From Armatimonadota bacterium (GTDB taxonomy: Bacteria > Sysuimicrobiota > Sysuimicrobiia > Sysuimicrobiales > Kaftiobacteriaceae), in assembly GCA_031459765.1 (NCBI GenBank), contig JAVKHY010000001.1:285701-349700 (forward strand): DNA of 64,000 nucleotides, written 5' to 3'. Shown piece after piece: positions 1 to 64,000 of this stretch; the stretch's first letter is position 1; the number at the start of each line of letters is the position of its first letter. A program made the translations under genes and the position numbers. Below the pieces are notes generated by a model that saw only the letters and a list, made by a program, of their open reading frames with translations, had not been told where the DNA came from and did not search any database.

Positions 1-133
1 GAGTCCCGGGTGTAAGGCGCTGGTTGTGGCGAGGGATCGCACGGTGTTCACGTCGGGGCTCTCCGCCTCGACCCTGGCCAGGCGGATGACCCACCTGCGG
101 CGGAGCATGAGCGCCTGGGGCGCAGAGAAGTAA
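1..133 (+). CDS. C-terminal end of an unidentified protein (partial)
   Basis: An open frame enters from the left edge and ends at a TAA at 131-133, giving about 43 residues rich in Arg, Ser and Ala. Upstream of gyrB one often finds recF or a DciA-like (DUF721) gene. The visible tail has the alternating hydrophobic/basic look of such a protein but carries no motif I can assign. It is tandem with gyrB and separated from it by a promoter. Confidence 0.4.
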   Translation, partial: SPGCKALVVARDRTVFTSGLSASTLARRMTHLRRSMSAWGAEK

Positions 134-155
134 GGCTGGATGCGGGATTTTCGCG

Positions 156-185
156 TTGACAGTCGTTTTTCGCCCGTGATAAACT
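156..185 (+). promoter_or_regulatory. sigma70-type promoter for gyrBA
   Basis: A perfect -35 hexamer TTGACA lies at 156-161. The AT-rich -10 is TAAACT at 180-185 (18-nt spacer) or GATAAA at 178-183 (16-nt spacer). It is the best vegetative promoter in the window. Transcription from it would leave a leader of about 145 nt before gyrB. No clear terminator or riboswitch was recognised in that leader. Confidence 0.7.
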
Positions 186-298
186 GAATTGTGCGGCTTC
201 GTCAGCACACCGAGTTCCTTTCGTACGGAATAATCGAGATAATCGAGACCGCACGGATGGGGAGGGGCGCCGGAACAGCGCTCCTCTCGGCGTGTTAA

Positions 299-2251
<1,953 letters not shown>

Positions 2252-2275
2252 GCGGCCGGCCCCGAGGAGACCCTG

Positions 2276-4723
<2,448 letters not shown>

Positions 4724-4728
4724 CCGTG

Positions 4729-5394
4729 ATGTGGCGCCGGCTGCTGACGGCTCTGGGGGTGGTCGGTGCCACCGTGGCCGTCCATGAGGCGGCCCACGCC
4801 GTGGCCGCCCTGCGGGGCGGGGGGACGGTGCGGGAGGTCGGCGTGGGCTTCGGTCCCGCCGTGCTGCGCACGAGGATCCGGCACCTGTCCGTCGTCCTGC
4901 GGGCGTTCCCGCTGGGGGGGTACGCCGCGGTGGATGCGGAGGCGATTCCGCCCCGCCAGCGCGTGGGCATGCTCCTGGCCGGCCCGCTGGCCAACGTCGC
5001 GCTGGGCCTGCCGCTGGTCTACGCTCTGCGCCGCCAGCCCCTGGTCCCGTTGGGGAACGAGGATCGTCCGGTCGGCCTCACCGGGTTCCTCGGGACCTTT
5101 GCTGCCCTGTTCCACGCCGCGGACCAGGGGGCCGGAGCGGTGGGACGGCTGGCCGGGGCCATCAACGTCGGGCTCGGCGTGATGAACCTGCTGCCGGTGT
5201 ATCCCCTCGACGGCGGTTACATCGTCATGAGCCTGATGGAAGCCCGGGGGGCCCCGCCGCTGGCCCGCAGCGCCTTCATGCGTCTGACGGCGGTGGTCTT
5301 CGCCCTGCTGGTGCAGGCGGCGGTGCTGGCCGACCTTCGGCGGCTGACCGGCGGAGGTCCGGCGGCCCGACATCCCCGCCCCGCCCTCTCCTAG
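4729..5394 (+). CDS. M50-type zinc metalloprotease, membrane-embedded
   Basis: A 221-residue site-2-protease-like protein. A first membrane segment carries the zinc-binding HEAAH motif (about residues 19-23). A second conserved motif, NLLPVYPLDGG, ends near residue 165 and supplies the third metal ligand, as in family M50. Several hydrophobic segments are present and no PDZ or CBS domain, so it is a minimal member. A GTG at 4726 is possible, but AAGGAG at 4715-4720 is best spaced for the ATG at 4729. It follows gyrA by 5 nt and so is probably cotranscribed. The substrate is unknown. Confidence 0.8.
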   Translation: MWRRLLTALGVVGATVAVHEAAHAVAALRGGGTVREVGVGFGPAVLRTRIRHLSVVLRAFPLGGYAAVDAEAIPPRQRVGMLLAGPLANVALGLPLVYALRRQPLVPLGNEDRPVGLTGFLGTFAALFHAADQGAGAVGRLAGAINVGLGVMNLLPVYPLDGGYIVMSLMEARGAPPLARSAFMRLTAVVFALLVQAAVLADLRRLTGGGPAARHPRPALS

Positions 5395-5409
5395 CCGGGA
5401 GCCGCGTCG

Positions 5410-6276
5410 ATGACCACGGCGATTCGCCCCGCCGGTCAGAGCACCGAGCAGCTCCCCCGCGTCGTCGGCGGACGCGAGGCGGCGCCGGCGGAGTGGCTGG
5501 CCTGGGCCGAGGAACCGGGGCACGACCTGGTGGCGCTTGACGACGGGCGCGTCGTCGGCGGCATCCACGTCAGCATCGTCAGCCGCACCGAGGCCTGGAT
5601 GGAAGCGCTGCGCGTCCATCCCGAGGCCCAGGGGCGCGGCATCGGCGCGCAGCTGGTGCGGGAGGCGGAGGCGGTAGCCCGGCACTACGGCGCGGCGGTG
5701 ATGCGCACGGCGGTGCCGGCCCACGACTATGGCGCGCTCGCCGTCGCCGAGCGCAGCGGCTACCGGCAGGTGACGCGCTGTCTCGTCGCCGAGACCGATG
5801 TGACGCCGGGGCCGGCCCACCTCCCCTATGACGCGCCCGTGGCGCTGCCGCGCCCGGAGCAGATGCCCGCCCTCCTGCGCTTCATCGAGAGCACCGCGGT
5901 GCTGGCCGCCTGGGAGCGGCTCCTCCCGCTGGGCTGGCGATTCCGCCGCCTCGTCCCCGAGCTGCTCCGCGGGTTGATCAAGGACCGCCGCGTGGCCGCG
6001 GCGCTGCGCCCCGACCGTTCCGAGGTCCCGCAGGCCTGCGCCCTCTTCGCGCGGCCGGAGGAGTGCCTGGTCATCGCCCTGATCGACGGCTCGCCGGACG
6101 GGATGCAGGCGGTGTTTGGTGAGATCCGTGAGCAGGCGCAGGAACGGGGGGTGCGGCGGCTGGTGGTCTTTGCGCCCCAGGCCGAATTCCTCGCGCCCCT
6201 GGGCGTGCGCGAGTGGCGGCCGCACGCCTGGTGTCCTGACGGCCTCGTTGTCGTGCAGAAGAACCTCGCCGCGTAG
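5410..6276 (+). CDS. GNAT-family N-acetyltransferase
   Basis: 288 residues. The N-terminal half is a GNAT fold with the acetyl-CoA-binding motif A, VHPEAQGRGIGAQLVREAE (R/Q-x-x-G-x-G), preceded by a beta strand containing MEALRVHP. The C-terminal half (from about residue 140) has no motif I recognise and may be a degenerate second GNAT domain. The substrate cannot be predicted. The gene starts 15 nt after the M50 gene with CGGGAG upstream, which fits a gyrBA-distal operon. Confidence 0.75.
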   Translation: MTTAIRPAGQSTEQLPRVVGGREAAPAEWLAWAEEPGHDLVALDDGRVVGGIHVSIVSRTEAWMEALRVHPEAQGRGIGAQLVREAEAVARHYGAAVMRTAVPAHDYGALAVAERSGYRQVTRCLVAETDVTPGPAHLPYDAPVALPRPEQMPALLRFIESTAVLAAWERLLPLGWRFRRLVPELLRGLIKDRRVAAALRPDRSEVPQACALFARPEECLVIALIDGSPDGMQAVFGEIREQAQERGVRRLVVFAPQAEFLAPLGVREWRPHAWCPDGLVVVQKNLAA

Positions 6277-6341
6277 CAACGGAGACGAATCCCGCTACAA
6301 TGGGGGTGACGCGCAACCGGCGACGTGCGCCGTGATGGGCG

Positions 6342-7049
6342 ATGACCCAACTCCTGTACCTGCACGACTGCTATCTCCAGATGTTTGAGGCCACGGTGAC
6401 GCGGGTGCAGGATCGGGCCGTGGTCCTGGACCGAACCGCGTTCTATCCTGGTGGCGGCGGGCAGCCCGCCGACCAGGGCCGGCTGCGGTGGAGCGGCGGG
6501 GAGTGTCGTGTTACCGAAATGCGTAAGGACGGCGACGAGGTGTGGCACGTCGTGGAGGGCGCGCTCCCGCCGGTGGGCACCGCGGTGCGGGGGGAGCTGG
6601 ACTGGGAGCGGCGCTACCGAATCATGCGGCACCACTCCGCGTTGCACGTGCTGGTGGGCGTGGTCTACCGGCGGTTCAACGCTCTGGTGACGGGGGGCGC
6701 GATCTACCCGGACCGCGCGCGCATGGACTTCTCGCTGGAGGACCTGAGCCGGGAACGCGTGGCGGCGATCGAGGCCGAGACCAACCGCATCATCGAGGAG
6801 CACCGGCGGATTGTGATTCGCTTCCTGCCGCGCGAGGAGTTTGACCGGTCTGATCTGATGCGCCTGGCCCGCAACCTCGTTCCGCAGGATGTCCGCGAGG
6901 TGCGGGTCGTGGAGATCGAGGGATTCGACGCCCAGGCCGACGGCGGCACGCACGTGGCGAACACCCGGGAGATCGGCAGGCTGGTCGTCACCAGGACGGA
7001 GAACAAAGGGAAGGCGAACCGGAGGCTGGAGATCGCGCTCGTGGGATAA
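6342..7049 (+). CDS. alanyl-tRNA editing protein (AlaX family)
   Basis: 235-residue stand-alone editing domain expected to hydrolyse Ser-tRNA(Ala) or Gly-tRNA(Ala) in the cytoplasm. The AlaRS-like FYPGGGGQP(A)D motif lies at residues 34-44. The zinc-binding HxxxH is H98-H102 and the second motif is D200-G-G-T-H204. In most AlaX and AlaRS proteins that position is Cys (CGGTH), so one zinc ligand is an Asp here. No aminoacylation domain is present. A TACAAT hexamer at 6296-6301 might be a promoter -10, but no -35 is visible. The start at 6342 has a weak SD. Confidence 0.82.
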   Translation: MTQLLYLHDCYLQMFEATVTRVQDRAVVLDRTAFYPGGGGQPADQGRLRWSGGECRVTEMRKDGDEVWHVVEGALPPVGTAVRGELDWERRYRIMRHHSALHVLVGVVYRRFNALVTGGAIYPDRARMDFSLEDLSRERVAAIEAETNRIIEEHRRIVIRFLPREEFDRSDLMRLARNLVPQDVREVRVVEIEGFDAQADGGTHVANTREIGRLVVTRTENKGKANRRLEIALVG

Positions 7050-7066
7050 TGGGAAGGGGTGGAGCG

Positions 7067-7297
7067 ATGGCCGAGCTCGTCTGCGTTTCCTGCGGTCGTC
7101 ACGGCAGCATGGACTCGTCGCTGCCCTGGTACGAGGGTACGACCCGGGATCTGACCCTCGATCCCGACGAGAGCGCTGTCGAGAACGGCGCGTTTCTGTG
7201 CGGCGACTGCCACCGGCGCCTCGATCCCGAAGACCGCCCGCGCTGGAAGCCGCTGTCGCGTCTTTCCGTCAGGATCCGCGGGCAGACCGGCGGATAG
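7067..7297 (+). CDS. small protein with two Cys pairs (zinc-ribbon-like)
   Basis: A 76-residue protein with C6-x2-C9 near the N-terminus and C45-x2-C48-H49 in the middle, the spacing of a zinc ribbon or knuckle. Nothing else is recognisable. An ATG at 7049 overlaps the alaX stop, but GGGGTGGAG ends just before the ATG at 7067, so that start is preferred. It sits between alaX and a small metallopeptidase gene, all in the same direction. Function unknown; metal or nucleic-acid binding is only an inference. Confidence 0.6.
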   Translation: MAELVCVSCGRHGSMDSSLPWYEGTTRDLTLDPDESAVENGAFLCGDCHRRLDPEDRPRWKPLSRLSVRIRGQTGG

Positions 7298-7321
7298 GAC
7301 GTTCGCAGGATAGATCGTCGG

Positions 7322-7753
7322 ATGCGACCCGTTGCCCCGACCTCCCGGAGGATTGCCCTGCGGTGGCGTCCCGCGCCCGATGTGCAGGCGCGCCTGCGCC
7401 GAATCGCCCGCGCGCTGGGCCTGGGCTACGTAGACCCCGCCCGCATTCGCTGCGTGCGTGTGGAGGGCGCGCGGGCCAACGCCCTGGCCCGCATCTGGGG
7501 GTTGCCGCCGGTCTTCCAGGACGCGCTGCGTCTGGCGCCCTGCTACGTGGTCGAGTTCATGGTGCCCGCCTTCGACCGCCTGCCCCGCCGGGAGCAGGAT
7601 CGCGTCATCATCCACGAACTGCTCCACATCCCGCGTACCTTCAGCGGGGGCATCCGGCCGGAGCGGTCGCGCTTCCTGGCCATTAATCAGCGGACGGTGG
7701 AGCGCTACTACCGCCAGTACCTGGCCGCGATGAAACGCCGACCCCGCCGCTAG
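7322..7753 (+). CDS. putative metallopeptidase (phage-metallopeptidase-like family)
   Basis: 143 residues with a zincin HELLH motif at residues 98-102 followed by IPRTFSGG. This resembles the small putative phage metallopeptidase family, also found in archaeal and bacterial chromosomes. In remembered family members a His follows the FSGGLRP segment; here the sequence is GGIRPERSRF, so a third metal ligand is not obvious. The protein is rich in Arg and lacks a signal peptide. No phage genes surround it. It is cotranscribed with the histidine phosphatase that begins 1 nt after its stop. Confidence 0.62.
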   Translation: MRPVAPTSRRIALRWRPAPDVQARLRRIARALGLGYVDPARIRCVRVEGARANALARIWGLPPVFQDALRLAPCYVVEFMVPAFDRLPRREQDRVIIHELLHIPRTFSGGIRPERSRFLAINQRTVERYYRQYLAAMKRRPRR

Positions 7754-7754
7754 A

Positions 7755-8420
7755 GTGGGACGCACCCGGATCTACCTCCTCCGCCACGGCGAAACGACGT
7801 GGAATGCCGAGCAGCGCTATCAGGGGCGGCTCGATGCTCCACTCACGGCCGCCGGGCGGGAGCAGTCCGCTCGCGCCGGCGACGCCCTGCGGGATGTGAC
7901 CCTCGCCGCCGTGTACAGCAGTCCCCTGGGGCGCGCGCTGGAGACAGCCCGTATCGTGGCCGAAGCGCAGGGTCTGGCCGTGGTCCCCCGGGAAGGGCTG
8001 CACGAGATCAGCCTCGGCGTGTGGGAAGGATTGACCGTGGCGGAGGTCGCGGAGCGCTACGGGGAGGCGCTCCGTCAGTGGCGCACAGCCCCGCATCTGG
8101 CCCAGATTCCCGGGGCGGAGACGCTTCAGGCCGTCCAGCACCGGGCCGCGGCGGCGCTGGACGAGATCAGGCGTCGGCACCGGGGCGAGGCGGCGGCCGT
8201 CGTGGCCCACGGCGGGGTGAACAAACTGCTCCTTCTGGCGCTGCTCGGCGCCCCGGTGAGTGCCTACTGGCGTATCCGTCAGCGCAACGGCTGCATCAAC
8301 GTGCTGGAGTTCGACGGCGAGCGGGGGTGGATGCGCATCATGAACGAGACCGCCCACCTGGAGAGGCGGCCGGCCGCGGAGGCGTCGGGGCGCCGCGCTC
8401 GTCCCGCGGGAAGCGGGTGA
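7755..8420 (+). CDS. histidine phosphatase family protein
   Basis: 221-residue phosphoglycerate-mutase-like phosphatase. The phosphoacceptor histidine lies in LLRHGETTWN (R10-H11-G12-E13), the family GVWEG motif follows in the middle, and the second catalytic His is in VAHGGVNK (about residue 152). Candidate substrates include alpha-ribazole phosphate and small phosphomonoesters; nothing nearby decides between them. Translation starts at GTG, 1 nt after the metallopeptidase stop. The last 83 nt overlap, on the opposite strand, the 3' end of the MFS gene. Confidence 0.8.
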   Translation: MGRTRIYLLRHGETTWNAEQRYQGRLDAPLTAAGREQSARAGDALRDVTLAAVYSSPLGRALETARIVAEAQGLAVVPREGLHEISLGVWEGLTVAEVAERYGEALRQWRTAPHLAQIPGAETLQAVQHRAAAALDEIRRRHRGEAAAVVAHGGVNKLLLLALLGAPVSAYWRIRQRNGCINVLEFDGERGWMRIMNETAHLERRPAAEASGRRARPAGSG

Positions 8421-9660
8421 ACACCAGGGCGCCGGCGGCCACGGAGAGCGCCGCCGCCAGCGGCACGAAGCGCAACCCCAGGTCCGCGCCGACGGCGAAA
8501 CCGAACCGCGCCAGCAGCACCCCCAGCGCCACCGCGGCCAGACTGGTCGTCCCGTTGAAGATCAGCCCCTGCAGGGCGAAGAACAACCCCTCGCTGCGGT
8601 GCCCGAGCCGCGCGCCGTGGGCTTCGGCGATGTCCGCCAGGATGGCGTTGGGCAGGACGAAGAGGGCGGCCAGCGGCGGACCGGCCAGAATGACCAGCAG
8701 GTAGCCCTGCAGCGCGGGGTCCAGCGACAGGGGCAGCCGTCCGATCAGGCCCATCAACGGGACCACGATCCCCGCCATCAGCATCGCCCGCAGCAGCGTG
8801 GCGCGTTTGCCGGCGCGCCTGGCCATGGCGGCGATGAGGGGGAAGGAGAGCAGCGAGACGCCGATGGTCGCCCCGAGCACCGCGCCGACGGCCTGCCGGC
8901 TGAGACCCATGAGCACCGTGACGACGTAGGCCAGAGAGAGGTTCACCATGCTCAACCCGAACCACAGGAGGGCCAGACCCAGAAGGTAGATCTGGAAGGC
9001 GCGATTCATGACCACGGCCCGGGCCGCGGGCCCGAAGGCCACGGCCGGCTCCGGGACGGCCCGTTCCTGCACACTGAAGGCGGCGATCCACATCGCCGCC
9101 ATGCCGATGGGGGCCAGGACCGCTCCCATGGTGGGGAAACCGCTGTGTCCGACGAGCCAGGACGACCCCAGGAAGGCGGCGGCCGTCCCGGCCAGGCTGC
9201 ATCCGGCCTGCCAGGCCGCGGTGTCGATGCGCCCGCGGCCTCCGGCCGTGATCTCGGGGAGCAGCGCGGTGTAGGGGTTCATGACCACGGTGTAGAGCAA
9301 GTAGAAGACGCCGAGGACGGTGCCCAGGTAGAGGATGTTGGCCGTCGTCGGCCCGGCGTGCGGGGGGACCCACAGCAGGGCGAAGGCCAGGGCCAGCAGC
9401 GGGGCGCCGATCAGGATGAAGGGACGGCGCCGCCCTCCCCGCCCGCGGAGGCGGTCGCTGAGGTAGGCGACCGGCGGATCGGCGAGCGCGTCCACCACGC
9501 GGCCGGCACCCATGGCCATCCCGAGCAGCGGGGCGGCGACGCGCGTGGGCAGGCCCTCCCCCGCCGGCGGCGCGTAGAAGTAGAAGACCCACAGCAGCAC
9601 CGTCTGCTGCAGCAGACTGCCGCCGAAACTGCCCAGGCCGTAGAGAAAGTGCGCGCGCAT
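8338..9660 (-). CDS. MFS transporter (GPH/sugar-cation-symporter-like)
   Basis: About 440 residues with some twelve hydrophobic segments. Between TM2 and TM3 is an ADPPVAYLSDR-like loop matching the D-P-x-x-G-x-x-S-D-R pattern of glycoside-pentoside-hexuronide (GPH) symporters. The substrate is unknown. An upstream in-frame ATG at 9696 exists, but GGTGGGG lies just before the ATG at 9660, so that is preferred. The gene converges with the histidine phosphatase and overlaps its last 83 nt. Its own upstream region is the divergent space shared with the tct operon. Confidence 0.75.
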   Translation of the reverse strand: MRAHFLYGLGSFGGSLLQQTVLLWVFYFYAPPAGEGLPTRVAAPLLGMAMGAGRVVDALADPPVAYLSDRLRGRGGRRRPFILIGAPLLALAFALLWVPPHAGPTTANILYLGTVLGVFYLLYTVVMNPYTALLPEITAGGRGRIDTAAWQAGCSLAGTAAAFLGSSWLVGHSGFPTMGAVLAPIGMAAMWIAAFSVQERAVPEPAVAFGPAARAVVMNRAFQIYLLGLALLWFGLSMVNLSLAYVVTVLMGLSRQAVGAVLGATIGVSLLSFPLIAAMARRAGKRATLLRAMLMAGIVVPLMGLIGRLPLSLDPALQGYLLVILAGPPLAALFVLPNAILADIAEAHGARLGHRSEGLFFALQGLIFNGTTSLAAVALGVLLARFGFAVGADLGLRFVPLAAALSVAAGALVFTRFPRDERGAPTPPRPAASPGGRSRS

Positions 9661-9735
9661 GTGCGCCCCACCGTCCGCTCCGGTCGCTGGCACCATTAGA
9701 GGTGCGCGGGAGTACTCCTCTTCTGCCCCCTGCGG

Positions 9736-9781
9736 GCCGAAGCTGCCACCCCGTGACCGCCGAAGCTGCCACCCCGTGACC
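9736..9781. repeat. perfect 23-bp tandem duplication
   Basis: A 23-bp unit beginning GCCGAAGCTGCCACC occurs twice in immediate succession, at 9736-9758 and 9759-9781, with no mismatch. It lies in the divergent intergenic region between the MFS gene and tctC. It could be a recent slippage duplication or a pair of protein-binding sites. Confidence 0.9.
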
Positions 9782-9806
9782 CCGGCGCGGAAGGAAAAAG
9801 GAATTT

Positions 9807-9821
9807 CAGAACGAAGTTCTG
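9807..9821. promoter_or_regulatory. palindrome upstream of the tct operon (candidate operator)
   Basis: CAGAAC-GAA-GTTCTG is a perfect 6-bp inverted repeat with a 3-bp centre, in the most AT-rich part of the region upstream of tctC (start 9903). An IclR-family regulator is encoded within the same operon (18393-19151), so this is a reasonable candidate operator. Binding is inferred only from symmetry and position. No convincing -35/-10 pair was found beside it. Confidence 0.4.
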
Positions 9822-9902
9822 CTGTGCAGTACGCCAGAGCGGAGCCCCGGGTTGGGGAGGTGGGGGAGGTAGCCGCGCATCATTGGTGGGGGAGGGAGGG
9901 GC

Positions 9903-10940
9903 ATGGAGAGAGCCAGGCCTTCTGAAGCGCTGCGGGTGTCGGTTGTGGTCCTGCTCGGCGTGGCACTGGCGCTGGGGCTGGCCGCCGTACCGTCTACGGC
10001 GCAGGCCTATCCCGAGCGCAACATCATCGGCATCATTCAATGGGGCGCCGGAGGAACTACGGACCGGGTGTCGCGGAAGGTGGCTCCCCTGGCCGATCGC
10101 CTGCTCGGCCAGCGGATCGTCCTGAACAACATGACCGGGGCCAGCGGCGCGACAGGCATGCAGTACGTCTACGACCAGCCGGCGGACGGCTACACCCTGC
10201 TGTTCGCCGCCGAGAACCCGACGCTATACGGCATCCTGGACATTTCGCCGCGCAACTTCGACGAGTTCATTCCCATCAACCTGTTCGCCCGCAGCATCCC
10301 GGTGATCGTTGTGCGCAGCGACTCGAAGTACCGCTACCTCGACGACTTGATCCGCGATGCCAGGCAGCGCCCCGGCCAGATCAAGGCCGGCGGTACGGGT
10401 ATCGGCGGCGTGCCCTTTGTCGTCGGGGCCATGATGACCGCGGTCAGCGGCGTGAAGTTCAACACGATCCCCTTCGACGGCGATGGGCCGGCGCTGGCCG
10501 CCCTCCTCGGGGGGCATATCGACTTCCACGTCTCGGTTCTGTCGGCGGCGGCGGAGCATATGCGGGCCGGCCGCATGCGGGCGATCGCGGTCGTAGACAA
10601 CGTGCCGAACTTCGGCGCGCCCGGGGTCCCCGCCCTGGGACAGATGATCCCCCAGTACCGCTCCTACCTCCCGTGGGGACCGTTCTTCGGGGTATGGGTC
10701 AAGAAGGGGACCCCCGCTCCGGCCGTGGCCAAGCTCACCGAGGCCTTCAAGGCGGCGGTCGGGAGCGAAGAGTTCAAGGAGTTCGCCGAGTTGTTGGGCG
10801 CGGTTCCCTTGAACCTCTCCGGGGACGAGGCCATGCGGTTCGTGAAGCAGTGGCAGTCCGTCACCGCGTGGCTGCTTTATGACGCCGGCGCGGCGAAGAA
10901 GTCGCCCCAGGCGTTCGGGATCCCGCGCCCGTCCAGGTAG
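9903..10940 (+). CDS. tctC: tripartite tricarboxylate transporter substrate-binding protein (TctC/Bug family)
   Basis: 345-residue periplasmic-type binding protein of a tripartite tricarboxylate transporter (TTT). The N-terminus is a signal peptide: basic residues, a hydrophobic core at about residues 13-30, then a cleavage site near STAQA. The mature part begins YPERNI and has the family motif WGAGGTTDR, with the later GTGIGG and GDGPALAALLGG stretches typical of Bug proteins. It presents a carboxylate substrate to the TctAB membrane pair. GGGAGG sits before the ATG. It heads an operon continuing into tctB and tctA. The ligand cannot be read from the sequence. Confidence 0.9.
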   Translation: MERARPSEALRVSVVVLLGVALALGLAAVPSTAQAYPERNIIGIIQWGAGGTTDRVSRKVAPLADRLLGQRIVLNNMTGASGATGMQYVYDQPADGYTLLFAAENPTLYGILDISPRNFDEFIPINLFARSIPVIVVRSDSKYRYLDDLIRDARQRPGQIKAGGTGIGGVPFVVGAMMTAVSGVKFNTIPFDGDGPALAALLGGHIDFHVSVLSAAAEHMRAGRMRAIAVVDNVPNFGAPGVPALGQMIPQYRSYLPWGPFFGVWVKKGTPAPAVAKLTEAFKAAVGSEEFKEFAELLGAVPLNLSGDEAMRFVKQWQSVTAWLLYDAGAAKKSPQAFGIPRPSR

Positions 10941-10941
10941 C

Positions 10942-11388
10942 GTGGCGGGGGACCCGACAGGGGCAGCCCTGCGGGCCCGGTTGTCGGCCCGCCTGCAAGC
11001 CGCAGGCGTCGCGGCCCTGGGTGTGTTTGTCTTCGAACGGGCGAGCCGGATGACCAACTTCTGGTCGGATCCCGGCTCGCCCGGGCTCTTTCCTGCCCTG
11101 GTCGCCGCGGTCTTCATCATCTGCGCCGTGGCCATCTGGCGCCAGGGACCGCCGGAGGATGATCCCGGGTCGGTATCGGTCTGGGCCATCCTCTACGCCC
11201 TGATGGTGGTGGCCTACGGGGCGCTGCTCAAGCCGGTCGGCTATATCGGGGCGTCCATCGCCTTCCTGCTGGTATCGTTCCTGTGGCTGCGCGCCATGCC
11301 GTGGTGGAAGTCCATCCTCGTGGCCGTGGTGGCTACGGGGATCACGTTCGCGGTGTTCCGCTACCTGTTCATCGTCATCCTGCCGTAG
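10942..11388 (+). CDS. tctB: tripartite tricarboxylate transporter small membrane subunit TctB
   Basis: 148 residues with four hydrophobic segments, the size and topology of the small TctB subunit. It has the FWSDPGSPGLFPAL segment seen in this family between TM1 and TM2. A GTG at 10942, just after the tctC stop, gives a normal-length N-terminus; an upstream ATG at 10879 would overlap tctC by 62 nt and is less likely. It forms the integral membrane complex with TctA. Confidence 0.85.
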   Translation: MAGDPTGAALRARLSARLQAAGVAALGVFVFERASRMTNFWSDPGSPGLFPALVAAVFIICAVAIWRQGPPEDDPGSVSVWAILYALMVVAYGALLKPVGYIGASIAFLLVSFLWLRAMPWWKSILVAVVATGITFAVFRYLFIVILP

Positions 11389-11421
11389 GAGGGCGGGCCG
11401 ATCGATCTGGCGCTGCAGGTC

Positions 11422-12930
11422 TTGAAGGAGTTCCTCTCCCCGGGGAATATTGCCCTGTCCGCGGTGGGCGTGGTCGCGGGCATTCTGGTCGGTGCGACAC
11501 CGGGCCTCAGCGTGACGATGGCCGTCGCCCTGCTGGCCTCGATGACCTACTCCTGGGACACGAAGACCGCCCTGGCGTTGATGCTCGGGGTGTATGCGGG
11601 CGGGGTGTATGGAGGATCTCGATCCTCCATCTTGATCAACATTCCGGGTACGCCCTCCGCCCTGGCCACTTCCTTCGACGGTCACCCGATGGCCTTGAGG
11701 GGCGAGGCGGGCCTGGCCATCGGTGTGGCTACCGTCCAGTCCGTCATCGGCGGCTTCATCGGGCTCATTACCCTGATCCTCGCCGCCCCGCCGATCTCGG
11801 AACTGGCGTTGAAGTTTGCGCCGCGGGACTACTTCTTGTTGGTGGCGATGGGGCTGTCGCTGACCGGCCGCCTGGCCGGGGGGTCGCTGGCCAGGTCCAT
11901 GGTGGGGGCGGCGCTGGGCGTCCTGGTCGGGTTGATCGGGATGGACCCGATTACCGGTGAGGGCCGCTTCACGTTCGGCCAGCCGCTGCTCATCAACGGC
12001 GTCCACTTCATCGCCGCGGTCATCGGGCTGTTCGGCGTGTCGGAAGTGATCTATCAACTCGGCCGGATCGGCCGGAGTACGGCGCCGCAGGCCAGGATCG
12101 CGGAGGTCGGGGGCGTCTTCCCGGGGTTCCGCCACTTCTTCAAATACCTCCCCGTCACCATCCGCGCCTCGGTGATCGGCGTCATCGTCGGAGCGCTGCC
12201 CGGCGCCGGCGGGGACATCGCGGCCCTTCTGGCTTACGCCGACGCCAAACGGTGGGTAAAGAAACCGTCGCGCCCCTTCGGCCAGGGCGCGGTGGAGGGT
12301 GTCGTCGCCCCGGAGACGGCGAACAACGCCTGCATCGGCGGGGACATGATCCCGATGCTCACCCTGGGGATCCCCGGCGATGCCGTGACCGCGGTGCTCA
12401 TCAGCGTCCTGTTCATCCATGGGCTGCGGCCCGGGCCGTTGCTCATGGTGGAGCAGCGGGACCTTTTCTGGTTCATCGCCGGATCCTACGGACTGGCCAA
12501 CATCTTTCTCTTCGTCTTCGGCCTGCTGGCGGTGCGCCCGTTCGTCAAAGTGGTCAACATCGACAAGCGGATCCTGATGCCCCTGATCGTGCTGATCTCC
12601 GTTGTGGGCACCTACGCCATCCAGAACAACATCTATGACGTCTTCTGGATGATCGGGTTCGGTGTGCTGGGCTACTTCATGAAGCTGGGCGGCTATCCGG
12701 TGGGTCCTATGGTCCTGGGGGTCATCCTCGGGCCGCTGGCCGACATCAACTTCCGCCGGGCCATGCTCGCGGTCCAGGGCAACGTTCCCCTGTTCTTGTG
12801 GGAGATGGTCAGTCATCCCATCAGCTTGGTGTTGACCCTCATCCTGCTCTCGGCCTTCGTCCCGAGCGTCTCTTTCGCCGGGGTCAGGAATTGGATTCGG
12901 CTCCGACGGATGCGAAGGGAGGTCGCGTGA
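11422..12930 (+). CDS. tctA: tripartite tricarboxylate transporter large permease TctA
   Basis: Large permease subunit (about 502-509 residues, roughly 12 TM). Family motifs are present: VGATPGLSVTMAVALL near the N-terminus, YGGSRSSILINIPGTPSA, and GALPGAGGDIAAL in the second half. The first conventional start is TTG at 11422. The reading frame is open back to the tctB stop, and the seven upstream codons encode a typical TctA beginning (x-DLALQVL). The strong AGGAGGG at 11387-11393 is ideally spaced for an ATC at 11401, which may be the true initiator. The aldehyde dehydrogenase ATG overlaps its TGA. Confidence 0.88.
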   Translation: MKEFLSPGNIALSAVGVVAGILVGATPGLSVTMAVALLASMTYSWDTKTALALMLGVYAGGVYGGSRSSILINIPGTPSALATSFDGHPMALRGEAGLAIGVATVQSVIGGFIGLITLILAAPPISELALKFAPRDYFLLVAMGLSLTGRLAGGSLARSMVGAALGVLVGLIGMDPITGEGRFTFGQPLLINGVHFIAAVIGLFGVSEVIYQLGRIGRSTAPQARIAEVGGVFPGFRHFFKYLPVTIRASVIGVIVGALPGAGGDIAALLAYADAKRWVKKPSRPFGQGAVEGVVAPETANNACIGGDMIPMLTLGIPGDAVTAVLISVLFIHGLRPGPLLMVEQRDLFWFIAGSYGLANIFLFVFGLLAVRPFVKVVNIDKRILMPLIVLISVVGTYAIQNNIYDVFWMIGFGVLGYFMKLGGYPVGPMVLGVILGPLADINFRRAMLAVQGNVPLFLWEMVSHPISLVLTLILLSAFVPSVSFAGVRNWIRLRRMRREVA

Positions 12931-14417
12931 TGACCGCGGTGTCGCGTGCTGCGTCCCCGGCTGCCGACAGCGTCCCGGCCTACGATCTGTTGGTGGGGGG
13001 ACGGTGGACTCCGGCCGCGTCGGGAGCAACCATGGACACCTACAATCCGGCTACGGGCAGGGTGTTCGCCCGCGTGGCCAGTGCCGGTCCGGCTGATGCG
13101 GATCGCGTCGTGGCCGCGGCCCGTCAGGCTCTGGAAGCCGGTCCCTGGCCTCGGATGAACGGGGCCGCCCGGGCCCGGCTGCTCCGCGCCGTGGCCGATC
13201 GCATCGAGGCGCGGGCGGACGAACTGGCGCGGCTGGAGACGATGAACTCGGGCAAGCCGATCCGCGATGCCCGGGCCCAGATCCTCAAGGCCGCGGCGTG
13301 CTTCCACTATTATGCGGGGCTGGCCGAGAAGGTCTGGGGACAGACCGTACCTGTGGATGAAGGCCTCTTCGCCTACACGGTGCGCGAGCCGATCGGGGTC
13401 TGCCTGGGGATCACGCCGTGGAACAGTCCGTTCATCATGGCCGCCTACAAGACGGCCCCCGCTCTTGCCGTGGGAAACACGGTGATCCTGAAGCCGGCCA
13501 GCGCCACGCCTGTGACGGCCCTCCTCCTCGGCGAGATCTGCCTGGAGGCCGGGTTGCCTCCCGGCGTGGTCAACGTCGTCACGGGTCCCGGGGGGACGCT
13601 GGGGATGGCGTTGGTCAGGCATCCCGGGGTGGACAAGATCGCTCTGACCGGCGACAACGAGACCGGCACGGCCGTGATGGCCGCCGCCGCGGCCACGGTC
13701 AAGCGGGTGACCCTGGAGCTCGGCGGCAAGTCGCCCAACCTGATCTTCCCCGATGCCGACCTGGAGTGGGCCGTCCCGGGCTCGATCACGGCCGTGTACT
13801 CCCACGCCGGCCAGCGGTGCACGGCCCGCTCCCGGCTGCTGGTGCACGACGCGGTCTATGAGGAGTTCGTCGGGCGGTTCGTCGCCGCCGCGCGGGCGAT
13901 CAGGCTCGGGGATCCGCTGGATCCAGCGACAGAGATGGGTCCGGTGATCTCGGAGGCGCAGCGCACGTCCATCCTGGGATATGTGCGGAAGGGCCTCGAG
14001 GAAGGCGCCGTTCTGCTCTGCGGCGGTCGGGTGCCGGACGACCCCGCCCTGGCGGAGGGATACTACCTCCTCCCCGCGGCGTTCGCCGAGGTGCGCAACG
14101 AGATGACCATTGCCCGCGAGGAGATCTTCGGGCCGGTGGTGTGCATCATGCGGTTTACGGAGGAAGCGGAAGCGGTCCGGATCGCGAACGAGACACGGTA
14201 CGGCCTGGCGGCGACCGTGTGGACACGCGACGTGGGACGGGCGCACCGTCTGGCGCGCGCCCTGCGTGCCGGGGTGGTCAGCGTGAACAGCGTGCCCGTA
14301 ACCTACATTGAGGCGCCCTTCGGCGGCTTCAAGCAGAGCGGCCTGGGCCGCGAGCTGGGGCTGGAGGGGCTGTTGGAGTACAGCGAAGTGAAGAGCGTCT
14401 TTGTGGGTCTATCCTAG
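12930..14417 (+). CDS. aldehyde dehydrogenase (NAD(P)+)
   Basis: 495-residue ALDH-superfamily enzyme oxidising an aldehyde to a carboxylate. The catalytic general base is E263 in LELGGKSPN and the nucleophile is C297 in GQRC. The cofactor-binding N-terminal half shows GITPWNSPF and NTVILKPA. The C-terminal EIFGPVV and PFGGFKQSG motifs are also present. The ATG overlaps the tctA stop (TGATG) with GGGAGG upstream, so it belongs to the transporter operon. The substrate is presumably an intermediate of the imported compound. Confidence 0.9.
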   Translation: MTAVSRAASPAADSVPAYDLLVGGRWTPAASGATMDTYNPATGRVFARVASAGPADADRVVAAARQALEAGPWPRMNGAARARLLRAVADRIEARADELARLETMNSGKPIRDARAQILKAAACFHYYAGLAEKVWGQTVPVDEGLFAYTVREPIGVCLGITPWNSPFIMAAYKTAPALAVGNTVILKPASATPVTALLLGEICLEAGLPPGVVNVVTGPGGTLGMALVRHPGVDKIALTGDNETGTAVMAAAAATVKRVTLELGGKSPNLIFPDADLEWAVPGSITAVYSHAGQRCTARSRLLVHDAVYEEFVGRFVAAARAIRLGDPLDPATEMGPVISEAQRTSILGYVRKGLEEGAVLLCGGRVPDDPALAEGYYLLPAAFAEVRNEMTIAREEIFGPVVCIMRFTEEAEAVRIANETRYGLAATVWTRDVGRAHRLARALRAGVVSVNSVPVTYIEAPFGGFKQSGLGRELGLEGLLEYSEVKSVFVGLS

Positions 14418-14429
14418 GAGGGGTGAGAC

Positions 14430-14825
14430 GTGGGCGTCAGGGCGCAGCCCGGGATCAGAGTGGTCCGGACGTACGCGGAGGGGAAGGCCTACTGGATCGG
14501 CCTGGACAATCCGGGATTCCGCCGCAAGGTCTTCCGCACGGTGGACAGGGAACTGTGCGGCTCGGAGCACATGGTGGCGGGGATCACCGTCTTCCCTCAG
14601 GGAGAGGCCAGCTCGCTGCACAGCCATCCCGAGTCCGAGGAGATCAACGTCGTCCTGGCGGGGCACGGGGAAGTGGTCGGCGCCGACGGCTCGCGGCAGT
14701 CCTTCGGTCCCCACGACATGATGTTCGTGCCCAAGGGCCTGCCGCACCAACACGTCAACACCGGCGCCGAGCCGCTCGTGCTGCTGTGGTGCTACACGCC
14801 GCCGGGAGAAAATCCGACCAGGTGA
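14430..14825 (+). CDS. cupin-domain protein
   Basis: 131 residues forming a single cupin barrel. The metal-binding motif 1 is LHSHPESEEINVVLAG (two His and a Glu) and motif 2 around PKGLPHQHVN supplies a further His. Such proteins can be isomerases, dioxygenases or ligand sensors. Starts at GTG with AGGAGGGG upstream, 12 nt after the ALDH gene. The precise role in the operon is unknown. Confidence 0.8.
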   Translation: MGVRAQPGIRVVRTYAEGKAYWIGLDNPGFRRKVFRTVDRELCGSEHMVAGITVFPQGEASSLHSHPESEEINVVLAGHGEVVGADGSRQSFGPHDMMFVPKGLPHQHVNTGAEPLVLLWCYTPPGENPTR

Positions 14826-14906
14826 GGGGGCCGGAGCATCACGCCGTTCCGTCTCGCTGCCAGACGACCGGTCAAGGTCGGCCAACACCTGCTGGGCGGG
14901 CCGACG

Positions 14907-15635
14907 GTGCTCACCTGCGTGCCCTTGACGGCGCGCGATCGCTCCGCGCTGGTCGACCAGGCCCGTGCGCTGGCTGCGCTCCGGCCCGACTGCATCGAGT
15001 GGCGCGCCGACTTCGTGGCTGACCTGGTTCCCGCCGACGTCCCGGTGCTGCTCCGCGATATGGCCGCGGCCGCCCCTGTCCCGCTGATCGTCACCAACCG
15101 CCTGGCCGCCGAGGGCGGGCACAGGGTCCAGGACGAGGATCACCGGGTGGCCATCCTCACCGCGGCGGCGGCGACCGGCATCCCCGCCCTCGTGGATCTG
15201 GAACTGGCCACCGCCCCGCCGCTGGCCGAGCGCGTCGCGGCGGCGGCCGGGCAAGCCGGCGTGGCGGTGATCCGGTCCTGGCACGACTTCAGCGCCACCC
15301 CTCCCGTGCCGACGCTGCTGGGGACGCTCCGGACGATGCAGAGCGCCGGCGCGGCCGTGGCGAAGGTCGCGGTCACCCCCCGCACGCCGGAGGATGTGCT
15401 CGCCCTGCTCACCGCCGGCCTGGAGGCGCGCCGCACGTTCCTGGAGATCCCCTGCATCCTGATGTCCATGGGCGCGCTGGGCGCGGTGAGCCGCTTCGCC
15501 GGACACTTCGGATCCGACCTGACGTTCGCGGTGGGCCTGGAAGCCTCAGCCCCCGGGCAGATGGACCTGGAGCTGACGCGCCGGGGCTTGCAGGCGCTGG
15601 GTCTGGCCGGTGACTCCGGAGAGGAGAGGCCGTGA
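14907..15635 (+). CDS. aroD: type I 3-dehydroquinate dehydratase
   Basis: Class I dehydroquinase, converting 3-dehydroquinate to 3-dehydroshikimate through a Schiff base. All family residues are visible: EWRAD, the TNRLAAEGG segment (Arg and Glu), the base His in SWHDF, the Schiff-base Lys in AVAKVAVTP, the Arg of VSRFAG and the Ser/Gln of SAPGQ. The first conventional start is GTG at 14907. However, the frame is open upstream and encodes VKVGQHLLGGP, which matches the normal N-terminal strand of the family, so the true start is probably further up. ATC at 14838, after GAGGGGG, is a candidate. Placement between a cupin gene and a dehydrogenase gene in a catabolic operon is unusual. Confidence 0.88.
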   Translation: MLTCVPLTARDRSALVDQARALAALRPDCIEWRADFVADLVPADVPVLLRDMAAAAPVPLIVTNRLAAEGGHRVQDEDHRVAILTAAAATGIPALVDLELATAPPLAERVAAAAGQAGVAVIRSWHDFSATPPVPTLLGTLRTMQSAGAAVAKVAVTPRTPEDVLALLTAGLEARRTFLEIPCILMSMGALGAVSRFAGHFGSDLTFAVGLEASAPGQMDLELTRRGLQALGLAGDSGEERP

Positions 15636-16660
15636 CGCTGATGCGGGCCGCACGCCTCCACGCCCCCCGCACGGTTCGGGTGGATCGTCTTCCTCCGCCC
15701 GTGCCGCAGGCCGGCGAGGTGCTGGTGTCCATCGAGCGCGTCGGGGTGTGCGGCAGCGACGTACACCTGTTCCAGGGGCACCGCACGGCGCCCTATCCCA
15801 TCATCATGGGGCACGAGGGGCTGGGACGGATCGCCGCCGTGGGCCCCGGCGTGGCCGCCGAGCGCGTGGGCCAGCGCGTCGTCCTCGAGCCCAACGTGCC
15901 CTGCGGGAGATGCCCCTGGTGCCGGCGCGGCCGCGGCGCGATCTGCCCCGACAAGCGCTCCCTGGGCGTGAACGTGCCCGGCGTGCTGGCCGAGTACGCG
16001 ACCCTGCCCGCCACCCACGCCTGGGCCATCCCCGAGACGCTCTCCTGGCGGGACGCGGTGCTCATCGAACCCCTCGCCGTGGCCGTCCACGCCGTCGCGG
16101 TGTCCGGGCTGGTGCCGGGCGACGCCGCCCTGGTCCTGGGGTGCGGCACCATCGGCCTGGTCCTGACGCGCCTGCTGGCCGGCATGGGCGTCCGCGTCTG
16201 CGCCATCGATCTGGATGAGCGACGGGTGGAGGCCGCACGACGCGCCGGAGCCGCCGAGACGGTGGTGGTGTCCCGCGAGGACGCGCCGGGGCTCGCCCGC
16301 CGTGTCCAGGCCGGGGCTGCCTGGCCGGTGATCTTTGAGTCCTCCGGCACGGCCTCCGGGGCGGGCTGGTGTCTGGAGGCGGTACCGCGGGGGGGCACCG
16401 TGGTCCTGCTGGGACTGGCCACCGACCCCGTGTCCCTGCAACCCCTGCGCCTCGTGCGCGAGGGGATCACCATCACCGGCTCGATCATCTACGACCACCC
16501 CGATGATTTCCGCCGGGCGATCGGCCTGGTGACCGGTAGCGGGACGCTGCGGCTCGGCGATCTGGTCGAGTCCGAATTTCCCCTCGACGCCGTGGAGGAT
16601 GCCCTGCAGGCCGCCGGAGGGATGCTGGCGGGGAAAGCCGTGGTGCGGGTCGCCGGTTGA
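15632..16660 (+). CDS. zinc-dependent alcohol/polyol dehydrogenase (MDR family)
   Basis: 342-residue medium-chain dehydrogenase. Catalytic zinc ligands lie in GVCGSDVH and GHEGLG. The structural-zinc lobe has four Cys in CGRCPWC...C (about residues 90-110). The Rossmann fold begins at VLGCGTIGLV. It resembles sorbitol/threonine dehydrogenases. GTG at 15632 overlaps the aroD stop and has GGAGAGG 6 nt upstream; an ATG at 15641 is possible. The substrate is unknown. With aroD beside it, a cyclic polyol acid such as quinate or shikimate is one option, which is speculation. Confidence 0.82.
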   Translation: MTLMRAARLHAPRTVRVDRLPPPVPQAGEVLVSIERVGVCGSDVHLFQGHRTAPYPIIMGHEGLGRIAAVGPGVAAERVGQRVVLEPNVPCGRCPWCRRGRGAICPDKRSLGVNVPGVLAEYATLPATHAWAIPETLSWRDAVLIEPLAVAVHAVAVSGLVPGDAALVLGCGTIGLVLTRLLAGMGVRVCAIDLDERRVEAARRAGAAETVVVSREDAPGLARRVQAGAAWPVIFESSGTASGAGWCLEAVPRGGTVVLLGLATDPVSLQPLRLVREGITITGSIIYDHPDDFRRAIGLVTGSGTLRLGDLVESEFPLDAVEDALQAAGGMLAGKAVVRVAG

Positions 16661-16671
16661 GGTGATACAGG

Positions 16672-18399
16672 ATGGGAGCCAAACCTCACAATGTCGCCCA
16701 CCAGATCGTGCGGTTCCTGGAGGCGATCGGAACCAGATACGTCTTCGGCCTCTGCGGGCACACCGTGATCGCGCTGCTGGACGCCTTCCGGGACAGCCCG
16801 ATCCGGTTCGTGATGAACCGGCATGAGCAGATCGCCGCGCACATGGCCGACGGCTATGCCCGTGCCTCCGGCGAGTGCGGGGTGCTGCTGACCCATGTCG
16901 GACCGGGCCTGACCAACGCCGTCACCGGAGTGGCCAACGCGGCGTTGGACTCCGTCCCGCTGCTCGTCATCGCCGGCGATGTCCCGGCATACTTCTTCGG
17001 CCGCCACCCGCACCAGGAAGTTCAGGTCCACAACGATGGCGATCAGTCCGCCATCTACCGACCCTTCGTGAAGCGCGTCTGGCGCGTAACGCAGCCCAGG
17101 GGGCTGGCCAGGATCCTGGAACGCGCCTACCTGCTCGCCACCAGCGGCCGTCCCGGCCCGGTGCTTGTGGACGTGGCCATGGACGTCCTGTCCCGTCCGG
17201 CGGAAGATCCCGACCCCCAGGCTCCGCGCCCGGCGGCGCGTCCGGGGCTGGACCCGGGGACGGCCCGCCGGATCGCCGAACGCCTGCTGGCGGCCCGACG
17301 GCCCGTGATCTATGTGGGCGGCGGCGTCATCAGCTCGGACGGCGCAGAAGAGCTCGCGCGGGTTGCCGAGCACCTCAACGCCCCCGTGGCCTACTCCCTG
17401 ATGGGAAAGGGCGCGATCCCGGACGACCACCCGCTGGTGCTCGGGATGACCGGATTCTGGGGGACGGACCTGACGAACCGCGTGACGCGGCAGGCCGATG
17501 TGCTCCTGGCCGTGGGAACCCGGTTCGCCGAGGCCGACGCCAGTTCGTGGGATGCGAGATTCACCTTCGCCATCCCGCCCACGGAGCTGATCCACATCGA
17601 TGTCGATCCGGCCGAGCTCGGCCGGTCCTTCCCGGTGACGATCGGAGCCGTTGCCGACGCCCGGGCGGCCCTGCGGGCAATCCTGGAAGCGCTGGTGGAG
17701 GCGGCGCCGCGCGGAGGTCGCGGACACGCCGACCTGGCGGCGATCCAGGCCGAGCGTGCCAAGTGGCGGGAGAGCCTTGTCGGGCCGATGCGGTCGGAGG
17801 CATACCCGCTCGCCCCCCAGCGCATCCTGGCCGAGGTGCGGGCCGCCCTGCCCAGGGACGGGATCCTGGTGACGGACGTCGGCTGGAACAAGAACGGCGT
17901 GGGGCAGCAGTTTCCCATCTATTTCCCACGGACGCACCTGACTCCGGGAGGGCTGGCCACGATGGGGTTCGGCCCGGCCGCCGTCCTGGGCGCCAAGCTG
18001 GCGAAACCCGAGCGCGCCTGCGTGGCGATGGTCGGGGATGGGGCGTTCAGCGCCAATCCCTCCGTGCTGGCGACGGCGGTGGAGCAGGGCATCAACGTCA
18101 CGTGGGTGGTCATGAACAACTCCGCGCATGGGACGATTGCCGGGCTCATGAGCCAGCACTTCGGCCACACCCTGGGCTGCGAGTTCCGCCGGCAGGGGGA
18201 GGCGTACTCGCCCGATTTCGCCGCCGTGGCCCGAGCCTACGGGGCAGACGGCGTGCACATCGAGCGCGCCGGGGATCTGGCCCCCGCTCTGGGACGGGCC
18301 CTGCAGGGCCACCGGCCCACGGTCCTGGACGTGCCGATGACCAATGATCCGGTGCCGACCGGGGGCCACTGGGACATCAACGACATCTACCAATGGTAG
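16672..18399 (+). CDS. thiamine-diphosphate-binding enzyme (acetolactate-synthase-like)
   Basis: 575 residues with the three-domain layout of the ThDP decarboxylase/synthase superfamily. The catalytic Glu is E52 in NRHEQ. The central nucleotide-like domain spans about residues 185-330. The C-terminal ThDP motif starts at G455-D456-G457 and ends in the Asn pair of VVMNN about 23 residues later. It acts on a 2-oxo acid, decarboxylating it or transferring the aldehyde unit. It is not obviously IlvB: no small subunit gene is adjacent and the neighbours are catabolic. It starts 11 nt after the dehydrogenase gene. Confidence 0.82.
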   Translation: MGAKPHNVAHQIVRFLEAIGTRYVFGLCGHTVIALLDAFRDSPIRFVMNRHEQIAAHMADGYARASGECGVLLTHVGPGLTNAVTGVANAALDSVPLLVIAGDVPAYFFGRHPHQEVQVHNDGDQSAIYRPFVKRVWRVTQPRGLARILERAYLLATSGRPGPVLVDVAMDVLSRPAEDPDPQAPRPAARPGLDPGTARRIAERLLAARRPVIYVGGGVISSDGAEELARVAEHLNAPVAYSLMGKGAIPDDHPLVLGMTGFWGTDLTNRVTRQADVLLAVGTRFAEADASSWDARFTFAIPPTELIHIDVDPAELGRSFPVTIGAVADARAALRAILEALVEAAPRGGRGHADLAAIQAERAKWRESLVGPMRSEAYPLAPQRILAEVRAALPRDGILVTDVGWNKNGVGQQFPIYFPRTHLTPGGLATMGFGPAAVLGAKLAKPERACVAMVGDGAFSANPSVLATAVEQGINVTWVVMNNSAHGTIAGLMSQHFGHTLGCEFRRQGEAYSPDFAAVARAYGADGVHIERAGDLAPALGRALQGHRPTVLDVPMTNDPVPTGGHWDINDIYQW

Positions 18400-19151
18400 C
18401 GGGCAGAGGCTGGACCGGAACAGGACGAAAGGCGGGCGTCGCGGCGGTGGACCGGGCGCTGACGGTCCTGACGGTGTTTCGCGAGGGCGACGTCACCCTG
18501 ACCCTGGCTGAGATCGCCGAGCGTACCGGCATGTACAAGAGCACCATCCTGCGGCTGTGCGAGTCGCTGGCCCGCCACGGCTACCTGTACCGTGTCGACG
18601 GCGCAGGGTACCGGTTGGGCCCCACCCCGCTGCGTCTGGCCAGCCTGTACCAGCGGTCGTTCCGGGTGGGGGACCTCGTGGTGCCGATGTTGCAGAGACT
18701 GGTCCGGCAGACCGGCGAGAGCGCATCTTTCTACGTACGCGAGCAGGGCGTGCGTGTCTGCCTCCATCGCGTGGACTCCCCCCGGGCCATCCGCGATCAC
18801 GTGCGCGAGGGAGACCACCTGCCGCTGGACCGGGGCGCCGCCGGACGGGTGCTGCTGGCCTTCAGCGGAGAGCCCGGGGAGGTGTATGCGCGGATCCGCC
18901 GTCGGTATGTCGCGGCCACCTTCGGCGAGCGCGATCGTGAGACCGCCGCAGTGGCCGCTCCGGTCTTCCGGCTCGGTCAGGAACTGGTCGGTGCGCTGTC
19001 GGTCTCCGGCCCCATCTACCGGTTCCGGGGCAGGGCCGCAGAACGGATTGCGGCCCTGGTCCTGGCCGCTGCGGCGGAGCTGACGGCCGATCTCGGCGGT
19101 GATCGCCGACCCTTCGACGAAAGGATTGTCCGTCGTGGACGCACCGCTTGA
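18393..19151 (+). CDS. IclR-family transcriptional regulator (tct operon)
   Basis: 252 residues. The N-terminal winged helix-turn-helix reads LTLAEIAERTGMYKSTILRL at about residues 35-54. The IclR effector domain follows, with EGDHLPLDRGAAGRVLLA and a C-terminal GALSVSGP strand typical of the family. The ATG overlaps the end of the ThDP-enzyme gene by 7 nt. It probably controls this operon in response to the imported acid or a metabolite. The palindrome at 9807-9821 is a candidate site. Confidence 0.85.
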   Translation: MVAGRGWTGTGRKAGVAAVDRALTVLTVFREGDVTLTLAEIAERTGMYKSTILRLCESLARHGYLYRVDGAGYRLGPTPLRLASLYQRSFRVGDLVVPMLQRLVRQTGESASFYVREQGVRVCLHRVDSPRAIRDHVREGDHLPLDRGAAGRVLLAFSGEPGEVYARIRRRYVAATFGERDRETAAVAAPVFRLGQELVGALSVSGPIYRFRGRAAERIAALVLAAAAELTADLGGDRRPFDERIVRRGRTA

Positions 19152-20337
19152 GGGCGTCCGCGTCCTCGACCTCACCAATGTGCTGGCGGGGCCCTTCTGC
19201 ACCTTCCAGCTGGCCCTGCTGGGCGCCGACGTCATCAAGGTCGAAGTCCCGGGCAGCGGGGATCTGGCCCGGCAACTGGGCGCTGATCCGGCCCTGAACC
19301 GCGCCCTGATGGGCGCGTCGTTCTTGGCTCAGAACGCCGGGAAGCGCTCGGTGACCATCAACCTGAAGGATCCCGACGGTCGGAAGGTGTTCGAACGGCT
19401 GGTCGTCACCGCCGACGTGCTGGTGGAGAACTTCCGGCCCGGGGTGATGGCCAGGCTCGGCCTGGGATACGACCGCCTCTCCACGCTCAATCCGGACCTC
19501 ATCTACTGCGCGATCTCCGGATTCGGCCAGGACGGCCCCCTCAGTGCCAATCCCGCTTACGATCAGATCATCCAGGGGCTGGCCGGAGTGATGGATGTCA
19601 CCGGCGACGAGCGGAGCGGGCCGCTGCGCGTGGGCTTTCCGGTCTGCGACACCGTGGGCGGGCTGGCTGCGGCCTTCGCCATCGTCAGCGCGTTGCGCCT
19701 GCGCCAGCGGGAAGGCCGGGGCTGCCTGCTGGACGTGTCGATGCTCGAGGCCACGTTGGTCAGCATGGGATGGGTGGTGTCCAACTACCTGATCGCGGGC
19801 GAAGTCCCCCGGCGGTCGGGCAACGAGAACTTCACCGCCAGTCCCTCGGGGACATTTCGGACCGGGGAAGGGCTGTTGAACATCGCCGCCAACAAGCAGG
19901 AGCAGTTCGAGGTCCTGTGTCGGGAAATCGGACGGCCGGACCTCGTCACCGATCCCCGGTTCGTGGACCGCGAAGCCCGCCTGCGTCACCGCAGGGAGCT
20001 GACGGCCGAGGTGGAGGCCGCCCTGGCCCGGCGTTCGGCGGCCGAGTGGGAGGAGCGGTTGAACAGAGTCGGCGTGCCGGCCGGGCGCGTCCTCTCCGTC
20101 CCCGAGGCCCTGGCCCATCCGCAGGTCACGGCCCGCCGCCTGGTGCAGTGCTTCGACAACGTTGCGGGCATCGGCCGGGATGTTGCGGTGACCACGACCG
20201 GTGTGATGCTCTCGGGCCGTCGACCGGAAGCCTCCACTCCCCCTCCGCGCCTGGGGGAGCACACGGACGAGGTGCTGCAGAGCCTGGGACTCACGGCGGA
20301 AGAGATCGCCGCGCTCCGGCGGAAAGGGGCGATATGA
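19135..20337 (+). CDS. class III CoA-transferase (CaiB/BaiF family)
   Basis: 400-residue family III CoA-transferase, moving CoA from a CoA thioester to a free carboxylate through an aspartyl-CoA anhydride. The N-terminal PLEGVRVLDLTNVLAGP motif is diagnostic. The catalytic Asp is D172 in VCDTVGGL, matching Asp169 of formyl-CoA transferase. GTG at 19135 with AAGGA 9 nt upstream is preferred; it lies inside the 3' end of the IclR gene. The stop overlaps the start of the citryl-CoA-lyase-like gene, so the two are likely to act in sequence: acid activation, then C-C cleavage. Confidence 0.87.
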   Translation: MDAPLEGVRVLDLTNVLAGPFCTFQLALLGADVIKVEVPGSGDLARQLGADPALNRALMGASFLAQNAGKRSVTINLKDPDGRKVFERLVVTADVLVENFRPGVMARLGLGYDRLSTLNPDLIYCAISGFGQDGPLSANPAYDQIIQGLAGVMDVTGDERSGPLRVGFPVCDTVGGLAAAFAIVSALRLRQREGRGCLLDVSMLEATLVSMGWVVSNYLIAGEVPRRSGNENFTASPSGTFRTGEGLLNIAANKQEQFEVLCREIGRPDLVTDPRFVDREARLRHRRELTAEVEAALARRSAAEWEERLNRVGVPAGRVLSVPEALAHPQVTARRLVQCFDNVAGIGRDVAVTTTGVMLSGRRPEASTPPPRLGEHTDEVLQSLGLTAEEIAALRRKGAI

Positions 20338-21155
20338 ACGAGCAGAGGCCTGACCCTGTTCAGGCCTGGTGGCGGACGGCCATTGTCGATATCGCGCCGG
20401 GGAGCATCCGCATCCGCGGCTATGCCATCGAGGACCTCATCGGCAACCTTGACTTTTCGTCGATGGTCTGGCTGATGCTGCGGGGCGAGGTGCCCACGAT
20501 GGCCCAGGCCCGGCTCCTCGAGGCCGCCCTGGTCGCCGCCGTGGATCACGGACCCCAGGCGCCGTCCATCGCCATCGCGCGGATGACGGCGACCTGCGGG
20601 GTGGCGCTGAACAGCGCTGTGGCCGCAGGGGTGAACGCCCTGGGCGATGTGCACGGGGGAGCCGGCCAGCAGTGCATGGAGCTCTATCGTGCCGTGGCCG
20701 GCAGGTGGGATGAGGGGATGCCCCTGGAGCGGGCCGTGGAGGCGGTTCTGGACGGGTTCGGCCCTGACGCCTACGTTCCGGGGTTCGGCCACCGGTTCCA
20801 CCCCGTTGACCCCCGGGCCGTGCGGCTCCTCCAGCTCGTCGGCCAGGCGGCCGATGCCGGGACAGTCTCCGGCCGATTTGCGCGCATTGCGCAGGCCGTG
20901 GAGGCGTTGCTGGAGAGGCGGGTCGGGCGGAGAATCCCCATGAATATCGACGGCGCCACGGCGGTGGTCTTCTGCGAACTGGACTTTCCGCCGGCCCTGG
21001 GCCGGGGCCTGTTCATCCTCTCTCGCGCCGTGGGCATCCTGGCGCACGCCTGGGAGCAGATGCTTCAAGGGGAGCGCATCAAGGGGCCCACCCCGCCGCG
21101 CGCCGGCTATACCTACGAAGGGGTTCCGCCTCGCCCCCTCCCTCCCCGGACGTAG
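20334..21155 (+). CDS. citryl-CoA-lyase-like protein (citrate synthase fold)
   Basis: 273 residues, far shorter than citrate synthase (about 370-430), but it keeps the fold's catalytic residues: H107 in GDVHGGAG, H153 in GFGHRFHPVDPRA and D206 in NIDGA. The late SRAVGILAHAWEQ helix is also present. Such short proteins are annotated as citryl-CoA lyase and cleave a 3-hydroxyacyl-CoA such as citryl-CoA to acetyl-CoA and a 2-oxo acid. The ATG overlaps the CoA-transferase stop (ATGA). With the upstream tricarboxylate transporter this suggests uptake, CoA activation and cleavage of a citrate-like acid. Exact substrate unproven. Confidence 0.78.
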   Translation: MNEQRPDPVQAWWRTAIVDIAPGSIRIRGYAIEDLIGNLDFSSMVWLMLRGEVPTMAQARLLEAALVAAVDHGPQAPSIAIARMTATCGVALNSAVAAGVNALGDVHGGAGQQCMELYRAVAGRWDEGMPLERAVEAVLDGFGPDAYVPGFGHRFHPVDPRAVRLLQLVGQAADAGTVSGRFARIAQAVEALLERRVGRRIPMNIDGATAVVFCELDFPPALGRGLFILSRAVGILAHAWEQMLQGERIKGPTPPRAGYTYEGVPPRPLPPRT

Positions 21156-21176
21156 GCCTGCCCCCGCCTGTGATGC

Positions 21177-21205
21177 TTGCGCTGCTCCCGCGGAGGGCCT
21201 AGGCT
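21177..21205 (+). promoter_or_regulatory. possible leaderless promoter before aroKB copy A
   Basis: TTGCGC at 21177-21182 and TAGGCT at 21200-21205 are 17 nt apart, and the ATG at 21213 follows the -10 by 7 nt, so RNA would start at or beside the A of ATG. The hexamers are weak matches. The proposal rests mainly on the same geometry being repeated before aroE. Confidence 0.3.
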
Positions 21206-21212
21206 AACGTTC

Positions 21213-22838
21213 ATGAGGAATATTGCGCTGATCGGGATGCCGGCGACGGGCAAGAGCGCCGTAGGGCGTCGCCTGGCGCTCACCTTGGGCCTTCCTTTCT
21301 TCGATACGGACGAGATGATCGAGAGCCGCGAGGACGCGTCCATCGCGGAGATCTTCGAGGCGCGCGGGGAGGCGTATTTCCGCAGCCTCGAGCAGGCGGT
21401 GATCAGCGAGGTGACCGGGCAGCCAGGTGTCGTGGCGACCGGCGGCGGCGTGGTGGAGCGGCCGGAGAACATGACGGCCCTCCGGGATTGGGGGTGGATC
21501 ATCGCCCTGGTCGCTCCTCCCGAGGTACTGGCGCGTCGAGTCGGTCGGGCCGACCAGTGGCCGCTGCTCAAGGGCGGAGTTGTTGAGAACCTGGAGCGAC
21601 TGTGGAAGCGGCGCGAGGCCGGCTATCGGACCGCGGATCTCGTCGTGGATGTCGCGGAAGAAGACGTGGACGAGGTGGTGCGGAGGATCCTCGAGTTTCT
21701 GGCCGAACGGGAGCCCACCGCAATCGTCACCGTCCATCCGCGCCATGCCCCGTCCTATCGGGCGATCGTGGGCGAGGGTGTGCGAGGGCTTGTCGGGCAC
21801 TACGCGCGGGACGCCGGTCTCCAGGGCCGCGCCGCGGTGTTGGTCTCTCCCGCCGCCGCCAGGTCGTCCGGGATTCAGCTCTGCGATGCTCTGCAAGGAG
21901 CCGGATTCTCACCCGTCCTGATCGAGATTCCCGCCGGAGAGAGTGCGAAGACGTGGGAATCCGTCGGCTGGCTTTGCGACAGACTGGTCCAGGAGCAGCT
22001 CGACCGGACCGGGTGTCTGGTAGCCATGGGCGGTGAGGAAACGCTGGACATCGGGGGATTCCTCGCCGCCACGTACATGCGCGGCATCCCCAGTGTTTAC
22101 CTGCCCACCACGTTGGTGGCCCAGCTCGACAGCTGCATCGGCGGTAAGGTGTCGCTCAACCACCCCCGCGCCAAGAATCTCATCGGGCTCCTCCACCATC
22201 CCCGGCTGGCCGTTGTTGACGTGCAACTGGCGCGGGCCGGGGGGGCCCGGGCGATGCGCGCAGGACTGGCCGAGGCCGTGAAGTACGGGGTCGTCGCCGA
22301 TGCCGGGCTGTTTCGTTTTCTGGAGGAACGGGCGGGCGATCTGCTCCGCGGTGAAGGTCTTGCCGAGCTCGTGGCGTGGTGCCTGCGCATCAAGGCCGCC
22401 ATTGTCGATGAAGATGAAGAAGGAACCGGACGCCGCCTGCTCCTCAACTACGGCCACACCTTCGCCCATGCCATCGAGGCCTCAACCGGGTTCCGCCGCT
22501 ACACCCACGGTGAAGCGGTCGCCATTGGGATGACTCTGGCCGCCCGGGTGGGATCGGCCATGGGCATCACCGCCGGATCCCTGGAAGACCGGCAGACCGC
22601 GCTCTTGCGTCGGCTGGGCCTGCCCTGCGACTTCTCGGGGGTGGCCACGGCACACCTCGTGGAGGCCCTGTGGCGCGACAAGAAGAAGCAGGGCGCCCGG
22701 TTGCGGTTTGTGCTGCCGACGGATCTCGGCAGCGGAGAGGTGCGCAGCGACGTCCCCATCGACCTCGTGGCCCGCGTTCTGAGCGAACACGGGGCCGCGG
22801 CCGAACGGGCCGACCGGGACGGCAGCGCACAGGTCTGA
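21213..22838 (+). CDS. shikimate kinase / 3-dehydroquinate synthase fusion, divergent copy A
   Basis: 541 residues: an N-terminal shikimate-kinase domain (about 1-170) fused to a dehydroquinate-synthase (DHQS) domain (about 175-541). The kinase P-loop is intact (GMPATGKS), as are DTD, the FR motif and G77-G78-G79, but the lid motif usually RPLL reads W116-P-L-L. The DHQS domain keeps the metal ligands (Glu in GLAEAVK, His in NYGHTFAH, His in THGEAV) and the catalytic Asp/Lys/Asn residues. The glycine-rich NAD loop, normally GGGVVGD, reads GGEETLD at 273-279. It may be a repurposed sugar-phosphate cyclase or a degenerate paralogue of copy B (24938-26518). No strong SD is present. Confidence 0.83.
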   Translation: MRNIALIGMPATGKSAVGRRLALTLGLPFFDTDEMIESREDASIAEIFEARGEAYFRSLEQAVISEVTGQPGVVATGGGVVERPENMTALRDWGWIIALVAPPEVLARRVGRADQWPLLKGGVVENLERLWKRREAGYRTADLVVDVAEEDVDEVVRRILEFLAEREPTAIVTVHPRHAPSYRAIVGEGVRGLVGHYARDAGLQGRAAVLVSPAAARSSGIQLCDALQGAGFSPVLIEIPAGESAKTWESVGWLCDRLVQEQLDRTGCLVAMGGEETLDIGGFLAATYMRGIPSVYLPTTLVAQLDSCIGGKVSLNHPRAKNLIGLLHHPRLAVVDVQLARAGGARAMRAGLAEAVKYGVVADAGLFRFLEERAGDLLRGEGLAELVAWCLRIKAAIVDEDEEGTGRRLLLNYGHTFAHAIEASTGFRRYTHGEAVAIGMTLAARVGSAMGITAGSLEDRQTALLRRLGLPCDFSGVATAHLVEALWRDKKKQGARLRFVLPTDLGSGEVRSDVPIDLVARVLSEHGAAAERADRDGSAQV

Positions 22839-22894
22839 AGGGCCTCGGGCCTGCCCGGACGCCGCCTCCCGCCCCAGGAGGTCCCGGGGGATTG

Positions 22895-22903
22895 TGCTAT
22901 GAT
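22895..22903 (+). promoter_or_regulatory. extended -10 promoter, leaderless layout, for aroE
   Basis: TGCTATGAT at 22895-22903 is an extended -10 (TGn plus TATGAT), with no -35 match 17 nt upstream. The ATG at 22911 begins 7 nt after the hexamer, so the transcript is expected to start at the initiation codon or within a base or two of it. The nearest SD-like AGGAGG (22876-22881) is 29 nt away and would not be transcribed. Confidence 0.6.
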
Positions 22904-22910
22904 TCCGGGT

Positions 22911-23798
22911 ATGATCGCCCCGCGAGCCGGCCAAAAGGTAGTGGGCATCATTGGCGATCCGGTGGCCCACTCCCTTTCTCCCCGTATGCACACGGCTGCC
23001 TTTGAGGCGCTGGGGATAGACTGGCGTTTCGTCGCTTTCCGGGTTCCGCCCGAGCATCTGGAGGACGCCCTGCGGGGGATCCGGGCGCTCGGTCTGGCCG
23101 GCGTCAACGTCACCATCCCCCACAAGCAGGCTGTCACGACCCTTGTCGATGATCTCGACCCGACGGCCCGCGCCATCGGTGCCGTGAACACCGTGCGCGT
23201 GGAGGCCGACCGTCTCGTCGGCTACAACACCGACGCTCCGGGCCTGCTGGATGCCCTGGTGCGCGACGGCGGTCGGAGCCCCGCCGGTGCCCGTTGTCTC
23301 GTCCTTGGCGCGGGCGGCGCCGGTCGCAGCGCCGCGTTTGCCCTGGCCGGCGCCCGGGCGGCGTCGGTGGTGATCCTGAATCGGACAGCTTCGCGCGCGG
23401 ACGATGTGGCCGGACGGGTCGCCGACGCCCATCCGGCATGTTCGGTCCGGGCGGGGCCCCTCGACCCACGCACCGTCGCCCGGGCCGCGGAGGACGCCGA
23501 CGTGATCATTCAGGCGACCAGTGCGATGCTCGGCGTGGCGGCCGACGGCCGCGGTGAGACGCCCGCCTGGCTGTGCGCATTGGAGGGCGCGCTGCGTCCC
23601 GGGGTGACCGTCCTGGACATGGTCTACACACCGCCGCGGACGGCGCTGTTGGTCGCGGCGGCGAAGGCGGGGGCACGGATCGTGGACGGTCTGAGCATGC
23701 TGGTCTACCAGGGGGCACGGAGTTTCGAGCTGTGGACCGGCCTGCCCGCGCCCATTGCCGCCATGCGGCACGCTGTTGACGGCGTGGCCCGGCGCTGA
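22911..23798 (+). CDS. aroE: shikimate dehydrogenase (NADP+)
   Basis: 295 residues. Reduces 3-dehydroshikimate to shikimate. The substrate domain has [10 protein letters not shown], the catalytic K72 in NVTIPHKQA and D108 in YNTDAPG. The dinucleotide-binding [13 protein letters not shown] follows, then NRTASRADD, whose Asn-Arg-Thr suggests NADPH. An upstream ATG at 22899 lies inside the proposed -10 box and would not be transcribed, so 22911 is preferred. The stop overlaps the aroC ATG (TGATG). Confidence 0.92.
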
Positions 23799-24922
23799 TG
23801 GCGCTGCGCTTTCTCACTGCGGGAGAGTCCCACGGCCGGGCGCTCACGGCGATCCTCGAGGGGTTGCCGGCCGGCCTGGTGGTGAGCGTTGAGGAGATCA
23901 ACGCCCAGATGTCCCGGCGTCAGGTGGGCTACGGGCGCAGTCCCCGGATGAAGCTGGAAGCCGACCGGGTGGAAATCGTGTCCGGGCTGATGGGCGGGGA
24001 GACGATCGGCGCCCCCGTCGCCCTGCGGGTGGAAAATCGAGACGTGCGCCTGGACGAGCCTCCGCTGACGCGGCCGCGTCCCGGACACGCCGACCTGGCC
24101 GGCGCGATGAAATACGGCTTCCGCGACCTGCGGCGGGTGCTGGAGCGGGCGAGTGCGCGGGAGACCGCGGCCCGTGTGGCCGTCGGGGCGGTCTGCCGGG
24201 CGTTTTTGGGCGCCTTTGGTATTTCCATCTTCAGCCACGTCGTCGAGATCGGGTCCGTTGCGATCACCCAGCGCCCCCTGCGCTGGGAAGACATCCCGGG
24301 TGTGGCCGAGGGTTCGGATCTCCGCTGCGCGGATGCCGCGGCGGAAGCCAGGATGCGCGAGGCCATCGAGGCGGCCCGGAAGGCCGGGGATACCCTGGGT
24401 GGAGTATTCGAGGTTGTGGCCCTCGGCGTGCCGCCCGGCCTCGGCAGTTATGTGCACTGGGACAGAAAACTGGACGGACGACTCGCCCAGGCCGTGATGT
24501 CGATTCCCGCGGTAAAGGGCGTGGAAGTGGGGTCGGGGTTCGAAATGGCGCGCACTCCGGGTTCGCGCGCCCACGACGAAATCCGTTACCAGCCAGATCG
24601 GGGTTTCTTCCGTGAGACGAACCGGGCCGGGGGCATGGAGGGAGGCGTCACCAACGGCGAGCCGGTGGTGGTGCGGGGGGCCATGAAGCCGCTCTCCACG
24701 TTGATGGCCCCGCTCCTCTCGGTGGATCTGGAGACGAAGGCGCCTTCCCGCGGGGCCGTTGTGCGCAGCGATGTTTGCGCCGTGCCGGCCGCCGGTGTCG
24801 TGGCGGAAGCGATGGTCGCCTTCGTGCTGGCGGACGCCTTCCTCGAGAAGTTCGGGGGAGACACGATGGCCGATATCGGGGCGACCTACCGGGCGTACCG
24901 TTCCCGCCTCCGCGACCTGTGA
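23798..24922 (+). CDS. aroC: chorismate synthase
   Basis: 374-residue FMN-dependent enzyme that converts 5-enolpyruvylshikimate-3-phosphate to chorismate. Signature motifs are the N-terminal TAGESHG, the [12 protein letters not shown] and [10 protein letters not shown] segments, and the late [12 protein letters not shown] loop with its conserved glycines. The length matches the monofunctional bacterial form, which needs a separate flavin reductase. The ATG overlaps the aroE stop, and aroKB copy B follows after 15 nt. Confidence 0.95.
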
Positions 24923-24937
24923 TCGGCTCTCTCCTCG

Positions 24938-26518
24938 ATGCGTAACGTTGTCCTGATCGGCTTCATGGGCACGGGGAAGAGTGCGGTCGGGCAGATCCTC
25001 GCCCGCCGGCTCGGCTGGACCTTCGTGGACATCGACCGGCGCGCGGCGAGGCGGGAGCGGGCGACGGTCCCGCAGATCCTGGCCAGACACGGCGAGGGAT
25101 ACTTTCGGGACGTGGAAGCGCGGATCATTGCCGAGGTCGCCGGGCGGCGCGACCTCGTGATCGCGACCGGGGCCGGAGTCGTGCTCCGTCCCGAGAACAT
25201 GCGGCGTCTGCGCGCCAACGGATGGATCGTTTCACTGACGGCGCCCGTGGACGTGCTGCTGACCCGCCTCGGCGAGCGGCGGCCGTCGCTGGGCGGGGAT
25301 GCGCGCGGTGAGGTGGTGCGCCTGCTCGATCAGCGCCGGCCGCTGTATCGCGATGCGGATCTGATGATCGACGTTTCGGTGGCCACACCGGACCGTGTGG
25401 CCGATGCTGTGCTGGCCTTCCTGGGTCGGCGCGATCGCCGGACGGTCCCGGTGCATCTGTCCGGCCGCGACTATCCGGTCCACATCGGCGAGGGCATCCT
25501 GCCGTTGCTGCCCGTCGACCTCGCCGCGCTGGGGGCGGGACGGCGGGTGGCCGTGGTCACGCACCGTAGCGTCAGGCGATCCGCCGCGGGGGCCCTCCTG
25601 GGGGTGCTCCGGAGCCAGGGGTTCGAGGTCTCGGTGTTCGACGTGCCGGCCGGTGAGGGCTCGAAGAGCCTGGTTATGGTCGGGGCGCTCTGCACGCGGT
25701 TGGCCCGGGCCAGGGTGGACCGCCACAGCACGCTGCTGGCCGTCGGCGGCGGGGTGGTCGGAGATCTGGGCGGATTTGTCGCGGCAACGTACATGCGGGG
25801 CATCCGGCTGGTGCATGTCCCCACGACGCTGCTGGCCATGGTGGACAGCAGTATCGGGGGGAAGACTGGCGTCAACCACGCGGGGGTGAAGAACCTCGTC
25901 GGCGCCTTCTACCAGCCATCGGCCGTTGTCGCCGACGTCCGAACACTGCAGACTCTTCCAGAGCGAGAACTCCGAAGCGGGCTGGCCGAGGTGGTGAAGA
26001 CCGCCGTCGTCGGGGACGCCGATCTCTTCGAGTTCCTGGAGGACAACCTTGCCGCCGTACTCCGCCGGGAGCCGGATGCGTTGATTGAGGTCATTTCCCG
26101 CTGCGCCGCTTTCAAGGCCCGGGTGGTGGAAGCGGACGAAGCGGAGCGCGCCGAACGCCAGATCCTGAATTACGGCCACACCCTCGGGCACGCCGTCGAG
26201 GCGGCGGCGGGATTCCGGGGGCTGACCCACGGTGAGGCCGTGGCCATCGGGATGGCCCTGGAGGCCCGCCTGGCCCAGCGCCTCGGGCTGACGTCCGCGG
26301 CGACGGTCGAACGGCAGAACGCGCTGCTGGCCCGCATCGGACTTCCCGTCAGGCTGGGCCCGGTGAGTCGGGCCGCGGTGTGGCGGGCACTGGCCCTGGA
26401 CAAGAAGTCGAAGGACGGGGTGCTCCGCTGGCCGATGCTGGTAGGCATCGGTTCGGTGCGGCGCGAACAGGAAGTCCCGGAGGCCTTGCTGCGGGAGGTC
26501 ATCGGTGGCTCACGCTGA
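24938..26518 (+). CDS. aroKB: shikimate kinase / 3-dehydroquinate synthase fusion, canonical copy B
   Basis: 526 residues. The C-terminal DHQS domain is fully canonical: the NAD loop is G270-G-G-V-V-G-D276, followed by VDSSIGGKTGVNH and KNLVGAFYQP, with Glu in GLAEVVK and His in NYGHTLGH and THGEAV for metal. It should convert DAHP to dehydroquinate. The N-terminal kinase has an intact P-loop (GFMGTGKS), FR and RRP lid, but the shikimate-binding Gly triplet reads G78-A79-G80. Fusion in this order is known as AroKB. It is cotranscribed with aroC. Confidence 0.92.
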   Translation: MRNVVLIGFMGTGKSAVGQILARRLGWTFVDIDRRAARRERATVPQILARHGEGYFRDVEARIIAEVAGRRDLVIATGAGVVLRPENMRRLRANGWIVSLTAPVDVLLTRLGERRPSLGGDARGEVVRLLDQRRPLYRDADLMIDVSVATPDRVADAVLAFLGRRDRRTVPVHLSGRDYPVHIGEGILPLLPVDLAALGAGRRVAVVTHRSVRRSAAGALLGVLRSQGFEVSVFDVPAGEGSKSLVMVGALCTRLARARVDRHSTLLAVGGGVVGDLGGFVAATYMRGIRLVHVPTTLLAMVDSSIGGKTGVNHAGVKNLVGAFYQPSAVVADVRTLQTLPERELRSGLAEVVKTAVVGDADLFEFLEDNLAAVLRREPDALIEVISRCAAFKARVVEADEAERAERQILNYGHTLGHAVEAAAGFRGLTHGEAVAIGMALEARLAQRLGLTSAATVERQNALLARIGLPVRLGPVSRAAVWRALALDKKSKDGVLRWPMLVGIGSVRREQEVPEALLREVIGGSR

Positions 26519-26604
26519 CGTCAAGTGCGGTCCCGTACTTTCTCCGGGGACTGATTTCGAGCCGACGCCCATCGGTCGCGACGCGGTCGAGGTGCGCTAG
26601 TCCC

Positions 26605-26982
26605 ATGCACATTCGCGGGATCCGAGGGGCGACGACCTGCGCCGCCGACGAGGAGGAGGCGATCCTCGAGGCGACGGAGGAACTGCTGCGGCAGATGGCC
26701 GACGCCAACGGCGTGGAGTCCGACGAGATCGCGGCCATCATCTTCACGGCGACGCAGGATCTCACCGCGGCCTTCCCCGCCGAGGCGGCGCGCCGGCTGC
26801 GGTGGAACCTGGTGCCGCTGCTCTCGGCCACGGAGATGGCCGTGTCGGACCCCCGCGCCGTGCCCCGCTGCATTCGCGTGCTGATGCTCTGGAACACCCC
26901 GCGCTCCCAGGAAGAGGTCGTGCACGTGTACCTGCGCGGCGCGGCGCGGCTGCGGCCCGACCTCAAGGAGCGGCGGGTCTAG
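26605..26982 (+). CDS. aroH: chorismate mutase, AroH type
   Basis: 125 residues of the monofunctional, trimeric AroH class (Bacillus type). Converts chorismate to prephenate for Phe and Tyr. It shows the N-terminal RGIRGATT with the active-site Arg, the ATEM segment with the catalytic Glu, CIRVLML with the second Arg, and the HVYL Tyr before LRPDL. An 86-nt gap separates it from aroKB copy B, with GAGGTG about 10 nt before the ATG. aroA follows after 7 nt. Confidence 0.93.
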   Translation: MHIRGIRGATTCAADEEEAILEATEELLRQMADANGVESDEIAAIIFTATQDLTAAFPAEAARRLRWNLVPLLSATEMAVSDPRAVPRCIRVLMLWNTPRSQEEVVHVYLRGAARLRPDLKERRV

Positions 26983-26989
26983 CCCGGCG

Positions 26990-28291
26990 ATGGACGTCGT
27001 CGTCGCCCCGGCCGCGCGTCTGGCGGGGACCGTGCGCGTCCCCGGCGACAAGTCGATCTCCCACCGCGCCGCGATCCTGGGCGCGCTGGCCTCCGGGACC
27101 ACGACCATCCGGAACTTTCTGCGGGCCGAGGACTGCCTGCGGACGCTGGAGTGTCTGCGGGAGCTGGGGGTGACCATCGAGGAGGACGGAGCGCACCTGG
27201 TGGTCCATGGCGCCGCGGGACGGCTCCGGGAGCCGGACCGCGCGCTGGACGCCGGCAACTCCGGCACCACGATGCGGCTGCTGGCCGGTGTCGCTGCGGC
27301 CCAGCCCATCGCCGTGGTGCTCGACGGCGACGCGTCGCTGCGCCGGCGCCCGATGGACCGCATCGCCGAACCGCTCCGGAAGATGGGCGCGTACGTCGGC
27401 CTGCGGGACGGGCGTTACCCTCCCCTGCGCATCACGGGGGCCCGGCTGCGCGGCATCACCTACGAACTGCCGGTGCCCAGCGCCCAGGTCAAATCGGCCG
27501 TCCTGCTGGCCGGGCTGCTCGCCGAGAGCGAGACGGTGGTCGTCGAGCCGGTGCCCACGCGGGACCACACCGAGCGCATGCTGGCCCGGTTCGGCGTCCC
27601 GATCCGCCGGGACGGCCGGCGCATCGTCCTCCCTCCCGGCCTGCCTGTCGGATGCGAGGTGACGGTCCCCGGGGACATCTCCTCGGCCGCCTTCTTTCTG
27701 GCCGCCGCGGCCCGGGCCGGCTCGAAGGTCACGGTCGAAGATGTCGGCGTGAACCCGACGCGGACCGGCGTGCTGGAGATTCTGGAGCAGATGGGCGCGG
27801 CGGTCGAGCAGACGTCGCCCCGCGACGTGGGGGGCGAGCCGACCGCCGCCGTCACCGTGCGCGGCGGGCGGCTGCGCGGGGTGACGATCCGCGGACCGAT
27901 CATCCCGCGGGTCATCGACGAGCTGCCGGTGCTCTGCGTGGTGGCGGCGGCCGCGGAAGGCAAGACCGTGATCCGCGACGCGGCGGAGCTGCGGGCCAAG
28001 GAGTCCGACCGCATCGCCGTGATCGCCGCCGGGCTGCGGGCGCTGGGCGTGGCGGTGAAGGAGCGCCCCGACGGGATCGAGATCCGCGGCGGCGGGCTGC
28101 GGGGCGGCGTGGTGGACGCCGCGGGAGATCACCGCCTCGCCATGGCCTTCGTCGTGGCCGGGCTGTTCGCCGATGCGCCGGTGACGGTGCGCGGGGCAGA
28201 GGCGGTGGCCGTCTCCTTCCCGGGGTTTTTCGACACCCTCGACCAGCTGGGCGGGAAGACTGCCGCGCTGGGTGCGGCGGAGGATGGGTAG
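26990..28291 (+). CDS. aroA: 3-phosphoshikimate 1-carboxyvinyltransferase (EPSP synthase)
   Basis: 433 residues. Transfers the enolpyruvyl group of PEP to shikimate-3-phosphate. Motifs include GDKSISHR at residues 18-25, DAGNSGTTMRL, and the later ELPVLCV and KESDRI segments around the catalytic acid and Arg. It is the full-length two-domain form, starting with ATG 7 nt after aroH. Its 3' end overlaps the proposed GTG start of the MoxR-type ATPase by 20 nt. Confidence 0.95.
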   Translation: MDVVVAPAARLAGTVRVPGDKSISHRAAILGALASGTTTIRNFLRAEDCLRTLECLRELGVTIEEDGAHLVVHGAAGRLREPDRALDAGNSGTTMRLLAGVAAAQPIAVVLDGDASLRRRPMDRIAEPLRKMGAYVGLRDGRYPPLRITGARLRGITYELPVPSAQVKSAVLLAGLLAESETVVVEPVPTRDHTERMLARFGVPIRRDGRRIVLPPGLPVGCEVTVPGDISSAAFFLAAAARAGSKVTVEDVGVNPTRTGVLEILEQMGAAVEQTSPRDVGGEPTAAVTVRGGRLRGVTIRGPIIPRVIDELPVLCVVAAAAEGKTVIRDAAELRAKESDRIAVIAAGLRALGVAVKERPDGIEIRGGGLRGGVVDAAGDHRLAMAFVVAGLFADAPVTVRGAEAVAVSFPGFFDTLDQLGGKTAALGAAEDG

Positions 28292-29228
28292 CGTCGCGGC
28301 CGTAGCCCGGGCGATGTGCGCCGGCATCGGCCGCGTCATCGTCGGCAAGGAACAGGTCATCGAACTGGCGCTGGCCGCGCTGCTCTGCGAAGGCCACCTC
28401 CTGATCGAGGACGTGCCGGGCATCGGCAAGACCATGCTGGCGAAGTCGCTGGCCCGCACCCTGGGCTGCACCTTCCGCCGGCTGCAGTGCACGCCCGACC
28501 TGCTGCCGGGGGACATCACCGGCGTGCACTTCTTCAACCAGAAGACCCAGCAGTTCGAGTTCCGCCCCGGGCCGGTGTTCACCAACATCCTGCTGGCCGA
28601 CGAGATCAACCGCGCCACCCCGCGCACCCAGGCCGCGCTGCTGGAGTGCATGGAGGAGCGGCAGGTCACCCTGGAGACCGGCACGGTGCCGCTGAACCGT
28701 CCCTTCATGGTCATCGCCACGCAGAACCCCATCGAGCTGCAGGGCACCTTCCCCCTGCCCGAGGCGCAGCTGGACAGGTTTCTCATGCAGCTACCGGTCG
28801 GGTACCCCTCCGCGGCGGATGAGGTGGAGATCCTGCGGCGCTTCCGCACCCACAACCCGCTCCACGACCTGCAGCCCGTGACCAGCGCCGACGAGCTGGT
28901 CGCTCTCCAGCAGCAGGTGCGCGCGGTCCACGTCAGCCCGGCGGTGGAGGAGTACATCGTGGCCATCGTCCGCGCCACGCGGGCGCATCCGGAGATCGAA
29001 CTGGGGGCCAGCCCCCGCGGCAGCCTCGGGTTGTACCGCGCCGCCCAGGCCCTGGCCGCGATCCGCGGGCGGACGCACGTCCTGCCGGACGACGTGAAAG
29101 AACTCGTGCCGGTGGTCCTCCCCCACCGCCTGATCACGACGGCGCAGGCCCGGCTGCGTGAGCGCGGCGCCCGGGAGATCGCCCAGGAGATCCTGCGGTC
29201 CGTCCCGGCCCCGGTCGAAGCGGAGTAG
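28272..29228 (+). CDS. MoxR-family AAA+ ATPase
   Basis: 318 residues. Walker A is DVPGIGKTML, Walker B LLADEINRA, sensor 1 IATQNPIE, and there is an arginine-rich C-terminal lid. MoxR ATPases act as chaperones for neighbouring von Willebrand/DUF58 proteins. GTG at 28272 overlaps aroA; an ATG at 28284 is the alternative but has its SD-like GGAGG directly abutting it. It is followed directly by a DUF58 gene and a DUF4129-type membrane gene, the usual MoxR companion set. Confidence 0.88.
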   Translation: MRRRMGSVAAVARAMCAGIGRVIVGKEQVIELALAALLCEGHLLIEDVPGIGKTMLAKSLARTLGCTFRRLQCTPDLLPGDITGVHFFNQKTQQFEFRPGPVFTNILLADEINRATPRTQAALLECMEERQVTLETGTVPLNRPFMVIATQNPIELQGTFPLPEAQLDRFLMQLPVGYPSAADEVEILRRFRTHNPLHDLQPVTSADELVALQQQVRAVHVSPAVEEYIVAIVRATRAHPEIELGASPRGSLGLYRAAQALAAIRGRTHVLPDDVKELVPVVLPHRLITTAQARLRERGAREIAQEILRSVPAPVEAE

Positions 29229-30470
29229 ATGTACACCCAGGGCTGGCTGCTGGTCGGCTGGATGCTCATCGCCATCGGGCTGGCGGCGCGCCACGGCTTC
29301 GCCTTTCTGCTGGGGGCGGTGGTCCTCTGCAGCGCCGGCGCCTCGTACCTGTGGGACCGGTTCTGCCTGGCCCGCGTCGAGTATCGCCGCAGCTTCACCC
29401 CGCGCCGCGCCTTCTACGGCGAGACCGTGACCTTCACGATGGAGGTGACGAACCGCAAGATCTTGCCCCTGGCCTGGCTGGAGGTGATCGACGAGCTGCC
29501 GGTCGAGCTCGAGCTCCTCAGGGGACGCGTCATCCCCAGCGTGCGGCAGCGCCGACAGCACCTGGTCAACCTCTTCAGCGTGCGATGGTACGAGCGGGTG
29601 CGGCGGCACTTCACGGTCCGCTGCGCCGCGCGCGGATACTTTCCTCTGGGGCCGGCCCGGGTGCGCTCGGGCGACGTCTTCGGCTTCACGGTCCGCGGGA
29701 TGGATCTGGAGCATACCGACTACCTGCTGGTCTATCCCAAGGTCGTCCCCCTCGAGGCGTTGGGGTTGCCCGCCCTCCATCCCATCGGCGATCTGGCCAC
29801 GCGGCGCCCCCTCCTGGAGGATCCCACCCGCATCGTCGGCGCCCGGGGGTACCAGCCCACCGACCCCCTCCGCCGCATCCACTGGAAGGCGACGGCGAAA
29901 TCGGGCGGGCTGCAGAGCAAGCTCTACGAGCCGACGACGAGCCATCGCTTCGCCGTCTTCCTGAACCTCGACACGCTGGGCCGGTTCGCCGAGTACCGCG
30001 GGTTCGTGCGCGCCCTGCTCGAGTTGAACATCCTCACCGCGGCCTCCATCACCAGCTGGGCCATCGGGCAGGGGCATCTGGTGGGTCTCTACGCCAACGG
30101 CTACCTGCCCCACGGGCTGCGCTGGATCCGGATCCCTCCCGCCTCGGGGAGCGCGCACCTGGCGACGATGCTGGAGGCGCTGGCCAAGGTGTTCCCCACG
30201 CCCGTGATGCCGGTCGGCGATCTGATGCAGCTGGAGGCGCCGGGACTGCCCTGGGGCACCACGGCGGTCGTGGTCACTGCGGTGACCGATGCGGCGCTCA
30301 GGTCCGGCGTGGCGCGGCTGCTGGAGGCCGGACACACTCCCGTGCTTGTGCTCGTGGGCGAAGAGGCCGAGCCCATCGCCGAGCCAGTTCCCACCTACCG
30401 GGTGCGATCGGACCGGGGCTGGCGGGCGCTGGAAGGCCTCGCGCTGCGCCCTGCAGGTGTCGCGCCGTGA
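29229..30470 (+). CDS. DUF58-domain protein
   Basis: 413 residues. Two N-terminal membrane segments (about residues 5-40) precede a domain with the diagnostic RGYQPTDPLRRIHWKATAKSG motif of DUF58 near residue 205. The remainder has a vWA-like alternation. Partner of the MoxR ATPase; role probably in envelope or peptidase-complex assembly, by family analogy. The ATG immediately follows the MoxR stop, and the next gene's GTG overlaps its TGA. Confidence 0.85.
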   Translation: MYTQGWLLVGWMLIAIGLAARHGFAFLLGAVVLCSAGASYLWDRFCLARVEYRRSFTPRRAFYGETVTFTMEVTNRKILPLAWLEVIDELPVELELLRGRVIPSVRQRRQHLVNLFSVRWYERVRRHFTVRCAARGYFPLGPARVRSGDVFGFTVRGMDLEHTDYLLVYPKVVPLEALGLPALHPIGDLATRRPLLEDPTRIVGARGYQPTDPLRRIHWKATAKSGGLQSKLYEPTTSHRFAVFLNLDTLGRFAEYRGFVRALLELNILTAASITSWAIGQGHLVGLYANGYLPHGLRWIRIPPASGSAHLATMLEALAKVFPTPVMPVGDLMQLEAPGLPWGTTAVVVTAVTDAALRSGVARLLEAGHTPVLVLVGEEAEPIAEPVPTYRVRSDRGWRALEGLALRPAGVAP

Positions 30471-31903
30471 CGGTCCTCCTGCGGGAGCTGCTGGCCCTCG
30501 GCCTCGTGGTGATCGAGTTCTGCTGGCTGTATCCGTGGGTCTTGCTGGCCACCGGCGGATTCTACGGTCCGGCCTCCGCGCCGCTGCTTCCCCCGGGGGC
30601 CGCGCTCCTCCTGCTGGCCGGGGGGTTCGTGGCGGTGCGCCTGGTCTCGGGACGCCCCTGGGCCCTGGCCACCGTGCGGGCCGTCGTCGTGGGGACGGGA
30701 CTGGTGTTCGGGCTGGGCGCGGTGAAGATGGCCCACTACCCCGCGGCGCCCGTGTACGATCTGCGCTGGGTGGCGACACTGCTCCAGGCGGCCCACGACG
30801 CCCTCCCCGTGATCCTCCCTCCGGTGATGGGGGCGCTCCTGGCCACGCTGCTGTGGTGGCGGGGGATCGTGCTGGGCGAGCGGGAGTTCACGCATTTCGA
30901 GGTGGAGCGCGCCTTCCGCCGCGGCGTGGGCTGGACGGTGACGTTTGTCATCCTCTTCGTCATCTACGGGGACGCCCGCGGGTTCGTCCCGGCCGCCTCC
31001 GCCCCCGGCTACCTGTTGGGGTTCTTCTCCTGCGGGCTGGTGCTGCTCGCCGTGACACGGCTGCTGGAGATCTGGCGGGAAAACCAGGCCGAGGCCGCCC
31101 AGGCTCTGGCCGCGAACCGCCACTGGCTGCTGCTGCTGGTCGGCGTTGTGGGGATGATCCTTTCCGGGGCCGCCTTGCTCTCAGGGCTGCTCAACGTCCG
31201 GTTCCGCCCGGTGGTGCTCTCCTGGCTGCGCCCGCTGGCGCCGGTGGTCGAGGTCCTCTTCCTCACCCTCTTCGCCGTGGCGCTCGTCGTGGCCAAGGTG
31301 ATCATCTTCGTGCTCTCCCGCCTGCCGTGGCGTCCTGTGCGGTTCGATCCCCAGGGGACGCTGCAGCAACCCCTCTCCGCGCTGTTGCGGGAACTGCCGC
31401 CCCGGGTCGTGAGCGGCGCCCGCTGGGGAGTGGTCTTCCTGGTTATCGTCGCGCTCATCGCGCTGGTGGCCGTGGCCATCGTCCGGGCGCGGCGTCGGCC
31501 GCGCCGGGCCGACGAGGACGAGCGGGAGTCGGTGTGGGATGCCCGCGCCGTGCTGGCGGGGATGGGCAGGGCGTGGCGCTCGCTGTGGGAGCGACGGCAC
31601 GCCGTGGCGGGAGAAGCCGACCATCCGGCGGTGGGGGCGCTCCGCACGATCTATCGGGAACTGCTGCGGATCGGTCGCGGGCTGGGCACGCCGCGGAACC
31701 CGGCGGAAACCCCCTACGAATACCGGCCGCGATTGCGCGCCGCGCTCCCGTCCACCGCGACGGAGATCGCCTTTCTCACGGAGGCGTATGTGCGCGCGCG
31801 GTATTCCCCCTCTTTGCCCTCCGACCAGGAGGTGGAAGAGGCGCGGGATGCGCTGGAGCGCGTGCGGAACGCGTCATCAATCTCGGGCGGAGGGGAGGAG
31901 TAG
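30467..31903 (+). CDS. polytopic membrane protein with DUF4129-like C-terminus
   Basis: 478 residues. About eight hydrophobic segments fill residues 1-345. A basic linker (RARRRPRR) leads to a soluble C-terminal domain in which an AL..IYRELLR helix and the later TPYEYRPRL motif match DUF4129. In many bacteria the third member of a MoxR/DUF58 cluster is a transglutaminase (TgpA type) ending in DUF4129. Here no Cys-His-Asp transglutaminase core is visible between membrane part and tail. GTG start overlaps the DUF58 stop. Confidence 0.7.
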   Translation: MTVLLRELLALGLVVIEFCWLYPWVLLATGGFYGPASAPLLPPGAALLLLAGGFVAVRLVSGRPWALATVRAVVVGTGLVFGLGAVKMAHYPAAPVYDLRWVATLLQAAHDALPVILPPVMGALLATLLWWRGIVLGEREFTHFEVERAFRRGVGWTVTFVILFVIYGDARGFVPAASAPGYLLGFFSCGLVLLAVTRLLEIWRENQAEAAQALAANRHWLLLLVGVVGMILSGAALLSGLLNVRFRPVVLSWLRPLAPVVEVLFLTLFAVALVVAKVIIFVLSRLPWRPVRFDPQGTLQQPLSALLRELPPRVVSGARWGVVFLVIVALIALVAVAIVRARRRPRRADEDERESVWDARAVLAGMGRAWRSLWERRHAVAGEADHPAVGALRTIYRELLRIGRGLGTPRNPAETPYEYRPRLRAALPSTATEIAFLTEAYVRARYSPSLPSDQEVEEARDALERVRNASSISGGGEE

Positions 31904-31938
31904 GCCCCACCGGCGGTGCTCGGGGGTGCGATCCGGCC

Positions 31939-33006
31939 TTACCCCCGCATCCCGGCGGGGGCCGGGATTCCCAGGTCGGCGGCGAGACTGCTCAGTGCGA
32001 CCTCTGTTTCGGCGGGGAGGGGGATCCCGCGTTCCGCGTACTCGAGCGCCCGACGATGCTCGATCTCTCCCGGCAGGTAGACCCGCTCGGCGCCTTCCAT
32101 GGGCGGAAGGGCCCGGACCTCCTGCGCCAGGCGGGCCACCCGGCGCACGAAATCTTCCTGAGGGCCGAAGGAGGCCGGCGAGATCGCGGCCAGCAGGTGG
32201 CCGACGCCCTGGACCCGATCGAGGTGCTCGTAGAGCGGGATGATCTCCGGCCCGGAAGCGGCACCGGGGAGCAGACCGGCCAGGATGTCGATCATCAGGG
32301 AGAGCCCGGACCCCTTGGGCCCGCCGAAGGGGAGGATTGCGCCGCCGTTCAGCACCTGGCGGGGATCGGTCGCGGGGCGCCCTTCGCGGTCGATCCCCCA
32401 CCCTTGGGGGATGGGCTCGCCCCGGGCCGCCGCCGTCTTGATCCGCTGGTGGGGGACGATGCTGGTGGCCATGTCCAGGACGATGGGCGGCTCCGCGCCC
32501 GCGGGCACCGCGATGGCCATCGGGTTGGTCCCCAGGTACTTCGCGCGGGCCCCCCAGGGGGCGACCTGGGCGTCCGCATTGCTCAGCGCCAGGCCGATCA
32601 GCCCCTGGGCGCTGGCCCGCATCGCCAGGTGAGCCAGCATCCCGCAGTGGTTGCTGTTGCGTACGCCGACGAACGCGACGCCGTGCTCCCTTGCCCGGGC
32701 GATGGCCAGATCCATGGCCCGGGTGGCCATGGCGATCCCGAACCCGCCCTGCGCGTCGACCACCACCACGGGGCCCGCGTCCCGCACGACCGACAGCACG
32801 GCGGAAGGGTTGATGGATCCGTGCTGCAGGCGGCGCACGTAGATCGCCGTGCGCACGACGCCGTGGGAGTGCACCCCCCGCAGGTCGGCCGCGACCAGGC
32901 CGTCGGCGACCAGCCGGGCGTCGTCGGGGGTCGCGCCCGCCGTCGTCAGGGCCCGGACGACGAAGGCGTGCAGGTCGGATGCCGCGTAGCGGGTCAGTCC
33001 ATCCAT
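31939..33006 (-). CDS. Ldh-family NAD(P)-dependent oxidoreductase (malate/L-lactate dehydrogenase type)
   Basis: 355 residues. Family motifs are GVHSHGVVR near the N-terminus, VRNSNHCGMLAHLA, LSNADAQVAPWGA, GTNPMAIAVP and GGPKGSGLSLMIDIL. These enzymes (YlbC, AllD, DlgD and relatives) reduce 2-oxo acids such as 2,3-diketogulonate or oxidise the hydroxy acid. The ATG at 33006 lies within the end of the SDR gene (13-nt overlap), so it is the last gene of the minus-strand sugar-acid operon. The substrate is inferred only from context. Confidence 0.85.
   Translation of the reverse strand: MDGLTRYAASDLHAFVVRALTTAGATPDDARLVADGLVAADLRGVHSHGVVRTAIYVRRLQHGSINPSAVLSVVRDAGPVVVVDAQGGFGIAMATRAMDLAIARAREHGVAFVGVRNSNHCGMLAHLAMRASAQGLIGLALSNADAQVAPWGARAKYLGTNPMAIAVPAGAEPPIVLDMATSIVPHQRIKTAAARGEPIPQGWGIDREGRPATDPRQVLNGGAILPFGGPKGSGLSLMIDILAGLLPGAASGPEIIPLYEHLDRVQGVGHLLAAISPASFGPQEDFVRRVARLAQEVRALPPMEGAERVYLPGEIEHRRALEYAERGIPLPAETEVALSSLAADLGIPAPAGMRG
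31942..31961. other. GC hairpin at a convergent gene boundary
   Basis: CCCCCGC and GCGGGGG form a perfect 7-bp stem with a 6-nt loop, just inside the 3' end of the Ldh-family gene and 38 nt past the DUF4129 gene stop. It could slow transcription from either side, but no T-run follows on either strand, so it is not a clear intrinsic terminator. Confidence 0.35.
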
Positions 33007-33740
33007 GCGCCGCCGTTGATGTCCAGGGTCTCGCCGGTGATGAATCCCGCGCCCTCCGAGACCAGGAAGGCCACGGCCTCGGCCACCTCCTCGGGGGTCC
33101 CCAGGCGGCCCAGCGGGATCCCGGCCAAGACCGCGGCCCGTTTCTCGGGAGTCCACTGCGCGCTCATCTCCGTCTCAATGGCGTGCGGGGCGACCGCGTT
33201 GACGGTGATCCCCCAGGGGGCGAGTTCCCGGGCCAGCGTCTTTGTCAGCGCCAGTATCCCCGCTTTGGACGAAGCGTACCCCGGCGCCGATGCCAGGTCC
33301 CCGGTCTTGCCGGTGATCGACGCCACATTCACGATGCGGCCCCAGCCCGCGGCCTTCAGGTAGGGCACCGCGGCGCGGCAACAGTAGAAGGTGCCCGTCA
33401 GGTTGACGGCAAGGACCTGGTGCCAGTCCTCCAGCGTCATCGTCTCCAGCGTCCCCCGGCGGATGATGCCGGCGTTGTTCACCAGGATCTCCAGCGCGCC
33501 GAACCGCTCCTTGACCGCCGCGCACATGGCGCTGACGGCCTCCCAGTCGGTGACGTCGCAGGGGACGCCCATCGCCGTGCCTTCCTCGGCGACGATCTGC
33601 TCCACGGCCCGGCGGACGAGGTCGTCACTGACGTCGTTGACGGCCACCCGGGCGCCGCCCCGCGCCAGCCGGCGGGCGATGGCCAGCCCGATCCCGCGGC
33701 CGGCCCCGGTGACCAGCGCGGTGCGCGGCCGCTCAGCCAT
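32994..33740 (-). CDS. short-chain dehydrogenase/reductase (SDR)
   Basis: 248-residue classical SDR. The cofactor motif is TGAGRGIG, followed by the structural NNAG and the catalytic Tyr/Lys in YASSKAG with an upstream Ser. The C-terminal ITGETLDINGG is typical. It probably oxidises a sugar or sugar acid hydroxyl. It overlaps the zinc dehydrogenase gene upstream by 8 nt and the Ldh-family gene downstream by 13 nt, which implies coordinated translation. Confidence 0.88.
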   Translation of the reverse strand: MAERPRTALVTGAGRGIGLAIARRLARGGARVAVNDVSDDLVRRAVEQIVAEEGTAMGVPCDVTDWEAVSAMCAAVKERFGALEILVNNAGIIRRGTLETMTLEDWHQVLAVNLTGTFYCCRAAVPYLKAAGWGRIVNVASITGKTGDLASAPGYASSKAGILALTKTLARELAPWGITVNAVAPHAIETEMSAQWTPEKRAAVLAGIPLGRLGTPEEVAEAVAFLVSEGAGFITGETLDINGGAWMD

Positions 33741-34782
33741 CGGTCTTCCCCGGAACGAGCAGCGCCTTGATGGCGCGGCCCTCTTCCTGCGCCTCGAACG
33801 CCTCCCGCCACCGGCGCAGCGGCAGCTGCAGGCTCAGCAACGGGCCCACGGAGAGCCGGCCCGCGCCCAGCAGCCGCAGCCCCGTGACCCAACTGGAGTG
33901 GCGGCTGCTGAAGGAGAAGGAGAGGTCGATCCCTCGGAAGAGCGCGGTGTCGGCCGGGAAGGCCACCTCGGGACGCCCGGTGATCCCGACCTGGCAGATG
34001 CGGCCCAGCCGGCGGACCAGCGCCGGAAGCGAGGCCAGGGCCGGCGGCGCGCCGGAGGTCTCGATGGCGACATCGACGCCCTCCCCGCCCGTGGCCTCCA
34101 TAACCCGCGCGGTGAGGTCCTCCTCGGCCACGTTGACGGCGAGATCCGCCCCGAGCCGGCGGGCCGTGGGCAGCCGCAGCGCGCCGTCGCGGCCGGCGCC
34201 GGTTACGATCACCATCCCCGCCCCTGCGGCGCGTGCCACCTCCAGGCAGAGTAGGCCGATCGGTCCGGGTCCCGTGATCAGCACCCGCTCTCCGGGCCGC
34301 ACGGCGGCGCGCTCGAGGACGGCGTGCACGGCGATGGCAATGGGCTCGGCCAGGGCGGCTTCCTCGAAGCCGACGCCCTCCGGGATCCGGTGCAGGAGGT
34401 CGGCGGGCATCCGCACATACTTCGCGAATGCGCCGTCCCGCCCGATGCCCGGCGGGCGCTTGTGGGGGCAGATGTGGCGGTTGCCCGTGCGGCACAGGTA
34501 GCACACGCCGCAGCTGCCGGTGCTGGTTTCCGAGACCACCCGGTCGCCGACAGCATACCCGGTCACGCCCGACCCGACCGCCGCGACGGTTCCCGCGAAC
34601 TCGTGGCCGAGCACCACCGGGGGCCAGTAGGGGTGCTCGTCGCGGTAGATGTGCAGGTCGCTGCCGCAGATCGCCGCGGCCGCCACCTCGATGAGCACCT
34701 CCCCCGGCTCGGGGACCGGCTCGGGCACCTCGCGGATCTCCACCAGCCCGGGCCCGCGGCCCACCTTCATCACGCCCAGCAT
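33733..34782 (-). CDS. zinc-dependent polyol/threonine dehydrogenase-like (MDR family)
   Basis: 349 residues. Catalytic zinc ligands are in AICGSDLH and GHEFAG. The structural zinc lobe has Cys residues in GSCGVCYLCRTGNRHICP, and the nucleotide fold begins ITGPGPIGLL. It resembles L-threonine, sorbitol or galactitol dehydrogenases. GAGGAGG sits 7 nt before the ATG. It lies just downstream of the ABC permease genes in the sugar-acid operon, so oxidation of the imported sugar or sugar acid is likely. Confidence 0.85.
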   Translation of the reverse strand: MLGVMKVGRGPGLVEIREVPEPVPEPGEVLIEVAAAAICGSDLHIYRDEHPYWPPVVLGHEFAGTVAAVGSGVTGYAVGDRVVSETSTGSCGVCYLCRTGNRHICPHKRPPGIGRDGAFAKYVRMPADLLHRIPEGVGFEEAALAEPIAIAVHAVLERAAVRPGERVLITGPGPIGLLCLEVARAAGAGMVIVTGAGRDGALRLPTARRLGADLAVNVAEEDLTARVMEATGGEGVDVAIETSGAPPALASLPALVRRLGRICQVGITGRPEVAFPADTALFRGIDLSFSFSSRHSSWVTGLRLLGAGRLSVGPLLSLQLPLRRWREAFEAQEEGRAIKALLVPGKTDG

Positions 34783-34798
34783 GACCGGCCCTCCTCGC

Positions 34799-35647
34799 TC
34801 ACTGTTTGATCGCCCCGGCCGTGAGGCCCTGGACCAGCCAGCGCTGCAGGAGCAGGTAGAAGACGACGCCGGGGATGCCTCCCATCAGGGCGCCGGCCAT
34901 CAACTCCGGCCACTTCACGAAGAACTCCTGGACGGTCCGGGCGATGGCCAGGGTCACGGTGACCATCGCCTCGCTGCTGGTCAGCGTCTGGACCCAGAGC
35001 AGGTCGCCCCAGGCCAGCAGGAAGGCGAAGAGCATCGTCGCCACCATCCCGGGCCGGATCAACGGGAAGACGACCCGGAAGAAGACGGTGAAGCGGCCCG
35101 CCCCGTCCACGATCGCCGCCTCGTCCAGTTCGGTGGGGATGCCGTCGATGAACCCCTTGAGCATCCAGATGGCAAAGGGCAGGCAGATGGTGAGGAAGGC
35201 GATGATCAGTCCCGTGCGGGTGTCATAGAGTCCCAGGCGGGAGAGGATCTGGAAGTAGGGGCCCACCAGGAGCACCCCCGGGAGCATCTGGGTGGTGAGG
35301 ACGAACCCCATGAGCGTGCCCTTCGCCGCCAGGGGGAAGCGGGAGAACCCGTAGGCGGCCAGGGCGCCGACGAAGGTGGAGATCACCGCCGTGGACAGCG
35401 AGACGACGGTGCTGTTGAGGAAGTAGATGGCGTAGTGCTTGCGCAGCCACATCACCACGTAGGCTTCCACCGTCGGCGTCTCGGGCAGCCAGGTCACCGG
35501 CACGCGCAGCGCCTCGATCTCCGGCTTCAACGAGGTCAGGACCATCCAGAGAAAGGGGAAGAGAACGAAGACGCCCACCAGCCCCAGCCCGAGGTAGACC
35601 AGGGCGGCCACCAGGCGCGAGCGGCTGTAGATCAACGAGGCTTCCAT
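34799..35647 (-). CDS. carbohydrate ABC transporter permease (MalG type)
   Basis: 282 residues with six hydrophobic segments. The cytoplasmic coupling loop ELDEAAIVDGAGRFTVFFRV matches the EAA motif of CUT1 sugar permeases. It is the second inner-membrane subunit of the importer. The ATG at 35647 has CAGGAG 9 nt upstream, inside the region after the first permease stop. No ATP-binding subunit gene is adjacent, so the importer probably uses a shared MsmK/UgpC-like ATPase encoded elsewhere. Confidence 0.9.
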   Translation of the reverse strand: MEASLIYSRSRLVAALVYLGLGLVGVFVLFPFLWMVLTSLKPEIEALRVPVTWLPETPTVEAYVVMWLRKHYAIYFLNSTVVSLSTAVISTFVGALAAYGFSRFPLAAKGTLMGFVLTTQMLPGVLLVGPYFQILSRLGLYDTRTGLIIAFLTICLPFAIWMLKGFIDGIPTELDEAAIVDGAGRFTVFFRVVFPLIRPGMVATMLFAFLLAWGDLLWVQTLTSSEAMVTVTLAIARTVQEFFVKWPELMAGALMGGIPGVVFYLLLQRWLVQGLTAGAIKQ

Positions 35648-35652
35648 CGCCG

Positions 35653-36489
35653 TCACTCCTGCCGGACGATCATCCGCACATAGGGCAGCGAGACGAGCAG
35701 CAGCAGGCCCGTCATGGCGATGGCCATCGCCGAGGCGTACTCGAACCGGAAGAACTGGAAGTACTGCTTGAAGACCTGCGTGGAGAGGACCTCGCTCATG
35801 ATCCCCGGTCCTCCCGCGGTCATAGCCTGAATCAGGCCGAACCGGCGGACCTCCCAGATGGTGTCCAGGGCCAGGGCCACGATCAGGACCTTGCGCAGCC
35901 CGGGCAGCGTGACGTGGCGGAAGCGCTGCAGGGTGCCGGCCCCGTCGATGGCCGCGGCCTCGTACAGTTCGATGGGGATGCTCTGCAGGCCGGCCAGGAG
36001 GATGATCATGACGAAGGGGAAGCCGCGCCAGACGTTGGCCAGCACGACCGCGGGCAGCACCAGGCGCGGCGAGGTCAGCCACTCCACCGGCGCGGCAATG
36101 AGGCCCGCCCGGAAGAGCAGGTCGTTCATGAGTCCGTACAAGGGGTTGAGGATCCACTTCCAGACGATGCCGGCCACGACGTCCGGGACCACCCAGGGCA
36201 GCAGCGCCATCACCCGAAAGGCCGTCCGCCCGAAGAGCGGCCGGTTCAACGCCAGCGCCACGGCCAATCCCAGGAGCAGGTGCAGGGCGACGCTGGCCAC
36301 GACGAAGATCGCCGTGTTGGCCAGGACCTGCCGGAAGACGTCGGAACGCAGGAGGTCGGCGTATTGGACCAGCGTATAGCCCGAAGACCCGCGGCCCGCC
36401 GAGAGGCTGAGGCGCAGGCTGCGCAGGGCGGGGTACGCCAGGACGGCCAGGAGCAGCAGCAGCGCGGGGGCGACGAAGAGATAGCCCAT
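35653..36489 (-). CDS. carbohydrate ABC transporter permease (MalF type)
   Basis: About 278 residues with six TM segments. The N-terminus GYLFVAPALLLLLAV is typical of CUT1 MalF-like permeases, and the EAA-type loop is ELYEAAAIDGAGTLQRFRHV. ATG at 36489 gives a slightly short N-terminus with only a weak GGGA upstream; the frame is open further upstream to 36624 inside the solute-binding gene. It pairs with the next permease. Confidence 0.88.
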   Translation of the reverse strand: MGYLFVAPALLLLLAVLAYPALRSLRLSLSAGRGSSGYTLVQYADLLRSDVFRQVLANTAIFVVASVALHLLLGLAVALALNRPLFGRTAFRVMALLPWVVPDVVAGIVWKWILNPLYGLMNDLLFRAGLIAAPVEWLTSPRLVLPAVVLANVWRGFPFVMIILLAGLQSIPIELYEAAAIDGAGTLQRFRHVTLPGLRKVLIVALALDTIWEVRRFGLIQAMTAGGPGIMSEVLSTQVFKQYFQFFRFEYASAMAIAMTGLLLLVSLPYVRMIVRQE

Positions 36490-36580
36490 GTGACGGTCCC
36501 GCAGGAGGGGCGGGCGGATCCCCGGCCCCGTCCGCGGGACCGCCCGGGGACCCCGGCGGGCGGAGTCCCCGGAAACGGCG

Positions 36581-37894
36581 TCAGCGACTGCGCGCCAGGA
36601 TGGCGTTGACCCGGGCATGGGCATCGGCCAGCGCCCGGTCCGGTGTCTTGGCGCCGGCGATGGCCTCGTGGAGCGCCGTGGTGAAGGCGTCGAAGATCTC
36701 GGGCCACTCCTTGATCATCGGCTCGAGCCGGGCGTGGGCCAGTTCGCCGACGATGACCCGCGAGAATTTGTCGGTGCGGACCATGGGCAGCGCGTTCACG
36801 TCCTTGCGGGACGAGATCACGCGGTTGTCCTCGAAGAACTTTTTGTCCATCTCCTTGCTGCTGAGGAACTTGATGAACTTCCAGGCCGCCTCCGGGTGCC
36901 TGGTGAAGGGGCTCATGATCCAGCCGGACTGCCAGGCCGCGGTGATCCGGACCTTTCCCACCGGCACCGGCGCCGCCTCCAGCGTGGCGTAGGCGTTCAT
37001 CTTCGGGTTGAGGTCATTGATGATGGGATAGGACCAGCCCGAGCCGATCTTCATCGCCACTTTCCCGGAGGCCATCTGGGTGCGGACATCGCCGGGCCCG
37101 AAGGTGGTCACGCCGGGCGGGACGACCTTGTGCACGGTGGCCAGTTCGACGATGTAGGTGAAGGCCGCGCGGAACTCCGGCGTGTTCATCGCCGACGCCC
37201 GGCCGTCCGGGGTGATGAAATCGGCGCCGAAGCTCCAGACGACGGGGGTGATGCGCAGCGGCAGCCCCGGGTTCCTGGAGGCGGGGATGCTGAAGCCCCA
37301 CTGGTCGACGCGGCCGTCCCCGTCGGTGTCGCGGGTCAGCCGCCGAGCATAGTCCAGAAATTCGGTCCAGTTCCTGGGCGGACGATCGGGGTCCAGCCCG
37401 GCCGCTCGGAACATCTCCCGGTTGTAGATCAGGACCATGGACATGAAGTCTCCGGGCATGGCCATGATCTTGCCCTTGTAGGTCATGACCTTGATCGGCG
37501 TGTCGTACCAGGCCTTGAGAAAGTTCGGTCCCTCCTTCTGGATGAAGGGCGTCAGGTCGGCCGCGCACCCCATCTCGAAGAACATGGTCAGCGAGAAGTT
37601 GTGGAGCTTCACCACATCCGGCATGCGCCGGGCGGCGCACTCGGTCTGGTAGCGCGCCTCCTTTTCGGCGTACGAGATGGGTTCGGGAACGATCTTGATC
37701 CCGGGATTCCGGCTCTCGAAGATGTTGATGGCCTCACGGAGGGATCGTCCCCACACGGTCTCGACGAGATGCCAGTTGGAGAAGCGCAGCGTGACCACTT
37801 CCTGGGACCGCGCCGGGACCAGTCCCCCGAAGACCAGGGCGGCCGTCAGGGCCAGGCCCAGCACGCTGCGTGCCACCGTCCCCTGTCTGCTCAT
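36581..37894 (-). CDS. ABC transporter extracellular sugar-binding protein
   Basis: 437 residues with a signal peptide (hydrophobic segment at about residues 10-27, cleavage near ARSQE). The mature protein follows the family 1 solute-binding fold: an N-terminal VTLRFSNWHL strand, a central MPGDFMSMVLIYNREMF, and the later SGKVAMKIGSGW segment. It binds a sugar or sugar acid for the two permeases downstream. GGGAGG lies 8 nt before the ATG at 37894. A TGTCCG half-site at 37919-37924 resembles the operator upstream of the IclR gene, but a single copy may be chance. Confidence 0.9.
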   Translation of the reverse strand: MSRQGTVARSVLGLALTAALVFGGLVPARSQEVVTLRFSNWHLVETVWGRSLREAINIFESRNPGIKIVPEPISYAEKEARYQTECAARRMPDVVKLHNFSLTMFFEMGCAADLTPFIQKEGPNFLKAWYDTPIKVMTYKGKIMAMPGDFMSMVLIYNREMFRAAGLDPDRPPRNWTEFLDYARRLTRDTDGDGRVDQWGFSIPASRNPGLPLRITPVVWSFGADFITPDGRASAMNTPEFRAAFTYIVELATVHKVVPPGVTTFGPGDVRTQMASGKVAMKIGSGWSYPIINDLNPKMNAYATLEAAPVPVGKVRITAAWQSGWIMSPFTRHPEAAWKFIKFLSSKEMDKKFFEDNRVISSRKDVNALPMVRTDKFSRVIVGELAHARLEPMIKEWPEIFDAFTTALHEAIAGAKTPDRALADAHARVNAILARSR

Positions 37895-37966
37895 CCCTGC
37901 CACCTCCCGCCGCGTTGTTGTCCGCCTCGTCCTATACGCCATCTCCCCGATCGCCCGCTTCGCGAT

Positions 37967-38959
37967 CTACGCTCGCTCGCTCACTGTGGCCTGATGCGTG
38001 CCGAGGAACTCGATGATCTGTCCCCGCGTGGGGATAGAGGCGACGGCGCCGAGGCCCGTGGTCGCCAGCGCCCCGGCCGCATTCGCCAGCCGGGCGGCTT
38101 CCGGCACGCCAGCGCCGGAGAGCCAGGCCGCGACGAAGACGCCGGCGAAGGCGTCGCCCGCCCCGGTGGTATCGACGACGTCCACGGGCCACGCCGACAG
38201 CGGGTACCGCTCCCCTTCCGCCGTAGCCACCAGACACCCCCTGGCCCCGCGCTTCAGCAGGACGAGGCGCGGTCCGAGAGCCAGGATCCTGTCCACCACG
38301 CCTTCGGCGGGCAGACCCGGATAGAGCAGCGCGGCGTCTTCGTCGCTGACGAACACGAGATGGGCGCGGGAAAAGGTCTGCGTCACCACCTGCCGCGCCG
38401 TGTCCAGGGGCCACAGACGCGGGCGCACGTTGGCGTCGTAACTGATGGTTCCGCCGGAGCGCCCGACGATGGTCAGCGCGGCTTCAACCGTCTCCCGCGC
38501 CGAGGCGGAGATCGCCTGGGTGATCCCCGAGGTGTGGAACACCCGGGCTCCGGCCAGGTAGGATTCGTCGAGATCCTCCGGGCGCAGCCGCGAGGCCGGC
38601 GATCCGGACCGGTAGTAGGTGAACTCGTGGAGTCCCGCCTCCAGCAGGGAAATGAAGTACACGCCCGTGATCCCTTCGGGCTCGACGATGACGCGGCTGC
38701 GGTCCACGCCTTCCCGATCCCACAGGGCCAGGAAGGCCCGGCCGAACTCGTCTCCTCCCACCCGCGTCACATATCCGCAGGGTACGCCCATCCGCGCCAC
38801 GGCCACGATGAAGTTGGCCGTGTCCCCGCCGAATCCGCGGCGGAAGGTGCGCGCCTCGGCCAGCCCGCCCCGCTGTTCGGCGGCGAACTCGACCATCGGT
38901 TCGCCCAGCGCCACCACGGCCGGGACGCTGTTACCGCCCACCGTGCGTCTCCGTGGCAT
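37967..38959 (-). CDS. PfkB-family sugar kinase (2-keto-3-deoxygluconate-kinase-like)
   Basis: 330 residues. The ribokinase fold shows an N-terminal ALGEPMVEF, the GGDTANFIVAVARMG glycine motif, and the C-terminal signature DTTGAGDAFAG with the catalytic Asp. The YYRSGSPAS segment is typical of KDG kinases. It probably phosphorylates a 2-keto-3-deoxy sugar acid. ATG at 38959 overlaps the IclR gene by 29 nt and lacks a strong SD; a GTG slightly downstream is possible. A dapA-family aldolase gene in the same locus supports the keto-deoxy-acid role. Confidence 0.83.
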   Translation of the reverse strand: MPRRRTVGGNSVPAVVALGEPMVEFAAEQRGGLAEARTFRRGFGGDTANFIVAVARMGVPCGYVTRVGGDEFGRAFLALWDREGVDRSRVIVEPEGITGVYFISLLEAGLHEFTYYRSGSPASRLRPEDLDESYLAGARVFHTSGITQAISASARETVEAALTIVGRSGGTISYDANVRPRLWPLDTARQVVTQTFSRAHLVFVSDEDAALLYPGLPAEGVVDRILALGPRLVLLKRGARGCLVATAEGERYPLSAWPVDVVDTTGAGDAFAGVFVAAWLSGAGVPEAARLANAAGALATTGLGAVASIPTRGQIIEFLGTHQATVSERA

Positions 38960-39734
38960 GCTGTGTCCAGCCCAGCGCGCGTGACACCTGCTCGGCCGCC
39001 CGGCGCACCTCCGGGCCCAGCCGCCGCACCCGCTCCAGGGTGATCCGGCTGGCCGGCCCGGAAAGACTGATCGCTCCCACCACCTGCCGGCGATGGTCGA
39101 AGATGGGCGCGCCCACGCACCGGATGCCGTCCTCGTTCTCGATGTTGTCCACCGAGAAGCCGCGGGCGCGAACGGTGGCCAGCTCGGCGAAGAGCCGCCC
39201 GCGGTCGGTGATGGTGTTGGGCGTGCGGCGCGGCATCCCCACCGCGTCCAGGATGCGGTTCACCTCATCGACGGGAAGGTGCGCCAGCATCGCCTTCCCC
39301 AGCGCCGTGCTGTGCGCGGGCATGATCTTGCCGATCGCCGAGGCCATGCGCATCGGACCGGGCGACTCCACCTTGTCGATGTAGACCACCTGCCCCTGCT
39401 CCAGTACGGCCAGGTGCGCCGTCTCGCCGGTGCGGTCGCGCAGGTCGAGCAGGACGCTTCGGCCGGCCGCGCGGAGCTCCAGCTGCTCGAGCCGCTGCCC
39501 GGCCAGCCACAGAATCCTGGGTCCGATGACATATCCCCCGTCGGTGAGCGCCGTCATGCCCTGCAGGGTGAGGGTCTGCATCAGGCGGTAGATCGTGGGT
39601 CGGGGGAGGCCGACCTCAGCACTGAGCTGGGTCACGCTCAGAGGCCGCCCGGCCCGGCCCAGCGCGGTGAGCAGCGCAATGACGCGCTGAACGGAGTGGA
39701 CCGGGGTCGGCGTCCGGGCGGTGCGCGGTCTCAT
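38931..39734 (-). CDS. IclR-family transcriptional regulator (sugar-acid locus, KdgR-like)
   Basis: 267 residues. Winged HTH LSVTQLSAEVGLPRPTIYRL at about residues 37-56, then the effector domain with HSTALGKAMLA and the VGAISLSGP strand typical of IclR/KdgR proteins. It is followed by the kinase and transporter genes. The region directly before its ATG carries overlapping TGTCC/GGACA palindromes (39737-39761), so it probably represses its own operon and responds to a keto-deoxy acid. Confidence 0.88.
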   Translation of the reverse strand: MRPRTARTPTPVHSVQRVIALLTALGRAGRPLSVTQLSAEVGLPRPTIYRLMQTLTLQGMTALTDGGYVIGPRILWLAGQRLEQLELRAAGRSVLLDLRDRTGETAHLAVLEQGQVVYIDKVESPGPMRMASAIGKIMPAHSTALGKAMLAHLPVDEVNRILDAVGMPRRTPNTITDRGRLFAELATVRARGFSVDNIENEDGIRCVGAPIFDHRRQVVGAISLSGPASRITLERVRRLGPEVRRAAEQVSRALGWTQHATETHGGR

Positions 39735-39736
39735 GG

Positions 39737-39761
39737 TGTCCGTATTTCGGACAATTTGTCC
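39737..39761. promoter_or_regulatory. overlapping palindromic operators before the sugar-acid iclR
   Basis: Two overlapping perfect inverted repeats occupy this site: TGTCCG-N5-CGGACA (39737-39753) and GGACAA-T-TTGTCC (39749-39761). They give three alternating TGTCC half-sites. On the minus strand a TATTAT (39775 to 39770) could be the -10, placing the operators between the transcription start and the ATG at 39734. Autorepression by roadblock is inferred. Confidence 0.6.
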
Positions 39762-39839
39762 TTATCTTGATAATAACAGATCCGGCCGAATCCGGCGAGG
39801 CCCCCGAGGCGGCGGTAGTCCTACCGACCGTGGGGCGTC

Positions 39840-40697
39840 TCAGGCCAGGCCGGCGAGCTGCAGGATGGGCCGGGGGTCGTAGTCCTCCGGGGCGGGCAGC
39901 AGCGGCGGGCGCACCGAGCCCATGGGCCGTCCGTGGCGGGCCTCGGCCAGGCGTTTGAGGACGGCCGGCGCGGCATACTCCTTCGTCATGGCCCGGATCT
40001 GCTGGAGGCGCGCGGACAGGGAGATCCCGGCCTCGGCGTCCCCGCGCTGCGCCAGGGCGTAAATCTCCACGATGCGCTCCGGGACGGCATTGGCCAGCGC
40101 CGAGATCATCCCCGCCGCGCCCGCCGTGAGACGGGTCCACAGGTCGTCTTCAGTGCCGATCAGCACCTGCTTCCCCGCGGCGCGGACCGCTTCCGCGTAC
40201 CCCTGCTCGCCGCCCGAGTCTTTGACCCCCCAGACGTCGAGGGAAGCGACGAGCCCGGGAGGGACGGGCACGGCGTACTTGGGGACGTGGTACAGAATCA
40301 CCGGCTGCCTCGCCGCAGCGAGGACCGGCTCGAAGAAGCGGCGCAGCCCGTCCGCGGAGGGCGGCTTGAAGTAGTACGGCGGCAGGACGAGCACCGCGGC
40401 GGCCGGCATCTCCGCGATGGCGCCGACCAGTTCCAGCGTTTCCGGCAGGTTTCCCTCCATGACCGCGGGGACGATCTGGCAGCGCAGCCCGCGGGCGAAG
40501 AGGTGTTCCAGGGCGCGCCGTTTCTCAGTTAGGGCGATCGAGGGACCCTCGCCGTTCGTCCCGAAAAAGACGATCCCCTCGACCCCATGGGAAGCCAGCC
40601 ATTCGCCGTGTCCGGCCAGCGCGGCGAGGTCGATCGCCCCGGAGGCCGTGAAGGGGGTCACGGAGGCAACGTAGACGCCGCCGAGCATCGAGGCCAT
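39840..40697 (-). CDS. DapA-family aldolase (dihydrodipicolinate synthase superfamily)
   Basis: 285-residue class I aldolase barrel. The Schiff-base Lys is K159 in VWGVKDS and the catalytic Tyr is Y136 in LYHVPKY. The GTTGE pyruvate-carboxylate motif reads GTNGE (residues 46-50). DapA proper usually has GTTGE, and the neighbours are sugar-acid genes, so a 2-keto-3-deoxy-acid or 4-hydroxy-2-oxoglutarate-type aldolase is more likely than lysine biosynthesis. Starts at ATG 40697 or 40688, neither with a clear SD. It is divergent from the T-box-controlled operon. Confidence 0.82.
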   Translation of the reverse strand: MASMLGGVYVASVTPFTASGAIDLAALAGHGEWLASHGVEGIVFFGTNGEGPSIALTEKRRALEHLFARGLRCQIVPAVMEGNLPETLELVGAIAEMPAAAVLVLPPYYFKPPSADGLRRFFEPVLAAARQPVILYHVPKYAVPVPPGLVASLDVWGVKDSGGEQGYAEAVRAAGKQVLIGTEDDLWTRLTAGAAGMISALANAVPERIVEIYALAQRGDAEAGISLSARLQQIRAMTKEYAAPAVLKRLAEARHGRPMGSVRPPLLPAPEDYDPRPILQLAGLA

Positions 40698-40778
40698 GCA
40701 CGGTATGGGTTCGCCGCCCGGGGCGGTGTCCCTGGCCGAGGCGCAGGGCCGTGGGCAGGAGGCCGGCCTTGACGCCTG

Positions 40779-40787
40779 TGCTATAAT
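40779..40787 (+). promoter_or_regulatory. extended -10 promoter of the aro/trp supraoperon
   Basis: TGCTATAAT (extended -10 with a perfect TATAAT at 40782-40787). No -35 match lies at normal spacing; a TTGACG at 40769-40774 is too close to pair with it. Transcription should begin near 40794, at the 5' end of the T-box leader. Confidence 0.8.
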
Positions 40788-40793
40788 AGCGCT

Positions 40794-41090
40794 TACACAA
40801 GCCGCATACGGCCGATGAACGGGAGGAGTACCCGCTCGCACGGACTGCAGAGAGAGCCGCCGGGGGTGGGAAGGCGGCAGTCACGGAGCGGGGAATGGGC
40901 CCGCAAGGCGCGGACCGAACCCTGATCGGGTCGTAGGCTCCGCCGGAGTTCTCCACCGTCATCACAGGAGAAGGGGATCGAGCCCAGGCTCCGTCCCCTG
41001 AGAGCGCGGGTCCGGGTCGGACTCGAAGCCGGGTGGCACCGCGGGAGCTGAACCTCTCGCCCCAAATCGTGGGGTGAGGGGTTTTGTGTT
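40794..41090 (+). promoter_or_regulatory. T-box leader with UGG (Trp) specifier
   Basis: The T-box sequence GGGTGGCACCGCGGG lies at 41031-41045, followed by an intrinsic terminator. Stem I is clear: GGAGGAGTA on the 5' side faces GAATGGG on the 3' side, flanked by pairing CCCGCTC/GAGCGGG above and CGGG/CCCG below. The distal AGAGAG-GCCG bulge region also fits. The specifier triplet directly after GAA is TGG at 40896-40898, a tryptophan codon. Uncharged tRNA-Trp should stabilise the antiterminator and switch on aroF-tyrA-trpEGDC-trpS-trpFBA. Specifier assignment is by hand alignment. Confidence 0.93.
41051..41085 (+). terminator. regulated intrinsic terminator of the T-box
   Basis: A stem of about 11-13 bp pairs CCTCTCGCCCC (41053-41063) with GGGGTGAGGGG (41071-41081) around a 7-nt loop, then GTTTTGTGTTT. 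Its 5' arm overlaps the region that forms the antiterminator with the T-box sequence. Confidence 0.9.
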
Positions 41091-41118
41091 TGCGGCCGGC
41101 GACAGCGGAGGATACGAG

Positions 41119-42165
41119 ATGATCGTCGTCATGGAGCCTCACGCCTCGCGCGAGCAGATCAACGACATCGTGCGGAAGATCCAGGACGCCGGGTTGGGCA
41201 GCCACATCTCGGCCGGGGTCGAGCGCACGATCATCGGCGTCGTCGGCGACAGCCACACCAAGGAGCAGCTGCGCCAGTCGCTCGAGGCCTCGCCCGGTGT
41301 GGAGAAGGTCGTCCTGATCCTGCAGCCCTTCAAGCTGGTCAGCCGCGACTTCAAACCTGAGGACTCGGTTATCGACGTGGAGGGGGTGCGCTTCGGGGAC
41401 GGTTCCGTGGTGGTCATCGCCGGGCCCTGCTCGGTGGAGAGCCGGGAGCAGATCCTGCGCACAGCGCGGGCGGTGAAGGCTTCCGGGGCCGTGATGCTGC
41501 GCGGCGGGGCGTTCAAGCCGCGCACCTCACCCTACTCCTTCCAGGGGCTGGAGGAAGAAGGGTTGCGGTACCTGGCCGAGGCCCGGGCCGAGACCGGCCT
41601 GCCGGTGGTCACCGAGGCGATGGACGCCGCCCAGCTCCTGCTGGTCATCAAGTATGCGGACATGGTGCAGATCGGCGCCCGCAACATGCAGAACTACACC
41701 CTGCTGCGCGAGGTGGGGCGCGCCCGGCACCCCGTGCTTCTGAAGCGCGGCCCCAGCGCCACGATCCAAGAACTGCTCCTGGCCGCCGAGTACATCATGA
41801 GCGAGGGGAACTACCACATCGTGCTGTGCGAGCGCGGTATCCGCAGCTTCGACAACTACACCCGGTACACCCTCGACCTCTCCGCCGTGCCGGTGCTCAG
41901 GCAGCTGACGCACCTGCCGGTGATCGTCGATCCCAGTCAGGCCAGCGGGAAGGCCCGCTATGTTCCGCCGCTGGCCAAGGCGGCCGTGGCCGCCGGCGCG
42001 GCCGGGCTGATCATCGAGGTCCATCCCGAGCCGGAGAAGGCCCTGAGCGACGGACCCCAGCAACTCACGCCGGAGGTCTTTGCCCAGCTGATGAGAGAAC
42101 TCACCCCGCTGGCCGCCGCGCTGGGTCGTCGGGTGCAGACGCCGGCGGCCGTGCGGGCGCCATGA
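41119..42165 (+). CDS. aroF: 3-deoxy-7-phosphoheptulonate synthase with N-terminal regulatory domain
   Basis: 348 residues. Condenses PEP and erythrose-4-phosphate in the first shikimate step. Residues 1-75 form a ferredoxin/ACT-like regulatory domain of the type that gives Tyr/Phe feedback in the Thermotoga enzyme. The barrel follows, with IAGPCSVES, RGGAFKPRTSPY, IGARNMQN, LLKRGPSAT and VDPSQASG. ATG at 41119 is chosen because GGAGG lies 7 nt upstream; an upstream GTG sits inside the terminator. First gene after the T-box, it overlaps tyrA by 4 nt. Confidence 0.96.
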   Translation: MIVVMEPHASREQINDIVRKIQDAGLGSHISAGVERTIIGVVGDSHTKEQLRQSLEASPGVEKVVLILQPFKLVSRDFKPEDSVIDVEGVRFGDGSVVVIAGPCSVESREQILRTARAVKASGAVMLRGGAFKPRTSPYSFQGLEEEGLRYLAEARAETGLPVVTEAMDAAQLLLVIKYADMVQIGARNMQNYTLLREVGRARHPVLLKRGPSATIQELLLAAEYIMSEGNYHIVLCERGIRSFDNYTRYTLDLSAVPVLRQLTHLPVIVDPSQASGKARYVPPLAKAAVAAGAAGLIIEVHPEPEKALSDGPQQLTPEVFAQLMRELTPLAAALGRRVQTPAAVRAP

Positions 42166-42995
42166 TCGGTCCCCGCACCGTCGGGATCGTCGGTCTGGGG
42201 CTGATCGGGACCTCCCTCGGCCTGGCCATCCGGCAGCGCCGGGTGGCGGAACGCGTGGTGGGCGTGGACGTGGACGCCAGCGCCGTGGAGGCCGCGCGGG
42301 CGCGGGGCGCCCTGGACAAAGGGGCGACCACCGACGACCTCCTGCACGAAGCGGACCTCGTCGTCGTGGCCGTTCCCCCCGACGCGGTGGTCGAGGTCGC
42401 CGTCCGGGCGGCGGAGGTGCTGCGCGCGGGGGCGGTCATTACGGACGTGGCGTCCATCAAGGCCCCGATCGTGAGCGACCTCGAGCGAAGGCTGCCGCGC
42501 CGGGTGCGGTATGTCGGCGGGCACCCGATGGCGGGCTCCGAGCGCAGCGGCCCGCAGGCCGCCGACGCCCAGTTGCTCCTGGGCCGGCCGTTCATCATCA
42601 CCCCGACGGCGGCGGGCGACCGTGAGGCGGTGGAGATGGTGTCGACCCTGGCCCGCGGGATGGGCATGCGGCCGGTGGTGCTGGACGCCCGGGAGCACGA
42701 CGATCTGGTCGCTCAGGTCAGCCACCTGCCCTATCTCCTGGCCGTGGCCGTGCTCAACGCCGCCTCGGAGGCGGCGCTGCCCCTGCAGGGCCCGGGATTT
42801 GGTGGGATCAGCCGGCTGGCCGCCAGCCCGGTGGAGATGTGGACGCAGATCTGCGCCGGCAACGCGGCGGCGATCCGGCGGGCGCTGGGCCGGGTGCGCA
42901 CGGAACTGGACGAGCTGGAGCGGGCGCTGGGCGATCGGGAGGCGCTGGCCGCGGTGCTGCGGCGTGCCCGCCGGCGGGCGGGACTGGAAGGCTAG
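42162..42995 (+). CDS. tyrA: prephenate dehydrogenase
   Basis: 277 residues. NAD-binding GLGLIGTSLGLA at the N-terminus, then DVASIK, the GGHPMAGSE motif with the catalytic His, and the C-terminal helical HDDLVAQVSHLPY segment with the second His. It oxidises and decarboxylates prephenate to 4-hydroxyphenylpyruvate for tyrosine. No ACT domain is attached. Its ATG overlaps the aroF stop (ATGA). It sits ahead of trpE, so tyrosine synthesis is under the same T-box as tryptophan. Confidence 0.94.
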   Translation: MIGPRTVGIVGLGLIGTSLGLAIRQRRVAERVVGVDVDASAVEAARARGALDKGATTDDLLHEADLVVVAVPPDAVVEVAVRAAEVLRAGAVITDVASIKAPIVSDLERRLPRRVRYVGGHPMAGSERSGPQAADAQLLLGRPFIITPTAAGDREAVEMVSTLARGMGMRPVVLDAREHDDLVAQVSHLPYLLAVAVLNAASEAALPLQGPGFGGISRLAASPVEMWTQICAGNAAAIRRALGRVRTELDELERALGDREALAAVLRRARRRAGLEG

Positions 42996-43003
42996 GTGGC
43001 CTG

Positions 43004-44476
43004 GTGCTGGACATCGCTCCGAGCAAGACGGAATTCTTGAGCCGAACCCGGTCGGGGAACCTGATCCCGGTCTCCTGCGAGCTGCCCGCGGACCTGGAGA
43101 CGCCGATCTCGGTGTTCCTCAAGGTGCGCGATCAGGGCCACGCCTTCCTGCTGGAGAGCGTGGAGGGCGGCGAGCGCATCGGCCGATACTCCTTCATCGG
43201 CGCGGGGCCGACGCTGCTCGTCATCTCGCAGGGGGAGCAGGTCGAACTCCGCCAGGGCGGGCGCGTGGACCGGAAGACGGCCGATGTGCTGGAGGTGGTC
43301 CGGGAGATCCTGAGCCGCCACCGTCTGGTTGCCGATCCGGGGCTGCCGCGCTTTTCCGGCGGGGCGGTGGGCTACTTCGGCTACGACCTGGTGCGGTCGT
43401 GGGAGCGGCTGCCCCACCGGCCGCCGGATGACCTGGCCCTGCCCACCTGCTACCTGGCTGTGACCGACACGGTGGTGATCTTCGACCACGTGCGGCACAC
43501 GATGAAGATTGTGGCCAACGCCCTGGTGGACGACGACGGCGGCGCCGCCTACCGCGCGGCGGTGGAGAAGGTCCAGCGCCTCTACGAGCGGCTGCGGGCG
43601 CCGCTGATCCCTCCGCAGGGCGCGGGACGGGTGCAGCCGGTGATGGACACGGACATGCCGGTGGCCGGATTCCTCAGCGCCGTGGAGCGGGCCAAGGAGT
43701 ACATCCGGGCCGGCGATGTCTTCCAGGTGGTGCTGTCGCGGCGGTTCTCGATGGGCCTGGAGGGCGTGGACGGCCTGGAGATCTACCGCGCCCTGCGCAC
43801 GGTGAACCCATCGCCGTACATGTTTTTCCTGGACTTCGCGGGGGTGAAGGTCATCGGTTCTTCCCCCGAACTGCTGGTCCGCCTGGAGAACGGCGTGGTC
43901 GAGACGCGGCCGCTGGCCGGGACGCGGCCGCGCGGGGCGACGGAGGCCGAGGACCTGACGATGGAGGCGCAGTTGCTGGCCGACGAGAAGGAGCGCGCCG
44001 AGCACGTGATGCTGGTGGACCTGGGGCGCAACGATCTGGGGCGGGTCTGTGCGTACGGGACGGTCCGCGTTACCGACCTGATGAGCGTGGAGCGGTTCAG
44101 CCACGTGATGCACATCGTCTCGGACGTCCAGGGCCGCCTGCGGGCGGGCCTGGACGCGGTGGATGTGCTGCGGGCCTGTTTCCCGGCCGGCACGGTGACC
44201 GGGGCGCCCAAGGTGCGGGCCATGGAAATCATCGACGAGCTCGAGCCGGTGGCGCGCGGGCCGTACGCGGGGGCCGTCGGGTATCTCGGCTTTTCGGGGA
44301 ACATGGACACCGCGATCACCATCCGCACCATCGTCGCCACGGGCGAGCGGGCCTACCTCCAGGCCGGCGCCGGGATCGTCGCCGACTCGGTGCCCGAACG
44401 CGAGTACGTCGAGACGGTGAGCAAAGCCAAGGCGCTGGTCCGGGCCATCGAGCGTGTGGGGAGGGTGCGCCCGTGA
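43004..44476 (+). CDS. trpE: anthranilate synthase component I
   Basis: 490 residues. Converts chorismate to anthranilate with TrpG. The N-terminal Trp-feedback motif LLES is at about residues 49-52. The catalytic domain has [19 protein letters not shown] and [20 protein letters not shown] at 43004, 8 nt after the tyrA stop, gives a normal-length N-terminus. The stop overlaps trpG by 4 nt. Confidence 0.95.
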
Positions 44477-45072
44477 TCATTGTGATCGACAACTACGACT
44501 CCTTCACCTACAACCTCGTGCAGTACCTCGGGGAGATGGCCGGGGAGATCCGCGTGTTCCGCAACGATCAGGTCCGGCCGGGCGAGGTCGCCCGGCTGAG
44601 GCCACAGGCGGTGGTGATCTCTCCGGGGCCCTGCACGCCGGCCGAGGCCGGCGTCTCCGTGCCGCTGATCCGGGCGCTGGCCGGTACGGTGCCCATCCTG
44701 GGCGTCTGCCTCGGGCATCAGGCCATCGGCGCGGCCTTCGGCGGGCAGGTCGTCCGGGCCCCCGTCCCGGTGCACGGCAAGGTCTCGGAGGTGCGCCACG
44801 ACGGCCAGACCATTTTCCGCGGTCTCCCCAACCCGCTCTGGGGCACCCGCTATCACTCCCTGGTCATCGAGCGCGCGTCGCTGCCCGGGGTCCTGGAGGT
44901 GTCGGCGGAACTGGCCGACGGGACCATCATGGGCGTGCGCCACCGCGAGGTTCTGGTGGAGGGGGTGCAGTTTCATCCCGAATCGGTCCTCACCACGCCG
45001 GGCCGGCAGCTGCTGCGGAACTTCCTGGAGCTGGCCGGGGTGCCGCCGGTCGCGCCGTCGAGGAGGAGTTGA
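44473..45072 (+). CDS. trpG: anthranilate synthase component II (glutamine amidotransferase)
   Basis: 199-residue class I glutaminase supplying ammonia to TrpE. The nucleophile is C79 in LGVCLGHQ and the His/Glu pair is H168 and E170 in FHPES. The oxyanion PGPCTP motif is present. It could also serve PabA for folate, as in Bacillus. GTG start overlaps the trpE stop. Confidence 0.94.
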
Positions 45073-45085
45073 GGAGGCGGGCGTC

Positions 45086-46108
45086 GTGGAGATCAAGGAT
45101 GCGATCCGCAAGGTGGTAGGGCGGGAGCACCTCACCGAGGCCGAGGCCCACGGGGCCATGGGCCGGGTGATGGACGGACAGGCCACGCCTGCGCAGATCG
45201 CCGCCCTGATCACGGCGCTGCGCATGAAGGGCGAGACGGTGGAGGAGATCGCCGGATTCGCCCGGGCCATGCGGGAGCGCGCCCGGCGGATCACGCCCAG
45301 CGCATCGGCGCTGATCGACATCGTCGGCACCGGCGGCGACCGCCTGAGCACCTTCAACATCTCCACGACCAGCGCCTTCGTCGTTGCCGCCGCGGGCGGG
45401 TATGTGGCCAAACACGGCAACCGTGCCGTTTCGCGCCTCTGCGGCGCCGCGGACGTCCTCGAAGCCCTGGGGGTGCCGGTCCAGGTGCCTCCGGAGGTGG
45501 CGCGGCGCGCCATCGAGGACATCGGCATCGGCTTCCTGTTTGCGCCGATCTACCACGCGGCGATGAAGCACGCCGTGGCCCCGCGCCGGGAGATCGCCAT
45601 CCGCACCGTGTTCAATATCCTCGGGCCGCTGACCAATCCGGCGGACGCGGCTTACCTGGTCGTAGGCACGTACGATCCGTCCCTGACAGAAATCATGGCC
45701 CGGGTGCTGGGTGAGATGGGGGCCCGCCGCGCCCTCGTCGTCCACGGGCTGGACGGGATCGACGAGGTCTCCACCCTCGGGCCGACCCGGGTTTCGGAGC
45801 TGCGGGACGGTCAGGTGCGCACCTACACCGTCACCCCCGACGATCTCGGGGTGCCGCCGGCGAAGCCGGCCGACATCGGCGGTGGATCGCCGGAGGAGAA
45901 CGCGGCGATCGCGACGGCCGTCCTGCGGGGAGAGGACGGCCCGCGGACGGACATCGTGCTGGCCAACGCCGGCGCCGCCCTGATGACCGCGGGCCTCGCC
46001 GACAGCTGGGCCGAAGGGGTGGCCCTGGCCCGCCGGGCGGTGACCTCGGGTGCGGCGTACGAAAAACTGGAGGCCCTGCGGGCGCACAGCAGAGCGGCCG
46101 TCTCTTGA
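45086..46108 (+). CDS. trpD: anthranilate phosphoribosyltransferase
   Basis: 340 residues. Attaches phosphoribose to anthranilate. The PRPP-binding DIVGTGGDRLSTFNIST motif lies near residue 75, then KHGNRAVS and the second metal site in VVHGLDGIDEVS. Starts at GTG 45086, 13 nt after trpG. The stop TGA overlaps a possible TTG start of trpC. Confidence 0.95.
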   Translation: MEIKDAIRKVVGREHLTEAEAHGAMGRVMDGQATPAQIAALITALRMKGETVEEIAGFARAMRERARRITPSASALIDIVGTGGDRLSTFNISTTSAFVVAAAGGYVAKHGNRAVSRLCGAADVLEALGVPVQVPPEVARRAIEDIGIGFLFAPIYHAAMKHAVAPRREIAIRTVFNILGPLTNPADAAYLVVGTYDPSLTEIMARVLGEMGARRALVVHGLDGIDEVSTLGPTRVSELRDGQVRTYTVTPDDLGVPPAKPADIGGGSPEENAAIATAVLRGEDGPRTDIVLANAGAALMTAGLADSWAEGVALARRAVTSGAAYEKLEALRAHSRAAVS

Positions 46109-46116
46109 ACAGCAGC

Positions 46117-46893
46117 ATGATCCTGGACGAGATCCTTGCCTATAAACAGCAAGAGGTCCTGCGGCGAGCGGCGGTACGCTCGCCGCGCGAGGTGGCCGCC
46201 GCCGCCGCGACGGCCCCTGCGCCGCCGGACTTCCTGGGCGCCCTGAGAGGGCGGGGTCTGGCCGTGATCGCCGAGATCAAGGGGGCGTCGCCTTCGGCGG
46301 GGACGATCCGCGCGGCGTACGATCCGGTGGCCGTGGCCGCCGCGTACGAGGCCGGCGGCGCCGCGGCGCTGTCGGTGCTCACCGACGCGAAGTATTTCCG
46401 CGGGTCGTGGGAGGCCCTGGGGCGGGTGGCGCGGTCCACGCGGCTGCCGGTGCTGTGCAAGGAGTTTATCGTCGATCCCTACCAGATCGACGAGGCCCGC
46501 GCCGCCGGGGCCGCCGCCGTGTTGTTGATCGCCGCAGCCACGCCCGGGCGACGGCTGCGGGCCTACCTGGAGCACGCCCGCCGGCGCGGGCTCGACGCCC
46601 TGGTGGAGGTTCACACCGCCCGGGAGGTGGCCGTCGCCCTCGAGGCCGGCGCCGAGGCGATCGGCATCAACAACCGGGATCTGCGTACACTGGAGGTAGA
46701 TCTGGAGACCACGGCCCGGCTGCGGCCGCTTATCCCGCCGGGAGTGGTCGTGGTCAGCGAGAGCGGGTTCGCCAGCCGGGCGGAGGTGGAGGCGGTGATG
46801 CGCCTGGGCGTGGACGCCATTCTGGTGGGGACCAACCTGATGCGCAGCCCCGATCCCGGTGCTGCGCTGCGGACCCTGAGGGGGGAGCAATGA
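46117..46893 (+). CDS. trpC: indole-3-glycerol phosphate synthase
   Basis: 258 residues from the ATG at 46117 (262 from a TTG at 46105 that overlaps the trpD stop; neither has a clear SD). Barrel motifs include [11 protein letters not shown], the catalytic Lys of [19 protein letters not shown] and SESGF. It closes carboxyphenylaminodeoxyribulose phosphate to indoleglycerol phosphate. The stop overlaps the trpS ATG. Confidence 0.95.
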
Positions 46894-47933
46894 CGACGAA
46901 GACGGACACCGCGCCGGTCGCGGAGCGCCCCGCCGGTCCTGAAAAGAAGGGCCGCCTGCTCACCGGCGACCGGCCCACGGGGAGGCTCCACCTGGGCCAC
47001 TATGTGGGAACGCTGGCCAACCGGGTGAAGCTGCAGGACGACTACGACTGTTTCTTCCTGCTGGCCGACCTGCACCTGTTGACCACGCGGCTGGAGCACC
47101 TGGAGGAGATCCGCGACAACATCCGGGAGATTGTCCTGGACTACCTCAGCGTGGGCATCGATCCCGGCCGATCGACCATCGTCCTGCAGTCGCTGGTTCC
47201 TCAGACCGCCGAGCTGCAGCTCATTTTCTCCATGCTGGTCACGGTGCCGCGGTTGCAGCGCGTGCCGACGTTGAAGGAGGTGATGCGCGACCTGCACATT
47301 GCGCAGCCGTCCCTGGGGCTGCTGGCCTACCCGGTGCTGCAGGCGGCGGACATCCTCATCGTCCGCGGCGAGATTGTGCCCGTGGGCAAGGACCAGGCCT
47401 CGCATCTGGAGGTGACCCGGGAGATCGCCCGACGGTTCAACGAGCTGTTCCGCCCGGTGTTCCCCGAGCCGCAGACGTTGATCGGCGAGGTCGGCACCCT
47501 GCCGGGCATCGACGGGAAAGCCAAGATGAGCAAGTCCCTCGGGAACGCCATCTTTCTCGCCGACGATCCCGAAACGGTGACGCGGAAGGTGATGAGCATG
47601 TACACCGATCCGACGCGCATCCACCCCACCGATCCCGGCCACGTCGAGGGGAACCCCGTCTTCATCTACCACGACGCCTTCAACCCCGACCGGGCCGAGG
47701 TCGAGGAGCTCAAGGCCCGCTACCGCCAGGGGACGGTCGGGGATGTGGAGGTGAAACGGAGGCTGGCCGCGGCGCTGAACGGCTTCCTGGAACCGATTCG
47801 CGCCCGGCGGGCGCAGTATGCGCTTCGCCAGGTGGACGAGATCATCATCGAGGGCAGCCGGCGGGCGCGGGCCATCGCCCAGGAAACGATGGCCATGGTC
47901 CGGGACGCCATGCGCATGAACTACTTCGGCTAG
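46890..47933 (+). CDS. trpS: tryptophanyl-tRNA synthetase
   Basis: 347-residue class I synthetase. HIGH motif H34-L-G-H37 in [15 protein letters not shown] loop at 212-216; GKDQASHLE binds substrate. Charges tRNA-Trp. It lies between trpC and trpF, with its ATG overlapping the trpC stop (ATGA), so it shares the Trp T-box with the biosynthetic genes. The first 20 residues form a short polar extension before the catalytic core. Confidence 0.96.
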
Positions 47934-47941
47934 GAGGTCCG

Positions 47942-48555
47942 GTGGTCAGGGTCAAGATCTGCGGGATCCGTTCCGCCTCCGCGGCCGTGGCGGCGGCCGA
48001 GGCGGGGGCGGATGCCATCGGCCTGGTCTTCGCGCCCGGCCGGCGGCAGGTCACCGTGGACCAGGCGCGCGCCATTGTCGCGGCGCTGCCCCCCTTCGTG
48101 ACGAGGGTGGGGGTGTTCGTCGACGAGGATCCCGCCCGCATCCGGGAGGTGGCCGCCTCCGTCCCCCTCGATCTGGTCCAGCTCCACGGCAGCGAGTCGC
48201 CCCGGTACTGCGCCGCGCTGGGCCTGCCCGTGATCAAGGCCGTTCGGATGCGCGACCGGACATCGGGGGCGGCCCTGGGCGAGTATCGCGTCGCCGGCTT
48301 CCTGCTGGACAGCTTCGAGCCCAACCTCGCCGGCGGGACGGGGAAGCCCTTCCCCTGGGCCCTCGCCGCGGGCCTGCGCGCCCCCGCCCCGCTCATCCTG
48401 GCCGGCGGACTCACGGCCGAGAACGTCGGGGAGGCCCTGGAGATCGTCCGGCCCTACGGCGTGGACGTGAGCAGCGGGGTGGAGACCGACGGACGCAAAG
48501 ATCCGGCCAAGATCAGAGAGTTCATCCGCCGCGTTCGCCTCTGGGACGACGCCCG

Positions 48556-48559
<4 letters not shown>
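47942..48559 (+). CDS. trpF: phosphoribosylanthranilate isomerase
   Basis: 205 residues. Begins VRVKICGI with the catalytic Cys and ends with the phosphate-binding [11 protein letters not shown] and the VDVSSGVE segment. Rearranges phosphoribosylanthranilate. GTG at 47942 has GGAGG upstream. Its stop overlaps the trpB ATG. Confidence 0.94.
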
Positions 48560-49721
<1,162 letters not shown>

Positions 49722-49725
<4 letters not shown>

Positions 49726-50531
49726 GCCGCATCGGCGCAACCTTCGAGAGGCTGCGCCTGCGGCGTCGCCCGGCTTTCATCCCCTTCATCGTGGCGGGCG
49801 ATCCCGACCTGCACACCACGGCGCGTGTGGTCGAGATGCTCGTTGACGCGGGAGCGGATCTGATCGAGCTGGGCGTCCCGTTCTCCGATCCCGTCGCCGA
49901 CGGACCGACGAACCAGCGTGCCTACCAGCGGGCCCTGGCCGCGGGGACCCGGCTGACCGACGTGCTCACGCTGGTGGGCGAGTTGCGCCGGCGGATGGAC
50001 ATTCCCGTCGTCCTTTTGTCGTACTACAATCCGATCCTGCAGTTCGGACCGGCGTCCTTCTGCGTCGAGGCCGTCCGCCGGGGCGTGGACGGCGTGGTGG
50101 TGCCGGATCTGCCCTCCGATGAGGCGGATGAGCTGCTCGCTCCGGCCCGGCAGTGTGGGTTGGATACGATCTTCCTCCTGGCGCCGACCAGTACCGACGA
50201 GCGGATCCGGCTGGTCGCGGAGCGGTGCACAGGATTCGTCTACTGCGTCTCGCTGACCGGGATCACCGGGATGCGGGACCGGCTGTCCGGAGACCTCCCC
50301 GACCTTGTGGCCCGGATCCGCGCCAGGACGCGCCTTCCGATCTGCGTCGGCTTCGGGGTCAGTACGCCGGAGCAGGCGCGCGAAGTGGGGGCGGTGGCGG
50401 ATGGGGTGATTGTGGGTAGTGCGATTGTGGCCCTGCTGGAGCGGTCCGACGGTCCGGCCCGAGCCCGTGAGCTGGCCGCCTCGCTGCGCCGGGCTCTGGA
50501 CGGCCCTCCGGGGGGAAAGGCCGCGCCGTGA
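49722..50531 (+). CDS. trpA: tryptophan synthase alpha chain
   Basis: 269 residues. Cleaves indoleglycerol phosphate to indole and glyceraldehyde-3-phosphate. Catalytic E49 and D60 in [16 protein letters not shown]; later SLTGITG and [10 protein letters not shown] form the phosphate site. ATG overlaps the trpB stop. The next gene, a Nudix hydrolase, overlaps its 3' end. Confidence 0.95.
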
Positions 50532-50992
50532 TCTCCCAGCGGACGCTGTGCTTCCTGCACCGCGGCCGCCAGGTGTTGCTGCTGCACCGCCGCCGATCCC
50601 CGAACGCCGGGATGTGGAACGGGATCGGCGGCAAGATCGAACCGGGCGAAACTCCCTTTGCCGCCTGTGTGCGCGAGGTCAGAGAAGAGACCGGGCTGAC
50701 GATCCCGTCCCCGGACCTGCGCGGCCTGCTCGTGGTCACGGTGCAGGCCACGGGGGACGTGTGGATCATCTACGTCTTCACCGCGCCGGCGCCCGACGGC
50801 CCGCTGGCCCCCTCCCCCGAAGGCGACCTGCGCTGGGTGGACGCCGAGCAGATCGCCTCCCTGCACACGCCGGCCGACCTGCCCGTAATCCTCCCCCGCA
50901 TCCTCAACGAGGACGGCATCACCGTCGTCCGCATCCACTACGCGACCGACGACGCCGTCGAGCCGCAGCGCCTTGAGATCCTCGGTCCGTAG
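50528..50992 (+). CDS. Nudix hydrolase (MutT-like)
   Basis: 154 residues. The Nudix box reads GKIEPGETPFAACVREVREETGL, fitting G-x5-E-x7-R-E-U-x-E-E-x-G-U. The GMWNGIGGKIE lead-in resembles 8-oxo-dGTP diphosphatases. GTG start overlaps the trpA stop, so it reads as the last gene of the supraoperon. No link to tryptophan synthesis is apparent. Confidence 0.85.
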   Translation: MISQRTLCFLHRGRQVLLLHRRRSPNAGMWNGIGGKIEPGETPFAACVREVREETGLTIPSPDLRGLLVVTVQATGDVWIIYVFTAPAPDGPLAPSPEGDLRWVDAEQIASLHTPADLPVILPRILNEDGITVVRIHYATDDAVEPQRLEILGP

Positions 50993-51151
50993 CTACCTCA
51001 ACACCAGGCCCAGGTAGTAGGGCCAGAAGATGAGCGCCAGGATGGCCTTCCACCAGACCAGCTGGGCGAAGGCGATGGTGAACAGCCACCCGATGAACCA
51101 GAGGGGCCCCGTGGTCTCCACACGGATCCTGGTTCCGCCGTCGGATCTCAT
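50993..51151 (-). CDS. small 52-residue membrane protein
   Basis: A short gene with an excellent ribosome site (AAGGAG 7 nt before the ATG). The product has a polar, Arg-containing N-terminus of about 15 residues, then a hydrophobic, Trp-rich stretch (about residues 17-51) that could form one long or two short membrane helices, ending LVLR. Its stop abuts the Nudix stop on the other strand. It is divergent from the DUF1646 gene. Homology not recognised. Confidence 0.65.
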   Translation of the reverse strand: MRSDGGTRIRVETTGPLWFIGWLFTIAFAQLVWWKAILALIFWPYYLGLVLR

Positions 51152-51238
51152 CGCGGTCTCCTTTCGTCGGCGCGATCCTCCCGGTCGAGCGTACGCCCGG
51201 AGGACGGCCGCAGGCAATCCAGCGGAGGCCGGATTCGA

Positions 51239-51244
51239 TATAAT
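51239..51244 (+). promoter_or_regulatory. TATAAT box with near-leaderless spacing before the DUF1646 gene
   Basis: A consensus TATAAT lies 9 nt before the GTG at 51254, so the transcript should have only about 2-3 nt of leader. No -35 match or SD is visible. The DUF1646 sodium riboswitch class known before some homologues cannot fit between this promoter and the gene. Confidence 0.6.
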
Positions 51245-51253
51245 GAGCCCGTT

Positions 51254-52273
51254 GTGGACGTCGTCATCGTCGCCGATCTCCTCATCCTTCTGGCCGTCCT
51301 GATCCTTCCGCTGGTCTCCCGTTGGGTGGAGCGGAACCTCGAGGCGTTCCTGTTCGTCATGGGTCTGGTTGCCGCGGTCGCGGCGCGGGTCCTGGACGGA
51401 CACCTCATCCGCGCCGCCCTCACCGATCCCATTCCGATCACCATCGCCGTCTTCGTCTCCGGGCTGGCCTTCCACCGGCTGCGCGGGTCCGTCGCCGACC
51501 TGCTGGTCCGGCTGCGCACGGTGCTGCCCATGCGGCTGGTCGTCGCCGTTCTGGTCACGGCGCTGGCCCTGATCAGCAGCGTGATCACGGTGATCATCGC
51601 CTCCCTGGTCCTGGTGGAGCTGATCGGGGCGATGCGGTTTCGGGAGGAAGACGAGACGCGACTGGTGGTCCTGGCCTGCATGGCCATCGGCCTGGGCGCG
51701 GCGCTCACTCCGATCGGCGAACCGCTCTCCACAATCGCCACGGCCAAACTCGGTGAGGAGTTCTGGTTCCTGATGCAGCTGCTCGGGCCGTGGGTGATTC
51801 CGGGCATTGTCGCACTGGGCGCCGCCGCCGCGCTGTTACCCCTGCGCTACCGGGGTTCCAGTCTCCAGGAGGCGGTTGTGGAGGAGACCTACCGGACGGT
51901 CGTCGGCCGGGCGCTGCGGGTCTTCCTGTTCGTCATGGCCCTGACACTGCTGGGGGAAGGATTCAGACCGCTGATCGACCGGTTCGTCATTCACCTCGAC
52001 GCCCGCCTGCTGTACTGGATCAACATGGTCTCGGCCATCCTGGACAACGCCACCCTCACCGCGGCGGAGATCAGTCCGCGGATGTCGCCACTACAGGTGC
52101 GGGCCGTGTTGATGGGGCTGCTGATCAGCGGCGGCATGCTCATCCCCGGCAACATCCCCAACATCATCGCCGCGAACAGACTGAAGATCCGCAGCCGGAC
52201 CTGGGCGTGCTGGGGAGTGCCATTGGGGCTGGCCCTTCTGCTGATGTACTTTGCCGCGCTGTTTCTCCTCTGA
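51254..52273 (+). CDS. DUF1646-family membrane transporter
   Basis: 339 residues with about ten hydrophobic segments. The C-terminal ISGGMLIPGNIPNIIAANRLKI region and the central IGLGAALTPIGEPLSTI match the DUF1646 family, related to ion-transporter (ArsB/NhaD-like) proteins and linked to sodium homeostasis in other bacteria. Starts at GTG, probably on a leaderless mRNA. It opens a run of ion-transport genes. Confidence 0.8.
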   Translation: MDVVIVADLLILLAVLILPLVSRWVERNLEAFLFVMGLVAAVAARVLDGHLIRAALTDPIPITIAVFVSGLAFHRLRGSVADLLVRLRTVLPMRLVVAVLVTALALISSVITVIIASLVLVELIGAMRFREEDETRLVVLACMAIGLGAALTPIGEPLSTIATAKLGEEFWFLMQLLGPWVIPGIVALGAAAALLPLRYRGSSLQEAVVEETYRTVVGRALRVFLFVMALTLLGEGFRPLIDRFVIHLDARLLYWINMVSAILDNATLTAAEISPRMSPLQVRAVLMGLLISGGMLIPGNIPNIIAANRLKIRSRTWACWGVPLGLALLLMYFAALFLL

Positions 52274-52435
52274 CGCGGAAGGTGACCCGTCTTCCGGATC
52301 CTCGGTCCGTCCTTGGGTGGACGGCCACGCCCTCCGGGAACACCGCCGCCGGGCGACGGGAGCGGAGGAACGCCTGTGGACCTTCTATAACTTCAGCAAC
52401 GGCCATAGGCGGCCGCAGTCGAGGAGGTGGCGACC

Positions 52436-53521
52436 ATGAAGTGGGCCTGGCGACTGGGGACCGTGGCGGGGATCGCCGTCTACGTCCACGCCACATTCTT
52501 CATCTTGATCGCCTGGGTTGCCGTCACCCACTGGGCCCAGGGTCGCGACTTCCTGGCCGCCGCCGCGGCTGTGATCTTCATCTTGGCCCTGTTCGCCTGC
52601 GTCGTGCTCCACGAACTGGGGCACGCCCTGACGGCGCGGCGCTACGGGATCCGCACCCGGGACATTACCCTGCTGCCGATCGGCGGCGTGGCCCGGCTGG
52701 AACGGATGCCCGAGGAGCCGCTGCAGGAACTATGGGTGGCAGCGGCGGGGCCTGCCGTCAACGTCGTCATCGCCCTCCTCCTCTTCCTCTGGCTGACGAT
52801 CGCCGGCGGAGTCGAACCCGTCTCCGGGATCACCATGACCCAGGGACCGTTCCTGGAACGGCTGATGATCCTCAACCTCATCCTGGTGGTCTTCAATCTG
52901 CTGCCCGCCTTTCCCATGGACGGGGGCCGGATTGTGCGCGCGCTGCTGGCGACGCGGATGGAGTACACGCGCGCCACGCAGATCGCCGCGGCGCTGGGGC
53001 AGGGGATGGCGTTCCTCTTCGGCTTCGTCGGGTTCTTTACCAACCCGTTCCTGCTCTTCATCGCGCTGTTCGTCTGGATCGGCGCCGCCCAGGAGGCGAG
53101 TCTGGTCCAGGTACGCAGCGCCCTGAGCGGCATTCCCGTGCGGCGGGCGATGATCACGGATTTCCGCACGCTGGCTCCGGAGGACTCGTTGCGGCGGGCG
53201 GCCGAGGTGCTGCTGGCCGGCACGCAGCAGGACTTTCCCGTGGTCGAGGCGGACCGGGTGGTCGGCCTGCTCCTGCGCGCCGACCTGCTGGCCGCTCTGG
53301 CCGGGCAGCGGCATGAGGCCGCGGTCGCCGAGGTGATGCGTCGCGAGTTCTACTCGGTGGACTCCCACGAGATGCTGGATCTGGCCTTCGCCCGCCTGCA
53401 GCAGGGCCAGATCCGCACCGCTCCGGTGATCCACGGCGGGCGGCTGGTCGGCCTGGTGACCATGGAGAACATCGGCGAGTTCGTCGCGGTGCAGGCGGCC
53501 CTGGAAATGGCGCCTGGATAG
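52436..53521 (+). CDS. site-2 protease family protein with C-terminal CBS pair
   Basis: 361 residues. Membrane segments carry the zinc motif H59-E60-L-G-H63 and the distal NLLPAFPMDGG (about residues 150-161). A pair of CBS domains fills residues 215-355, likely sensing an adenine nucleotide. ATG at 52436 is preferred over GTG 52427 because GAGGAGG (52421-52427) is correctly spaced for it. The 162 nt upstream hold no gene; a TATAAC at 52386-52391 might be a -10. Confidence 0.88.
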   Translation: MKWAWRLGTVAGIAVYVHATFFILIAWVAVTHWAQGRDFLAAAAAVIFILALFACVVLHELGHALTARRYGIRTRDITLLPIGGVARLERMPEEPLQELWVAAAGPAVNVVIALLLFLWLTIAGGVEPVSGITMTQGPFLERLMILNLILVVFNLLPAFPMDGGRIVRALLATRMEYTRATQIAAALGQGMAFLFGFVGFFTNPFLLFIALFVWIGAAQEASLVQVRSALSGIPVRRAMITDFRTLAPEDSLRRAAEVLLAGTQQDFPVVEADRVVGLLLRADLLAALAGQRHEAAVAEVMRREFYSVDSHEMLDLAFARLQQGQIRTAPVIHGGRLVGLVTMENIGEFVAVQAALEMAPG

Positions 53522-53524
53522 CCC

Positions 53525-54871
53525 GTGGGTCGCGGTGCCACCGAGCGCTGGGGATCGCGCGTCGGCTTCGTGCTGGCCACGGCCGGCTCGGCCGTCGGGC
53601 TAGGTAACATCTGGCGCTTCCCCTCGATGGCTGCGGACAATGGCGGCGGCGCCTTCGTCCTGCTCTTTCTCGTCTTGATCCTCGTGGTGGGGATTCCGGG
53701 GCTGATCGCGGAGCTGGTGCTGGGGCGACACACCCACCGCAACCCCGTGGACGCCTTCCTCACCCTGCGCCCGCGATCCCTGTGGGGTGCGGTCGGGGCT
53801 CTGAGTGTTGCCGCCGCCTTCCTCATTCTATCGTATTACTCGGTGATCGCGGGGTGGGTGCTGGCCTACGTGGGCCTGGCCGCGTCCGGGGATCTCGCCG
53901 GGCTCGATCCGGCTGGCCTCGGCCACGCCTATGCGCGCCTGGCCGGGCACCCTTGGCATCCGGTGGCCTGGCACGGCGCGTTCCTCGTGATCACGGCCGT
54001 GGTGGTGATCAGCGGAGTCCAGCGTGGAATCGAGCGCTGGGCGAAGATTTTGATGCCCGGGCTGATTCTCATGCTCGGCATCCTGGCGTTGCGGGTGCTG
54101 AGCTGGGAAAATGCCTTGACCGGTGCTGCCTGGCTAATTCAGCCGCGCTGGGCAGAGATCACCTGGCAGACGCTGCTGCGGGCCATGGGCCAGGTCTTCT
54201 TCAGCTTCGGTCTGGGGATGGGGGTGATGATCACCTACGGCAGCTACCTGGAGGCGGACGAGGACATTCCCCGCAGCGCGCTCTACGTCGCGACCGCCGA
54301 TGCCGGCATCGCCCTCCTCTCCGCCTTGATCGTCATCCCGGCCCTGTTCGCTTTTGATCGGCCGGTGGAGGGCGGTCCGGGACTGCTCTTCGTCACGCTG
54401 CCGGGAGTGCTGAACGAGATGCCACTCGGGCGACTGCTTAACGTGGTGTTCTTTGCGATGGTGGCTGTGGCGGCCTTGACCTCGGCGATCTCACTGCTCG
54501 AGGTGGTCGTGGCCTTCCTCGTTCAGGGCCAGAAGTGGACCCGTCAGGTGGCCGTTGCCTCCGCCACGATTGCAATCTTCCTCGCCGGCATTCCCTCGGC
54601 GCTCTCGCCGGCGGCGGTGCCGATCGCGGTACGCGGCCGGGACTTCCTGACGGTCGTCGACGGACTGGCCTCGGATCTCCTGTTGCCCCTGGGCGGCCTG
54701 TGTACGGCGATCTTCGTCGGCTGGATCTGGGGCACGCGGCCGGCCCTTGTCGAACTCCGCCGGGGCGCCGTCTCCTTTCGCCCCTCCGGATTGTGGGCGG
54801 CGAGCGTGCGCCTGATCATCCCGGTGGCGGTCGGCCTCATCCTGCTGGCGGGGCTGCTCGGCGTTCGCTGA
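53525..54871 (+). CDS. sodium-dependent transporter, NSS/SNF family
   Basis: 448 residues with about eleven to twelve TM segments. TM1 is GSAVGLGNIWRFP, the sodium/substrate site of LeuT-like neurotransmitter:sodium symporters, preceded by WGSRVGFVLATAG. TM6 has FFSFGLGMGVMITYGSY. It imports an amino acid or amine with Na+. GTG start 3 nt after the CBS-protease gene. Confidence 0.9.
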   Translation: MGRGATERWGSRVGFVLATAGSAVGLGNIWRFPSMAADNGGGAFVLLFLVLILVVGIPGLIAELVLGRHTHRNPVDAFLTLRPRSLWGAVGALSVAAAFLILSYYSVIAGWVLAYVGLAASGDLAGLDPAGLGHAYARLAGHPWHPVAWHGAFLVITAVVVISGVQRGIERWAKILMPGLILMLGILALRVLSWENALTGAAWLIQPRWAEITWQTLLRAMGQVFFSFGLGMGVMITYGSYLEADEDIPRSALYVATADAGIALLSALIVIPALFAFDRPVEGGPGLLFVTLPGVLNEMPLGRLLNVVFFAMVAVAALTSAISLLEVVVAFLVQGQKWTRQVAVASATIAIFLAGIPSALSPAAVPIAVRGRDFLTVVDGLASDLLLPLGGLCTAIFVGWIWGTRPALVELRRGAVSFRPSGLWAASVRLIIPVAVGLILLAGLLGVR

Positions 54872-55019
54872 GCGGGCTCTCCGCTACGGCCTCCGCCTCG
54901 TCGGCGCGGCGCTCGTGGAGGTTGATGCCGACGGCCCGGCCGCATTCGACAATGGAATCTGGCGCACCATCTGCTTGAGCATCAGCGCGATTTCCTGGGC
55001 GTGTTCTCAGATGCGGTCA
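54872..55019. other. intergenic stretch with no intact gene
   Basis: Between the NSS gene and the ATPase relic no coding sequence stands out. On the minus strand a short frame reads HAQEIALMLKQMV followed by a low-complexity Ser/Thr/Pro tail, preceded by a stop. It may be a decayed gene fragment, but I cannot assign it. Confidence 0.4.
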
Positions 55020-55332
55020 CCGGGTCCTCGGTCACGACACCGGGGGATCGGCATCGCGGTCGCGGCGTCGGCGCTGGCCGCCTTCGGGGTCGGCGTCCTT
55101 CGAGGGGAGTCGGCGTCCGAGATGTTCCTCGTAGCCGTCGCGCTCGCGGTCTCCGCGATCCCCGAAGGCCTCTCCGTGGTACCTGGCACCGACGCAGTTC
55201 GTGCTGCGCCTGGAGCCGATCCCCCCTGCGATGTGGCCGAAGATGATCGCCGCGGCTTGCACCATCTTGCTGGTCGTGGAGGGGCACAAGCTCCTGCGTC
55301 GTCATCGCTCCTCGCCGAGCGCGGCAGGTTAA
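55020..55332 (+). pseudogene. relic of a cation P-type ATPase with internal deletion
   Basis: Positions 55044-55175 encode GIGIAV...GVLRGE...EMFLVAVALAVSAIPEGL, the TM3-TM4 region of Ca2+/Na+-type P-ATPases including the ion-binding PEGL. Directly after, in the next frame (55177-55332), comes WYLAPTQFVLRLEPIPPAMW and a last TM ending VVEGHKLLRR plus a stop, which matches the extreme C-terminus of the same family. The intervening catalytic part (DKTGT phosphorylation and nucleotide domains) is missing and the junction is out of frame. The N-terminus is also absent. Confidence 0.75.
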
Positions 55333-55407
55333 TGAGAGGAGCCCCTCCGCAGCGTGCATAATGACACATAGCATGTCCTTGCCATTCCCCTGACGAACCT
55401 GAATGAG

Positions 55408-57720
55408 ATGGGTCTGGCTACGGTCGTCCTCTCCGGGTTCATTCTCGCCGCTGCCGCCCCGTGGCTGGCGCGGTGGTGGGGGCGCACTGCCGGGTGGTTG
55501 CTCTCATTCCTGCCGGTCGCGCTTGCGATCTACCTCGGACTGCAGCTTCCCATGATCACCGAGGGCAGGCCGCAGTTCGCCCGTTTCTCCTGGGTACCCG
55601 CGCTTGACGTCGGCCTTTCCTTATACCTTGACGGGCTGAGCTTGCTCTTCGCCCTGCTCATCACCGGCATCGGCAGTCTCATCGTGATCTATTCGGGGGG
55701 GTACCTGGCCGGGCATCCGCACCGGCACCGGTTCTACGCCTTCATGCTGATGTTCATGGCGTCGATGCTCGGCCTGGTGCTGGCGGACGATGTCATCGCG
55801 CTGTTCGTCTTTTGGGAACTAACCAGCCTGAGTTCGTACCTGCTCATCGGCTTCGACCACGAGCGGCCAGCGGCGCGCGCCGCCGCGCTGCAGGCCCTGC
55901 TCGTCACCGGCCTGGGCGGCCTGGCCCTGCTGGCCGGCGTCCTCATGCTCGGGTCGGTTGCGGGCAGCTTCGAGCTTTCCACCATCCTGGCGCGCGGGGA
56001 GACGGTTCGCGGCCAACCCCTGGCTCGGCCGGCGATGCTGCTCATTCTGGTCGGCGCCTTCACCAAATCCGCCCAGGTCCCGTTTCACTTCTGGCTGCCC
56101 AACGCGATGGAGGCACCCACGCCGGTCAGCGCCTACCTCCACTCGGCGACGATGGTCAAGGCGGGCGTCTACCTGCTGGCCCGGCTCAACCCGCTGTTCG
56201 CCGGTATGGAGGGGTGGTCGTCCTCGGTGACGACGATTGGCGCGGCGACGATGATCACGGGCGCGGTGCTGGCCATGATGCAGGTTGACCTGAAGCGGAT
56301 CCTGGCCTACTCCACCGTGAGCGCGCTGGGTCTGCTCACGATGCTGCTCGGCTTCGGGACGGAGGCCGCGGCGGCGGCGGCGATGGTGTTCCTGCTGGCC
56401 CACGCGCTGTACAAGGGTGCCCTGTTCCTCGTCGCCGGGGTCGTGGATCACGAGACCGGCGTCCGCGAGATCACCGGGCTGGCGGGGCTCGGTCGGGTCA
56501 TGCGCATGACAGCGCTCGCCGCCGGGCTTTCTGCACTGGCCATGGCGGGACTCCCTCCGTTTCTGGGTTTCATCGGGAAGGAACTGGTCTATGAAACGAC
56601 CCTGCACGTCCCGGGCGGGAGGGCGGCGTGGACGACGGTGACCATGGCCTGGAGCATCCTCTACGTGGCCATCGCCGTGATCTCCGGCATCGCGCCGTTT
56701 GTCGGCCCCCGGATCGCCCCCGCAAGCACCAGGCACGACGGTCCCGTGACCCTGTGGCTGGGTCCGCTGGTGCTCGGCGCGCTTGGTCTGGCCATGGGTG
56801 TCGCGCCCGGTACCGTGGCGCAGCCGCTGGTCGAACCGGCCGCCGCAGCGGTGGCGCCGGGTTCGGCGGATGTTTCACTGGCGCTCTGGCACGGCGTCAA
56901 CCCCGGTCTGGCCCTCAGCATCGCGGGTCTTCTCGGCGGGCTTGCGATCTACACCGCGCAGGGCGCGCTGCGGCCGGCCCTGGACGGCGCGACACGGCTG
57001 CTGCCTTGGGGACCAGCGCGGGCGTACGAGGCCGGTCTGGACGGCCTCAACCGGGCGGCAGTGGCCCAGACCCGCGTCCTGCAAAGCGGCTACCTCCGTT
57101 ACTACCTGCTGCTGATCGTCCTTGCCGCTGCGGTCACGGGATGGTACACGCTGCTGCGCTCCGGTGTGGCGGGCGGTCCCTTGCGATGGGAGTGGGGCGA
57201 CGCGCGGTTCCACGAGCTGGTGCTCGCCGCGCTGATCATCGCGGCCGCGGCCTGGGCCGCGCGATCGCCGTCCCGCCTCGGCGCCGTGGCGTCGCTCGGG
57301 GTCACCGGGTACGGCGTGGCGTTGATCTACTTCATCTTTGGGGCGCCGGATCTGGCCATCACGCAGTTCCTGGTGGAGACCCTGACGGTGATCCTGTTCG
57401 TCCTGGCCTTCTACCACCTTCCCCGTTTCGCGGTGCTTTCGCACCCTGCGGCGCGGCTCCGGGATGCGGCGGTGGCGGTGGCCGCCGGCGGCTTGATGAC
57501 TCTGCTCGTGGTGGCCGCCGCGGGGAGCGGAGCGACACGCGCCGTTTCCGCCTACTTCGCCGAGAACAGCCTGCTGCTGGGTCATGGCCGGAACGTCGTC
57601 AACGTCATCCTGGTGGACTTTCGCGCCCTGGACACTCTGGGGGAGACCGTCGTGCTGGCGGTGGCCGGGATCGGGGTGTACGTGCTGCTCAAACTGCGTC
57701 CGCCGGGGCGGGGGCGGTGA
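55408..57720 (+). CDS. mnhA: Na+/H+ antiporter subunit A (MrpA/MnhA)
   Basis: 770 residues, about 20 TM. NuoL-like core with E137 in [15 protein letters not shown], the [20 protein letters not shown] loop and the [11 protein letters not shown] Lys. The C-terminal extension (about 600-770) carries the DUF4040/MnhB-like part seen in MrpA, including [14 protein letters not shown]. Proton-channel subunit of the Mrp complex. ATG at 55408 lacks a strong SD. The stop overlaps subunit B (GTGA). Confidence 0.94.
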
Positions 57721-58130
57721 CCTCGCTGATCTTCTCCACGGCCGCGCGGTTCCTTCTGCCGCTGCTGCTGCTGTTCTCCCTTTTTCTCTTGGTGACCGGG
57801 CACAACGAGCCGGGCGGCGGTTTCGTCGGCGGGCTCGTGGCCGCGGGCGCATTCACCCTCTATGCCATCGCCTACGGGGTTGAGGCGACACGCCATCTCC
57901 TGCGGGTGGACCCGCGTCTTCCAGTCGCCATCGGCCTGCTGGTGATCGTCACGAGCGGCGTGATCGGCCTCTTCCGCAGGCAGCCGTTTCTCGCCGCGCG
58001 ATGGTGGGATCTTCCGGTGCCCGGCGCCGGGCCCGTCACGGTGGGGACGCCGATGGTCTTTGACGTCGGGGTTTACCTGGTCGTGGTGGGAACGACGCTG
58101 ACCATCATCATATCGCTTGCGGAGGAGTAG
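57717..58130 (+). CDS. mnhB: Na+/H+ antiporter subunit B (MnhB)
   Basis: 137 residues, four [20 protein letters not shown] is the MnhB signature; the C-terminal part has a [17 protein letters not shown] segment. It is encoded separately from MnhA, not fused. GTG start overlaps mnhA; subunit C follows after 2 nt. Confidence 0.93.
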
Positions 58131-58132
58131 GT

Positions 58133-58480
58133 GTGGAGACGCCGCTGGCAGTCGTCATCGGGGGGTTGTACGCCGTCGGCCTGTACCTGATGCTGCGTCG
58201 CAGTGTCGTCAAGCTGCTCATCGGACTCGCTGTGCTGACCAACGCGGCGAACCTGCTCATCTTCACCGCGGCGGGGATGACCCGCGGCCGGCCGCCCCTT
58301 GTGCCGTCCGGCCAGGCGCAGCTGTCCCCGCCCTATGCCGACCCGCTCCCTCAGGCGATGATCCTCACCGCGATTGTCATCGGTTTCGGCGTGCTGGCCT
58401 TCGCCGTGGCCCTTGTCCACCGGGTGGTGCAGGTAGTGGGCAGCGACGACCTCGACGCGATGAAGACGACCGACACATGA
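58133..58480 (+). CDS. mnhC: Na+/H+ antiporter subunit C (MnhC)
   Basis: 115 residues, three TM, NuoK-like. [23 protein letters not shown] and the [17 protein letters not shown] loop are diagnostic. GTG start; the stop overlaps mnhD (ATGA). Confidence 0.93.
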
Positions 58481-59970
58481 ATCTGCTTCCGGTGCTGCCC
58501 CTGTTGATCCCTCTGGTGACCGCGCTGGCTTGCCTGCTGGCCTGGGGACGGCGGTCTGCGCAGCGCAGCCTGGGCGTGGCCGGTGCGGCCGCGCTGCTCG
58601 GCGCGGCGATGGCTCTGCTCCGCACGGTCTCCCGCACCGGGATTGTCGCCGTCCAGATAGGGAACTGGCCGGCGCCGTTTGGCATCACACTGGTGGCGGA
58701 TCTGTTCAGCGCGATCATGGTCACGGTCACGGGGGTGATCGCCCTGGTCGTGGCCGTGTACTCGCTCGCCGCCATGGATGCGCGGCGCGAGGTCTTCGGC
58801 TACTACCCGCTGCTCCATCTGCTGCTACTGGGGGTGTGTGGCGCCTTCCTGACCGGAGACCTCTTCAACCTCTACGTCTGGTTCGAGGTCATGCTGATCG
58901 CCTCGTTCGTGCTGCTGGCGCTCGGCGGCGAACGGCCGCAACTGGAGGGGGCCATCAAGTACGTGACGCTGAACCTGATGTCCTCCGCGCTGTTCCTGGC
59001 CGCGGTCGGCGTCCTCTACGGCACGGCCGGAACGCTGAATATGGCCGACCTGGCGGTCAAACTTCGGGCGTCCGCGGCGCCCGGACTGGTCACGACCCTG
59101 GCGGTCCTCTTCCTCGTGGCCTTCGGTGTGAAGGCCGCGATCTTCCCGTTGTTCTTCTGGCTGCCCGCCGCCTACCACACGCCCCCGGTGGCCGTCTCGG
59201 CGGTCTTCGCCGGCTTGCTGACCAAGGTCGGCGTGTACGTGATGATCCGCGTCTTCACCCTGCTGTTCGTCCAGGACGTGGGATACACACACCAGATCAT
59301 CCTCGTCGTCTCCGGTCTGACGATGGTCACGGGCGTTTTGGGCGCGGTGGCGCAGAACGAGTTCCGGCGCGTGCTCTCGTTTCACATCATCAGCCAGATC
59401 GGCTACATGATCCTCGGCCTGGGCCTGTTCACCCCGGCCGCCCTGGCCGGATCGATCTTCTACATCGTTCACCACATCATGGTGAAGACCAACCTCTTTC
59501 TGGTCAGCGGCGCGGCTTACCGGCTGCGCGGCACCTTCGAGTTGAAGTCGCTGGGGGGACTCTACCGCGAAGCGCCGGCGCTCAGTATCCTGTTCCTGAT
59601 CCCCGCGCTTTCCCTGGCCGGGATGCCCCCGCTGTCCGGCTTCTTCGCCAAACTGGCCCTGGTCAAGGCCGGCATGGAGCGCGGCGAATACATCATCGTG
59701 GCCGCGGCCCTCGGCGTGGGACTGCTCACGCTGTTCTCGATGACAAAGATCTGGGCGGAGGCGTTCTGGAAGCCAGGAGAGGCCTCGGGCGCCGGCGCCG
59801 CGCCGGGAAGCTGGGCCTGGATCATCGGACCGATCACTGCGCTGGCCCTGGTCACGGTCGTCCTGGGACTGGTCGGACAGCCGTTCTTCGCCCTGGCCAG
59901 GCGGGCGGCCGAGCAGTTGCTGAATCCCGCCGCGTATATCCAGGCGGTACTCGGAGGGCCTCCCCGATGA
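58477..59970 (+). CDS. mnhD: Na+/H+ antiporter subunit D (MnhD)
   Basis: 497 residues, about 14 TM, NuoN/M-like proton-translocating subunit. E137 in [13 protein letters not shown], the later Lys in [22 protein letters not shown], and [16 protein letters not shown] are the expected ionisable sites. ATG overlaps mnhC; the stop overlaps mnhE. Confidence 0.94.
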
Positions 59971-60440
59971 TGCTCCTCTGGAACATCTTTCTCGCCGCGA
60001 TCTGGGCGGCGGTCACCGGTCAGGTCACGGTGCTCAACCTGCTCGTCGGGTTCGCCCTCGGGCACCTGGTCCTCTGGGTCGTGCAGCGGGCCGTCGGCCC
60101 CACCTCCTCATACTTCCGGAAGGTCCGCCAGGTGCTGGGGTTCGCGGGTTTCTACTTGTGGGAACTGATCCTGGCCAACATGCGCGTGGCCTACGATGTT
60201 GTCACGCCGACGCACCACATGCGCCCGGGCACGATCGCCATCCCGCTGGATGCCCGGACCGACGTGGAGATCGCGATGCTGGCGAATCTGATCACGCTGA
60301 CACCAGGCACATTGAGCCTGGACGTCGCATCCGACCGGCGCGTTCTGTACATCCACGCCATGTACATCGACGACGTGGACCGCGTGCGCCGGCGGATCAA
60401 GCACGGCTACGAGCGCCGGGTGCTGGAGGTCCTGCGATGA
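59967..60440 (+). CDS. mnhE: Na+/H+ antiporter subunit E (MnhE)
   Basis: 157 residues. An N-terminal hydrophobic half is followed by a soluble tail with [13 protein letters not shown], the MnhE hallmark. ATG pair at 59967/59970; the stop overlaps mnhF. Confidence 0.92.
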
Positions 60441-60694
60441 CCCTCGTCGCCTTCGCCATGCTGAGCCTGGCGCTGGTGCTGGCCTTCACCCGGCTGGCGC
60501 GCGGCCCGACGCTGCCCGATCGGGTCGTGGCGCTCGATCTGATTTCCGCCCTCGCCGTAGGCATCATCGGTGTCTATTCGATTGAGACAAACCAGCGTGT
60601 CCTGATCGAGGTGGCGATCGTCCTGGCCCTGATCTCGTTTCTGGGCACGGTCGCCTTTGCGCGCTATCTGGAGAGGCGGGCCCGTGCCGAGTAA
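60437..60694 (+). CDS. mnhF: Na+/H+ antiporter subunit F (MnhF)
   Basis: 85 residues, three TM. RGPTLPDRVVALDLIS is the conserved loop of MnhF, followed by ETNQRVLIEVAIVLALISFLG-type helix residues. ATG overlaps mnhE (ATGA); overlaps mnhG by 11 nt. Confidence 0.92.
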   Translation: MTLVAFAMLSLALVLAFTRLARGPTLPDRVVALDLISALAVGIIGVYSIETNQRVLIEVAIVLALISFLGTVAFARYLERRARAE

Positions 60695-61073
60695 CATCGT
60701 CTCCACCGCGTTGATGCTCATCGGGGCGGCCTTTCTTCTTCTGGCCGCGGTGGGTGTCACCCGCATGCCCGATCTCTTCACCCGGATGCAGACCACCACC
60801 AAGGCGGCAACCCTGGGGGTGGGATGCGTCATTCTGTCGGTCGCCGTGCACTTCGGCGACCTCGGCGTGATGGCCCGGGCCGCGGCGGTGATCGTGTTCG
60901 TCCTGCTCACCGCGCCCGTGGCCGCTCACATGATTGCGCGGGCGGCCTACCTGGTCGGTGTGCGGCAGTGGGAAGGGACGATCGTCGATGAGCTGCGGGG
61001 ACGCTACGATCTCCGGACGGGTACCCTGCGCAGTCCCGGGGTGAACAGGAGCGATACCGATGCGGACGATTGA
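60684..61073 (+). CDS. mnhG: Na+/H+ antiporter subunit G (MnhG)
   Basis: 129 residues, three TM, with the GVTRMPDLFTRMQTTTKAATLG signature of MnhG and a polar C-terminal tail longer than usual. GTG at 60684 gives the best N-terminus. Last subunit of the complex; overlaps the DUF502 gene by 14 nt. Confidence 0.91.
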   Translation: MPSNIVSTALMLIGAAFLLLAAVGVTRMPDLFTRMQTTTKAATLGVGCVILSVAVHFGDLGVMARAAAVIVFVLLTAPVAAHMIARAAYLVGVRQWEGTIVDELRGRYDLRTGTLRSPGVNRSDTDADD

Positions 61074-61758
61074 CGACGGCCTGGCCCGGTTTCGGCGGGT
61101 CAGACCGGGGTGGGGGCCCACCGCGCCGCTGCTGCGCAGGATGCTGATCACCGGCCTGCTGGTGACGATGCCGCTGGCCGTGACCTACCTGTTGTTGCGC
61201 TGGCTCTTCGCCACGCTGGACGGCCTGCTTCAGCCCCTGGCCCGCGCCTTCATCGGGGCCACCATCCCGGGGCTCGGGCTCGTCGTCGGGCTGGTCCTCA
61301 TCCTGTTCATCGGGGCGGTGGCGAGTAACGTCGTCGGTCGACGGCTGTTAACCCTTGTGGACCGACTGATGCTGCGCATCCCCCTGGCCCGGCCCGTGTA
61401 CAGCGCCACGAAACAGATCTCGGACGCCCTACTCGGCGATCAGCGCTCCACATTTCGGCGCGTGGTCCTTGTGGAGTGGCCGAGGCACGGAGCGCATACC
61501 GTCGGTTTCGTCACGGGCGAAGATCGCGCGGAGGATGGGACCGCCCTGGTCAGTGTCTTCATCATCAGCGCGCCGAACCCGACCACCGGGTTCCTGATGC
61601 TGGTTCCCGAATCGGAGGTCGTGCCGACGAACCTTTCGGTGGAAGATGGGATGAAACTCGTTCTGTCCGGCGGCATTGCCGGGACGTTGGCCGAGATCTC
61701 CCGGGCACTGATCGTTCGACACCGGCCGCAGGGCGCATCGCCCCACCTTCCCGGGTGA
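61060..61758 (+). CDS. DUF502-family membrane protein
   Basis: 232 residues. Two TM segments (about residues 25-50 and 65-90) with GLLVTMPLAVTYLLLRW and VVGRRLL, then IPLARPVYSATKQISDAL and a soluble domain containing APNPTTGFLMLVPESEV, all typical of DUF502. Function unknown; translationally coupled to mnhG, so possibly linked to the antiporter. Confidence 0.88.
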   Translation: MRTIDDGLARFRRVRPGWGPTAPLLRRMLITGLLVTMPLAVTYLLLRWLFATLDGLLQPLARAFIGATIPGLGLVVGLVLILFIGAVASNVVGRRLLTLVDRLMLRIPLARPVYSATKQISDALLGDQRSTFRRVVLVEWPRHGAHTVGFVTGEDRAEDGTALVSVFIISAPNPTTGFLMLVPESEVVPTNLSVEDGMKLVLSGGIAGTLAEISRALIVRHRPQGASPHLPG

Positions 61759-61761
61759 GAC

Positions 61762-61837
61762 CGCTCCGCAACCGCCGCCCTGACAGGGCGATCCTTCCAG
61801 CTGGCCGAACTGGCACGGAGAGCTGGCCTGCGGAGCG
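61762..61837 (+). other. nested inverted repeats before the CPA2 antiporter
   Basis: CGCTCCGCA (61762-61770) pairs perfectly with TGCGGAGCG (61829-61837). Inside lies a compact hairpin CGCCCT-GAC-AGGGCG (61776-61790) and a repeated AGCTGGCC (61799-61806 and 61821-61828). The fold would end 9 nt before the TTG at 61847. It fills most of the 88-nt gap after the DUF502 gene. No known RNA class was recognised. Confidence 0.5.
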
Positions 61838-61846
61838 TGTACCCGC

Positions 61847-63784
61847 TTGATTGAGACTGTATTCTTCAAAGACGTGGTCCTGGTGGTCGTCGCCGCGCTG
61901 CTGGGCGGTGCCGTCGCCACCTGGCTACGCCAGCCGCTCTTCGTAGGCTATGTGATCGGCGGGCTGCTGGTGAACCCTTTTACACCAGGCCCGGCGGTCC
62001 AGGATGTCGCGACGTTTCAGCTGTTCGCGCAGATCGGCGTCATCCTCCTGATGTTCACGATCGGGATGGAGATGACGCTGCGCGAACTGACCCGGGCCGG
62101 TCCTCCGGCGCTCTTCGGCGCCCCCGTGATGGCTGTGCTGACCATCGGCCTCGCCGTGGCCGCGGGGGCGGCCCTGCACTGGCCCCTGGCGCAGGCCGCG
62201 GCGGTCGGGATCGTCATCGCCAACTCCAGCAGCATGGTGGCGGCCAAGCTGCTGCTGGAGCGGGGAGCGGTCAACTCTCCGCACGGCCACGTCGTCCTGG
62301 GCACGACCCTGATGGAAGACCTGCTCACCGTGGTGCTGATCGTCGTGCTGCCGATCCTGGCCCGCGGCGAGACCGGCCGCCTGGGCGCCACGGGTCTCGC
62401 CGTCGCGCGCGCCGCCGCGATCCTCATCCCGTTTCTGTTCCTGGCCAACCGGGTGATTCCGCGTCTGCTGGCGCGGGTGGCCAGACAGCGCAACACGGAA
62501 CTGTTCATCATCGTCGCCATGGCGATCGCCGTCGGCACCGCCGCGCTGTCCGCCGGCCTCGGTCTCTCCCTGGCTCTGGGGGCGTTTCTGGCCGGGCTGG
62601 TGATCAGCGAGTCCGACGAGTTCACCCACGAGATCCTGACGCGCGTCCTGCCGCTGCGTGACCTGTTCAGCGCCCTGTTCTTTGTCTCCGTCGGGACACT
62701 GATCCGGCCGCGCGATCTCCTGGCCGCTCCCTGGCTTCTGGTGCTGGTTGTGGCGCTCATCCTCGGGGGAAAGTTCGTCCTGCGGCTCCTCACCCTGCGG
62801 CTGTTTCGCCTGCCCCTGAACATGGGGGCCCTGGTCAGCGTCCACCTGGCGCAGACCGGCGAGTTCACCTTCGTCATGGCCCAGGTGGCGCTGACGGCCG
62901 GCCTGCTGAGTCAGGGGCTCTACCAGGCGGTCCTGGCCGCGTCGCTCGTCTCCATCCTGGTCATCTCGTTCATCTCGGACCTGGCTCATCGGTGGATCGA
63001 GGTGCCCACCCCGCGCTTCCCGCCGCCTGGCGAGGCGGAGCGCGAGGCGGGACGTGTGCTGGTGTGCGGATTCGGCCGGGTCGGCGGGACGATCGGGGAG
63101 GCGCTGGAGGCGTTTCGCATTCCTTTTACCGTCATCGACCTCAATCCCCAGGTGGTGGAGGCCCTCCGGCAGCGTGGCATTCCCGTGGTCTACGGGGACG
63201 CGGCCGGGGAGCCGGTGCTGCGCAGCGCCGGAGCCGAGCGGGCCGTCCTGGCCGTCGTCGCCACGCCGGACTTTGAGCGGACCCGTCTGGCCGTGCGGCG
63301 GCTGCGCCAGCTTAACCCCACGGTGCCCATCCTGGCGCGGTCCACCCGTCCGGGTCAGCGCCCGGCGCTGATCGCGGCGGGCGCGAGCGAGGTGATCCAG
63401 CCGGAGTTCGAAGCGGCGCAGACGCTGATCCGGCACGGGTTGGAGCAGCTGGGCATCCCCCACGAGCAGATCAAGGAGTACATGGCCGAGCAGCGGGCCG
63501 CCGCCGAACTCTCGGCGGGGCGCGCTCCCCAGCTGCCGCTGCATCATCTGCTGGAGGCGACGACGGTGCGGATCGGCCCGGGGTTCTGCGCGGACCGCTC
63601 GCTGCGGCAGGCCCGGATCCGCGAGCGGACGGGCGTCACCGTCCTGACCGTCCGCCGCGCGGACGGGGACGAAGTCATTAACCCCGGCCCGGATGTGGTG
63701 CTGCGTCCCGGCGACCTGGTGACGATCATCGGCCTGCCGGAGCAGATCACGCTCTTTGAGCGGTTGAACCAGGAGGCGGACTGA
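61847..63784 (+). CDS. CPA2 monovalent cation:proton antiporter with TrkA-N and TrkA-C domains
   Basis: 645 residues. About 12 TM (residues 5-380) of the KefB/CPA2 type, with GVILLMFTIGMEM and the ALGAFLAGLVISES segment. A RCK/TrkA-N domain starts at VLVCGFGRVGGTIGEALE (about residue 401) with a downstream Asp (VIDLN), indicating NAD(H) binding. A TrkA-C domain closes the protein (about 575-645). It should exchange K+ or Na+ for protons under nucleotide or ligand control. TTG start with a weak GGAG 12 nt upstream; the stop overlaps the next ATG. Confidence 0.88.
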   Translation: MIETVFFKDVVLVVVAALLGGAVATWLRQPLFVGYVIGGLLVNPFTPGPAVQDVATFQLFAQIGVILLMFTIGMEMTLRELTRAGPPALFGAPVMAVLTIGLAVAAGAALHWPLAQAAAVGIVIANSSSMVAAKLLLERGAVNSPHGHVVLGTTLMEDLLTVVLIVVLPILARGETGRLGATGLAVARAAAILIPFLFLANRVIPRLLARVARQRNTELFIIVAMAIAVGTAALSAGLGLSLALGAFLAGLVISESDEFTHEILTRVLPLRDLFSALFFVSVGTLIRPRDLLAAPWLLVLVVALILGGKFVLRLLTLRLFRLPLNMGALVSVHLAQTGEFTFVMAQVALTAGLLSQGLYQAVLAASLVSILVISFISDLAHRWIEVPTPRFPPPGEAEREAGRVLVCGFGRVGGTIGEALEAFRIPFTVIDLNPQVVEALRQRGIPVVYGDAAGEPVLRSAGAERAVLAVVATPDFERTRLAVRRLRQLNPTVPILARSTRPGQRPALIAAGASEVIQPEFEAAQTLIRHGLEQLGIPHEQIKEYMAEQRAAAELSAGRAPQLPLHHLLEATTVRIGPGFCADRSLRQARIRERTGVTVLTVRRADGDEVINPGPDVVLRPGDLVTIIGLPEQITLFERLNQEAD

Positions 63785-64000
63785 TGAGGGGCGGCGAGGA
63801 GATCCTGGTCGTCCCGCGCGCGGTGCTGCTGCCGGAGCCGGTGCACGGGTTCATCACCCAGGACGCGGCGGAGTATCTGGCGCGCATTCGTGCGGAAGCC
63901 ACCTTCCGGCGGCGGAACGATGTGGAAGACGATCCTTCGATGAAGCAGATCATTCCCTACCTGATCGTCCGGCACGGCGGGCAGATTTTCGTCTTCCAGC
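63784..64000 (+). CDS. N-terminus of a NUDIX-family phosphoesterase-like protein (partial)
   Basis: 72 residues are visible before the window ends. The VVPRAVLLP opening, the RIRAEATFRRRNDVEDDP segment and MKQIIPYLIVRHGGQ match remembered members of the predicted NUDIX phosphoesterase group (COG4112-like). The Nudix box itself would lie beyond the edge. ATG overlaps the antiporter stop (TGATG). Confidence 0.6.
   Translation, partial: MRGGEEILVVPRAVLLPEPVHGFITQDAAEYLARIRAEATFRRRNDVEDDPSMKQIIPYLIVRHGGQIFVFQ

What the first reader, a model, noticed from the sequence alone, without database searches (positions are those of the whole stretch)
22026..22049. Copy A DHQS domain lacks the glycine-rich NAD loop but keeps its catalytic residues
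The canonical GGGVVGD (as in copy B, residues 270-276) is GGEETLD in copy A (273-279). Two glycines that line the NAD pyrophosphate are gone and two acidic residues are inserted. The metal ligands and the Asp, Lys and Asn residues that handle the substrate in DHQS are retained. DHQS depends on transient NAD oxidation, so copy A might use the cofactor differently, catalyse a different cyclase-like reaction, or act as a sensor.
Basis: partly seen in the sequence, partly recalled or inferred. Interest (0 to 1): 0.72.

Follow-up and report, generated by a model that had tools for sequence, protein, structure and literature searches.

The report
NAD-loop-less dehydroquinate synthase paralogue, actively conserved
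One of two fused shikimate-pathway enzymes in this bacterium has a cyclase domain whose NAD-holding loop was replaced by two glutamates while its metal and substrate pocket was kept; the change is conserved in five relatives, came in with a 13-kb gene cluster probably for quinate/shikimate-type acids, and most likely marks a cyclase turned to a new, NAD-free job.

Summary
Copy A (21213-22838) is a shikimate kinase-DHQS fusion whose canonical GGGVVGD reads GGEETLD (22029-22049). It is not an error. Five orthologues (71-78% identity) all carry GGEE[TV][LI]D, the DNA pattern occurs in exactly those 6 of 386 genomes, and G275 is invariant in 79 other DHQS-family proteins. The 11 published metal/substrate pocket residues remain (His419 is Tyr in one orthologue). 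Further losses: residues 339-344 (a second NAD contact by recalled annotation) and Glu/Asp404. The domain evolves slowly (dN/dS 0.07-0.16, below canonical DHQS) after a long stem branch: repurposing, not decay. Copy A arrived in a 13.3-kb insertion with a type I dehydroquinase, TPP enzyme, CoA-transferase and citryl-CoA lyase; a related cluster on an Azoarcus plasmid carries quinate/shikimate genes. In all six genomes the cluster's dehydroquinase replaced the native type II enzyme. In five, copy A holds the only shikimate kinase. In none did its DHQS domain replace the native DHQS. Best reading: a metal-binding DHQS derivative that no longer makes dehydroquinate and acts NAD-free on, or senses, a dehydroquinate/quinate-like ligand. 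Catalyst versus sensor is open; no biochemistry was possible.

The parts
21213..22838 (+). Copy A: shikimate kinase - DHQS-like fusion, 541 aa
   Evidence: PF01202 136.8 bits, PF01761 110.8, PF24621 136; TIGR01357 aroB 290.8 bits, below its cut-off of 305
21213..21710 (+). Shikimate kinase domain of copy A
   Evidence: the only strong SK hit in five relatives
21558..21560 (+). Trp116 in the SK lid (RPLL -> WPLL), all six orthologues
   Evidence: the equivalent Arg117 of M. tuberculosis SK is called essential in PMC7144000
21726..22787 (+). DHQS-like domain of copy A
   Evidence: AlphaFold2 pLDDT 93.9; best PDB match 3okf, a DHQS, TM 0.92
22029..22049 (+). GGEETLD in place of the glycine-rich NAD loop GGGVVGD (aa 273-279)
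22227..22244 (+). aa 339-344 LARAGG in place of canonical xLxTLP; 340, 343 and 344 are lost conserved columns
22272..22274 (+). Metal ligand Glu354
22422..22424 (+). Gly404, where 79 of 79 other family members have Glu or Asp
22455..22457 (+). Metal ligand His415
22506..22508 (+). Metal ligand His432
9903..12930 (+). TctC, TctB, TctA tripartite carboxylate transporter, start of the inserted cluster
   Evidence: conserved in L043 and (TctA) L044
12798..14417 (+). Aldehyde dehydrogenase
14430..14825 (+). Small cupin
   Evidence: 77-83% identity in relatives
14907..15635 (+). Type I 3-dehydroquinase, the only dehydroquinase found in this genome
15632..16660 (+). Zinc polyol-type dehydrogenase
16672..18399 (+). 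TPP-dependent enzyme, acetolactate-synthase-like
18393..19151 (+). IclR-family regulator
19099..20337 (+). Class III CoA-transferase
20334..21155 (+). Citryl-CoA-lyase-like enzyme (NF004864, 425 bits against a cut-off of 261)
24938..26518 (+). Copy B: canonical SK-DHQS fusion (GGGVVGD), native to the lineage
   Evidence: (TIGR01357 370 bits)
26510..26595 (+). Relic of the native type II dehydroquinase between copy B and aroH
   Evidence: alignment with same-genus genomes G001 and G002, whose intact gene lies here

Best explanation
Copy A's C-terminal domain is a DHQS derivative that has given up NAD-dependent dehydroquinate synthesis and been repurposed. It keeps the fold, the metal site and the pocket for a polyhydroxylated carboxylate/phosphate, but the loop that cradles the NAD pyrophosphate carries two glutamates and a second NAD-side loop and a conserved acidic residue are lost. 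It entered the genome in a 13-kb cluster that probably handles quinate/shikimate-type acids. It most likely binds a dehydroquinate/quinate-like ligand without redox chemistry: as a metal-dependent NAD-free lyase (for example retro-aldol opening of dehydroquinate, the reverse of the last DHQS step), or, somewhat less likely, as a ligand sensor coupled to the fused kinase. Shown here: the substitutions, their conservation, the selection pattern, the insertion and the pattern of gene replacement. Inferred: loss of NAD binding, the ligand, the reaction.
For: Loop change fixed in all six orthologues and absent elsewhere. All 11 published M. tuberculosis DHQS pocket residues conserved in copy A (residue list from PMC6262012). 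Of 66 columns at least 90% conserved in canonical DHQS, 56 are unchanged in all six; the 8 lost in all six are 275, 276, 278, 302, 329, 340, 343, 344. dN/dS of the domain 0.07-0.16 against 0.15-0.27 for canonical DHQS among the five family-f5 genomes. One 100/100 clade on a stem of 0.82 with short branches inside. Natural replacement test: the type I dehydroquinase co-occurs with copy A where native type II is gone or a relic; in five genomes copy A is the only SK and native DHQS persists without an SK domain; canonical DHQS is kept in 6 of 6. Same-genus G002 lacks exactly the insert. Related cluster in Azoarcus with shikimate dehydrogenase, dehydroquinase and two QuiC-like halves. PDB 6lk2, listed as DHQS with NAD and a ligand name truncated at 'chloroge', suggests a quinate ester can bind the pocket. 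In iron-ADH relatives the GGGS loop contacts the NAD(P) pyrophosphate (PMC5125639).
Against: No NAD-binding or activity data; atomic coordinates of the models were not available, so the clash of Glu275/276 with pyrophosphate is inferred. Several NAD-side residues remain (E243, K246, D279, T299, T300, K321), so weak or altered NAD binding is possible. The Azoarcus cluster has no SK-DHQS gene, so copy A is not a core part of that pathway. That the cluster acts on quinate/shikimate is inferred from neighbours. dN/dS values for distant pairs are near saturation.
Confidence: 0.55

Rival explanations
1. The domain is a catalytically dead scaffold, kept because DHQS dimerises: it holds the kinase in a dimer or pairs with canonical DHQS as a pseudo-subunit.
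For: Fold and SSE order kept; a dead domain in a multi-domain shikimate enzyme backed up by a second enzyme is known in Candida albicans Aro1 (PMC9074039); His419 is Tyr in one orthologue.
Against: A scaffold would not need every metal and pocket residue conserved, nor a dN/dS lower than that of active DHQS.
Confidence: 0.2
2. Copy A is still an ordinary NAD-dependent DHQS that tolerates an altered loop.
For: Pocket and metal residues intact; fold nearest to NAD-bound DHQS structures; aroB model score only slightly below cut-off; some NAD-side residues kept.
Against: G275 invariant in 79 of 79 others; acidic residue 404 lost; second loop lost; canonical DHQS retained in 6 of 6 genomes although the kinase or dehydroquinase was displaced.
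Confidence: 0.14
3. The loop now accommodates a different nucleotide or cofactor, and the domain is still a redox cyclase.
For: Adenosine-side residues E243, K246, T299, T300 and Asp279 are kept.
Against: No precedent was found here for an acidic pair at this loop; residues 339-344 are lost too.
Confidence: 0.08
4. Sequencing or assembly error, or a decaying pseudogene.
For: Multi-contig assemblies.
Against: Same motif in six genomes with synonymous variation, open frames, low dN/dS.
Confidence: 0.01

Closest known systems
3-Dehydroquinate synthase (AroB, EC 4.2.3.4; TIGR01357, PF01761 + PF24621)
   Same: Fold, metal ligands, substrate pocket residues, order-level ancestry
   Different: Glycine-rich NAD loop, 339-344 loop and acidic residue 404 lost; below the aroB family cut-off; does not replace native DHQS
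Bifunctional AroK-AroB fusions (NF010627, NF010556)
   Same: Same domain order and length as copy B and most of the order
   Different: Kinase lid Arg -> Trp and altered DHQS loop; 253.6 and 202 bits against cut-offs of 565 and 560 (copy B also misses those cut-offs)
Other sugar phosphate cyclases (EEVS/DDGS-type, 2-deoxy-scyllo-inosose synthase)
   Same: Same superfamily; also DHQS relatives with changed reactions
   Different: Those examined keep GGG; copy A keeps the DHQS pocket residues that they change
Dead DHQase domain of Candida albicans Aro1 backed by Dqd1 (PMC9074039)
   Same: One domain of a shikimate multi-enzyme apparently unable to do its step, with a second enzyme covering
   Different: There the active site is substituted; here the pocket is intact and under strong selection
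Quinate/shikimate utilisation gene clusters (QuiC-type), e.g. Azoarcus sp. KH32C pAZKH
   Same: IclR, CoA-transferase, citryl-CoA lyase, TPP enzyme and type I dehydroquinase shared
   Different: Azoarcus has shikimate dehydrogenase and QuiC-like halves, no SK-DHQS; here Zn-dehydrogenase, cupin and Tct transporter

Membership tests
3-dehydroquinate synthase (AroB) | DHQS fold and Pfam domains | tested here: met
   PF01761 110.8 bits, PF24621 136 bits; TM 0.92 to 3okf
3-dehydroquinate synthase (AroB) | Curated aroB cut-off, TIGR01357 at least 305 bits | tested here: not met
   290.8 bits; copy B 370
3-dehydroquinate synthase (AroB) | Glycine-rich NAD loop GGGxxxD | tested here: not met
   GGEE[TV][LI]D in 6 of 6; G at 275 in 79 of 79 others
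3-dehydroquinate synthase (AroB) | Three metal ligands Glu, His, His | tested here: met
   E354, H415, H432 kept in all
3-dehydroquinate synthase (AroB) | Substrate pocket residues listed for Mt/Sa DHQS | tested here: met
   11 of 11 in copy A; H419 is Tyr in G020
3-dehydroquinate synthase (AroB) | Acidic residue four before the pocket Arg (recalled as A. nidulans Glu260) | tested here: not met
   Gly404 in 6 of 6; E/D in 79 of 79 others
3-dehydroquinate synthase (AroB) | Supplies DHQS to the organism | tested here: inconclusive
   Canonical DHQS retained in all six genomes, which speaks against it; genomic inference, not an assay
3-dehydroquinate synthase (AroB) | NAD-dependent DAHP to dehydroquinate activity | not testable with these tools
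   needs purified protein
EEVS / DDGS / DOI synthase | Sequence and loop grouping with these cyclases | tested here: not met
   Copy A groups with the order's DHQS (100/97); two S7P cyclases and a DOIS keep GGG; the cyclases were compared by alignment, not placed in the tree
Shikimate kinase (N-terminal domain) | PF01202 domain with Walker A and the R58/R136 equivalents | tested here: met
   136.8 bits; alignments
Shikimate kinase (N-terminal domain) | Lid arginine (Mt Arg117) | tested here: not met
   Trp116 in 6 of 6
Shikimate kinase (N-terminal domain) | Acts as the cell's shikimate kinase | tested here: inconclusive
   Only SK candidate in five genomes; no assay
Quinate/shikimate utilisation cluster | Genes for hydroaromatic acid interconversion plus transporter and regulator | tested here: inconclusive
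   Type I dehydroquinase, dehydrogenase, IclR, Tct present; Azoarcus counterpart; substrate unknown

The most novel reading that the evidence does not exclude
A DHQS-derived, metal-dependent, NAD-free enzyme (for example a dehydroquinate ring-opening lyase) fused to a modified shikimate kinase, working in an undescribed quinate/shikimate-acid pathway in which a TPP enzyme cleaves the ring to a citrate-like acid that a CoA-transferase and citryl-CoA lyase split to acetyl-CoA and a 2-oxo acid.
Probability: 0.18. Interest if true: 0.85.

Novelty: new variant of a known kind. Interest (0 to 1): 0.58.

Why it matters
DHQS is the textbook enzyme that uses NAD transiently inside one turnover. A natural, strongly conserved relative with the metal and substrate pocket intact but the NAD loop replaced lets one ask which DHQS steps need only the metal and pocket. 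It also marks a conserved cluster that displaced native shikimate-pathway genes and may encode an undescribed route for quinate/shikimate-type acids.

Tried and rejected
Error or pseudogene: rejected by six orthologues and low dN/dS. EEVS/DOIS-type cyclase: loop and placement do not fit. SK relic upstream of the standalone DHQS in four relatives: none above shuffled controls. Archaeal-type shikimate kinase as an alternative: no hit over the cut-off. Relatives outside the order: none close in a peptide-pattern scan of the genome-contig collection, in plasmids or in 386 genomes by motif. Relaxed selection on copy B's SK in this genome: dN/dS not raised, although three conserved features are hit. 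Papers on a quinate route using citryl-CoA lyase: none found in the open-access library. Second glycine (278) as an NAD determinant: weak, as it varies in canonical relatives. Coordinates of the AlphaFold models were not available, so no docking.

Full report
CHECK. Copy A (21213-22838, 541 aa) and copy B (24938-26518, 526 aa) are both shikimate kinase-DHQS fusions. Copy A reads GGEETLD at aa 273-279 (nt 22029-22049), copy B GGGVVGD at 270-276. The finding's start is one codon early, and the acidic residues are substitutions, not insertions. Copy A misses the aroB equivalog cut-off (290.8 against 305 bits) while copy B passes at 370.

CONSERVATION. Searching 100 relatives gave five orthologues of copy A at 71-78% identity, all in one other family of the same order. 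All carry GGEE[TV][LI]D; Glu275 and Glu276 are kept with synonymous codon changes at 276. A degenerate DNA pattern for the motif hits exactly these six among 386 genomes, with no hit for the reversed control. Among 79 other DHQS-family sequences, including two sedoheptulose-7-phosphate cyclases and one DOI synthase, position 275 is always Gly; the table's single E is copy A itself under a second name. The lost glycine at 278 is less telling, since T, C or L occur in canonical relatives.

WHAT IS LOST AND KEPT. Of 66 columns at least 90% conserved in canonical DHQS, 56 are unchanged in all six copy-A proteins, two are mixed (418, 419) and eight are lost in all six: 275, 276, 278, 302, 329, 340, 343, 344. 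By annotation recalled from UniProt/HAMAP (not re-checked here), 274-276 and 339-342 correspond to NAD-contact segments; the equivalent GGGS loop of iron-dependent alcohol dehydrogenases contacts the NAD(P) pyrophosphate (PMC5125639). Position 404, E/D in 79 of 79 others, is Gly in all six; I recall it as A. nidulans Glu260. All 11 pocket residues given for M. tuberculosis DHQS in PMC6262012 map to identical residues in copy A; His419 is Tyr in one orthologue. The six also replace the kinase lid arginine by Trp116, although the equivalent Arg117 is called essential in PMC7144000.

STRUCTURE. AlphaFold2 models of the two DHQS domains are confident (mean pLDDT 93.9 and 92.9) with matching secondary structure, and in both the helix starts right after the second glycine. 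The best solved matches of copy A are canonical DHQS, TM about 0.92.

SELECTION AND HISTORY. The copy A DHQS domain has dN/dS 0.07-0.16, against 0.15-0.27 for canonical DHQS compared among the five family-f5 genomes (counting method, distant pairs near saturation). Copy A forms one clade (100/100) on a stem of 0.82, beside all native DHQS of the order. Many changes on the stem followed by slow evolution suggests a new function rather than decay.

THE CLUSTER. Same-genus genome G002 is collinear with window 3423-9645 and 22938-26509 and lacks what lies between, so about 13.3 kb was inserted upstream of aroE. The insert carries TctCBA, aldehyde dehydrogenase, cupin, type I dehydroquinase, Zn-dehydrogenase, TPP enzyme, IclR, CoA-transferase, citryl-CoA lyase and copy A. 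The TPP enzyme and dehydroquinase occur at high similarity in exactly the same six of 43 genomes of the order as copy A, and the gene order from cupin to copy A is largely shared.

A NATURAL REPLACEMENT TEST. Relatives have a type II dehydroquinase; the six copy-A genomes have none intact. In this genome its 5' end survives as a relic between copy B and aroH, and G034 has two fragments. In the five other copy-A genomes the kinase of copy A is the only strong SK, no archaeal-type SK passes its cut-off, and the native DHQS stands alone, nested among fusions. So cluster enzymes took over the dehydroquinase step in all six and probably the kinase step in five, yet canonical DHQS was kept in 6 of 6. 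The simplest reading is that copy A's DHQS domain cannot make dehydroquinate well enough to replace it.

WHAT IT MAY DO. A counterpart cluster on the Azoarcus sp. KH32C plasmid has IclR, CoA-transferase, citryl-CoA lyase and TPP enzyme next to shikimate dehydrogenase, type I dehydroquinase and two proteins matching separate parts of the QuiC dehydroshikimate dehydratase model. Related IclR/CoA-transferase/lyase/ALDH/TPP sets occur in Streptomyces and Nonomuraea. I therefore think the cluster handles quinate/shikimate-type acids. Quinate has the tertiary alcohol-carboxylate of citrate; ring cleavage by the TPP enzyme could give a citrate-like acid for the CoA-transferase and citryl-CoA lyase. 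This is chemistry by inference. In that setting the copy A pocket would meet dehydroquinate or quinate. The last DHQS step is an intramolecular aldol needing no NAD, so a retro-aldol on dehydroquinate is possible, as is a sensing role; a review (PMC7144000) reports that the last steps may be largely spontaneous, which weakens the lyase idea. The Azoarcus cluster lacks an SK-DHQS gene, so copy A is an addition, not a core part.

VERDICT. Observation confirmed; first reading partly supported. It is a DHQS-family member by descent and fold, but it fails three defining features of DHQS tested here (family cut-off, NAD loop, residue 404) and should not be filed as a DHQS. New variant of a known kind.

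Noticed in passing
window 9903-22838: A 13-kb inserted cluster (Tct transporter, type I dehydroquinase, TPP enzyme, CoA-transferase, citryl-CoA lyase) found in 6 of 43 genomes of the order; candidate undescribed pathway for quinate/shikimate-type acids.
   Followed up: partly
window 26510-26595: Relic of the native type II dehydroquinase; intact in same-genus genomes G001 and G002.
   Followed up: yes
window 21558-21560: Shikimate kinase lid arginine replaced by Trp in all six copy-A proteins, although in five genomes this is the only shikimate kinase.
   Followed up: partly
window 24938-25430: Copy B's kinase domain has GGG->GAG, RPLL->RPSL and a two-residue lid deletion not seen in siblings; possible early decay, but dN/dS is not raised.
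   Followed up: partly
L139:6834-15466: Azoarcus sp. KH32C plasmid cluster with separate proteins matching the two parts of QuiC, beside CoA-transferase, citryl-CoA lyase and TPP enzyme.
   Followed up: partly
L045:6292-7566, L047:4657-5931, L048:16908-18182, L050:5749-7035: EPSP synthase in four copy-A genomes is only 32-33% identical to the window's aroA although neighbouring aroC is about 70%; possible replacement of aroA.
   Followed up: no
L048:5189-6601: Alkaline phosphatase gene lies between citryl-CoA lyase and copy A in G013; L046 and L049 have a similar gap there, not annotated.
   Followed up: no
L043:16352-19054: In G020 the cluster lies between aroC and the native DHQS, with copy A ending about 40 bp before a DHQS that lacks its kinase domain.
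   Followed up: no
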